In this document: one piece after another, positions 1 through 64,000 of the stretch | Numbering within the stretch: the first letter of the stretch is position 1 | Layout of the letters: the number at the start of each line of letters is the position of its first letter | Source of the DNA: Xiphydria camelus | Lineage: Eukaryota > Arthropoda > Insecta > Hymenoptera > Xiphydriidae | Assembly (NCBI GenBank): GCA_963678675.1 | Contig: OY783192.1 | Span: 6,458,001-6,522,000 of the forward strand | DNA: 64,000 nt | Reading direction: 5' to 3' | Made by a program: the position numbers and the translations under genes | Notes under the pieces: generated by a model | What the model was told of the DNA's origin: nothing | The model's database searches: none | The model's input: only the letters and a program-made list of their open reading frames with translations

Positions 1-7
1 CGTCACA

Positions 8-699
8 GGCCCAGTTACTGCCAGAGTGTCCAAGTTTATGTCAGTTCTGTATTCGTTTTCCTTTTTATTACTTACATTATTTCGATAAATTTGTTGAAAA
101 ATTGAGAAAAACCATTACGATTCTGATGAATAGTGTTTAAAGATCTCTTCCGATGGTACCTAACTTAATAGTAGCAAAGTGCTCGAAAAATCAAAAATTC
201 GACCACAAGAGGTCCCCATATATTCATATTGCTCACGTTTATACGCGATCGCTGTATGAAAGTATTTCTAGCGACCAATGCCGGGTTAACCAGATCAACA
301 TAACTTCAAAGTCAAAGTTTCACTGCTGCAGTTAATCATGATTAGTTAATCAAGCATTTGATTAACTAATCATGATAATAACTTAATTTTAATGATTTTT
401 ACCACGTTATAAACGGTTTTGTACTTTTTGGAGATCCCTGATATTTATTGGGACATAAGGTGGCAGATACTAGGACATCAATCAAAACTGCTGACAGAAA
501 CTGGGTCCCTCGGTCCATTTGATAATTAATTCAATAATAAATTATTTACTCACTGGACTGTCCTGCTAACTGCGCAGAAATAGAGTTTACGATTGGCATT
601 AACGTGGGAAATATCTACTTTTCTCTTATATGAATTTAATATAACTGAAAAATATCATCTACAGTGTCATGTAATGCTAAACATGGCAGTAACTGGGCC
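8..699. repeat. Inverted-end repeat (possible non-autonomous DNA transposon)
   Basis: The 16 bases GGCCCAGTTACTGCCA at 8-23 recur as the reverse complement at 684-699. A related stretch (AACTGGGTCCC) lies near 500. No transposase reading frame is visible inside. The element may extend off the left edge, so its limits are uncertain. Confidence 0.4.
332..379. repeat. Short perfect palindrome (hairpin)
   Basis: Two 22-nt arms, TTAATCATGATTAGTTAATC... and its reverse complement, flank a 4-nt loop. It is AT-rich and has no known role. It lies inside the inverted-end repeat at 8-699. Confidence 0.55.
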
Positions 700-1395
700 C
701 ATAACGGTAGATGCCACACTGGCGATAGAGGATAGATGCTCTATTAGTGAAGAACGATAGATGCCTTTGTTTCGTTAATGATCTACTGAATCGAAATTCT
801 TGCAGTCACGGAAGATAATATAGTGTAAGACTTACGCATTATTACTTACTTTTTATTATTATATACTTTTCGTGGAAAATAGAAAACGGCTTTTTCATAC
901 ATTTGGTAATGATTGTTGAAAAAAGAAGAAACAAGTAGCGAAATGAATGGCAAAGACGTCAGATTCGACAGAATAATAATAATTTTACAGAAAACTCAAT
1001 TATTTCTGCTTAATAAATAATCAATAATTGTAATTTCTTTATTGTTGTATTTTAGAAAAATGTGAGATATTAAATATATTTATTATGAAATTCATTTTTC
1101 TTACGACTAAAATAAAATCTTCATCTCATTAGACACCCAGGACATCTATCCTGCAAACCTGTAAGAAAAGGCACCTATCCCACCACTTGGATATCTACTC
1201 TTCAAAATGCCGAAAACGGAGTTTCTTATTTCTTTGCATATCTTATATTGTTTTATCCCAATTATATTTTTTACTATAGAAATTGTTACATTCTAGTAAC
1301 TAGACCATAGATTTATATTCTACTAACAATGTATTTTGCCATATAATTTATATTTCTTAATTAGGGCATCTATTCCTCTTTTACCCTAAAGAAAT
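700..1395 (+). repeat. Dispersed repeat family A, copy 1
   Basis: This stretch is recognisably similar over its whole length to 19700-20297 plus 21069-21165. Shared landmarks in order: GGATAGATGC motifs, TCTTGCAG..ACGGAAGATAAT, TATTGTTGTATTTTAGAA, ACCCAGG.C.TCTATCCT, TATAGAAATTGTTACA and a final CATCTATTCC. No coding potential is seen. Copy 2 is interrupted by a foldback element; this copy is not. Confidence 0.6.
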
Positions 1396-1637
1396 TTTCC
1401 CCAATACAAATATAAATGATGAATTTTAATAAGGCCGTAACGTAGGAGGCAGTCATGCTTATTTCCAAACAGTCGATTTTCTTTCAATTATATAGATGGG
1501 TCTGCCATACTGTGATTGTAATTAATTAAAATTTCGACAGTTTCACAAGTTAATTCCATCGTAATCAGACCACTTTAAGATGCATTTGTGGAACTTTTTG
1601 AAATTTGTTAGAATTATCAGGAGTTAATAGTCATTCG

Positions 1638-1797
<160 letters not shown>

Positions 1798-2337
1798 AGT
1801 TTTTTCATCTTTTCTGAGAATCCGTGGGCTAAGATTTGAAAAAAATGTAACATCTACATTGTTTTATTATCCATATAGCGATCTTATCCGCCTGATTGAT
1901 CGATTCATCCCATAATACGACTAACAATAAGCGCAGTATTTAAAACTGTAGTTGCAGGTGGTCTAGCGAAATGCTATTTATAGGCAGGACATACGTGTAT
2001 CCTACTGAAGAAGCTCACACTCCAACGACTGATAAAGATGCGTCGGAAACTTTAGTGAAACATGATGATTAAGAACGAACGTGACATTGTTTTGGCTACC
2101 TTTACCCTTCGGAGTCGCCAGTCATTGTTAACGACTGTAGCAGGACGATAGCCGCCTTTGTTAGACGATTATCGCGTCCTGTGACTCAGTCGATGCCTAA
2201 CATTTTCAACTTCTCTTATCTATGCTATGCTTGTCGCATCACCGACAACACCATAAATAATTCTCGAATAAAGAAAATCGAATCACTTATGCTAAATTCG
2301 TAAGAATTCGATACGAAATCGGTTTAAGGCCAAAGCA

Positions 2338-3275
2338 CATCTAGGCGAAGCGAAGCGACGCGAAGCGAAGCGACGCGCCGCGAAGCGAAGCTACCTTTTA
2401 TATTTCCATTGATTCTTATGAGGTAACGCACACTTGAGCGAAGCGAAGCGACGCGACGCGACGCGAAGCGAAGCGAAGCGCCGCGACCTAGGATAAGCAC
2501 ACTTGTGCGACTGGAAGCGCAGCGAAGCGACGCGCCGCGAAGCGAAGCTACCTTTTATATTTCCATTGATTCTTACGAGGTAACGCACACTTGAGCGAAG
2601 CGAAGCGCCGCGAAGCGAAGCGCGGCGAGGCGAAGCGCGGCGAGGCGAAGCGCGGCGAGGTGAAGCGCGGCGAGGCGAAGCGCGGCGAAGCGAAGCGCGG
2701 CGAAGCGAAGCGCCGCGAGAAATGTTTATCGTGGACGGAATGTAATTCGTTAACGGATGTAAAGTTTCGTCGATCACTTCCGTTAACGATTCGAAAATCC
2801 TTTCCAAGATAGATCTCGTCAACGAAATGAATTTTCTCACACGAAATAGTATCTTATATCATAAGGCGGAAATTCGAGATTTTTTCAGACTGTGTTTAAT
2901 TAGGTAGTAACACGAGGCATGGTTTGGGGAGGAGGCTACGATCTATATAAACACAGTCTTAAAAATCCGAGGATTTCCGCCGAATGATATATACTATTTT
3001 TCCTCACGAATGCCCATTTCTCAAAACAAAACATGTACACGGCTCATTTCACGTTGCGTTCATCAGTTTGAAAAGGGCGAAAATGAATAAAAAAGGCGAA
3101 AAAGGCGAAAATGACTGACATTTCACGGCGCTTCCCTTCCCTCCCTTCTCTACCCGGGTATCCATATATGGATATTTTCAGGTATAGCTGTTTATACCTG
3201 GTAGAGAAGGGGATAGAATTCGCCGCGCTTCGCGGCGCGTCGGTTCGCTTCGCTTCGCCTAGATGTGCTTTGACC
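2338..3275. mobile_element. Non-autonomous DNA transposon with GCGAAGCG subterminal arrays
   Basis: The left end GGCCAAAGCACATCTAGGCG matches the inverted right end (GGTCAAAGCACATCTAGGCG). Both are flanked by TTTAA (2333-2337 and 3276-3280), giving a TTAA/TTTAA target duplication. Behind the left end are long runs of the pentamers GCGAA, GCGAC and GCGCC (2345-2390, 2433-2490, 2518-2545, 2594-2720), with shorter inverted runs near the right end (3219-3260). A 50-nt block beginning AGCTACCTTTTATATTTCC is repeated at 2389 and 2549. No transposase is present. Subterminal arrays of this kind are often transposase-binding sites; that role here is inference. Confidence 0.7.
2836..3012. repeat. Imperfect palindrome inside the GCGAAGCG element
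   Basis: The stretch around 2840-2900 (CGAAATAGTATCTTATATCA ... GACTGTGTTT) is complementary, with mismatches, to 2950-3008. This looks like a small MITE or internal foldback of the surrounding element. Confidence 0.5.
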
Positions 3276-4059
3276 TTTAAGGTATTTCAATGGTGACAGT
3301 CGTATTCAAATTTTTTGCTTCAGGACTTAGTACAACTGATCACAAACTGTATTAGGCACGAACGAAACTTTTGAGTAACTCTGTACTCTGAGCTCCTTGC
3401 TACACAGAGACCTCCTGTGTACAAATGTACCTCACACATATACACTGCCTGGCCCGATAATCGTGGCAACAGTGCTTCTCTCTCCTTAGAATACCACTAT
3501 GTGCCTGCCACTACGTGCCGTAGTGGGGGCTGTCGCGCCATGCCACTGGCTATCCCCTCTCCGGTAGCAAAAATACTACTGAGTCCCATAGCCACAGGAG
3601 AGGGCTAAATCAGCTGTGCGCACTGTTGCCACATCATCGTTACTCGTCCCCACCACTTTGCAGTTTCAAGAAAAATCTCAGTTTTTAAGTTATAATTTCT
3701 CTGAAACTATATGGCTCAGCACTTCCAGTTTTTGTGAACATAATCCTACAATATCATTTTATTCGCCGTTAGTTTTTCTTTAACATTGTAAGATTGGTTC
3801 TGCAGTTATAGCTCAAAACGTCACTGAGGTACCGTCTTTCTACATGTTAGCCATTGAAAGTCAGTGTAGAAAATGCTACTTTGAATTAACATTTTCTTTT
3901 AAACTACATGGCTCAGCGTTTTGAAATTTTGGGAATCGATGGGTAATATTTCAGTCTTTTGATTGGCAAAATTTCATGAGATTCGTAAGAAAAACGCAAA
4001 ACCATGGAAATACCTTAAAATCTCAACACCCCTACAGAAATTTTGATATTCAATATGTA
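3276..4059. other. Intergenic stretch without a recognised gene
   Basis: No exon-like frame and no clear repeat ends were found. A 63-codon frame at 3417-3608 has no recognisable motif. Confidence 0.5.
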
Positions 4060-4930
4060 GGGGAATGTCGTGAGGGTTGGCCATAGTTTTGACTTTTGCC
4101 CATAATTTCCATGTAAAAAAGAATTCTTATAATTACTGCGCACATTCTTCGAAAGGTTCGGGAAAAAGAAAACTTTTCCGAGATATTACGAATTGATTGA
4201 GCGAAGAATTAAAAAGTAATCGGTATTTTTTAAAAATTAGAAAAATACTGCCAAGGTTGGCCAGTGCCGTCTAGGTTGGGCAGCCGCTGAAAATCGACGA
4301 AATATAGGCGTTAAATTATTCTAAATCGCAATTTTGACAAATGAAGTAGCTGGTCGTCATTTTCGCGCACTTCAAATGCACTTCTCTTTTGCATTCAATG
4401 CACGCAACGGAATTGTTACTATTCAAGCGATGAGGCATCGCTTTCAAACATTTGAGGCAAAAGTCCTCGTCTTCATCCGAAGAGGGCTTTTTCAGCACTT
4501 TTTTGGGTGGACGACCTCGTTTTGCTGGTGTTTCTGTTGTAATAGCGTTTCTATTACCCTGAAAAGAAAAAAAATCACGGTGGCCAACCCTGACTACACA
4601 AATGGTCCAACCTTGACGACAAGCATAAGGGCCACATCGCATCACACCACAACCAAACGGGTTATCAAATTGATTTATCCCCTTGGTTTATTCCTAAAGG
4701 ATAACCATATGACACACTTATTTGCTTACCTCGACGATTGCACGTTTTAGCTTCAAGTTCTGATACCGTATTCACTGATACTGGAAAACTTTTTTCTTCT
4801 TTCCCAAGCCACTGAGTGCACAACACGTTTTACTTTCACGCTTCAAACTTGGTGTTGCCACGAAAAGTTGTAAGCTGAAATATCGCAAATGGTCGACCTA
4901 GACGACAGGCCGACCCTCACGACATTCTCC
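4060..4930 (-). mobile_element. Pogo-like DNA transposon remnant with PHD-finger exon
   Basis: The ends GGGGAATGTCGTGAGGGTTG and its inverted partner (CCGACCCTCACGACATTCTCC) are flanked by TA on both sides (4058-4059, 4931-4932), the Tc1/mariner/pogo target duplication. Inside, on the minus strand, an exon (about 4561 down to 4316, after a TTTTTTTTCTTTTCAG acceptor) encodes a Lys/Arg-rich RGRPPKK segment, an acidic SSDEDED segment and a PHD-like cysteine pattern (FCLKC, ACIECKREVHLKC, FICQNC). Insect pogo/Tigger-type transposases often end this way. The catalytic domain is missing, so this is an internally deleted copy. Confidence 0.65.
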
Positions 4931-6064
4931 TATGTATAAAAATATAATTAACATATATTTCAAGTGCATTATACACATATATAATTAAAGTAGTTGGAAT
5001 ATATTTATCATATATTTTAAATGTACACTTTTTGCCGATTTTCATACAAGTGAATATATATTTTAATGTATTTCCCATATATACAAAAATATATATGGGA
5101 AATGTATACTAAATATATATTACAGAGAGTATTGGATATATATATGTAATCTTTGTTTCAAAACTTTTTCTGCTACTCTCATAGTTTTGAAGATAATCAA
5201 GGTGGTAATATTTACTAAAATACCCTGTATAAAATCAACGCATGTATTTGTATATTTTCCCCGCATAATAAATTATTCTTTTTAATAAATTATACTATTT
5301 CTGTTATATTTCATTACTGTTGCCATATCATATCATATTGCAGCATAATAACTTCGAATAAACAAAAAATAAATAATGAATATATTCAACGTTCTATTGT
5401 CAATAAATAAAATGCATTTATATATATATGCCACGTATATGAAATATATAATGAAAGAGTATTCGTCAATTTTGGTATAATTTTTGAAGCAGTCGTACAC
5501 GCGAAATATAGGTATATGTGTATATAATTTAATACATCTCCAATATAAATTTCACGTATAAGAAACATTTCATTCCAATGTATACATGCAATATATAAGA
5601 AGTATAAAATAAAATATATATTACGTAGTGTAAATATATATCACATACATATGTATATAATGGATGTAAATGAATTATATTTTGCGGACATTAACAGCAT
5701 TAACGCGGACACTTATCATCCGCCTCGATATCGAAACGTGATATCTCCCTACAATTAGACAAAGACGAGTACCGCTAATCTACGTCAGCGATACGAGACG
5801 ACACGCGATTCGAATCGACGGGGAAGTTGATCTTTGAACCCTCCTTTCTCTTACCAATAAAATCAAGTTATTATCACGGTTTCGTTAAACACTCTACGTC
5901 TCGCTTATCAGTAGCTTAAAGACATGTAGGGGTAATAATGAGATCGAGTCGCAGAATTGGTTTGTTTTTTCGTTGCAAATATTTGCACCGATCTTAAAAA
6001 TTTCAACTTTTTATCATTCGGGATACGCCGCATAATTATCAAGTATCATCGTAATTTTTTACAG
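4931..6064. other. AT-rich intergenic DNA upstream of the first recognisable ABCG 1 exon
   Basis: Many TATATA/ATATAT runs (4935-5660). No frame resembling the N-terminal ABCG exon (the [13 protein letters not shown] segment seen in ABCG 2) was found in 1-6064. The missing 5' exon(s) of ABCG 1 are therefore probably off the left edge. Confidence 0.5.
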
Positions 6065-8108
6065 AGAGGCGAACATTGTTGGGCAACGTCAACGGGGATT
6101 TTAGGGCTGGTGAGTTGACCGCTATTATGGGACTGTCGGGCGCTGGTAAATCCACACTAATGGATATCCTGGCGGGATTTACGTGAGTTGAGGCTATATA
6201 TGTTGCTTTAGTGTATCAGTTATCTTTAGTTTAACTCAAATAAATAACATCTCGAAATAATTAACTGTATCTATACAGGGTGGTCTGTTAATTCTGATCG
6301 CTCCAAATAATATCTTCCCTATTTTATAATAATAACGTTCGTTCCTAGTCATAATCCCTAGTCGCGAACACGTGCTCGAAACGTAACTTCTGGCGACAAA
6401 AGTGACATTATTCCTTTCAAGTGTTGTAATTCAAAATAGCTCATTACACAATATACAGGCTCATCATAAGAACACGCAATACTATTCAGGAGGATGTCAT
6501 TCTCGTTCAATGAAAAATTACTAAAATTATTATCCTATGACGGAATTTTCTCTTTTTGATATTGGTATCTCCTCTTGGCACTAGAGCTCGGTGAAACAAT
6601 CAGTGACGTACTGCGAGTTTGCGCCATTGGGGAACCCCAGAAATAAGAATGAAAATTAAAAGATATAGGTCCTTCGTATACATGAACTTTTCTGTTTTAC
6701 AGTTAGGTAATTATGTATTAAAATATGCATATAATCCGAAGGAAATATATGTGGATAGAAATTTTATGATTTTATGTATCGCCGGGGGTTCTTTAATAAT
6801 GGGCATTGGACCGAGATGGCTAACTGCTTTTTGGAAACGTGTCATTGACGATGACGTCACCTCACGTTGCTTGCAACTTACGGATCTGATGTAGTGAACT
6901 AACATAAAAAAATGTTCAATGGAAGATTCGTGCATCTGACACACAGACGTATAATATATGCAATAGTTATAAAATAAAATTATAAATTGCACGTTTTTAT
7001 GAAATTGAAATTCAATTTTATGATTCTTATAAAAGTTTATCATTCGTTGAGACTAAAGAGAAAGGTATATGGTGAAATATTTACCCGATGAGAGAGAACC
7101 GTCTATGAAATTTAGCTCCACTCAAAGTACAAAAGTAAATAATTTATACACTTTCAAAAAATTCGACGTGTAATGCAAACCCAATTGCGCGCAGCATAAT
7201 CTACTTATACTTATTCCCTTATACTATAAATGGTGATATGTGTACACATAGGAACAGAGTATCTGTCCGACTTGAATATAGGCTTCTCATGTACAATATG
7301 ATTTCATGGGAAGAGCCTAAATTCACGCAGGGGGCAGATATTCTGTCCCTGGGTTTTACTCACGTCTGCTAGAAATTTTACCTTACTTATATCATTTATC
7401 CTTGATAAGCTCAATAAGAGCTCTAAAATTGTATGAAAAAGAAAATATCAATTACAATTTAAAAGGACTCTTAAACGAATCATGGGGAAAAATGATATAG
7501 ATATACATCTTATACCTTTTTTTAATATGTAAGAGTCATATGAAAACATTTTTTAATAAAAAAAACAGAGATTCAGAGTGAGAGTTTAGGTTATAGTTAT
7601 TGGATCACCCTGATAAAATGAAAATATCGAAAGGGTGCATTTCCAATCATATTTGTAATAAACAACGAATCATGGAATTTGTACTGCAAAATATTTATGA
7701 GATACAGAATCCACGCGTTATTGACGTGTCAATAAATGTTACGTTAAACTCAGTAAACAAGTTGTTTGATTTTTTTTAGATACTCTGACGAATAACAACC
7801 GATCGATCTAATACGATGTGATGAGTGCAGACGTGCAGACTTACAGACCGATGAAACCAACGTAAACCTTACATATCCATTTCTGTTGTTTATTCCTTAG
7901 TTGTTTTCCTTAGTCTGGAAATCTTACAATCAGTTTAATCAGTTACCTCGGGTGCATATGTCCTGACGATGTTAATGTACTCGAGCACCTGCGTAATCTA
8001 GCTAAGTACACGCGTGCACCGAAGCACGGGGTATTCAAGGCCCCTCTTTTACGTTCATGCTCGTGAATCAATGAATCAACTTACTACAGAGTACAGCTCA
8101 CTATATGA

Positions 8109-8147
<39 letters not shown>

Positions 8148-11100
8148 AGAGATAGAGCTTACCAGACCTTTTTAATTCTTTGCAACATTATCTAGTGATG
8201 TATAATTTCTACATACTTGCAATTTTTAATATACTTGAAATAATGTTTATACTTCAAATAAAACTATCAAATATTGTACAATAAATAATTAAGTAGGTAC
8301 ATTTATTGTTGAATATTGAATACAATGTTCTATAAATATTACGCCACTACATAACGTTACAAAGAATAAAAAAACGTCTACTGACATTTTAAAATTGGGC
8401 CTGTAGTAATTAAAATGTGGTGTGCTCGAAATATTGAATTAACAATATTTGTTGTAACAAAATATTTGGCAATAACACACTACTAAATACAGGTTTAAGC
8501 ACGGAAGTTATTCTTTTTAATTTTCTAGACATAGATATTCAGTGTAAGTAAAATTAAAACGATATTAATTTTTAGCACGTTATATTGCAACAACTACAGG
8601 TCAAACCCAACAATATTACTAGACATTTTTTACCTTTGTAATATTATTTAGTGGTGCGTTATTTTCAAATATTTTTTTACAGCGAATATCGTTAATTCAA
8701 TATTTCGAGCACGCCACATTTTAATTATTGCGGGTCCAATTCTAAAATGTCAGTAGACGTTTTTTATTCTTTGCAACGTTATCTAGTGGCGTAATATTTA
8801 TAGAATATTGTATTCAATATTCAACAATAAATATCTGTACCTCAGAGCCAGACTATGTTAAGTCCATAGGTTTAACTTAGGACTTATAACATAGTCTGGC
8901 TCTGAGGTACAGATATACTTACTTCATTATTTATTATATAATATTTGATGGTTTTACTTGAAGTATAAACATTATTTCAAGTGTACCAAAAATTACAAGA
9001 AAAATATGTAGAAATTACACATCACTAGATAATGTTTCAAAGAAATAAAAATGTCTACTAATATTTCTGCTTTGGACCTGTAGTTATTGCAATATCATGT
9101 GCCAAACCTTAACATTACTTTAATTTTAGTTAATCCGAATATATCTAGACAATTTAAAAGATGTGCCATTCGAAAAACTGATGAGGAATAAAATGGACTT
9201 AGTATTAGGTTACAACTTTGCTTTTGCCGTTTTTTCTATCTATCATCACTAGGAAAACGGCGGAAGCAAAGTTGTACTCCTAATAACTTTTTTTTAATAT
9301 TCGGACCTGCTGTTATTGTGAAGTACCGTGTTTAAATGTGTAAACGTGAGTATTTATTGTTAATGTGCATTAAAAAATAATTTTTAAAAATGCACTAACA
9401 GATAAAGTGGCAAGGGATAAAAATAGTTCAGTAACTTTTTCAATTTAAGCCCATAGTTATTACAATATAGCATACAAAGTATTTAATTAACAATATTTGT
9501 TGCTAAAAATTACAAGACAAATATTTAGAAATAATATGCCACCATATAATGTTACAAGAAATAAGAAAGGCTTAATGACATTTTTGGCTTAGGCAAAGGT
9601 TAATTCTGATTTATTTTATCTTAATCCAATATAGTTAAAATATTTAGAAAATACGCCACTAGAGAAACTAACGAAAAATAAAACAAGCCAATTTTTTTAT
9701 ATGGACTTAATTTTAAATATTGTGGATAAGTTGGTTTTCCCACATCGAAAAAATTAAACTCAATGATTAATACAATTTCACTATTTCAGCAATTATTAGC
9801 TATCCTTAACAATTATATCATTTCGTTTTGATATTTCTCGGATATCATGTTTTTACGCCTTGAAGAAGTCTTTCCATGTTAAATGTTCAAAAAACGACAT
9901 TCAGAAAACGTCTTGCAGACATTTTGCAGGCGTCTTGCAAAGTTCTTTTACGTCTTGTAGTATATATATATATATTCTGCCCTCCTAAGAAAGAAGGTTC
10001 TATATCTGCAAATGTTTGGATTTTTAAGTTCTGTCATGTGTGCATTCTGTAATTCATGTTACACCTACATATTGTTATTCTGATACAAAGTTAGTCTATA
10101 CATAAGAGTAGCTTCTGCAAAATTTGAATTCAATTAAATAAAAAACTACAATGGCAGACATTAAAACCTTAGAACGTCAATATCTCAAAACAAGAATTTT
10201 GCACATAGGACTTTCTTTCTTAGGAGGGCAATATTATCTAGGATGGCTTGATAGGATATAATATTAAGCGCGAATATACTTCATGAAAAAACATACTTCA
10301 ATCAAGAACAACTGACACGTGCGATAAAATTGAAATCGTCCAATCCTACGCTGATGTTGTTTTTAACCGCCATTACTACTAACCGTATTCGTGAATGTAG
10401 TTAGATTTAATTTGCTTATCTTATCGACAACATTTTTAATTAAAATTAATTGAAACATCATTTGCACGATTCTATCTGTTAAATATAAAATTATTATTAT
10501 TCGACCCCCTTAAATATCAATTATAATAGCTCTAACACGCGTGTACACAATTGAATTCAGGGCCAGTTCCAGAACTCGGGCTTTTCTAGATAAACTCGAT
10601 TGAAATCCTCATTCTCTCTCTCGGACGCTCATTGGTTGAACGGATGATTTAAACTCCGTTTAAGAGTTAAGCCCAAGTTGTGGAACTGGCCCTAAATGTA
10701 TGTAACTGGATATCGGTGAAAGGTCTATCAATCTGAGGGGCGTTAAAAAAATATGATCCGTAACACATCTTATCCGCTTGCATAAAACGTGATATAGCTG
10801 ATACATCGAGCGTTTTATTAGAAAAAAAAGTGCACAACCATTAATGCATTATATGCACCTTTGCCCGAATGTGAAGAATTTATTATACATAATACACATA
10901 CTTGGAAACAAAATAGCAATAAAAGATTTATATTCGAGCCCATGATCTTTCCTGCCTTTTTAAACTGTTCACAATTTAATTTTAGAATATCTTCGGTTAC
11001 CGGAAGTATTCTGGTGAACAACAAAGAGCGAGACTTGGCAGCGTTCCGAAGATCCTCTGCCTATATCATGCAAAATGATAATTTGCAGCCCCTTCTCACC

Positions 11101-11534
11101 GTCCAAGAAACGATGCACATCGCCGCTGAGCTTAAACTTCATTTGCCAGTCCAAGAAAAACAGCAAAGGGTAAATTATCATCTCATTCATGTGGGCACTG
11201 TATAAATATATAATTCAATTTTGCGTGGCGGAGGCAACATTCGCTACATTTCAATGAGTCAATTGAGCATATCCACTTCGTAACACATATTCGTACTGCA
11301 ATTTCAATAACAAGTAAATATCCAACTCTTCATCCATAGATAAACCAAATTTTAGTGGCACTGGGACTGGACAGTTGTCGATTTATACAAGCTGGCGATC
11401 TCAGTGGCGGGCAGAGAAAGAGACTAGCGATTGCTCTTGAACTAATCAATAATCCACCGGTAATGTTCTTCGACGAACCTACAAGGTAGGCATCTGTATT
11501 ACTCACACCGTAACATAATTGGGACTAACTTAAA

Positions 11535-11565
<31 letters not shown>

Positions 11566-14149
11566 TGCAGCTTGCTGCGACATTTCTTCAATTTGAATAA
11601 TAAATCTACCTTCAATCTCTCAATCTCAATCTCTCTCTCTCTCTCTCTCTCAGCGGTCTGGACAGCGTATCCTCAAAACAATGTGTGGGTCTCCTAAAGG
11701 CGTTGGCACGCGAAGGTCGCACTGTAATCTGTTCTATCCACCAGCCTAGCGCCACGTTGTTCGACATGATAGATCATTTGTACGTGATCGCGGAAGGGAA
11801 TTGCGTCTATACAGGTGGCACCCGCAACTTGGTGCCGTTTCTCGCCGGCCTCGATTTGCTTTGTCCGACGTACCATAATCCGGCCGACTTCTGTGAGTCA
11901 ACTTCCTTCAAACTGAATTTAAATCCCAACTCCGTACCTTTCATGTGGGACCTGAAAACCTTGTCGACAGCCCTCCGTCCTATTCGTCGATGTATCTTAC
12001 GTTATCACGCTGGCTTCCTGCTTCGTTGACCATCTCCTTCTCTCATTTATAGTCATGGAAGTATGCAATGGCGATTACGGAAATCACATGCCAGCCTTGA
12101 TAGAGTCCATCGAGAATGGCAAGAACAACTGCTGGCGAGCGCCGGCTTTCGGTGGCTTCACCAAAGTCGAGGAGATGATCGCCGCGGAACTGGCCACTCC
12201 CGTCAGAGCCCCTCAATTACCACTTACGCTCGTTGTACCCACGCAATTAGAGAAGGAAGAGGAAAACGCGAAAGAATACGCGACTGGCTTCTGGCGACAA
12301 CTATGGGTACTGCTCAAGAGGAACGCCATTAAGCTATCCAGAGATAAGGTATCATCCACTTACCATTCGAATGCTCGGCTTTGTTGAAAAAGATCACGAA
12401 AAAGATGCCTCTAAGAGCTTGAGTGTTCAAGTTGAACTGTGAGAAGAATACGTATAATTTTTTAATGTTGCCATTGCATCAGGTACTCACATTTACGAGG
12501 ATAACGATACACATTTTAATCGCACTACTCGTCGGCACACTCTACTTCCGCATCGGTCAGGACGCTGCTTTTGTTCTTGACAATTTCAATCTACTCTTCT
12601 TCAGCATGATGTTCCTCATGTTCAGCGCCTTCCACTCCATTCTCATCGCGTGTAAGCATTTTTTTATACAGTATCGCTGTGATTTCGAGCAATATAGGAT
12701 ATTAAACTTACCAACTCAACAATTGAAGAGTGTAACTTCTAATTAGTCTAAGTGCCAAAAAGCTAAAGTTGGGAAAATCGACAAAAGCAGGTAGATGCTT
12801 CAAAGGAATATAGTGGAGTATGTCTTGCAGATATATGAGTTTTAAGCCTCTACGTATGGCTTTGCATATAGACCCTTTTCAGATGCATTGGGGTTTGCAC
12901 TTACGACCGTTTTCAAGCAAAATATATATTTTTGCAAATATGGCACATAGACTAATTGGAAGTTATACTCTTCAATTACTTATAGACATTACAATCGTCT
13001 TCCGCGAAGTGTGAACGTGATATAACTATAGGAATAATCCCCTGTATAAATGTTCGGTTTTTAAGTATATAAGAAATACATATGTATAGTGCGTTTTTTT
13101 AGGAAAAATTCCAAAGATTCGAATGTTAAATAATTCAGAATAACTCAATGATACGATTGTAGTGCTATGTAAACTTTTTCGAATTAATTAAGTAAGGAGT
13201 TTTGGATAAGAAAAACATAAACCGGCCGTCTGATTATTCGGTGTCGAACGATTAAAGCACTCTTTTCTGATATATTTATCATTCCAAACGTAAAATATGA
13301 TCGCAGATATTAATTCGGTATTTCTTTGGCGTTGCAGTCCCTTCGGAATTACCGGTCATTACACGGGAACACTTCAATCGGTGGTACAAATTACATTCCT
13401 TCTATCTGGCTAATAAGCTGGCCGATTTTCCAGTCCAAATCGCCGCAGCAACCATTTTCACTCTGATAGTTTATTACATGAGTGGCCAGCTTCTGGAACC
13501 AAGACGTTTAGGTCTTTATCTATTTATGTGCATCGTAGTTAGCCTGGTTGCGCAGAGCATTGGGCTTATTTTTGGAATAGCGATGGATGTGAAGGTATAC
13601 GAATATCTCATTTTATTCTCACATTTGAATTGCTATATCATAAAATAGCAAAAATCACGTAAAATTTTTATATTTCTAGAATGGCGTAATTTTTGGACCA
13701 TTTGCCATTCTACCCTTTTTGATATTCAGCGGATTCTTCGTACATCTTAACGATGCTCATCCTTACTTCCAGTGGCTATTCCACACGTCGTTTCTTAAAT
13801 ACGGTTTTGAAGGCGTCATGATGGCGATTTATGGGTAAGCAGGAAAACTTTGAGAGTGGCTTTTTTAAATATAATTTTCCATTAATTGCAATCGGTGAAC
13901 ATCCCCGACTTATTCTTCCACTTCTTTCTCAGATATGACAGACCAAAGATGCAGTGTTCCGAAATATATTGCCACTACATCTCCCCAGAGAATTTTTTAG
14001 CAGCGGTGGACATGAAGAACGCGAGCTACTTGTTCAACATTATCATCCTCATAGGACTTTACGTTATTCTCGATTTTATTGCTTATCTTGCCCTGAGAAT
14101 CAGGCTGAAACAACGCTGGTACAGTTTTTTGTCAGCAGTTTTCGTATAA
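6065..14149 (+). CDS. ABCG-family half-transporter 1 (5' partial)
   Basis: This is an ABC transporter of the G (White) family, ABCG1/4-like: a membrane half-transporter that uses ATP to export lipids, sterols or other small molecules. The substrate is unknown. Exons by GT-AG reading: 6065-6182, 10986-11169, 11340-11485, 11654-11892, 12053-12348, 12483-12651, 13338-13594, 13680-13834, 13933-14149; phases match throughout. The nucleotide-binding domain comes first: Walker [11 protein letters not shown]-loop AYIMQND, signature [16 protein letters not shown], Walker [15 protein letters not shown]-loop CSIHQPS. The transmembrane half follows (hydrophobic segments [41 protein letters not shown]). 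The start is missing; at least one exon with the N-terminus must lie upstream. Introns carry many transposons, the largest being 6183-10985. The product is probably a functional protein, since all ATPase motifs are intact. ABCG 2 lies 8 kb downstream in the same orientation. Confidence 0.88.
8110..8141. repeat. GA microsatellite
   Basis: Short GA-rich run in the first visible intron of ABCG 1. Confidence 0.8.
8836..8921. repeat. Near-perfect hairpin MITE
   Basis: Arms beginning CTGTACCTCAGAGCCAGACT, about 33 nt each with one mismatch, and a short loop. It is inserted into one arm of the surrounding inverted array; the other arm lacks it. Confidence 0.65.
9202..9289. repeat. Hairpin MITE
   Basis: Arms TTAGG.TACAACTTTGCTTTTGCCG and the inverted partner CGGCGGAAGCAAAGTTGTA.TCCTAA flank a loop of about 30 nt. 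Confidence 0.55.
9978..10229. mobile_element. Small non-autonomous element, TIR TGCCCTCCTAAGAAAG
   Basis: Inverted ends TGCCCTCCTAAGAAAGAA and TTCTTTCTTAGGAGGGCA. The interior of about 215 bp has no reading frame. Target duplication is unclear because of flanking TA repeats. Confidence 0.6.
10560..10692. mobile_element. MITE, TIR GGGCCAGTTCCAGAACT
   Basis: Inverted ends GGGCCAGTTCCAGAACT.GGGCTT and AAGCCCAAGTTGTGGAACTGGCCC, 133 bp in all. It lies just upstream of the second visible exon of ABCG 1. Confidence 0.6.
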
Positions 14150-14206
14150 TATGAATGTCACATTATAATGCTCCAATTAATATAGTATTAAACAAACTAT
14201 TTTTAG

Positions 14207-14225
14207 GAGGAGCAGTCGATCTTGA
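14207..14225 (+). other. Possible alternative terminal exon of ABCG 1
   Basis: An internal donor CTG|GTACAG at 14118/14119 could join to an acceptor ATTTTTAG at 14206. This would replace the unspliced tail (YSFLSAVFV) with RSSRS and a TGA stop. Both C-termini are short and cytoplasmic. Transcript data would decide which is used. Confidence 0.35.
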
Positions 14226-15000
14226 GGATTGTCGTACTTCGGCGATATGAGAAAAACTCATTCAGCTACGTGCAGAGAAAAATCTATGCGGAACGTGGGA
14301 TTAGTGAGTTATTTACGGTGATAAATGACTGACATTTCGAGAAGAGTCTTATCGGAGAAATCTAGTCATTGTACAACGTGGCAAGGTATGCTACACAGAT
14401 ATTGTAAAGTTTAGAGGCAATTAGTCGTGCACTCAAATACTCACTCGCATCAATTATTAGTTGGTGCTTGAGGAAGTTCACTTACCATGCTAAGCAAAAA
14501 GCGACTTAAAATTGATTAAAATTACTATTTGAGCGATCGCTTTAATTATTGATCTAAATTGCAACCATCAATTATGTGGTATATGTACACGTATTATTTT
14601 TTCCTCAAAGTTGAGTTAGTCCCATCTTCTAATTGAATCAGACGACTTATAATTATCTCAGAAAAATGCTAGGAGTTTTATCGTCCCGATATGTGTGTAT
14701 GTATATATATATGAAGGGTACAGGGGAATAACAGGCTAACAATAAGTCATTTTTCATCGAAATTGAGATATTGTCACCATTTAGTGGCATTTTTATGTAT
14801 TATATCTTTAAGCTCAATATACCTTCCAGGGCAATGACAGAACAAATCAATAGTTATCCGTTATAAAAGAATACCTGTACAGGAGAAAAGCTAACTAAGA
14901 TTCAAAATAGAAATCCCTCTAGCACAAAACCATTAAAATTGACCTAGCTCATTCTTCCCTGTACCTTCCATATGTGTGTACATCGGGTCTTTGCTTTAAT

Positions 15001-15439
15001 ACACACCAGTGGAGCGGGTTGCATATCGGTTGGCGCCTCCGATCCGCTGCGGTTTCCTGTAATTCGGTGGTAATACCGACAGCCAAGACTCGAACCAAAT
15101 ATAGTTAAAGTTGATGTCAATTCGGGAGATCGAAGCGTCTAACCTCGAAATTATGAATTTAAATGGAATGGAAATTACTCACCATTATTCACAAATTACA
15201 GAGTGGGACATACGGTAGACGTATCAGTCTGAGAAACATCGGTCATTTCAATAGTGGGAAAGTGACAGACGCTCCGATATAGTTTGATAATCGTTTGCAT
15301 TTTATTCGAATAATCAAGGTTTTTCGGACTGATAGTTCCATTTGGTTCGAGTCTTGGCTGTTGGTATTACCACCGAATTACAGGAAACCGCAGAGGATCG
15401 GAGGCGCCAACCGATATGCAACCCGCTCCACTGGTGTGT
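15001..15439. mobile_element. Non-autonomous element with about 100-bp terminal inverted repeats
   Basis: Ends ACACACCAGTGGAGCGGGTT; arms of about 100 bp (15001-15100 and 15340-15439) differ at about two positions. A 34-nt interior segment (15119-15152, TTCGGGAGATCGAAGCGTCT...) recurs inverted at 37271-37306, so this family has at least one relative in the window. No reading frame. Confidence 0.7.
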
Positions 15440-15527
15440 TGCATACCACATACCAGGATAACACACACAAACACACACGCACGCACGCACAGGATGAATA
15501 ATTTAAGATTCAAAATTCGCGTAAAAC

Positions 15528-15637
15528 AACCCTTTGCACTCCTATTTCTTAGGTAACGTAAATTTCAAGTAAAACACTTGAAAGCGTTAGGAGCTGCTGG
15601 TAACAAAATTGAAATATAATTCGGAGTGCAAAGGGTT
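15528..15637. mobile_element. piggyBac-like MITE
   Basis: Inverted ends AACCCTTTGCACTCC and GGAGTGCAAAGGGTT, with TTAA on the right side (15636-15639). Ends of this form are common in insect piggyBac-derived MITEs. The left TTAA is degraded. Confidence 0.55.
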
Positions 15638-17370
15638 AAAGCGACTAGTAGTGGATTACCCGATTGTCTTCCCTCTCTTTCTTTATGGGGTGTCACACGT
15701 CGGTTGGTTGGTAATTTATTATTGGCCACTTTAAGCCACGCAATGGATAATCCTGAATCTTGGGTGATTAATTCTATACATATCTACGAGATAGAGCATC
15801 TACAATACATATGTAGATAGCATCTAACTTATTGGAATATATGTAGGAAGTTTGAACGTACGTGTGTGATGACCAAAAATGTTTATACGTAAAGTTCAAT
15901 CGGAGTTCCTTGTGGAATATTCCTCTCAGGGTGAAACCATAATAATATAATTGGAGAAAGGTAAAATGAGTATTGAGAAAAATGGTACTACAGAGACGTA
16001 TCATTTTAATTTCGAAAGTGAAGTTTCAAAACAGTAATGCATTTGCTGGTACCCTAACATTAATGCAAGTTCGTTTCTACCGAATGAAATTCTCATCAGG
16101 TTGATATTATTTAATTCGTTCCAATTCGTCACAAAAAGAAAATATTATAGATGTGACACGTATACTCGAGCTGTTACGAAATTATTTATAACTTCATAAG
16201 AATTCATTGCAAAGAAGAGACGTTTGCATCGATATTTTTATAACAAAATAATTTCTTTATAATCTCTTAGAGAAAAAAGCTAACAAATAGCTTGTGAAAA
16301 GATATTTCGCAACGTTGATTGTGAAATATTATAATTTCATAACCCAATTTTATGAATCTGATTTGATTCATATGTTTAAAATTGATAATTACTTGTTAGA
16401 AAAAAACAGATGAATAATTATCTCTAAATGGATGCTAAGATAGATTCGAAATATTTATTTCGTGAATCGATATTGATTCAGTGCAGTCTCGCTTCTTATT
16501 CAACTTATTCTGCGCGATGTTATGAATAACCAAATTAATTCGTATCTGTGTTGTCTCTCGATATAGAAATACTTCGTCGTCGCATTTGGATCAGATATCC
16601 GCATTTCTTGGAAATAATATAAGGGTCATTTCTTCACAATGAAAAATATTGAACATAAATAATCTCATGCCTTATTGTCGTTTGACTACTATACTTTATC
16701 GAAACGTGGTAAATATTTAATAACTTTCGTTTCAAACTACTCACAAGTGCCGGAACGTCTCTAAATATTGGCTAAAGATATTGTCGGTAATATTTGTAAC
16801 GTGATTTTTGTACAATTTATCCGTCAACCAGTCAATACATTACATCGACACTTCCGCGTTTATAATTTTCGCAAGTGATACATTAAATTGTTCGGAACTT
16901 TATTTTATATTGAACATCCTGATATCATTTAGTTAAATGTCGTTACTCGATTAAACTACTCTATGTAATTCGAGCTCTGTGCGGATCAAATAGAAAACAA
17001 CTGATACCTATTTCTGATTTATTGTTAGATATGATTATAATATATACCTATATACGGTAGATATTCATTATTTACGTATGTATAATTATATAACAGAGGT
17101 CAAGGCAAAATAGAGGTTTGCAGAAAAATAAATGTAGCACATCTTATCGTCTCAATTGACACGCCGGAGCAATCTGACCTACTTTCTATCCACAAAAATA
17201 CTTTTAATAATCGTTCAGATGTAATAAAATCTATGTGATGTATAAAATTTTTAAAATCGATAATTAACTGTAAACTTTTAATATACGGTGGATATATAGT
17301 ATGACAGATTGTAATTTGTAGAAATTTTCGCATAAAGTTCATTTTTTTACATTTATACTTAACCTATATA

Positions 17371-18247
17371 CAGGGTGACATTTTGAAAACTTGCCACCCC
17401 AATATCTCAGAAAGTTACAGAGATTTTCTAAAAAAGAAAAATACAGTTTTGGCAGTAGAGAGGGGGAACCAAAATGACATAATCGGAGACGCACCCCCTC
17501 CAAAACCCTTAGGGGTAGCCCCCCCAACTTTGTAATCTTAAATAGCAACCCCCCATGTGTGATATAGCGTTGGAAAGCTCTTTAAAAATGCTTTACAACA
17601 ACACCAAATTTTGGTACCTTTCGATGAGTAGTTTTCGCGCAAATCGAGAAGGTAACTGCCAGAAGTAAGTTTTGTCAATTTATTTATTAAAGGTCAATTA
17701 TGTTACAATAAATTTTCGAAGTGATCTCTACTATCTGATCTTACTCCCTGCGATTTCTTCTTATGGGAACATCTGAAATCTGTTGTCTTTCAAACTCAAC
17801 CAAGAAGCATTAACCAACTGAAACAGAGAATTATGCAAGAATATGTCGCAAAATTTCAAGAACAACATTTTAAAAAGTCCGAAAAATCAATGGAAATCGT
17901 TTCGAAAATTTATTGTAACGTAATTGACCTTTAAGAAATAAATTGACAACTTACTTCTAGCAGTTTCTTTCTCGATTTGCGCAAAAACTACTCATCAAAA
18001 GGTACCAAAATTTGGTGTTATTGTAAAGCATTTTCAAAGAGCTTTCCAACGCTGTATCACACATGGGGGGGTTCCTATTATGATTACAAAGTTGGGGGGG
18101 CTACCCCTAAGGGTTTTGGAGGGGGTGAGTCTCCGATTATGTCATTTTGGTTCCCCCTCTCTACTGCCGAAACCGTATTTTCTTTTTTAGAAAATCTCTG
18201 TAACTTTCTGAGATATTGGGGTGGCAAGTTTTCAAAATGTCACCCTG
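17371..18247 (+). mobile_element. Foldback mariner/Tc1-like element with transposase remnant
   Basis: Ends CAGGGTGACATTTTGAAAAC are flanked by TA (17369-17370, 18248-18249). Arms of about 340 bp (17371-17712 and about 17905-18247) are inverted copies. The central 190 bp keeps a frame with the transposase C-terminal signature DLTPCDFFLWEHLKSVVF followed by a Gln/Lys-rich helix. The N-terminal and first catalytic parts are missing. Confidence 0.7.
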
Positions 18248-19699
18248 TATATAATATTAACATATCTAGTATATGACATATCAATACTTAACGTGTAAAG
18301 TAAAAATGTGGCCGATATTGTATCAAGATATCAAAAAATTTAAAGTAAACGAGTGGAAGATGCGCTGATATTATTATGTGTCAGTCTTTATATTGTAAAG
18401 AATTTATATAAACATAACACTGCCAATAATATGATAAAATAATGTAGATGTACTTGCGCGGAGTATACCTGATATCTGATTGGAATGAACGAAACTTTTG
18501 ATTACAAGTGTGATATCGATCGCGTCGTGTACATTAATTGTTCACATTATTTGAATTTAGGGGAGAATAGTACTTACAATTAGTGGGACACGGTATATGC
18601 TGAGACGGACTGTATAGTTCTATCTAAAAATAAGAAATAGATCGTATGTGTACCTACTACTAGTGTAATATGTATCGTTTGAAGATACAAATAAATGTAA
18701 AATCAATGATTATCATTTAAATGATTAAACAACATCTTACGTCATATTCCAGATAGATCAACATATTTTTCTTTATTCATTTCCCCTATCATACGATGTT
18801 GTCTGCAACGTATCTGAAATATGTATTGCAATTCAACGAAAAATCAATATTCGCTTAAATTTTTACATTGCCTCAACGATATTTAAATATTGTAGGAATA
18901 TTGTAGTGCTATGTTCCTGCAACATTAAAATCGATATTTCAGGGATGTCCTTTCAACATACATAATATGTTCTATGGAAATTGCTGTTGTCTTGTAAAGG
19001 TTAGTAAAAGTAATTTATTTACCATTTGTTTTTGCATGTTTCAGTAGCTATGTGATTTCATCTATACTTTCCGTTTTGTTATTCTCATAAATTTAGTCAA
19101 ATAATGTACATATTCTTTTGAAAACTTCCGCTATCGCGTCTATTTTCTCCTTGTCTTTTATATCTACTACACCAGAACTCCTTATATTTCACATATTCGT
19201 CTCCTTTCTTCACCCTTCATATTTCAATGTAGATGAAGGCCTCTTATTCGTCCTTCAGTTACGATATTTCTTAAAAAAAAGTATTTCACAATTCAGGCCA
19301 AGTTAACCCTTCGACTTCGATAAGATCGAAAATGGGTACTTCTCTCTCCATAACGAATTTTTGAACGGCTTACGATTCTTGTGAGTGCGAGTGTGAGCGT
19401 GGTAAATTATTACGACTGCTCGTACTCACAGAATCCGTCGACGTTCACCCCTTAAAATTTACTCATGACTATATTAATTAAGTATTTATAACAGTTCCAT
19501 GTGGAGAATACAGCTGGTTGTTAATTTCAGGTGAAACTGCCTCCGTTAAAATAATGTCTGTAGAATATTCTACGCAAAAATTTGACGTAATAATAATTTT
19601 TATGAATCAGTAGAGTAAACTGATGAAGACCGATAACACTGCTATATGGTTTTAATCTTGCATTTCGGATAAATTATAGGAATTATCTCACCGTTAGTT

Positions 19700-21165
19700 T
19701 TTCAATGGAGGATAGATGCCTTACTGCCGAAGGCGGATAGATGCCTCTATTTCATTAACGACTTGCCATACCGATATTCTTGCAGCACGGAAGATAATGC
19801 AGTATAAAACCTACCGATTATTACTTACTTTTTTTTATTATTATGTACTTTCTGTAAAAAATATTATAGAAAACGTCATTTTCAGACATTTGGCAATGAT
19901 TACTGAAACAAAAAGAAACAAATAGTGGAAGGAATGGCGAAGTCGTCAAATTCGACAAGACAATAATAGTTTTGAAATAAACTTTCAATTATTTCCGCTT
20001 ATCTATTTATTGATAATTGTATTTTTTTATTGTTGTATTTTAGAATATAATATATGGGATATAAGGAACATTCATTATGAAATTTGTTTTTCTTACGTCT
20101 AGAATGAGTTTTTCATCTTATCAGATACCCAGGGCGTCTATCCTCCTCAGCATAGGCACGGATAGATGTCCAAGTTGTGGAATAGATACCAAAAATGGAA
20201 TTTCTTATTTTTTTGATATCTTAGCTTGTTTTATCCAAACTACATTTTACTATTATAGAAATTGTTACAATCTATTAACAACGACAATATACATATACAG
20301 GGTGGACCAGGTTAAACGTCATTTTTTTTATATGTGATAGAACAACAACAAAAAAGTAGACTTTCATAAGAAAATTTTTTTCAAAAATGTTTGCTAACAA
20401 AGATACAGGGTGTCAAAGTTTCGAAAAAAAATTGTTTTCTCATCATAACTTCTAAACTACTTGATCGATTTCCATGAAATTTCGCACACAGGCTAATGTC
20501 GTACAGCTCTAAGTAATAATTAAATAATTTTAAAAAATTCTCCAGTGGCGTAGATACTGGGGGCCGGTACCCCCCTTTCCCTTTCCCAATCTTCGGCGCC
20601 ACTGGATATTTTGCAAAGAAAATGTAATTATTGGATTCCCCGTTTAATTTAAAGAAAAAAATCACCCTTGCAAATTTTTGATTTGTGACTTCGTTTTTGA
20701 GATTTTTTTCTCTAAATTAAACGGGAAATCCAATAATTAAATTTTCTTTCCAAAATATCCAGTGGCGCCGAAGATTGGGAGGGGGAAAGGGGGGTACCGG
20801 CCCCTAGTATCTACGCCACTGGAGAATTTTAAAAAATTATTTAATTATTACTTAGAGCTGTTCTACATTAGCCTGTGTGCGAAATTTCATGGAAATCGAT
20901 CAAGTAGTTTAGAAGTTATGATGAGAAAACCATTTTTTTTTCGAAACTTTGACACCCTGTATCTTTGTTAGCAAACATTTTTGAAAAAAATTTTCTTAAC
21001 AAAGTCTACTTTTTTGTTGTTGTTCTATCACATATCAAAAAAAATGACGTTTAACCTGGTCCACCCTGTATATTCATATATTATATATACTCATATTCTA
21101 ATGACAAGGTATTTTGTCGTATAATTTGTAATCATTAAATAGTACATCTATTCCACTTTTACTTT
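19700..21165 (+). repeat. Dispersed repeat family A, copy 2 (interrupted)
   Basis: Homologous to 700-1395 with the same order of landmarks. It is split by the foldback element at 20298-21068; the homology resumes with the TCTAATGACAAGGTATTTTG region and ends at CATCTATTCC. This gives a relative age: repeat A is older than the foldback insertion. Confidence 0.6.
20298..21068. mobile_element. Giant foldback element, TIR CAGGGTGGACCAGGTTAAAC
   Basis: Two arms of about 350 bp (20298-20660 and about 20710-21068) are inverted copies around a 45-bp spacer. Each flank carries TA, the mariner/Tc1-type duplication. No open frame. A transcript through it would form a long double-stranded hairpin. Confidence 0.75.
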
Positions 21166-22217
21166 ATATCGAATGTTTGAGAAGAGCATTTATCAATTTA
21201 GGTTTTCATTCCTAACATTTGTAATTGCATTAAAAAGAAGTGCAATGAGTTCGTCGAAAAATGAAATCGTCATATAACAAACGTCGTATTCCATATATCC
21301 TACTACACTCATATTCGATCAGACTGGAGTAAGAGTATAAAGTTAACGAAAATTCAAATTCTAATACAAAACTCGATTGAGCACCAGTCACCAAGTATCT
21401 TAATTCCCTCCGCGGTCGTGTGTTGTGCGTCTTTATATACATCATATATATACACGTCACCACACGCTCAAGCGCAATGTTGCAATGATCTCAACTACGC
21501 CGAAGCGAAACGCAACATGATACGAATTTTTAATATATACAAGCAAGGAACGCCTCTCTTCCTATCGTTGACCAAATAAAAGGCAGATTAGCGGAATCTT
21601 TAAAGTCAGCAGCGTCCAGTCTAAAGGCCGCGCCCCACCAGTGTTAAAGATCGCTCGTTGGAAAGTTGCTCTAGCAAGTATCAGTAACCATGCAGTTATT
21701 AAGCTTCATTTGTACCAGTATCACGCGTTGACCAGTGCTTGAATCGAGAGAGCACAAGTGCGTGGGACGTCACGATATTTGTGCGGAGAACGCTTTGTGC
21801 CACGATCTTTCTTATTGCTAGTGGAAAGGGAACGAGTACCTCGTCGAGCACTTTTGTGCTTCCCGGTTTAGTGCTCCGTTAATTCGACATCAACCGACCG
21901 ATAAATCGGCATACTAGAATGAACATGCAGTCATAATCAGACGTATAATCAGTGTCGACAGTGAAAACGAATCAATTGTAAATCGCGATAGAAAACGCGC
22001 GATATCGTGAGCATCGACGACGATAAAAGCGCCGCGACAGAGCACCATGTGATACCGATAAAGGTTCTTTATTCAGAAAGACTATGATAGACTCGATAGC
22101 GCGCTGCATTGGCGTAAACGTATGTCGAATGCGTTTTTGTGGCGTAATATTCCTTATACATAATCGCGTAACTCGCCGAATTAAGAAAACTGCACTTAAT
22201 TATCTCCTGGATAAAGC

Positions 22218-25200
22218 ATGATTGAAGAGTTTAACGACGGCAAGATGGAAGATCTGACTGAAGGAGCCCCCGATCAATTTTGTCTTCGCATAAGGGACGA
22301 ACGAGCACCCCTGAAATACAGAGGAGGCGGAAAACCGCAAATTTTTATCGAGTTTACCGATTTGACCTACGCAGTTTCTCTCAGAAAAGGCAAGTCTTTA
22401 AACGCCGATCAGCTACCGTTTTCGTTCGCGACAAAAGTGAAAGGATTATTCGACGGAGTTCAAACGCGTGCGCATATCGCAAACCGGTATGGAAGTAGTT
22501 GTGGGGACCCACTGACCTTTCAGAAACATCGAATTAATTCTGAATGATGATATATATACTCGTAGTTACCATCGGACGCGAGGCATATAATATGAGATAC
22601 GAAATATTTTAACGTCTCATTATTCCTCTTAGAATAGTATCGAGGTCTATTAACGTAGAGTTTACGCATTATTTGTTCTCTGGTTTGAAATAAACTCTGA
22701 CGCGCACGATCTTTACTGCGATATACCTACGAAGAACTTGCTGCTTAACCTTTGGCAATAAAAAGTGGATTGATAAAATCAAATACGCAATCGATTTAAA
22801 TCTATACCTAATGTTTCAAGAGACTCGACGCCTTCGTACCTAATTTGATGGGTCGGGTCATTCAATTGAACTTGATTGTTAATCTAGTACCCCTGGCGGA
22901 TCTGATCATATGCATTTTTTCGGTATTTTGTTAGTATAATTCGGGTATGGTAACAAATTAGTAGGATATGGGTAAAATAAAACAAAAAATACTAATCATA
23001 CTTGAAAAATACGGTATGTTTCAGAATTTTCAATATCCTAAATATACTGATATTATACTCACAAAATACTAAAAAAATACCAGAATCATGCTAATATCTG
23101 CAATGTTGAATATCAGTGATTTTCAGGTATTATTACTGGTAAAATACCTAAATTATACCAGAAAGAGTATACAAAACTCCAAAAGACCGTATTTTTCGAT
23201 ATTTTTTGGGTATGGTCTCTTGCAAAAACAAAAACATCGGCGGAACGTTTCATCCCGGAGTCGGCCTGTGGACTCGTCAGTAAGGCTAGGCCGACTCCTG
23301 CTTTAGACGCTCCGTGAGGAATGGGCAGTTGCGCTCTTGTATATGTACTTGTATCGTTATCGGCTACTACCGAGAGCCGAGAGGGGTCGGTGCCACCTGG
23401 TGTCGGGCCGCCACCGCGTGATGGGCCGCCACAGCGTGACGGGTCGCTACAAAACAGTTCATTATTTAAAAGCATCACGTGATGTAAAATTGAAAATTGT
23501 GAATTCTTCGCCGTCTTGCGAATTTCCTCACTCTCTAACGCTATCTAATTTCAGCCTGAGAATCTCATTGTAAATAGATATTTGATAAGTCAAAGAAACA
23601 TATGAGGCTAAACTTATTCACCAGGAAAGGAATTTTAATCGCCATTATCTTATTATCTATGAACTTTAGGCCCACATCGATGTAAGATACTTTGTTTTAG
23701 ATAAAAATACGTGTGTGTATAATAACATAAAATATAAAACAGTTTTTATAGAAAAATTGTTAGATGTGAAACATTGAAATTCTTCTTTGTAGAAAGTATG
23801 CGATAGGAAAGATGGACCACGCGTCCGTCAAAAGAATATGTGCGCCAGTGCGCATTTGTATTTATGACCGTGATACTATTAAACGGTACGAACCGTTATG
23901 TCGAATTCCGTTTATCGCAAGACGGAACAGCGACCGATGGCAGAGTTAAGAGAGAGTAAACTAAATGCGCTTTTTGAATTAAACACAACGGTTAGCGTAT
24001 TGCCATTCCAGCGTCTGGATCCCTAACGGAATCACCACGCTAACAGCCGTTCTCACCGCCATAGCGCGGCATAAGATGTTTCACATCAAAATACAAGGTA
24101 CCCTGGTATGGGTAAAATACAGGAAATAGAACATAGGAATCCTGCGAAGAACGCCTCAATATAACAAGTAACGAATACCGAATAGTAAAATTAAACATTT
24201 AATAGTTACTATTGAGTGACTACTAAAAATTATTAAAGATAGCTTTTGAACTTCAGTAGTAACTACTGAATACCAAATAGTAAAATGGAGTATTTAATAA
24301 TAACTATTGGGTGACTGTTGATAACTATTGGGGGGGGGGGGGGAATTTTTGAACTCCACACTAACTATTGAATACTCTATAGTAAAATGGAGTATTCAAT
24401 ACCTAGTAACTATTGGTTTACTATTGGGAACTATTGAAGGGAACTTTTTAATTTCAGTAGTAACTACTGAATACCCAATAGTAAAATGAAGTACTCAACC
24501 GTAACTATTGGGGACTATTGAAGGGAGCTCTTTAATTTCAGTAGTAACTATTGAATACCCAATAGTAAAACGGTGTATTCAATAGTAACTATTGGTTGAC
24601 TATTGGGAACTATTGAGGGGAACTTTTGAACTTCAACAGTAACTATCGAATACTATTGGGATCCCCAATAATAACTACCCAGCTAGCACACTAACGTCAG
24701 CATAACGCCTCAGACATCATTTTTTGGTCAGTATAGAGTTTTAGACGTCGGTTGTTTTAATATTTACGTCACAGAGACGTCATATTTACGACGTTCCTTG
24801 GACGTCAAAATTCAACGTCTTTTTAACGGAACTTTTCCGTAATTTTTAATGTCGAACGAGACTTAGAAAAATTTCGGTCTCCTGCATATCGTTGTACTAA
24901 TATCCGGTTGCCCGCTAGATGGCGAATATTCTCAGATGCAAATTTATGTTTTAGTATTTACAAGGTGCACCAACGAAACTTGCTGATTTGAGAGGTGGAT
25001 AAAACAAAAAAATATATAGACATGGTTTTTTAATTATTTTTTCTTATATTTGTACATAATGTGGGAAATTTAAAACTACATGGTTTTAAAAATAATATTA
25101 GGCAAGTGACGCCCCTCATTATCAATACACTGAATTAAACGATTTATGTGGAGTTCTTAATAATTCATTCTAACATAGCTACGGGTATTCCGGCTATTGC

Positions 25201-28200
25201 TTGGCGAATATTCTCCTTTAAGTGGAGTAAGGTCCTTGGACGATCGGCGTAAACAATAGATTTCAGATAACCCCATAAAAAGAAGTCGCAAGGGCGATCA
25301 TCTCGGGCGGGAATATTGAAGTGTACACGAAATGCACGCTGCGCGGCAATAATCGACCGACCGTTAGAAAAGTAGGCCTCTAATACAAACGCGCGTAGCT
25401 TCTTCGGCCAATGCATTTTCGCTACTGACGCTAATGATAAAGAAACTTCCCAAACCACATCTTCACATGAGACTATCCCCACCCACGACTTACCCTCCCT
25501 CCCTTCACGGCACGCTGTTCAAATCAGCAAGTTTCGTTGGCGCACCCTGTATAAGAGCAACGTTGAAAAGTGTAATGGTTTTCGCTTCATGGCTCAATTT
25601 GGGCTTTGATCAAAGTGTAGTGCGTTGGATGTGGTCTGAGGCATGGGAGGAACTGGCGATCGAGTTGAGAGGGACTCGAAACCGAACAACCATCGTGCCA
25701 CCCGCCGCACGCGCACAGATAGTGCACAGGATGAGGGTGGCAGTGGTTGAGTAGTACCGCGGCACCTTATTGGCGAAGCGGGATCAGGGTAAGGTCCACG
25801 AGGTGTCGGGACGGGCGAAGTGGTCCATCTGACGTCAGAACTGACCTTCAAAAAACGTCATTTCGACGTTAGTGTGCTAGCTGGGTATTGAAGACTATTG
25901 ATCTGTCAATAGTTACTATTGAAAACTATTGGCCAATCAATAGTTTTCTTTCGCAAGGGTAGTGCATTCTTTTGCGATTAATTGAAAGTTTCGAGCATTT
26001 TCAGTTGAAAAGCACAAAAATCATTTCATTACAGAAAATACTATAAGCACAATAATAATGTGGTCTTGAGTATTACACTGTAAAAAATTATGCGGTGTGA
26101 ACCTATACAAACCACTTTTGGTATTAGATAATAATGACTTAAGTCTGAATGTGGTACATATAGGTTCATACCGGTAAAATGGTGTTAAAAATTAACACCA
26201 CTTCTTCGATTATGCGAAGTCCTTTTTGTCACTCAGTGTCAAAAACCTCGGTTTTTCGATAGTCCTCGACGCTTGTGAAATCGTGTTTCACGCACTGAAG
26301 CTACTCAGTGTGTGAACAACCTGCGCAGTGCGTGAAAGTACCTGCGCAGTGCGTGAACACTTTTTTCTGCACTGGAGAAATAGTTGTGAAGTTAGCAGTC
26401 AGTGAATCCAACCGAATGTCCAACACTGCGCATGCGCCGAGAGACTACACAGTTGACAGAAAGCCGGTACACATAACCTCAAAACGGTGAAACAGAAAGC
26501 CAGTACACATAACCACAAAACGGTGAATTGTAGTTTTATAGTGTGAAATATAAATAAAAACTCATGACAATGGATCCCGTTTTTATTCAACAATGGAACC
26601 AGTGTTGGTTGACACGTTATTGCTTATCAGTGTCCAACTATTAATTTGTTGATTTTTTTATTGTCGAAAAAATGCATATTTAATTTTTTTTGATATTGAT
26701 AAAAGTTTATAATTTTACTCTAACTTTCAATGTGTTAATTTTTTCTTTCTTTTCTTTAAAAAATATGTTTTATGATCTTTCTTTTTGGGGGGCTCCGCCC
26801 CCCCCCCAACCCCCTCCGTACCGCCACCCCGGACCCCGTCCGCGCCCACGCTCCAACCTCGGTTTTGACACTTTGGTGACAAAAAGTCAAATTCGATATT
26901 CGTGCGTTTCGCGCCGTTTTTAACTCGTGTGATTGCCGCACTCGCTTCGCTCATGCGGCAAACTTCACACTCGTTAAAAACATGCGCTTCACGCACTCGT
27001 ATCGAAAAAATAACTATTTCGGTATCTTTCAAGTAGGCACACATAGATGTTGCATATATAACTGTTTCCATACTCGAGGCAATATTTTATAGTTTTACAC
27101 GTAAGGAGAAAATTTTACAAAAATCGCGCAGGGAAAATGACGTCGATTGCAATAGAAAGATGGCCCCCCGTTCCCACTACTCTCTATAGCAATGAGGGAC
27201 CAACTTCCTCCATAATCGATATCACTCTTTACTAAAGATTCAACATGTTAAATACTAATGTTTAACACTATTATCTTATCCTAATACTATTATATTACCT
27301 TAATATTATTATATTATCTTAATGCTATTATGTTATCTTCTTCTACTAGGAAAACGAAAGGAGATTTTGAAATGCATTTCCGGTCACTTTCGACCAAGTC
27401 GATTAACGGTTATAATTGGACCGTCCGGTGCCGGGAAGACAACTTTGCTCAGTATCATTTCCGGATTGCGAACTGCGAATCTCGAAGGGTCGATCACCAT
27501 CAATGGTTTTGAGAGGAACGCAGAAGTTTTTCGAAAGCAGGCTTCTTACATCCCTCAGGAGTTCACTCTATTACCCCTACTCACTGCGAAAGAAACGCTT
27601 TATATTGCTGCACTCCTCAAACTCGGTTGGCCGCATACGTCCAATTCCAGAGAGTTCATAGTACGTATCGCCTGAGGTTCAATTCGTGAAGCGACGTAAC
27701 AATTTCAAATTTCACGTGATTGTACATCCTTCATGAAAAATAATACCGAAGTTTAGGGATAAACTCCAAATTTTTAGAATAAACCGTTAATATTCGGGGT
27801 GTACCCCGAAGAAGGTTAGGAGTAACACCTAAATATTGGGGTTAGCTCGAATCAGATTCGGGGTAGTGCCTAAACGTTAGGGTTACTCTAGGTACCTGAA
27901 TCAATTTCGAGGTAATAACTGAATATCGGAGTTATTACACATCAGATTGGCAGTAAATTCAAATTTCAACTTACATTCATTTGAAATAAATGACAATCAA
28001 ATTAAGTATACCTTTGCTAAATTTGTTTTAATTTTATTCAAGAATCCGTACAAAAACGTTTTAGCCGACTCAATTTTGTATATATTTTCATAATAGAAAT
28101 ACTAGTTTTAATTTTTAACTAAAGAGAGAGCATAAAAATATGCAATATGAGGTCAAAATGATGTATAATTTGAAAGACTTCAAAAATATATCATCAAGTC

Positions 28201-31200
28201 ATTAAGAGTTTAACTTTAATTTTTATATCCAGTTATTATCATAACATAATTTTATGCTAATTATGTAATTAGTTGAATTCTATACACGCTATCGGTAACA
28301 ATTTATATCATTGCGCACAATTATATACGTACTTATTCTTCGACTTATAAATACAGAGAAGAGTTATAACAATATCGAAAGTTGTCAATAGCGATGTATG
28401 AAATCCTGGTACTGGGAGGTTATTCCAAATCGGGGATGTACCACTAATTATAGGGGTTGTGTGTGTGCTTTAACACGTTCGCTGCGGAACACGCGGCTCC
28501 CGCGTGAGGTGGCTGTATCTCCTGGGCGGATCACGCGGATCCCGCGGTACGCCAACATAGTTTTACGCAAATTTAAAGATTTTAGTACGGGGGTTAACTC
28601 AGTGATCTTGATACGCAGGGAACGTATTCGTTCGCTGCGTATTCGCGGCTCCCGCGTGGGAGGCACAGCCACCCTCACGCGGGCGCCGCATGTTCCGCAG
28701 CGAACGTGTTAAATTGGGAGTAACTGTGAATTGGGACTTCATTGTTTATTAGGAAGGCCATTTTATCTCTATTCAAGGGTTTATTTGGGGAAATTTTATC
28801 GGTCTTTTTCAGGGTTTACCATCAATTTTTTGGTGTTTTTTTCGTAAGGGGTCATAGTAATGCTAATAAAACACAATTCTTGGTTGTAGGTAACCGAAAT
28901 TGCAGACAGATTGGGACTAATGGATTGCTTCGATACGATGGTCGAAAATCTCAGCGGTGGTGAACGAAAAAGACTATCTATCGGCGTAGAGCTTATCACT
29001 GATCCTCCTGTTATGTTACTGGACGAACCGACCAGTGGTCTAGATAGTGCAGCTTCTAATCAGGTTTTTTTCCTTTATTCGATTACCAGTCGATTTCGCT
29101 TACAGATGTTTTCTGCTGCAGTCGTTATTACCTTTGTATGGCCTTGTTTACTGACTTTTAGCTTAATTTTAATATAATTTTTATTATTTTGGGACAAAAA
29201 TTTATTCCGATCACACAGACAGTGTCGAACAGTATAAGCATGATTCTCTTCGTCAGGTAGTTGGTCTCTTGCACGCCATGGCCCAGACGCGTCGCACAAT
29301 TGTTTGCGCGGTCCATCAGCCCAGTAGTCGTCTCATTGCCCAATTTGACGACGTGATCATACTCGATCGTGGTAGAATTTTCTTCTGCGGCCCAATAGAA
29401 GAAATGATCGACACCTTCAAAGAAGCGGGCTACGTCTGCCCACAGTTCTACAATATAGCGGAATTTGGTAACAATTCGGACTTTTTCATCCTGCAGCGTG
29501 TCACGATATCAATTAGCAAATGCCTCTTCTAAAAACACGATCCATCGCACTTTTACCCTTTTAAGTTCTGGAAGTGGTCACAGAGCAGAGAGGAGGCGAC
29601 TTGGAACGCCTTCATGAAATCGGGAAGTCAAAGTACGCCGCTCTGAATGCATCGCAAAATCGATGCGTCGATGCTAAAAGGAAGAAAGGTGAGCCTGCTA
29701 CCCTTTAAAGTTCATTCCTACATTCTCGCCTTCTTCCACTAATTATTATAATCAGAAATGTTGGTGAATCCATTTGAGCATCCACCAATGAAGCAAAGTT
29801 AAAAGATTTCGCAATGAAAATTATTTTCAAATTATAGATGTGATCGCGTCAATGCCTCTGACTAACAATGAGTATCCAGTAGAAGATGAAAACGACATAC
29901 CGAAACCGGGCCGCTACCCAGTTTCAAGGTGGAAGCAAGAGAGGGTTTTGCTCTCCAGGGCGATTACCTGTGCTGCGCGAGATAACGTGAGCTTACAGAT
30001 CACTAAGTCGAATTTTCGATACCATTAGTCGAAAGCAATAGTTGAAATTAACTCGTGATATTGCATCTTTCAGACTATGACAAAATTGAGACTGGCCGCA
30101 CACGTGGTGGTAGCAATTCTATTGGGGATATTGTATTACGACTTCGGAAATAACGCTGATAAAGTTCAGAGCAATATAGCTTGTCTGTTCTTTATACTTT
30201 TATTTCTATTCTTTGCCAATGCTATGCCAACAGTGCAAATATGTATGTTGCTGTCAAGTAAAAGCTTGAAATAATATTTCGCATTTCTTCAACGTACAGT
30301 CGTGACTTATTTCTTCCTCGGTTTTAGTCCCGACCGAGGCTACGGTTTTCCTGAGGGAACATATGAACAACTGGTATTCCTTGGATTCTTATTACGTCTC
30401 TAAAGTTTTATCGGATTTGCCATTGCAGGTAAATAACAGTATATTGTGTTTTACATTAGTTACCTACGGTAACTAATAATATACGTTATTGATAATATAC
30501 ATAGTTTCTCGATTTTGTTCCTTTCATAATTGTGATATTCCTTGTAAGAAATTGTAGTTTAACGGATTGTTGGATAAGTGTTAAATAAGGTAATATAAGT
30601 CACCGTTTTAAAAATAAATACGTTTCTATACAGCTCGAATACGTACTATATCGTATCCAATTTAAACCCGTATTTAGACGTATTTGGATTAGGTACGGGT
30701 TTAATTAATCCGACACGACAGAATGCGAATTAGAACCGTGTATAATCATACTTATTTTTAATACATTGGCTTAGACTGTCTTATCCTGCCCTTATCCGGC
30801 AATTCGCAATTTTTTCAGGGATAACATAGAAACATTATAAACACCAATTATTATAATTTCAACATTAAGATGAATACCAACATTAATGTTCTTAAATGTA
30901 AAAAATCGCAGAATTCTATCTGAAAAATGCTCTTCCTACATTAAACGAAGTTCTTCAAAAGTATGAATGTAGGTTGTAAAATTGTCTATTTCACACTATA
31001 TTGCAGATAGTTTGCCCTACCTGTTTCATAATCATAACGTATTGGATGACCGGCCAACCGTTTGAGGGAGTCAGAATATGTCAAGTCTGGTTGGTGTGTA
31101 TTCTACTCACTATACTCGCCCAGTCGTTTGGCATTGTCACTGGAACGGCATTTGGTACTCAGGTAACGTAAATAAGCTCACTTCTTGATTTGTAAGTAGG

Positions 31201-31493
31201 ATGCAAGACTCGCGATAAGAATAAGCGCTGCGCACAAATATCGCCTTTTCTCTGTCATCTACGCGATACAGTCATTTGTTATATTATCTTCACAGGCTGG
31301 AGTATTTTTAGTACCTGCTTTGAATATCCCTATGTTTCTCTTCGCGGGATTCTTTTTAAAAATCGATGAAGTACCCGCGTACCTACAGCCCATGTGTTTC
31401 GTGAGCTTCTTCAGGTGCGTATACTTGCCACATAATCTACCAATAAGAGACTGTTTCAAAATGAATGTCTAATTAAGTAATGATTATTGATTT

Positions 31494-31532
<39 letters not shown>

Positions 31533-34500
31533 CTGTAAAATATATTTACAAAGAATGAACATTTAGTAAGTATGATGTAATTCGTTGAAAATAGTGTAAT
31601 GAAGCTCAATTTAGTTCAATCGCAGTAGCGTGTACAGCCTGTTAAGTAAGAGCGTGTACGGCGTTATTCATAAAAAAAATTATTCAACAATGCTTTTTTC
31701 CACAAACATACGTTTGACATATTCCAAGGCAATGGGCAATTATGTTAAGAGGCCGACATACCTCGCACAAAACTTGTCGCAGTAGGGCTACGCTCATTTC
31801 GTAACGGGAAACAATGTCCATACCAAACTTATCACACTTTCAGACCAAATATCATTAAAGGTTTCTATAGTAACCAAATTATATATTTTTGTGTAAAAAA
31901 ATCCATGCAGCCCTACTGCGACAAGTTTTGCATGCGTTTCGAGGAGGTATGTCGGCCTCTTAATAATGAGTCCAATCACCACCATTGATAAATAATGGCT
32001 TGGCATCTCCGAGGCACCTACTATCTATCAAATTTTCGGCGTATTCGCGTGAAAGTGCCTTCCAAATGCGTCGAATTTCTCGGGATAGCTGCTTCACAGT
32101 AAAGACACGTTTTCCTCCAAGCTTCTGCTTGATGTATAAAAACGTGTCTTCACTGTGAAGCAGCTATCCCGAGAAATTCGACGCGTTTGGAAGGCACTTC
32201 CCCGCGAATACATCGAAAATTTGGTGGATAGTATGCCTCGGAGATGCCAAGCGATTATAGATGGTGGTGATTGAACTCATTATTAACTGTAATTGCGCAT
32301 TGCCTTGGAACATGTCAAACGTATAAATGTGGAAAAAAAAATGTTGAATAAATTGTTTATGAATAACGCCGTACACGCTCTTACTTAACAGACTGTACGT
32401 ATGTATATGCCCGGGAAAAAATGTTTATATATAATCATATCGCACGTTTGCTGCAATAGTGTCATAACTCAAAATTGAAAATGTCCCAAACGACGACTTT
32501 AAAAGTTGAATTATTATATTATACGAGCATTGACCATTTGCTGCCAGATTATGATAATTATTATAGAATTTTCATGATAATTATCATAATCTGGCATCAA
32601 ATGGTCAACGCTCGTATAATATAATAATTCAACTTTTAAATCGTCGCTTGGGACAATTCCAATTTTGAGTTATGACACTATTGCAGCAAACGTGCGATAT
32701 ATGATCATATATATATATGCGATATATATAATAACACAGGCCTGCGATGAAAAAAATACAAGGGAAGTGACAACTGAACTTTATGTATTTTTTGGTGTTG
32801 ATTTAAAAAAAGATAATGAAAAAGTTCTATCACGTCAAGTTTTCTTGAAAAATTCAAGTTTACTTGGATTTTTATGAACATTTCTAACTTTCGAACTCTT
32901 GGTCGATAACCTATTTCATGTAACTTATCTTAATAAAAACAAATTAAAATAGCATGTTGGTGATTTTTCTCTAGAAACTACACCATAAGTTGATGTATTT
33001 AAGTTTAAACCCACGGGAACGTTTAGTTTTCCTGTCGACCAGAGGTGGCTCCTGCGATCTGGTAACAGTGGTTTTCATCCATTTAAACCTATACAAAATA
33101 ATCGATTGTTGAAAAATTAATTTGCCTCACCAAGAATCGATTATTTTACATACATTTCAATAGATAAAAACCACTGTTGCCAGATAGTACGCAAAATTGT
33201 TCGAGACAATTAATTTTCAAATAGGATTCCAACAAAAAGAGCGATATCGATTTTACAAAAAATGCTGACGTGATGGGAAAAAATGGAGGTCATTTTAGAA
33301 ATCAGCACACCAAATAACATAAAAATCAGCGAAAACTTCTCTTGTATTTTTCAAAAACTTTAATTTCGCAGGCCTGTGTAATTAGATATACTCAAATCCG
33401 AAATTTGTCTCTATCTGATTATATATGAGAAGAACTATATGTATACATATACTTAGATGTGAATAAAACCAAAAATTCTGGATCTTATATTTAATTTTTT
33501 CTAGTTATATATGATTTTATACAGTATGTCCCGTGAATAACGCAAGTATTTGAATTTCCCTGACATTTGACTTTGGTAGTGCTTGAAACGGTGCTGTAGT
33601 TAAGGAGGCCCTAGACGGTCAATCATTTTGATCAAATGCTTGAATCAAGCGATTGATGTGCGCACCAATCAACTTCAGTGAACCTTTCAATCTTTTTATC
33701 AAAACTTAGTCATAGTTCAGTTTTCGACTCGGCTGGTGGTTCGAACAATGATGTCCAACACGGATTTGGCCTTTCTAGCATTGACGTTGGTTGTCGTTAA
33801 AAAGAAAGACCAAAAGCGGAAACGACGTTGGTCCAAGGAGTGGTACAAATTGAGAAATCGTTTCACTCATGAGAATTTACTTAATTTCCTACGCGTTTCC
33901 GAAGCCGATGATTACAAAAACTTCATCAGAATGGACGAAGGGAGTTTTGATTTTCTATTGCAATTGATACGCCCCAAAATCGAGAAAAAGGATACTAATA
34001 TGCGTGAAGCGATTCCTGCAACTCAGAGACTTTCCATCACATTAAGGTATCTGGCTTCTGGCATGGATGTGGAAGACCTGAAATTCTTGTGCGCCATTGC
34101 TCCTCAGACTCTGGGACTCATTATAATGGAAACTTGCTCAGCAATTATAGAGGCATTAAAAGAGAACATTCAGGTATGTATCTATATTTTCTTTAACCTT
34201 TAATTTTATTATATAAAGTACAAATATAGGTATAAATAAATTATTTCACATTGAGGTGAAAGATGAAAAAAAAATCAGCAGCATTTGCGTTCTGAGAGGT
34301 TTCTTGATATTGTTGTTGGTGTGCTGAAGTGGGAGAAGGCAAAGGAGAACTGTAAACTTGTGGTGCCGAGTTGGGATATCGTTGCATATTGTGACTTGAA
34401 TAATTAAAAAAATTAGGCGATGACGACGAAGATGTTGGCGAAGGTGACCAACGTGGATACATTTCAAAACGTAATCCGTCCCTTGTCAAGTTTCCCGATT

Positions 34501-37500
34501 CTGCTTCAAAAAGCGTGTCGTTAATGATTTTTTCAGCGAAGCGTCTTTGGTCAGGAAGTAGCCTCTTTAATTTAATTGCCCAGCCCTTAGCTAGTATGTC
34601 CTCTTCTGACTCGGGCCTCTTAAAATACTCAGTTGCTAATCCCACCAGTTGTTCAGTGGAATCTGACTGAACTTTTCTTTTCTTTTTTGGTGGAAGTGGA
34701 AGGGCTTGTTCATTGAGACTAGGTGGAGCAGCTTTGTTGGAAAGGGACTCTTCACTTTGGGAGGCAAACTGTGACTGTGGGTCATCATCAGACAATGGTT
34801 GCTAAAACAAAAAAAATAAATTGATAAATTAATGAAAATGATTGAAAAAAACTTATTAGTACACAAATACGTTCAATTACATGTACCTATTTATTTCTTG
34901 TGTTACTACTAAAATGTTTATGCAACGATATCTCAACTCGGCACCACAAGTTTACAGTTTGCCTTTGCCTTCTCCCACTTCAGCACACCAACAACAATAT
35001 CAAGAAACCTCTCAGAACGCAAATGCTGCTGATTTTTTTTCATCTTTCACCTCAATGTGAAATTGAAACAAACTATGGAGATAATACTAAAATTTTTGTT
35101 TCGTATTGTTAAAGGTTCCTAAATCTGAAGAGGGATGGAAGCAAGTCGCACAGGGATTCGAAGATCAATGGAATTTCCATAATTGTATCGGGAGCGTCGA
35201 TGGCAAGCACATGTTACTCCAAAAACCCTATAACTCTGGTTCTTATTACTACAATTATAAAGGTTCCTTCAGTATTGTGCTTATGGCTATTGTTAATTCC
35301 AATTATGAATTTATGATGGTCGACGTAGGAGCGAATGGTCGAGTGTCGGATGGAGGTGTGATGAAGAATACGTTGTTTTGGCAGAAGTTGTCTAAGAACC
35401 AACTTAATATACCTGATTCTCGTGAGTTTCCAGGTACTGATAAAAAGTTTCCGTACGTGTTCGTTGGAGACGAGGCTTTTCAACTAATGCCTAATTTTAT
35501 GAAACCCTACAACAGAGCCTTATTGACAGATGAGAGAAAGATATTCAATTACAGATTGTCCCGAGCAAGGAGGGTTGTTGAAAATGTTTTTGGAATATTA
35601 ACTAAGCGATTCAAAATATTTCAGAAAGAAATTAAATTTGAACCTAACAAAGCTAGAAAAATTGTTCTCGCGTGCTGTCATTTGCACAACTACCTGTGTA
35701 CGAGAACCAGAGCCAAATATTTACAACCTAATGACGTTGATATTGAAAATCCTTCGACTGGTGCTGTGGAACATGGGTCATGGAGACAAGACACACAGTT
35801 GATGACACCACTTCAAAGAACAAGAGGCAACTCAGTTGTTGAAGCAAAAAAAGTGAGGGATGATTTCTGTGAATTCTTCAACACCTCTGGGGCAGTTCCA
35901 TGGCAAAATAAGTGCCTGAATAATTAGTAACAACAAGACTAGTAGCAGTATATTTTGTATTGTTTAACGATAAAATCAATAAAAATTGAGAAACTGGTAT
36001 TTTGTCTGTTATTTTATACCCATGCATACGACTAAGTAATACCTTTGAAGTATTCCAGTCAAGTAACGAAGTTTAGCATGAGAAATTTACATAATTATGT
36101 ACAGCAATATAAAGTGCTTACCTCTGAAGTTTCGGTTGGTGCTACTTCTATCTGATCCTTTATGAAAGAAAGCTCCTTGTAATACCACAACGAAGGTTCC
36201 GGGATGTCATCCGTTGAAGCCCCAGACACCTTTTGTCTCTCGATTGCCTTATGCTCCCTATTGAAATTGGTTCTCAAAACATTAATTTTCTTCTTCAATT
36301 CATTAACTGTGTAATCCGGTTTTAACGCCTTCAATGCCCGTACTATTTTTTCAAAAGCAGCACTTTTTTTGTTCCTATTAAAATAGTCCTTGCTCTTTAC
36401 CCTCCAGAGTTCAGGGCAATCTCTGTACAAGTCAATTAAGAGACTTATAAACTCGTGTTCCGAATTTTGCAGTTGCTGGCTCTTCCCAACACTTTCCTCT
36501 TCGTTTTCCACTGGAGTTTCGGAGAGCGGTGAAGCCTCCATGGTAGCCGCTATGTGACTGACGCAATGCTTGATAAAACCCAGCCTACACGGTCAATCGC
36601 TTGAGACAAATGCTTGAGTCATTCAAACATTCTATCAATCACCGTCAAGGCTTGGCTCAAACGTCAAACAGGTTCCTAGACGGTCAATCGTGCTTGATTC
36701 AATCGCTTGATTCAAGCATTTGATCAAAATGATTGACCGTCTAGGGCCTCCTTTAGAGTTGGCTTCGGAAGAGTGCGCTGCGTTCTTACGAGTGTGGCGA
36801 AAAGGATGTGGTCGCCATCTAATCGGCGGAGCGATTCGTCCCGGAGTCAGCCTGTGGACTCGTCAGTAAAGGCCATCACACGTGAAAAAACGTAAGCAGT
36901 AACAGTAAGGATTGACCAACCAGAAAGCTTGTTTAAGCATAATTCCGTAAGAATTATATTTCTGATTGGTCAATCCTTACTGTTACTGCTTACGTTTTTT
37001 CACGTGTGATGGCCTTTAAGGCTAGGCCGACTCCTGCCTTAGACGCTCTGTGGTCCTCAGTGACAGACGGGCAGTTGCGGTCTTATATAGAAACTTGCCC
37101 GTTGTTGGACCACTAACGAGAAGCCGAAAGCCGTGGAGTCGAAGGTCGGCGCCACCTGGTGGCAGGGCGCCGTAGCGCGACGGGTCGCCACACGAGCCGT
37201 GTTTCCGCGAAACCTGTATGATTATTTCTCATCACTTCTACACATTATTTACCATTATTTACAAATTCAGTTAATTTCGAGGTTAGACGCTTCGATCTCC
37301 CGAATTGACAGTTCCCGGGAAATCAGACGTTTCACACTTTTTGCTCTCGAAACACGGCTCGTAAGAACGCAGCGCACTCTTCTCAAGCCAACTCTAACTA
37401 CAGCACCGTTCCAAGCACTACCAAAGTCAAATGTCAGGGAAATTCAAATACTTGCGTTTTATCCACGGGACATACTGTATATGGTTCTTCATATATAATC

Positions 37501-37911
37501 AGATAGAGACAAATTTCGAATATGATAATATCTAATTATTATATATGATCATATATGTATAGTTATATATAAACATTTTTTCTCGGGTGTTTTCATCTAG
37601 TATACGTTAATTGAAGCCGAAGGTTCATAGCGTGATACGCAGCTTTTCTTTCGTATAATAACTTATGGATATTTTGTTGCAGGTATGCATTTGCAGGCAT
37701 CCTACAAGCGATATACAGTGGTAATCGAAATAATTTGGAATGTTTTAACAATTTCTGTCACTTTCAAAAACCCGAACACATTCTCGAGTATGCGAACATA
37801 TCTTTGACGTCATTCTATCCGGTTATAATCGCTTTAACCGCGTGGATCTTTTGTTTACACGTATCCATTTACGCGGTACTTCGATGGAAGTTGTACAGAG
37901 CTACAAGATAA
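22218..37911 (+). CDS. ABCG-family half-transporter 2
   Basis: Complete ABCG half-transporter of 672 codons by this model. Exons: 22218-22494, 27350-27660, 28890-29063, 29257-29467, 29566-29688, 29838-29986, 30074-30242, 30328-30428, 31007-31162, 31296-31414, 37683-37911; the summed length is divisible by three. Start: first ATG of a long frame with the N-terminal segment [17 protein letters not shown]. ATPase motifs in order: Walker [11 protein letters not shown]-loop SYIPQE, signature [16 protein letters not shown], Walker [15 protein letters not shown]-loop CAVHQPSS. Hydrophobic segments follow ([43 protein letters not shown]) and the tail ends WKLYRATR. The exon 1/2 junction is uncertain: the better-looking donor CG|GTATGG (22486) is out of phase with exon 2, whereas A|GTAGTT (22494) is in phase; a small missed exon is the alternative. 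Substrate unknown. Intron-exon architecture matches ABCG 1, pointing to tandem duplication. The last intron is 6.3 kb of nested transposons. Confidence 0.9.
23235..23455 (-). mobile_element. Hammerhead-bearing dispersed repeat, copy 1
   Basis: Homologous to the LTR-like insertion at 36793-37192. On the minus strand it begins (T)GTAGCGACCCGTCACGC, includes GGTGGCACCGACC and a TATA-like CATATACAAG about 40 nt upstream of the ribozyme, and ends just past the ribozyme (CCGCCGAT). AAAAC flanks both sides. It lacks the 28-nt end (TGGCGACCACATCC...) seen in the other copy, so it may be truncated or use a different end. Confidence 0.55.
23241..23314 (-). ncRNA. Hammerhead ribozyme, type III topology (copy 1)
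   Basis: Read 5'->3' on the minus strand from 23314. Stem III 5' strand CGGAGCGU, then cleavage triplet GUC (cut after the C at 23306). Stem I is UAAAGC/GCCUUA with one A-C mismatch, closing loop AGGAGUCGGCCUA. The CUGACGA core matches CUGANGA. Stem II is GUCC/GGAU with a G-U closing pair and loop ACAGGCCGACUCCG. GAAA follows, then stem III 3' strand ACGUUCCG, which pairs over eight positions with one wobble. Every conserved core nucleotide is present. The two loops carry 11 complementary bases (GGAGUCGGCCU/AGGCCGACUCC) that could kiss or refold as one long hairpin. It sits at the edge of a dispersed repeat shared with 36793-37192. Activity is inferred, not shown. Confidence 0.72.
24150..24672. 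repeat. Minisatellite, unit about 85-100 bp
   Basis: Units carry CAGTAGTAACTACTGAATAC, ATAGTAAAATGGAGTATTCA and AACTATTGGGAACTATTG. About five degenerate copies are seen; a G run (24331-24344) interrupts one. The array resumes at 25886-25955 after the transposon at 24678-25885, which therefore inserted into the array. Confidence 0.65.
24678..25885. mobile_element. DNA transposon, TIR CCCAGCTAGCACACTAACGTC
   Basis: Inverted ends CCCAGCTAGCACACTAACGT flanked by TA (24676-24677, 25886-25887). A second element (24961-25549) is inserted inside it. The remaining interior has no clear transposase; the frame at 25594-25754 has no recognisable motif. Confidence 0.65.
24961..25549 (-). mobile_element. 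Mariner/Tc1-like element with fused transposase remnant
   Basis: Inverted ends CA(A/G)GGTGC(A/G)CCAACGAAAC flanked by TA. A minus-strand frame (25165-25482) joins an N-terminal helix-turn-helix segment of the insect transposase/DUF4817 type ([17 protein letters not shown]) directly to the C-terminal signature [19 protein letters not shown]. The middle, including the first catalytic Asp regions, is deleted in frame. It is nested in the element at 24678-25885. Confidence 0.7.
26091..26174. repeat. Short hairpin repeat
   Basis: GTGTGAACCTATACAAACCAC and the inverted GTGGTACATATAGGTTCATA flank about 35 nt. Probably a MITE. Confidence 0.4.
27750..28465. repeat. Degenerate tandem motif region
   Basis: Variants of GGGGTTA.C.C.AATATTCGGGGT recur at 27755-27960 and flank the MITE (28398-28460 and 28713-28740). 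Between 27960 and 28390 the DNA is AT-rich with nothing recognised. Confidence 0.4.
28474..28708. mobile_element. piggyBac-like MITE
   Basis: TTAA at 28470-28473 and 28709-28712 flanks inverted ends CACGTTCGCTGCGGAACA and TGTTCCGCAGCGAACGTG. GC-rich interior with inverted CGCGGCTCCCGCGTG motifs. No transposase. TTAA duplication and end sequence are typical of piggyBac-derived MITEs. Confidence 0.75.
31501..31530. repeat. (TA)n microsatellite
   Basis: About 15 TA units at the start of the last intron of ABCG 2. Confidence 0.9.
31635..32395. mobile_element. Foldback Tc1/mariner-type element
   Basis: Ends CAG(C/T)CTGTTAAGTAAGAGCG are inverted and flanked by TA (31633-31634, 32396-32397). Both arms carry degraded copies of a Tc1-like transposase C-terminus: the right arm reads [19 protein letters not shown] then [15 protein letters not shown]. 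The left arm is split by the MITE at 31749-31959. Confidence 0.7.
31749..31959. mobile_element. TTAA-flanked MITE nested in foldback arm
   Basis: TTAA (31745-31748, 31960-31963) flanks perfect inverted ends GAGGCCGACATACCTC. Inner arms CTTGTCGCAGTAGGGCT are also inverted. The other arm of the host element shows the unoccupied site, confirming a later insertion. Confidence 0.7.
32440..32700. repeat. Near-perfect 250-bp palindrome
   Basis: Arms of about 115 bp beginning ATCGCACGTTTGCTGCAATA and ending ATTATCATAATCTGGCA surround a loop of about 20 nt. AT-rich foldback MITE inside the left arm of the outermost element. Confidence 0.7.
32735..33378. mobile_element. Non-autonomous element with TAA duplication, TIR CACAGGCCTGCGA
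   Basis: TAA (32732-32734, 33379-33381) flanks inverted ends CACAGGCCTGCGA. The three-base TAA target fits PIF/Harbinger, but the interior has no transposase. Confidence 0.6.
33748..35927 (+). CDS. Harbinger DDE transposase
   Basis: Two exons, 33748-34173 and 35115-35927, give 412 aa. Exon 1 begins at the first ATG (an ATG follows at once) and carries a basic [15 protein letters not shown] segment, then the helical N-terminal region typical of the family ([33 protein letters not shown]). Exon 2 carries the DDE_Tnp_4-type nuclease: first Asp in GSVDGKHML, second Asp in VFVGDEAF, Glu in [10 protein letters not shown]. The intron has GTATGT and TTAAAG ends and contains the 3' exon of the opposite-strand gene. 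It acts with the MADF-type partner on the element's inverted ends. A poly(A) signal AATAAA follows at about 35973. No break is seen; likely competent, but this is inference. Confidence 0.88.
34241..36541 (-). CDS. Harbinger MADF/Myb-like DNA-binding protein
   Basis: Two exons on the minus strand, 36541-36122 and 34801-34241, give about 326 aa. Exon 1 holds a MADF-type domain ([58 protein letters not shown]). Exon 2 has a PPKKKRKV nuclear-localisation-like stretch, a helical segment [18 protein letters not shown] and a Ser/Gln-rich tail. In Harbinger elements this partner helps bring the transposase to the nucleus and the TIRs. Its exon 2 lies entirely within the transposase intron, so the two transcripts overlap in antisense. 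Confidence 0.8.
34250..35062. repeat. Internal inverted duplication in the Harbinger transposase intron
   Basis: About 145 bp from the tail of the MADF-gene exon 2 (34250-34397) is repeated inverted at about 34918-35062 with few differences (shared CAACTCGGCACCACAAGTTT and CAGCACACCAACAACAATAT). The second copy is not spliced into either gene. Confidence 0.75.
36827..37050 (-). ncRNA. Hammerhead ribozyme copy 2, disrupted
   Basis: With the MITE at 36870-37016 mentally removed, the minus strand shows the same parts as copy 1: GUC, a perfect UAAGGC/GCCUUA stem I, CUGACGA, stem II GUCC/GGAC, and a stem III with two failures. The A after GAA is U (GAAU), which breaks the A15.1-U16.1 pair. The MITE also separates stem I from the CUGACGA core, so this copy should be inactive. 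Confidence 0.65.
36870..37016. mobile_element. Palindromic MITE with TAA duplication
   Basis: TAA (36867-36869, 37017-37019) flanks inverted ends AGGCCATCACACGTG; arms of about 55 bp (GTAAGCAGTAACAGTAAGGA) surround a short loop. Its insertion point is inside stem I of hammerhead copy 2; copy 1 shows the empty site. Confidence 0.75.
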
Positions 37912-38825
37912 AGGTACTGATTCTGTTTTTTGCCTTGTTTTGTTACATTTATCATTTGTATAATACATTTTATCTAAATTAGAGATGTGCGAATGGAAGC
38001 AAGAGTTGAGAGCATCCTAGTTATATATTTTACTTCCGATTTCGACAATACGCTCAATAGCATCTCCCTTTCTCTTTTTCTACAAGTCTCTTTCCTGAAG
38101 AATTAGTGTGCAATGTTGAACTCTGCCTTCATTATAGTCACAAATTTCTTTGCTCACTGGGAAGTGTTATAACGGGAACTGTAGAAAATTAAATAACGCT
38201 ATAGCGACGTATAGCTAATTTATATAGAAGCTAAATGTAAATAAGAATGAGCAAACTAATGCCATCCTATAACAGAATACGAAATGTTTGCTGTGGATTT
38301 ATACACAGGGAGTGCTCTTATATTGCAATGTAATTAAGACAAAATGATACATCGAATGTATATACGATGAATTTATTACACTTAAAAAAACGTGTAAATT
38401 ACAGGACATATATTCGGTGACATTTTCGGAGAAGACTGCAAGCAGTGATTTAGCATAAAAGCTTTCAGCGGGGATTACATTACTTATCAAATTTATTCGT
38501 AAATACGTGAAGTATATCCTCCCATAAAAGGAATGACATGAAGGGGGGTACAACGAATAGCAAATGTATACAATAAAATCATATGTAAAACGGTTTACTA
38601 AAACCATGTAAATAAATCAAAAATCATCGATCCATCTAAAATTATTTCGCAATAATCTGTTACGCATAATTTCCACTAGATATGCAACATTTTCTTAACT
38701 AATTTTTACGATTACAATATGTATTATATATATACGATTTGAATAAACACATACGATTTATATATAATTTGCATTCATTTAGTAAACATGATCTAAATAC
38801 ATATATTGCGAGAAGGAATCATATA
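37912..38825. other. Region between convergent ABCG 2 and Pgi genes
   Basis: AT-rich, no gene. It must hold both 3' UTR ends; AATAAA occurs on the plus strand near 38610 and on the minus strand near 38352, but neither can be assigned with certainty. Confidence 0.45.
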
Positions 38826-38997
38826 TTAAAAAAAAGGATAACGCTCTGGAGAATCACAAAATTCTTCTGTACACATACAATTCTGCGACTTCATGAAAGC
38901 GATCAGGCCATTTGTAGATGAGTCCTCAGAAAAGACGTGACCGTTGTGATTCAACATCGATAATATCTTCATAGCCAATTCTTTCCCGAGCACAACG
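38826..38997 (-). CDS. Pgi: Alternative terminal coding exon of Pgi
   Basis: A second last exon lies only 20 nt past the stop of the standard one. The acceptor GATTCTTTAG precedes a frame in phase with the same upstream donor (TGG GG|). It encodes 56 aa that align with the standard exon: GVVLGKELAMKI against [12 protein letters not shown], and an identical [10 protein letters not shown] followed by a Lys (FMK against FIK) at the position of the family's C-terminal active-site Lys. It then has a longer tail with NCMCTEEFCDSPERYPFF and a TAA stop. In the ten-residue identical block seven codons differ synonymously, the mark of selection on protein. Use would give a 573-aa isoform. Confidence 0.68.
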
Positions 38998-39017
38998 CTA
39001 AAGAATCAATCGAATGC

Positions 39018-42350
<3,333 letters not shown>

Positions 42351-43715
42351 TCTTAATTCAGTGTCACTTGCAGTACTTCTTGAAATTCAAATATCTCACT
42401 TGCGTCAGAAACTCACGTATGCGACTACCACAGAATAACTGACGCTATGATAATCATCCATTTTCAACTGCGTAAGCGCAACCTGCAGAATATATCGTAT
42501 ATTTGCCTAGAAGGCGCACCTATATCATTCTGTTTTCTAAACAAATATTTCAGTACCATAGGGACCGTGCAGGAACTAGAGAGGGCACTACTGTTGCCGA
42601 TGATCACGCTCTCGTCCGGACGGCATTTGTAACATTTGGGTGCAATTTGTTATGGCAACAGTAGGGAAAAATAATAAAATATGCTTAAAATTATTAAATA
42701 TGGATTTGGTCCAGTAGTTAATACTCGCATACGAGGACAAAATGATTCAAAGGGGGAAAAATTATTTCACGCGCATCATGTAGTAATGGAGGTGCAAAAT
42801 CCAGAAAAACAAGAAGTGACTTTTAACCGCTTCAGGCCTATTTAGAAGTGTAATTTTTTTGGCTTCATTCGGTTATCACATGTTTCATAGATCTCCGCAT
42901 CTTATAAATTTGTACTGTAGGTATTTTTAAGAAACACATACAAATACCTATAACATTGCCTTATGTGTTAACGTTACATGTAATTTCTTTTTTACTGTTT
43001 TTTAATCATAATAAAATAAGGACTTTTTTTACGAAGCACACATATTTAACAAGATAATAGCTTTATAAATATGTTCTACTCTAACTATATATAGTATTGT
43101 AAGTAAGAAAGTATAGTAGATACTATAAAAAGTTAGTTCTACGCATTCCTTTTGTGTGAATATTGCTTTTTACATTACAAACTATAGTTTGTACTTTTTT
43201 AAATCACAGTTATCCCACGCTGTAGCGATGTATGTACCTTATCAAGACAGTATTTTTAAATATCAGACAATAATCGGTTATTTCGATAACCGATCTGAAC
43301 TTGCTGACGACGCCACACTCGCGGATGACTAGGCATGCGCATTCACGCTTCTCCGATAATTCTATTGGACGAGGAGACCCACGGGGGTTCTCATGCAAAA
43401 CTCGCAATTTTGCTATGGTAGGTTTGGTCGTGGACATATGGTACAAAGTAAAATTTAGTTAACCTGTCTAGGTACAAAGACAAGGCCAAATATGAAATAT
43501 AATTACAACCAATCATCACAGTCGTATTACTAACATGAAGTTTCTAAAATACGCAGTTGCGCAGAATCGAACTGTAGTATCGATAGTCCACCCAAGCCAC
43601 GCTGCTTCGGAACCCGCCAGCGCTTGATCGTCGGCAAGTTCATGTTATTCGTTAACTTTTTGTGATACGACAGAAACGTTAAATCGCAATAACTTTGTAT
43701 AATTTAAGCACGAAA
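42351..43715. promoter_or_regulatory. Divergent promoter region of Pgi and the ZAD zinc-finger gene
   Basis: 1.37 kb separates the two start codons. It is AT-rich in the middle (42650-43210), less so near the zinc-finger gene. Apart from the DRE-like box no element was identified with confidence. Confidence 0.5.
43578..43585. promoter_or_regulatory. DRE-like box TATCGATA
   Basis: A perfect TATCGATA lies 130 bp upstream of the zinc-finger start codon. In Drosophila this is the DREF-binding core-promoter element of many housekeeping genes. A role here is inferred from position and sequence only. Confidence 0.5.
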
Positions 43716-46700
43716 ATGCCGCGAAAACGAAAGGTATCAAGCATTGATGATAAGTGTCGGATATGCCTTACTGATCATGGAAGTATGAGCAACATATTCA
43801 GTGAAACAATTCAACTCAGGATCAAAGACCTTTCTAAGTGCACAACAATCATTGTATGTTTACCATTTAAAATTTGTCGTTATCTCGCCAATTTTTCTAA
43901 CAATTTTGCCCAATTAATGTTGCTTCGTTTTCACCAGATTGAGGATAAAGAAGATTTCCCTAGAAATATCTGTCATATATGTCTTTATAAGCTCGATATG
44001 TGGAGCGAATTCAAGGAACAGTTTATTCGATCCAACGAGACTCTGCTGGCGCATTTGAGTTTAGGAGAGTCTCCGGATGTTGTGAGTATATCTCGATCAA
44101 CATTGAAGCTCCTTTCCATAACAAAATGTATCTGTTATTGTCTTCATTGGTGTCTCAATGAGTCCGTGATCATATCAGTATTTGTACTTTTCAGGAGATA
44201 AGTATGAAAAGAAAGCACCATAATTCACAACCCAGTGGCGACGAGAGTTCTCATGAACGTGTGGAGAAAGTAATTGTTATTTGTACAGAGTGTGTTTAGC
44301 CGATAATCTGCCACTCCTAGTAATGCGGTAGTAATTGAATTGTGATTCAAGAATTCGACTCGGAGAGCATTTCGCACTAAATACATTTATACTGGGTGGT
44401 TCTTTAATATTACGACAAATTTCAAGGACGGGTTCCTTGGATGAAAATAAAAAAGTTCCTATGAACATGGGTCCAGAAACGCTGAGTTTCGGAGAAACAG
44501 GGTGTTCATTTTTATACAAATTTTCTATACTAATAATAGGAAGTATATTTTTGCATTCACCAATCAATGCATCGCAGAATAGAAGCATGTATTACTGTTG
44601 ACGGTGGCCACTTTGAACAACTTTTATTACCATCTTTCATTTTCTTATTTCATTTGTTTCCTACATTTTCGTTTGTATAAATTCCTTCCTTTCCATTAAT
44701 TTTTCCTAATAATTAATTTTCTTGCTTCACTGTGCATTTTTTTTAGCTTGGTGTATCATCTATTATTACAAATAAACATTTATTTCCAATTAAATTAAAG
44801 ACTTTTGTACTGTTTGTTGATGGAAGAGAATTTGTAGAAAAATTCAACACCCTGTTTCTCCGAAACTCAGCATTTCGGGACCCATGTTCATAGGAACTTT
44901 TTTTCTTATTTTGATCCAAGGAACCCATCTTTGATGTTTGTCGCAATATTAAAGAATCACCCGGTATACTGATTAGTACATGTATATTCATGTCCTTGCA
45001 GTAAAGGTAGCGGTTGCCATTTTCTGTTTCGCTACTACCGTATTGTCAGGGAAGTATCGACTGAATGCACTCATACTCTACCACAAAGTATTCTGCCTTT
45101 ATTTGTATAATTAAATGACAATAATTATTTATCTTAGAAGAAAACTAAACCTGAAATACCACCGCTTATACCTTTGGATTTTGGGAGCATAGACTGCATT
45201 ACGGATCAATCTACATTAAAGGATGAATACTCTCCACGAGATAATCCCTCGACGGTATCTTCAAGGGATAATTCTCGACAAGCGGATGAGGATGACGAAG
45301 ATGTGGACATGGCTCAAGAGCAGTCTAAGTCATCTTTACTCCCAACAAAAGTTAAGTACATCAGTGGCAGGCGTAACAGAACAAACGAGAGGCGTAAAGC
45401 ATCCACCAAACGGTGGGTAGCAAGAAAGAAGGCTCTTCTAGCAGCCATCGGAGAGCACGCTTCCGATACCGATTCAATTGTTTCCGACGAAACACAATTG
45501 TCACCTGTTCAAAAAGCTAGAGCAAAAACAAATGCTGATAAAGAAGCAGAAAGGCAGATGAGGTTGGCGAGAGCTTTGAAGAATTTGGAAACCGATATGA
45601 CGGGAAAATATAAAATCAAACACGACAGCGATAGTATTATTTTAGTAGACACAGATTCGGAAGCCAGAAGAACAAGATCTCATAAGACAATTGATTATGA
45701 CGAATCACGAATTGGGAGTAAAAATTCAATATCTCCAATGAAGAAAATTATTAAAATAAGCGATGCAGGTGTCAATGAGATTATAGGAATTAACACAAAT
45801 CAGTTAAATTTGCAAGTATCCGCAGATAATAAGAATTCGAATTTGCCAGAAGCACTAGGTAGTTTGTCGGGCGAACTTGCGAAGAAAGATGATCCATCAA
45901 GTCTCATAGATAAATTCAATCCGCATTCTGTTCGTTCGGAATTGGAAGTAGAAGATGCATCGTATCGTATTACGTCGACGCTAGTTCTTTCGGAGCCGCA
46001 TTATTTGAACAAAGCTAATTTAAGTACATCTATTAATGGTAATGCCTTAGATGTCGGTAATAGCGAAGAAAGGAATACAGATATTATTGACGCTGTACAA
46101 TTGCGCAGGATAAGTCCGAAATCACCTATCGAGAATGATAAGAGGTTTATAGAGCGATGTCTCAATATCGAGGTCGAAGGTACGGAGCTTGAAGCTTTAC
46201 AGCGCGTTCAATCAGAATTGGCTTCCTTCGTTGAGAAGGATATGAAGCAGAAATTGTTAAATAAAGATAATGTAGACTCCGCGGAAAGGGTGAAAATAGA
46301 AAAGAGTAAACCTAAAGATTCCTTCCAAACGTTAGACCAACAATTGAAAACCATTGTTGAGAAAGCGATAAAGCAAAACATCGAGACAATTAAATTAAAA
46401 CAGACACCGAGCAGTAGCAGCAGTAGTAGTATATTACACCCTAATTCGAAGTTGAAGAACTTATCGCCAGCATTTATCAAAGCTGCAATGCGTTCAAGTT
46501 TGTTTCAGCCAAAAGTACTATTGGCGCGTCTAGATTTGAATAAAATACGTGAACGTTATCGTATAAATAATACCGCTATTTTGGAGCTGAAAGATAGGAC
46601 TGAGTCGACAAGTTCAAATTTAGGTAAGCGGCAAAGGGTTCCGCCTGTGAGGTTTGGCGATTTGACACTGCTGACTTTCGATCATAGCGAATCCGAATCA

Positions 46701-47921
46701 TTGATAGAGCAAAAAATTACCAGTACACCAAAAGCATCTAGGTTTAAAAATTTGAAAACGTACGGCCCTGCATCAGCAAAACAGGCCCGAGTAGCCGTGG
46801 TTAAGGATATCGCGGAGGCACAAAGAAATGTGCCTGTAGTACGCACAGAGAAAACCGCTTGTGAAACAGCCGAATGCGATACGACAACCAAGTCTTTGCC
46901 AGTCCCGAAGAAATTTTTAAGAGTGAATGATATAAAAGAAGGTGTCAGTAAAGAATTACCAGTTAAGGTTGAAAGCAAGAAACATATGTGCGGCGTTTGT
47001 AGACAGTCTTTCAATACTCGAAAGGATGTAGAGATTCACATTAAAACGCACAAGAATGAGACAGCAGTATCAAAACAAAACAAGCACAGAATGATGCGTT
47101 GCAAGAGATGTCATGAAATCGTCGAGGCACGTTCCGTAAAATCGCACGTATGCCGATCTTTGAAAACTACTTTTAAGTGCTACGTATGCAACTCCACATT
47201 CCGCACGGAGAAATTGCTGGTGCGTCATTTGGAAACGCACGACGAATCTGAATTTAATATAGACAGTATCAAGAAAGGAGTAATTAAGAAATCTGCAAAC
47301 GTTAGTAGTACGCAAAACAATATCGGTACTTCGATCGATATAACGAAGGAAAATACTAAAGTTGGAAATAAACCCGCACAAACATACACTTGTTTCGTGT
47401 GCGACAAAATATTTACAGACGAGGAAGTATTGAAGGATCACCTGCAGAAACATTGTGACGACATCAGCGAAGATGAACAAAGCGTAGGCAAGGAACAGTA
47501 TCAGTGTGCAATTTGTGGTGACACTTTAGAATCTGAAGACGCTCTCGAAATTCATTTGGAGAAGCATCTCTTTGATGACAAAGACGATAATCCGAATCTT
47601 ATAAGTATAGGCACTGAAAATGAGAAGCCCATGGATGTGATGTACAAGTGCTCAGAATGCTCGGAAGAATTCAGTTCTGAAATATCGCTTGTAATGCACG
47701 TGCAAGCGCACGAAGAAGAGGTGGCGATAGCGGAATGGGAAAAGCAGGGAATGAACTCTAATCTGGAATTTATTTGTGGTATCTGCGATGAAGAATTTCA
47801 TACTGAAGTAGAGTTATCTCAACATTTGGATGTACATAATAGCGATGCGCATGTCTGTCTATTGTGCGATAGACCTTTCCTCACACTTGAGGATCTGCAA
47901 AATCACGTGGCTACTCACTGA
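43716..47921 (+). CDS. ZAD and C2H2 zinc-finger protein
   Basis: Probable nuclear DNA-binding protein of 1046 aa. Exons: 43716-43853, 43938-44081, 44195-44269, 45138-47921. The start is the ATG in MPRKRKV, a basic opening, just before the ZAD. The ZAD (residues 12-85) has its first cysteine pair in CRICL and its second in CHICL, the zinc-binding dimerisation domain of arthropod zinc-finger proteins. A long acidic, Ser-rich, low-complexity middle follows (about 120-720), then C2H2 fingers in the last 320 residues: MCGVC, a degenerate MRCKRC finger ending SHVC, FKCYVC, YTCFVC, YQCAIC, YKCSEC, FICGIC and HVCLLC, the last ending at the C-terminus (ATH). That is seven regular fingers and one atypical. 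Target genes unknown. Intron 1 is 84 nt and open in frame, so its retention would add 28 residues. Intron 3 holds a transposon. Confidence 0.9.
44392..44964. mobile_element. Foldback element with TA duplication in zinc-finger gene intron 3
   Basis: TA (44390-44391, 44965-44966) flanks ends C(T/C)GGGTG(G/A)TTCTTTAATATT. Arms of about 150 bp share GGGTTCCTTGGAT, GTTCCTATGAACATGGGTCC and CTGAGTTTCGGAGAAACAGG. No transposase. Confidence 0.75.
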
Positions 47922-50900
47922 TGTGGTGTTTGATGCCAAATTGTTATGTACTTTGAATTAGATTTATATCTAGCTTGTGTGTTTACAAGCGTAATATGGC
48001 GTGAAGGTGCGATACTGAAATACTGTTATCACATCAATTTATTTGGCATGTTGAAAATTTGACACATCCAAATATCCAATATTTCTAATTCCAAAAATGT
48101 ATGACTCGTTACTATTTATTTCTTAAGTAACCTTGATTTGATTAACCTTAACACTTTTTGAGAAACCGATTAACTGAAAGTTAATGAAAACCTGCCTCGT
48201 TTTGGTATTAATTTTTTTTAATACGATCGCTCTAGAGGCTGCTTGACAAACTGCTCGTAAGAGACGTTTCTCAATACAAAATATTTCTTTCTTTTTTTTT
48301 ATTATAACTGCCAGTTAGGTACACACTGATTAAACGATATCAACATTGAGAGATAATTAAAATATATTATTCCGCTGTAGTTACTGTTGGGGATAAATTT
48401 TGTAATTTAATTTCTTCATTATAAATGAACTGTTAAATCGAAATTAGAATCCACCTGTGTTATCAGCAAGAAGTCTTTCGATTAGTATTTTTTCTGCATC
48501 ATCCCTTAAGGCATGTAGTTTAATTCCTAGAATAAACAATTATGTAACCTATGCAACAAAACTCATAATTATTTTCTATATATTTGTTCGATTTTCAATG
48601 TTTCTGTAAATACATTACTGTCATGTATCTATTCATGTGTTATACTTGGTATAAGATTATATTCTTTTGCATACTAAGTTGTTGCGATACAGTTTCTTTA
48701 CAATACATACAAGTAAATATATATAATGGCCACGATTCATTTGAAATACTTGTACATACATATCGCTGCCTCAGAATTATAAGGCTCAATGTTACATGGG
48801 ACTTCTATAGAACATAGAACCTTATAATTCTGAGGCAGTAATATATCTACAATAATACGGAGGACTATATGTACGCTATCTTATGAAAAAGGGTACAATA
48901 ACGTTAGCATTAACGTTGAAGTGTGAATGTGTACACATTGCATGTATAAGAATTGAGTTATATCCGGTAACAAATATTACGATAAAATTCAGATAAGTTT
49001 AAAGGACTAGTAGTAATTACAAGCTTAGTAGTAAGTAAAGAAACTACGTTAAAAGTACATTTTACGACATATTTTATTAACATTTAAATATTGTACACAT
49101 AATTGTCAACATACATTGAAAATTATAATAAATTTGAATGCAATAAATAATGTTTTCTGATTTTAAACATGTCAGGAAAGCCTACAAAAGAACAAAATTT
49201 CTTTCTAAACTTAAGATATGTTTTATAAAGTTTTGAAAAACTTTTCAATTATACTTACCATTGAGCTGTTTATAACTGCCAAAGATTTATTATTGCAATA
49301 AACAAATTTAAAAAATTTGTTGCAAGACGGTAGTTGTTTTCAAAAATATAGTATATTTTATATGTCATTTATTCAATATACATAATAAATTTATACACGA
49401 ACTAGAGTCTACATAACAATTTCATGGAATCGTCTTCATTCTTTACGGAGAGTAATTTTGAGAGTAAGTAAACTGAATGATATATAAAAAATCAGTCGTA
49501 AGCTAAGTGAGACAATCTATGTTTTTCTAATTTATATACATAAATATTGTTAACGGTGACACATTTTATTCACAAGGTACAATTAATTTCTTTTTCACGA
49601 TGTACCACTAATATTTGGTTACTATGCACAATATGATCCTTACTGAAATTACTCTAATATTTTGAGTATATTCGACGATGCAAGAAAGAGTAACTTTAAT
49701 ATGGTAAAAAAATGTTAGAAATCTTGTATGGAATTAAGATTATATATGGAGTTATAGATGGTTTTCTTTACATATTCGGTTGGATGTGTATCTACTAAAT
49801 AGATTTCAAATAAAAAAAAGTAGGCGTACTCTACATACCTTGTGAACGACAAACCTACTTAGCAATACATATTTTTTGGAAATACACATCTGTGTGTAAG
49901 AGGATTGCTAGCAACAAAATTATTTTTAACAAATGCAATGCTTCATTAAAACACATTTAACGATGTAATGTTTTGCGTGAGGTGTCTGCAACGAAAATTG
50001 AAAAAGGTTTCTTTCCCTCTTATCAAGGCTTCAGGTATTATTCATGGTCAAAGGCGGTATACCGACAATAACTTTTAACCGCCAAAAGCCCCTCTACATT
50101 ACCATTGCCTTGTAATAATCGCATACCTGCTACTTACATATATTATAGTATCGTTTATAAATTATTAATACCTCTTAAACTTTGTTATTATGACAATCTC
50201 AATTACTGTCATCAGTAACACATAAAATTAAAACAGATTTATACGCATTACATCATATACCTGCCATTTTCATAAATAATTATCGCACTAAAATGTACAG
50301 TTAAAAAAGTAGACAGAATATACGACAGATTGCGTTAAATAAAAATATTACTCGTTAAAGATAATATGCAGTCTAGTTCCTTGGAGAAATGTGGTACAAA
50401 ATAAGATCTATAATATAGATCAGTTTCATGTTAATTAAATTATCTTCCTTTTTTGCCGGAAGTTTAGTTTGCTCCGAAGTTTGTCTCTTGACCAGCTACA
50501 AAGAACTAGGACACGCCGTATCTATTTATTCAATTTTACTATTACGAAAATTCTAAAATTTAATTCATCCTGAAATCGAAGTATACATTTAGAAAAAAAA
50601 GAAATTTTATATTTTTTTGAGGATTTCGCAGGTTAAAAAAGGTTCAGGATTTAGTACAGCTGTTGATATGAATTATTAAATCCCTGTGTTCAATCGGAAA
50701 ATAAAATAGTGATTTCAATGTTCAACTTTGTTTACAATTCAACAACAAAACTTCCTTTACAAATTTATCAGATTACTCTACATATAAATGCTTCAATTCA
50801 TTCGACGCATACATTTCATTACACGGAAAGTAGTAACTTGATATATTGCTAGCCTTTCAATATTATTATATGTATATACAATGACACCGTGTAGATAGAC

Positions 50901-51051
50901 ATATTTAGATTTTAATAGTACCTCTTTTTTAATAACAATAAATTAAATATAATTCTCATTTTCAGCCAAAAAGATCCTTAGTAATAATCAATATTCGCAA
51001 GTCACAAAATGTATATGACTGTACATTACTGCAAAGTCTAGAATTAGCATA
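47922..51051. other. AT-rich region between the zinc-finger gene and syndapin
   Basis: No gene recognised. The zinc-finger 3' UTR occupies the left part (candidate AATAAA at about 48531). Nothing else but the hairpin at 48766-48842 stands out. Confidence 0.5.
48766..48842. repeat. Short hairpin MITE
   Basis: Arms CTGCCTCAGAATTATAAGG and the inverted CCTTATAATTCTGAGGCAG flank a loop of about 30 nt. The CCTCAGA ends resemble those of the hairpin at 8836-8921, but the arms otherwise differ. Confidence 0.5.
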
Positions 51052-51417
51052 AGAGGGCAGAGTGAAAAGTCTGATACTTTTCTAGTAGACGGTGGTGCGA
51101 TCGCGAAGATGAGTATACGCCCCCATTTGGCGAAAAAAAAAGTTCTGTTCCACACTTCGACAATGCACCTGCACATTCGTCTGCCGTTGCAACAGCGAAA
51201 TTGGTCGATTTGAAGTTCGAATTGCTGCCGCATCCACCTTATTCACCGGATTTGGCTCCTTGCGACTTCTTTCTTTTCCCAGACTTGAAAAAATGACTGG
51301 CTGGAAAGAAATTCTCATCAAACGAAGAGGTCATCGCCGCAGCTGGGGGCTACTTTACAGACTTTGGGGCGCACCACCATCTACTAGAAAAGTATCGTAT
51401 TTTTCACTCTGCCCTCG
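51052..51417 (+). mobile_element. Internally deleted mariner
   Basis: TA (51050-51051, 51418-51419) flanks inverted ends AGGGCAGAGTGAAAA...CTTTTCTAGTAGA. The interior retains a plus-strand fragment of mariner transposase (DNAPAHSSAVATAKLV, then YSPDLAPCDFFLFPDLKK) with an in-frame stop after LKK. It keeps the second and third catalytic Asp regions; the N-terminus is gone. It may lie in the 3' UTR of syndapin. Confidence 0.78.
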
Positions 51418-51859
51418 TACACATTAACCTCATACTCTCTACAAAACTAACGATGGATTTTTACTAACCTAGCTGTCTAAAGTAATTCACTAACAGTGTA
51501 TTCGCGTAGGAGTTCTTTCAAAAAATTGCAATTGGATATTCGATCGCTAGGGTGTAGAACGTATATTGACAATTTATAAAAATTCGAACGCATCCAAATC
51601 ATTCGGAAAGTAAAAATCCAAATACTTGTTCTCTTTTTACGGTATAAAATAAACAATCTGTCCCTCTCAGGGTACTTCACAAATGTATATTCCATAACTT
51701 TACAGAATCAGACAAATCCTGTCTGTGTTGGTGATTGATGAAGGAGAAAACGAAACTAATTCGTTTTTATTCGCAGTTGACGTTAAGTAATTTGTCGTCA
51801 CCTTCATGCGCGCGACTAAAACAATTGATGATGATTACTAATTTGGCTTTATTTGTGAG

Positions 51860-57043
<5,184 letters not shown>

Positions 57044-57829
57044 CTTAACCTAGGACGAGAAACCCCTTTCGCCTGAAACATAAATTGAACGAGATCTGTT
57101 GTAATATTCCGATGGTTAAAATATTTGGCTCAAACTCTTTAATCGGTTCTAACGCGAGCGTAAAGTGAAATTGCTACGTTTTGCCCCGCTTCGCAATGGA
57201 TGCGTATCATCGACCGGGGCAATTGCGGAGGAATATAGTCGTTTTCACGGATAATTACAACACGATTGCGAACTCAGCCTCGGATTGCAATTAGAAGCAC
57301 TTCGCATCCACGTTATACCAGTCCATATACTGCGGGTTTAATGGTGTTCTCTCCTTTTCCGAATACGCGCTGTATTTAACGAGAGAAGATAACACATGAT
57401 GGGGATTAGGGAAAGCACCCAGATCGGTATGACCCGTTTTCTTCGGGTTTTATAGGAGTTTAGAAAATCGCTTCGAATATTGAGAGGTGCGTCGTAAACT
57501 TGCGTACGACGGTGTAACTGCGGATGATGACTAGTATCACGCGCATGCTGCGTTAAACCAGTTGAGGTCGTAATGAAGAGATTGGTGAAATGGTGATGTA
57601 ACATGTAGTTTCGTATATCGCTGTACTGAATTCGTTTTCTTTTACGATAAATGAGTATTTTTTAAGACGTTGTTATTACTTATTGCACCTGAAAGTGTTA
57701 CTGGTAACAGGCGTAAAAACAGTCGAACATTATACGATAGTTTCTTCAGATTATGACTGGTTGAACCGCGGATACCGCGTTGGACCAGTTAAGATTATAC
57801 AGTGAGATCAGTGGAAAGGTTTGATTTCA
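57044..57829. other. Upstream region of syndapin
   Basis: No gene seen. It should contain at least one non-coding 5' exon and the promoter of syndapin, which cannot be placed from sequence alone. Confidence 0.4.
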
Positions 57830-58384
57830 TATATCGATGGTGTCAATACAATACCTCGTATCTCCACTTTTTTTTTAAATAAAGGTTTCTGTTGCCTTGG
57901 GTTCAAACCTATATAAAGAATGGATAGATTGCGCCACAATGGCATTAATTCAATTAACAACTGCTCTCTATATCTGTGAAAAACAAATGCAATACCTCGT
58001 ATCGCCAACAAAATAGTGGCGGATGGGCTGTGAAGCGTTAAACTTGGTAAGTTTTTCATTCATATTTTGATTCTTTTAGTTTCTATACGTAAAATAATGC
58101 CTATTATATTATTTTATGTTTATTTATTAAAATTAAATCTGTATTTATACATAATTGTATGACAATTATTATTGCGCAAAACCACTTATCTCCATTAAAA
58201 ACAAATAGGTTTATTATTTATTAGGAAAACTTTTGAGAATATGTAGAAAATATGCCCATTAATCGGAAAAGTAACATAAACTTTGAAAACAACAACAGGT
58301 AAGGTTTTATACAGTTTTTTCTAATTCCTGTAAAATCATCCTCCATGGAGATACGAGGCATTGTATTGACACCATCGATATGTA
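57830..58384. mobile_element. Non-autonomous element, TIR ATATATCGATGGTGTCAATA
   Basis: The left end (ATATCGATGGTGTCAATACA, then ATACCTCGTATCTCCA) recurs inverted at about 58342-58384. A third copy of AATACCTCGTATC lies inside (57990-58003). The adjoining mariner inserted at its right-end TA. No reading frame. Confidence 0.55.
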
Positions 58385-59312
58385 CGAGGGTAAATCAAAT
58401 ATGAACCGGAATTTTCTGTTTAGCGCGCCATAGACAATGGGAGTGGCGCGGCGTCTCAATATATATTAGGTAGGGATGCCAAGAGGAGGGGGACAAGTCG
58501 GTTTGGCGCGGCAGAATCAATGAACTATTAGTAGCATCATGTCTGAGCAAGAGGTGCACACGTCTGTTGCGCAACGCGTTATTATCAAATTTTTGACGCG
58601 GAATGGCGTAAAACCTTCCGAAATTTGTCGTCGACTATCTGCACAATTCGGCGATGAAACACTTTCAAAGACCCAAGTCTATGACTGGCACAAAAAATTC
58701 TCAGATGGCCGAGAGACAGTACAGAACGAGACCCATGCACGCCGACCAAGGACGAGCATCAATCAGGCGAATATTCGTGCAATTCGTGAGCTGATTACAG
58801 GTGACCGCCACCTTACAGTATTGGAAATTGCTACACATGTCGGAATATCGTACGGGAGTGCTCAATCAATCATTACAGATGATTTGGGTTACCGAAAAGT
58901 GTGTGCAAGATGGGTTCCTCGCCTTTTGACGGAAGATCAGAAAGCAAACCGTTTTGCCGTTTGTGAAAGGCTGTTGGCACGATATCAAGCAGAGGGGAAT
59001 GATTGGTTGGGACATGTTGTAACCTGCGATGAGACATGGGTGCACCATTACACCCCGGAGTCAAAGCGAGCAAGCATGGAGTGGCGAAAACCTGGAGAGG
59101 CAGCACCGCGGAAAGCCGTTTGTGCGCAATTGGTTACTGACACGACCTGTTTCATTTTTTGATGAAGGAATTAAAAAACTTCCGATCCGGTGGGAAAAGT
59201 GTGTAAATAAGAGAGGAGATTATGTAGAAAAATAAGATGTATTCAAATTTGTATTTAATGTACCATTAAAATGTTTGAAACAAAATTCCGGTTAATATTT
59301 GATTCACCCTCG
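58385..59312 (+). mobile_element. Internally deleted mariner 1
   Basis: TA (58383-58384, 59313-59314) flanks inverted ends CGAGGGT.AATCAAATAT.AACCGGAAT. 928 bp, against about 1.3 kb for a full mariner. It contains the truncated transposase annotated separately and an out-of-frame C-terminal end (FDEGIKKLPIRWEKCVNKRG, DYVEK). Confidence 0.85.
58539..59162 (+). pseudogene. Truncated mariner transposase
   Basis: 207 codons, starting MSEQEVHTSVAQRV, keep the paired helix-turn-helix DNA-binding region (SEICRRLSAQFGDETLSKTQ, VLEIATHVGISYGSAQSII) and the first catalytic Asp (VTCDETWVHHYTPESK). An internal deletion then removes the second and third catalytic Asp region and shifts frame to an early stop. 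It cannot catalyse transposition. The open N-terminal part could still bind mariner ends. Confidence 0.85.
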
Positions 59313-59323
59313 TATTAAGTGTA

Positions 59324-59851
59324 CAAATAAGTTTCCGCTGTTTGACAAAATATGGCCCCACCAGAAGGTTATGTTGAGATTGTCAGATATAAAACGTATT
59401 AATCGTAAGTTTGGTCATCTGGTAACAACATAATCTTGAAGTATTAGTGACTCCGTATCAGCATCAAATAATTTTTTTCGTGCGAAAATGTCAAGTTTTG
59501 TGCCGAATAAACGTCATTTGCGGGAACTTTTGATTTACTTCTTTAATTTGAGAAATCTGCAGCTGAGGCGCATCGATTGCTTGTAGAAGCATATGGTGAA
59601 GCTGCTTTAAGTGAGAGAAGTTGTGTGTGGTTTCAAAAGTTTAAAAACGGTGAGTTTGACGCGGAAGACAAAGAACGCAGTGGAAGGCCGAAAGTGTACG
59701 AAGACACGGAATTGGAAGTATTATTGAAGGAAGATTCGTCCTAAACGCAAAAAGAACTTGCACTTACATTAGAAGTGACTCAACAAGCAATTTCACCGTT
59801 CTTTGACAATAAATTCCTAATTTTTGATAGAAAACGGCGGAAACTTATTTG
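59324..59851 (+). mobile_element. Internally deleted mariner 2 (different subfamily)
   Basis: TA (59322-59323, 59852-59853) flanks inverted ends CAAATAAGTTTCCGC.GTTT. The interior (about 59488-59800) retains an N-terminal transposase fragment (AAEAHRLLVEAYGEAALSER, VWFQKFKNGEFDAEDKERSG, RPKVYEDTEL) broken by a stop after DSS, then jumps to the C-terminus next to the right end. It lies 11 bp from mariner 1. Confidence 0.8.
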
Positions 59852-60746
59852 TATACCTCTCTAATACATTGTTAAAACTTCACACATGCTCCAGCAGCGG
59901 ATCAAGAAATACGATCAGAAACGAACAATCGGGTCTCCCTTTTATCAATTTGAGATTAGCTACGCTCGAAGCGTGCAACACGAGTATTCTTAAGCTTGAT
60001 TATTACGGGCGACGCAGCCCAGCCTTATCAAGTAAACGGTTTTAACACCTCGTTGGCGAGAGTAGTTAACAATCTCGTTGAACGTTAGAGCGATTCTTTC
60101 GCTAAAACAAAGTAATTTTCCGTTTCATATGCAGTTTGGATGATGAATGAATGGATATCGTATTGGAAATGCGTTTTTAACGAAAAATTAGAAGTTACTC
60201 CAATAACATCTCATTTTAATCATTTAATACACACCAGCATGTTATTAATCTGATGATAATATTTACGTAACACGTGTCCCGAATGAACTATTATTGGTCG
60301 TGGACGCATTTAGGATGGAAGGATGTGCTCCGTCGCGTGCTTGTATGGAGGGACTCGGGTCAGATATATGTATGTAGATTACCGTGGAGGAGCCACAGCT
60401 CTAGTTCCCATTATCTTTTTGCCTTTATTATACAAGTGGGTTAGCTCGTGAGAGGGGACAGTCCGATCAAACGCGCGCGCTGTTATCTAATATCGGCCGA
60501 ACTAACTCATATGTTATATTATAATTAATTCGAAATCTTGCAGACCTATACAGTCTACAATTGGTATTCATTCGAAAATATACTCGTATGTAGTTAATAT
60601 CTTTTGCGCGCGATAAATCTTACTCCTCAGTATTTGCCGTTTTATCAAATTATATTTAACATAATTTTAGCATGTTGATAGAAGCCCTGATCGTGACTCA
60701 TTCTTCGAAGAGCTTTCGACACTCGCAAGCTTAGATTGCGAGTTTT

Positions 60747-60952
60747 ACACGAAAAAAAAACAGCAATTTTTACTACTTCATCCAGTAGCGCTGAAACTTG
60801 AGCTTGTTTTTGAGAATTTGTAAAAAAGGGGCATTTTTATGTATTGCTGTCAACAGTACACAGTACAGTTTCCCCTCTACAAATTCTTGAAAATAAGGTT
60901 GTCTCAGCGCTACTGGATGAAACAGTAAAAACTCCTGTTTTTTTTTCGTGTA
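60747..60952. mobile_element. Foldback MITE, TIR ACACGAAAAAAAAACAG
   Basis: Arms of about 85 bp (ACACGAAAAAAAAACAG, TTTTTACT..TTCATCCAGTA, GCGCTGA) are inverted around a spacer of about 40 bp. No reading frame. Confidence 0.6.
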
Positions 60953-63900
60953 TGAAGAAGCGTAGAATTATTTCTACGCGATCGGTGATTAGTTCTTTGG
61001 CGCACAAGCCCAATGTCAATCGTTGTCCAGCAATATGCGAGTATTCCGATCTCGCACGGCAGGTATATAGACTGCGTAATTCCTCTCGCGCTATGAATGG
61101 AATTACGGATCAACGTAAGAAGGGCGACTGCGTAATAACGAGAATGAAATATTTCCTGCGGAGGCATTTGGAGCGAAATGGTTTGCTCTGACGCGAGCAA
61201 TGTCTCCATATGTACTTACTTGCATCTATATATATCTACATACAGGATGGATTTGAGCCTGCGGTCACATCAGAATGTGCAAAGGCAGCGGAAAGCGCAA
61301 AACACTAAAGTTATACTGCGAGAGAGAAAGAGTGTGAAATGGGTTGTTTATTATACTTTGAAATGAAACGAGGAAAAGAGAGAATAAGAGAGACGAGTAT
61401 AATTGTGGTATATTTTGTCATCGAAAAGAACTTCTTTCGCTAACAACATAAGCATTCAGAGGCTTACGCGAGATGAGCATTCGTTTTTTTTAGCATTTTG
61501 GCCAGTGTCTCTTAAGTTTCGCGAACTCAAACTCATCCAGTATATATAGCCTACAGTTAAATATACCTATTTCCAATCCACCAAGCTTAGCCTTAGCTTC
61601 GACTACAGATACCTATGTATTGTACAATCGCCATGAGTAATGCACATTTCCAAGATTATGTAATTTATATTCCATTCAGATATCCGTGAAAGGTATACGG
61701 GTATATGTTGTATACAAGAGTGGAGCGAGAAAATTCGTCATAGAAATTATACGAGTGCGAGTGAGAACGCCAATGCGACACTGGTGATTGCAGAAGAGCG
61801 TCTTCCTCGCGTATTCCCCATCGTTCATGGTCCTCTTTGTTCTATTAAAGCGTGCGACAAAGAGACTCCTATGATGTCGCCAGGATTACCCCGGCACTCT
61901 CTCACTCGCACCCGTACAATTCTTATGATACATTTCTTCAATCCAACTCTGTATATGGATATTTGTACCCATCTCTACGTCATAAATGCAGGTTAATATA
62001 CAGGGATAACCTTTCTATGTAGATATCAAAGTATTTGTATTTATAATACGCGTAAATCAGATATGTATATCGACATACATGTAGGACAAATACGTTTCTC
62101 GTACATTTCTACATGTGGCGCATCGTTTGACTTTAATTTCAACGTTCAATTGCACTTCGTATCACGTAACGCGAGGAAATCAGGGAGGCGAACGAAGGAG
62201 TGGATTGTTGCACATACGTGTGTTATGTTTTTCAGGAAGAGGCAGGCGACAGGGCGGCAAAAAAATGCATAAATTGGAAAAAAAGGCACCAGCGTGGGCC
62301 GCGCGGAATGCCGTCAAGCCGGGTACGAGGAGTCAATGGTTAGGAGCGAAGAGAAGGTCGAATCAAGGCTCCGAAATGTTTGACTTTTGGTTCGCGCAGC
62401 TGGGGACAGGTGAGCGAACTGGCCCGTATTTTTCTCTGCCTTTTCTTCCTCTTTCTCGCGCTCTCTTTTGCCACGACGCGCGACTCCGTGAAAAAGAGAG
62501 AAGGGTGGTGGAAGAGATGTGAAGATGGAAGGGATGGTGGGAGAGTGTAGCGTGAGGAGATATAGGAATGGGCACGGTTAGTTTCGATCGTGGAATGCCG
62601 TCCTTCCAGGTATCTACCTGGAACGAGCGATCTCGAAGACGCCAGGTCGTTCTGATTATAGGGGAAGTGAAAGAGTGTTGGTGAGAGAGGTAGAGGAGAA
62701 GGTAGAGAAGGGGAGAAGTTGAAGTACTTCATTTTTCTTAAAATAATGAAGATTCCTCGGCGCTGCGTCTAATATTCGAACGCATAATTTAGCGGCAAGA
62801 TGTTACGAGTGAGTATGAGTCATTATCCATGTAGGTATAATCTCCACACCTGCGACGGTAAGGTTGGGTCGCATTAGTTTACCGTTCAACTCGCCTATGG
62901 AGTTTGCTCGGAATGGAAAAAAACGCAAAATACGAAGTGTAAAGTATTGCTTTGCACCGGGGAACATGAAGTTACATAATTGCAAGGTGAGAAGTGCATT
63001 GCGCCGATATAAGCGAGGCTGTACGTTATCACGTCTGCATGATATGCTGTAAATAAGGCGGTTAGAGCGGTTGCTTTCGATAAGACGCAAGATTTATTGT
63101 AAATTCTCGATCAGTGTATTTAATAGCGACTGAAATGAAAGATATCGATTTTTAGTTTCTATGTAAAGATAAGTTGTTTCCGTTTCGATATCGAAATGTA
63201 GGTATTATATAAATTCTTATCGGCGATGTTCGCAGTTGGTATCTATGAAATAATCGATGACCCACCAAAAAATTAAGACGGTTTCATTTTTAGTTCAACG
63301 TTAGTTCTAATTCGTACGATATATCAATTTCCGCATGCAGACCTTCCTCAAGCAAATGTTTGCCTCCTCAAATTAATGCACGGTAAATATCGAACGTGAG
63401 CTTAAGGTACTTATGATCCGTTAGCCTCATTTTGCTCTGCTATCGGCCACCTTCCGTTTGCGATAAGACATTTCCTCGGTAAAAAAAATCTGATAAGGCG
63501 CAGTGTAACGTAAATAGAGGTATGACTAACATGCAGAAGGTGGCTCATCGTGAATCCATTCGTGCGTAATAATAACTTTGCAATATAGTAATGAGGGGGC
63601 GATGCCCACAAGGCCGCCCCCGTATAGTAAACGCAATGGATCCAAAAGAACGGATGAGATGATGTCTTTATCGCGTAAACAATTTATAGGAAAATTGTTA
63701 CGATATATTTCAAAGCGATTCTCCCTCCAATTTTAATGAAACTCGGCAGATAGATTAATTAAGTTATCGACAATTAAGAAACTTGTAATTTTGACGTAGC
63801 ATTGTAACTTTAGCTTCACCCCGAAATAATCATTTAGCTTTCTTTTAAGTAGAATGAAAGAAAAATTTCAATAATTAGGTATTTTTTCTTATTAAAACGC

Positions 63901-64000
63901 GTAATATACCTATGTACATTATAATAAAACAAATACTTATACTATACAAACTAGTGAAAAATGATTGAAACTTTTATAATCATGATAAATTATTATTTGA
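60953..64000. other. Right-end region without a recognised gene
   Basis: Several frames of 60-135 codons exist (for example 62115-62522 and the opposite strand at 62340-62732), but none has a family motif, splice structure or codon pattern that supports coding. The 62.2-62.8 kb stretch is purine-rich on the plus strand, which explains the overlapping frames. Confidence 0.45.

Follow-up and report, generated by a model that had tools for sequence, protein, structure and literature searches.

A type III hammerhead family with the architecture of plant LTR retrozymes in the genome of Xiphydria camelus

The window, the whole 64,000-nucleotide stretch of Xiphydria camelus DNA analysed here, holds two copies of a hammerhead motif, both on the minus strand. 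Copy 1 lies on the strand opposite to ABC-transporter domains found downstream of it (27304-31469, plus strand); a candidate upstream exon at 22215-22544 gave no Pfam match. A location of copy 1 in an intron is plausible and would be incidental. Copy 2 lies within a DNA transposon at 33379-37538. Elsewhere in the window are an array of GCGAAGCGAAGCGACGC-like 15-nt repeats (2330-2740), very long near-perfect inverted repeats resembling MITEs (17431-18188, 20424-20940 and 32437-32700; several lax Rfam miRNA matches fall on such palindromes), an ORF that by eye resembles a mariner transposase (58539-59162) and a zinc-finger protein (45174-47921) closest to proteins of Orussus abietinus and Cephus cinctus (55% each), followed by other Hymenoptera, which points to a hymenopteran host, probably one that branched early. 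The features of copy 1 and its surroundings are as follows.

23241..23314, minus: hammerhead copy 1 (predicted ribozyme), 74 nt, type III
23314-23307/23248-23241, minus: stem III, 8 pairs, one G-U
23306, minus: C17 of GUC; predicted cut between 23306 and 23305
23305-23300/23286-23281, minus: stem I, 6 positions, one A-C mismatch
23288..23298, minus: loop I segment pairing with loop II, 11 bp
23280-23274, minus: CUGACGA core
23273-23270/23255-23252, minus: stem II, 4 pairs, one G-U
23257..23267, minus: loop II segment pairing with loop I, 11 bp
23251-23249, minus: GAA, then A15.1
23336..23343, minus: TATA-box-like TATACAAG, upstream of the copy 1 ribozyme
23236..23451, minus: LTR fragment of copy 1, TGTAGCGACCC..CGCCGAT; last ~28 bp of the LTR missing
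23229..24087, minus: carrier repeat (group 1) holding copy 1, ends GATGTGAAACATC.../...CGATGTTT

The first-pass annotation had read an eight-pair stem III, GUC, a closed stem I, CUGACGA, a closed stem II and GAA followed by A at this site, and all of these were recovered when each pair was checked. The pairs are UA GC CG GU AU GC GC CG in stem III, UA AU AU A-C (mismatch) GC CG in stem I and GU UA CG CG in stem II, with A15.1-U16.1 present. Copy 1 has CUGANGA, GAA, A15.1-U16.1, H17 and three stems, and the type III topology proposed for this insect motif was correct, stem III being the open stem. A further feature, absent from that annotation, is the Watson-Crick complementarity of 11 bp between loop I (13 nt) and loop II (14 nt); the longest such run among 20,000 shuffled loop pairs was 9. 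Stem I exceeds stem II by 2 bp, and type III pseudoknots commonly go with a stem I that is 2 bp longer than stem II, as described by Perreault et al. (PMC3088659). A relaxed type III descriptor found a single site in the window, copy 1, against a background of 1 site per 400 simulated 64-kb first-order Markov sequences; a stricter descriptor, which required 4/4 outer pairs in stem I, missed it. Copy 1 is confirmed, at the level of sequence, as a real type III hammerhead motif and predicted ribozyme. Its core is intact and cleavage could occur if the motif is transcribed; a TCA located 26 nt past the TATA-like box, directly before stem III, could serve as a candidate start site.

Rfam hammerhead models, which had been proposed as a check, gave no match at the gathering score for the window, for copy 1 or for the intact family members L070 and L073, and a lax search of the window also found no hammerhead. 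RF00008 gave 0 matches in the whole genome, where its controls likewise gave no signal. With lax filters RF00008 scored copy 1 at 15.3 bits, in an alignment displaced onto the 11-bp segments, while RF00008 gave 21.7 bits on L070 and RF00163 gave 21.9 bits on L073; none of these scores reach the gathering thresholds of 48.5 bits (RF00008) and 34 bits (RF00163). Taken literally, this outcome and the covariation result given below are two of the results that the first-pass annotation had named as refuting. The scores probably stay below threshold because complementary loops of 13 and 14 nt are absent from the Rfam models. As Rfam at its gathering score misses this motif, relatives elsewhere may have been overlooked.

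Copy 1 does not stand in an intact element. The group 1 carrier repeat is common, whole or in part, to all nine loci compared (L031-L039), and in the copy 1 subgroup (L001-L016) the LTR, in most cases lacking its final ~28 bp, lies at one end of a repeat of up to ~1.1 kb. Adjoining the carrier repeat of copy 1, several imperfect repeats of ~95-100 nt (TAACTACTGAATACC...) occupy 24165-24620. An interpretation of copy 1 as the 3' end of a 5'-truncated retroelement was rejected, the shared ends of group 1 pointing to a DNA-type repeat with an LTR fragment. By these boundaries copy 1 is a relic, an LTR fragment hitch-hiking inside another repeat. The features of copy 2 are as follows.

36793..37192, minus: solo LTR, TGTGGCGACCC..TTTTCGCCACA
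37193-37196 and 36789-36792: target site duplication (TSD) CTCG of the solo LTR
37082..37089, minus: TATA box TATATAAG
37017..37050, minus: hammerhead copy 2, 5' part (stem III 5', GUC, stem I, loop I)
36827..36866, minus: hammerhead copy 2, 3' part (CUGACGA, stem II, GAA, stem III 3'; U at A15.1)
36867..37018: palindromic MITE of about 150 bp, 60-nt arms, 98% complementary; TA-flanked, inserted at TA in stem I (end) of copy 2
36755..37395: TIR element holding the solo LTR, ~38-bp ends AGAGTTGGCTT..CTTACGAG, read by eye

The transposon at 33379-37538 has long inverted ends and a DDE_Tnp_4 transposase ORF (35106-35927), a domain from which it is presumably of the Harbinger type. Three insertions are nested inside it, the MITE within the solo LTR and the solo LTR within the TIR element, and the opposite arm of the transposon provides the empty site of the TIR element. 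Copy 2 is evidently a relic as well, a solo LTR broken by a MITE. When the MITE is disregarded, copies 1 and 2 differ at 6/74 ribozyme positions with no indel, while their upstream LTR sequences (137/142 nt) show, according to how they are aligned, 20-28 mismatches plus 21-43 gap columns; for the contrast in substitutions alone, two alignment settings yield Fisher p values of 0.088 and 0.018. At the A-C of stem I and the G-U of stems II and III in copy 1, copy 2 pairs G with C, but it carries lesions of its own, an A-C in stem III and the U at A15.1. The 'complementary differences' that had been described between the copies are separate lesions and not compensatory pairs.

The motif is abundant in the 357-Mb genome. 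With up to 3 mismatches allowed, a 35-nt piece comprising stem I, loop I and CUGACGA was found at 525 + 491 = 1,016 places, and the reversed pattern at none. Among the first 100 ribozyme places listed, all of them exact, there were 19 same-strand neighbour pairs 610-865 nt apart and no opposite-strand neighbour pairs within 2 kb. Genome searches yielded at least 46 matches with copy 1, the best 40 of 1,472 candidates being scored, and at least 45 with a group-2 copy (best 40 of 1,605). A covariance model (R1) matched 30/30 loci from each search, five loci being common to both sets; in the copy 1 set L028 matched weakly and L017 contains half a ribozyme. The model was built from two family copies, and its matches therefore show homology rather than independent structure. 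Further analyses of 58 ribozyme copies and 21 LTR copies used matches with E ≤1e-12, which leaves out L017, L028 and one weak L050 match; L040, L041, L042, L046 and L065, the same places as L020, L019, L027, L029 and L022, were also left out. Among the 58 aligned copies CUGANGA and GAA are kept in 45, in 41 together with A15.1-U16.1 and H17, and the core is damaged by the CUGANGA/GAA test in 13; the cleavage triplet is GUC in 44 and GUU in 6. All 11 loop-loop pairs are standard in 40/58 copies and at least 8/11 in 58/58. A fully canonical ancestor had been postulated, and the majority sequence of the aligned copies is indeed fully canonical.

Group-2 copies span TGTGGCGACCC to TTTTCGCCACA, that is, an LTR. 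Target site duplications of solo LTRs were assessed by a fixed rule in the 12 of 30 loci where both LTR ends were found: the 4-bp flanks were identical in 5/12 (0.5 expected by re-pairing flanks) and matched at 3/4 or more positions in 7/12 (1.4 expected), a perfect 4-bp TSD being absent in 7/12. Directly behind the LTR end of one locus (L048) lies TTGGTGACCCCGACGTG, which is presumably a primer binding site (PBS) for tRNA-Trp; ARAGORN detected no tRNA in 10 loci. A tRNA-Trp primer is mentioned for a wasp Gypsy element in PMC10886601. When up to 3 mismatches were allowed, the junction of LTR end, TT and TGGTGACCCCGACGTG (PBS) was found at 82 + 87 = 169 genome places and its reversed control at none. 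The 100 listed junctions comprise 65 exact ones, 13 with one mismatch and 22 with two, the last forming a second class, CGCCAAAG + PBS. On contig C1, comparison by hand of the first 100 entries of each list showed an exact ribozyme piece whose start is 91 nt upstream of 6/6 exact junctions and 89 nt upstream of 9/11 second-class junctions.

Five loci around such junctions (L070-L074) were retrieved, a non-random set in which four were chosen for close-lying junctions and one as the first exact junction. Each has the TATA box TATATAAG at the corresponding place in the LTR. L073 is a complete element of 886 bp with the TSD GGTT on both sides. Its LTRs (153-402 and 789-1038, 250 bp each) both carry the TATA box and a hammerhead and differ at 3/250 positions; the two LTR pairs compared differed at 3/250 and 0/250. 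The 386-bp interior between the LTRs, which includes the PBS and, before the 3' LTR, the purine tract (PPT) GGGGGGGAGTAC, lacks a long ORF, the longest stop-free stretch being 95 codons. L070 is composed of head-to-tail LTR-interior units, with three complete LTRs, the start of a fourth and three ribozymes at spacings of 610 and 631; L071 consists of two full units plus the beginning of a third LTR, with a ribozyme spacing of 652. L074 combines two LTR subfamilies with a ribozyme core in each. The second subfamily, with the LTR end TTTTCGCCAAAG, also occurs in the LTR of L076; it retains an intact hammerhead core and accounts for 22/100 listed junctions.

L072 differs in what follows its second LTR and PBS: an open frame with the gag domain DUF7041 (E 2e-27) and, downstream, open pieces in differing frames that match reverse transcriptase (6e-36), RNase H and integrase in Ty3/gypsy order; a protease match (E 4e-5) was below the cutoff. 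Of 15 gypsy-type junctions, 2 read CGCCACA, 12 CCCCACA or CCCCGCA and 1 TCCCACA. L077, the only other gypsy LTR end retrieved, has no hammerhead match, and the idea that L072 demonstrates a hammerhead in an autonomous gypsy was rejected on these two grounds. Neither in L075 nor in L076 was the 3' LTR belonging to this gypsy copy detected, and the LTR in L076, behind the L072 gypsy, is on the other strand. Probably the autonomous gypsy is without a ribozyme and L072 is a hybrid. The LTR tip, TT, PBS and next few bases are common to the small element and gypsy, and a Ty3/gypsy element with this PBS and leader is the likely helper. The gypsy junction is accompanied by an exact ribozyme place at a distance of 8,851 nt at each of four places (G000 C1:26015861, C1:26031292, C3:4204 and C4:24921), three of which have a second ribozyme 813 nt on; these represent either segmental duplication or duplicate contigs.

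These loci have the sequence features by which LTR retrozymes are recognised: a hammerhead in direct-repeat LTRs (L070-L073), a 4-bp TSD, PBS and PPT, a non-coding interior, ribozyme spacings of 610-865 within 600-1000 nt, and a PBS and LTR tip common with Ty3/gypsy. Metazoan non-LTR retrozymes and Penelope-like hammerheads are of type I, the former without LTR, PBS or PPT; here stem III is open. The overall reading of the first-pass annotation is supported, and its hint at plant retrozymes is borne out by the LTRs, TSD, PBS, PPT and multimers. The hammerhead family is, with high probability, a small LTR retrotransposon of plant-retrozyme architecture that would move via circular RNA with a Ty3/gypsy helper. 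Weighing against this reading are the Rfam scores, the 13 copies with a damaged core and the 7 loci lacking a perfect TSD, together with the minimum-energy fold, the slight conservation contrast and the covariation result described below.

From the LTRs, TATA box, hammerhead, TSD, PBS, interior, purine tract and multimers read in the DNA, we infer the following course of events. RNA polymerase II would start at the TATA box of the LTR, shortly before the ribozyme; cleavage by the ribozymes of both LTRs would release units of about 610-865 nt from the transcript, to be closed into circles by a host ligase. The helper Ty3/gypsy reverse transcriptase and integrase would then copy the circle, sometimes for more than one round, and insert the product. 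Reverse transcription of a circle would explain complete two-LTR elements and multimers alike, and recombination between LTRs would leave solo LTRs. For plants, such a model has been put forward in PMC4918200 and PMC7761336. Because cutting in the 5' LTR removes the cap and R, the course of reverse transcription is a reconstruction; in Nicotiana, according to PMC12029980, the start of the LTR promoter could be mapped only with the ribozyme disabled, the 5' part being cut off otherwise. Stems I and II are probably held in place by the 11-bp helix between the loops, acting as a kissing interaction; the same segments can also fold as a plain hairpin, which would keep the ribozyme of the circle blocked. 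The predicted fold of the L073 unit RNA (z -5.1 against 20 shuffles) forms the 11-bp hairpin and leaves the hammerhead blocked. A hairpin of this effect in unit RNA is described for plant retrozymes in PMC4918200.

The alternative that fares best, an ordinary TRIM with a passenger hammerhead, would move by linear LTR retrotransposition with the ribozyme idle or only lowering expression. The elements do have the hallmarks of TRIMs, which are known in Hymenoptera (PMC10886601), and in the 21-copy LTR alignment the majority fraction is little higher in the ribozyme (0.948) than upstream (0.914) or downstream (0.945) of it; 7/21 copies ran past the LTR end, which inflates downstream gap counts, and one began early. 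A passenger is nevertheless less easily reconciled with a majority ribozyme that is fully canonical, with 107 bits under the covariance model for 5/5 ribozymes of the L070 and L071 multimers, with the six substitutions and no indel that separate the ribozymes of copies 1 and 2 beside a diverged upstream LTR, or with the head-to-tail multimers themselves, and is considered unlikely. The intact multimers and the contrast between the two window copies suggest selection on the ribozyme, which the conservation measure does not prove.

Much less probable is a plain hairpin, with the 11-bp segments as the conserved feature and the hammerhead parts arising by chance. The minimum-energy fold of copy 1 is indeed this blocked hairpin and not the hammerhead, and the covariance model scores the antisense strand weakly, presumably due to the hairpin. 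Against this reading, the majority sequence preserves the core and all of stems I, II and III, and the descriptor background given above makes a chance match rare. In alignment A4, 40 gap-free copies of which 36 are distinct (38 of 39 74-nt matches plus L070 and L076), 93.1% of cells are paired, and sliding the structure by 1-3 columns reduces this to 23-42%. The compensatory changes looked for among the genomic copies did not emerge, covariation in the 36 distinct rows being not above shuffles: 3 pairs showed two-sided change against 1.9 expected, with 4 two-sided cells on these pairs against 2.2. The likely reason is that the copies are too alike, with a mean column identity of 96%, a value raised by the omission from A4 of copies with indels and of the second L047 match.

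Equally improbable is that the genome contains the reverse-transcribed relic of an RNA agent resembling a delta virus or a viroid. Although pseudoknotted type III hammerheads occur in HDV-like RNAs of termite and toad (PMC7936874), the LTRs, TSD, PBS and PPT contradict it for the present copies, and such an agent could be at most the remote origin of the motif. One 26-nt core pattern had no exact match in viral_contigs, and a pattern scan of genome_contigs gave 0 matches.

Beyond the retrozyme-like LTR element itself, a broader and tentative proposal, which for now we would not favour over its negation, is that animals have their own LTR retrozymes, dependent on Ty3/gypsy, propagated as circular RNA and bistable, with kissing loops for cutting and a hairpin lock on the circle. 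If true, the retrozymes of plants and those of insects would have arisen by convergence or be connected through horizontal transfer. The near-identical, recently inserted copies provide an insect system for asking whether LTR elements move through circular RNA.

Pseudoknotted type III hammerheads have already been published for termites and flies (PMC7936874), which means that a type III motif in an insect is by itself no novelty, and unpublished work on insect type III hammerheads has been announced in two papers. Structure searches reported in the accessible part of PMC7936874 gave no further examples of the atypical type III motif in some insects such as hymenopterans. No report of LTR retrozymes in animals was found in the accessible text of the open-licence PMC literature. 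The type III motifs of termite and toad HDV-like RNAs, termites and Diptera resemble the present one in a Watson-Crick contact between loops I and II and in their occurrence in insects; that contact is about 4 nt (GCCR/YGGC) and arises at an internal loop within a long helix I, and the termite genomic copies are described as isolated motifs with no recognizable ORFs nearby (PMC7936874). Hymenoptera TRIMs and the animal Helenus elements are likewise short non-autonomous LTR elements with PBS and PPT, Helenus also having a Ty3/gypsy helper and a 4-bp TSD; no hammerhead is mentioned in the accessible part of PMC10886601. Metazoan non-LTR retrozymes (Cervera & de la Pena 2020, PMC7229834) are animal genomic hammerhead repeats in head-to-tail units, as here, but are described as type I with 150-450-bp units and no LTR, PBS or PPT, all three of which the insect element has.

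The closest likeness is to plant LTR retrozymes (Cervera et al. 2016, PMC4918200; PMC7761336; PMC12029980), which, as far as these sources describe them, have type III hammerheads in LTRs with a promoter before the ribozyme, a 4-bp TSD, Ty3/gypsy-like PBS and PPT, a non-coding interior, and ribozymes 600-1000 bp apart in dimers and some multimers. Their LTR ends, PBS and PPT are common with Ty3/gypsy, with no other similarity detected according to PMC4918200. The insect element differs in its animal host, an LTR of 250 bp against ~350, a PBS of tRNA-Trp rather than tRNA-Met type, and loops of 13/14 nt with 11-bp complementarity in place of plant loops of 6-8/4 nt with non-Watson-Crick contacts. 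It has ~1,000 matching places in one genome and is known from its DNA. In the papers cited here LTR retrozymes with type III hammerheads belong to plants and non-LTR retrozymes with type I hammerheads to animals (PMC7761336, PMC7229834), a division that the Xiphydria camelus genome crosses. Insect retrozymes would bear on the suggestion in PMC7761336 that plant retrozymes perhaps came from organisms such as bacteria or insects.
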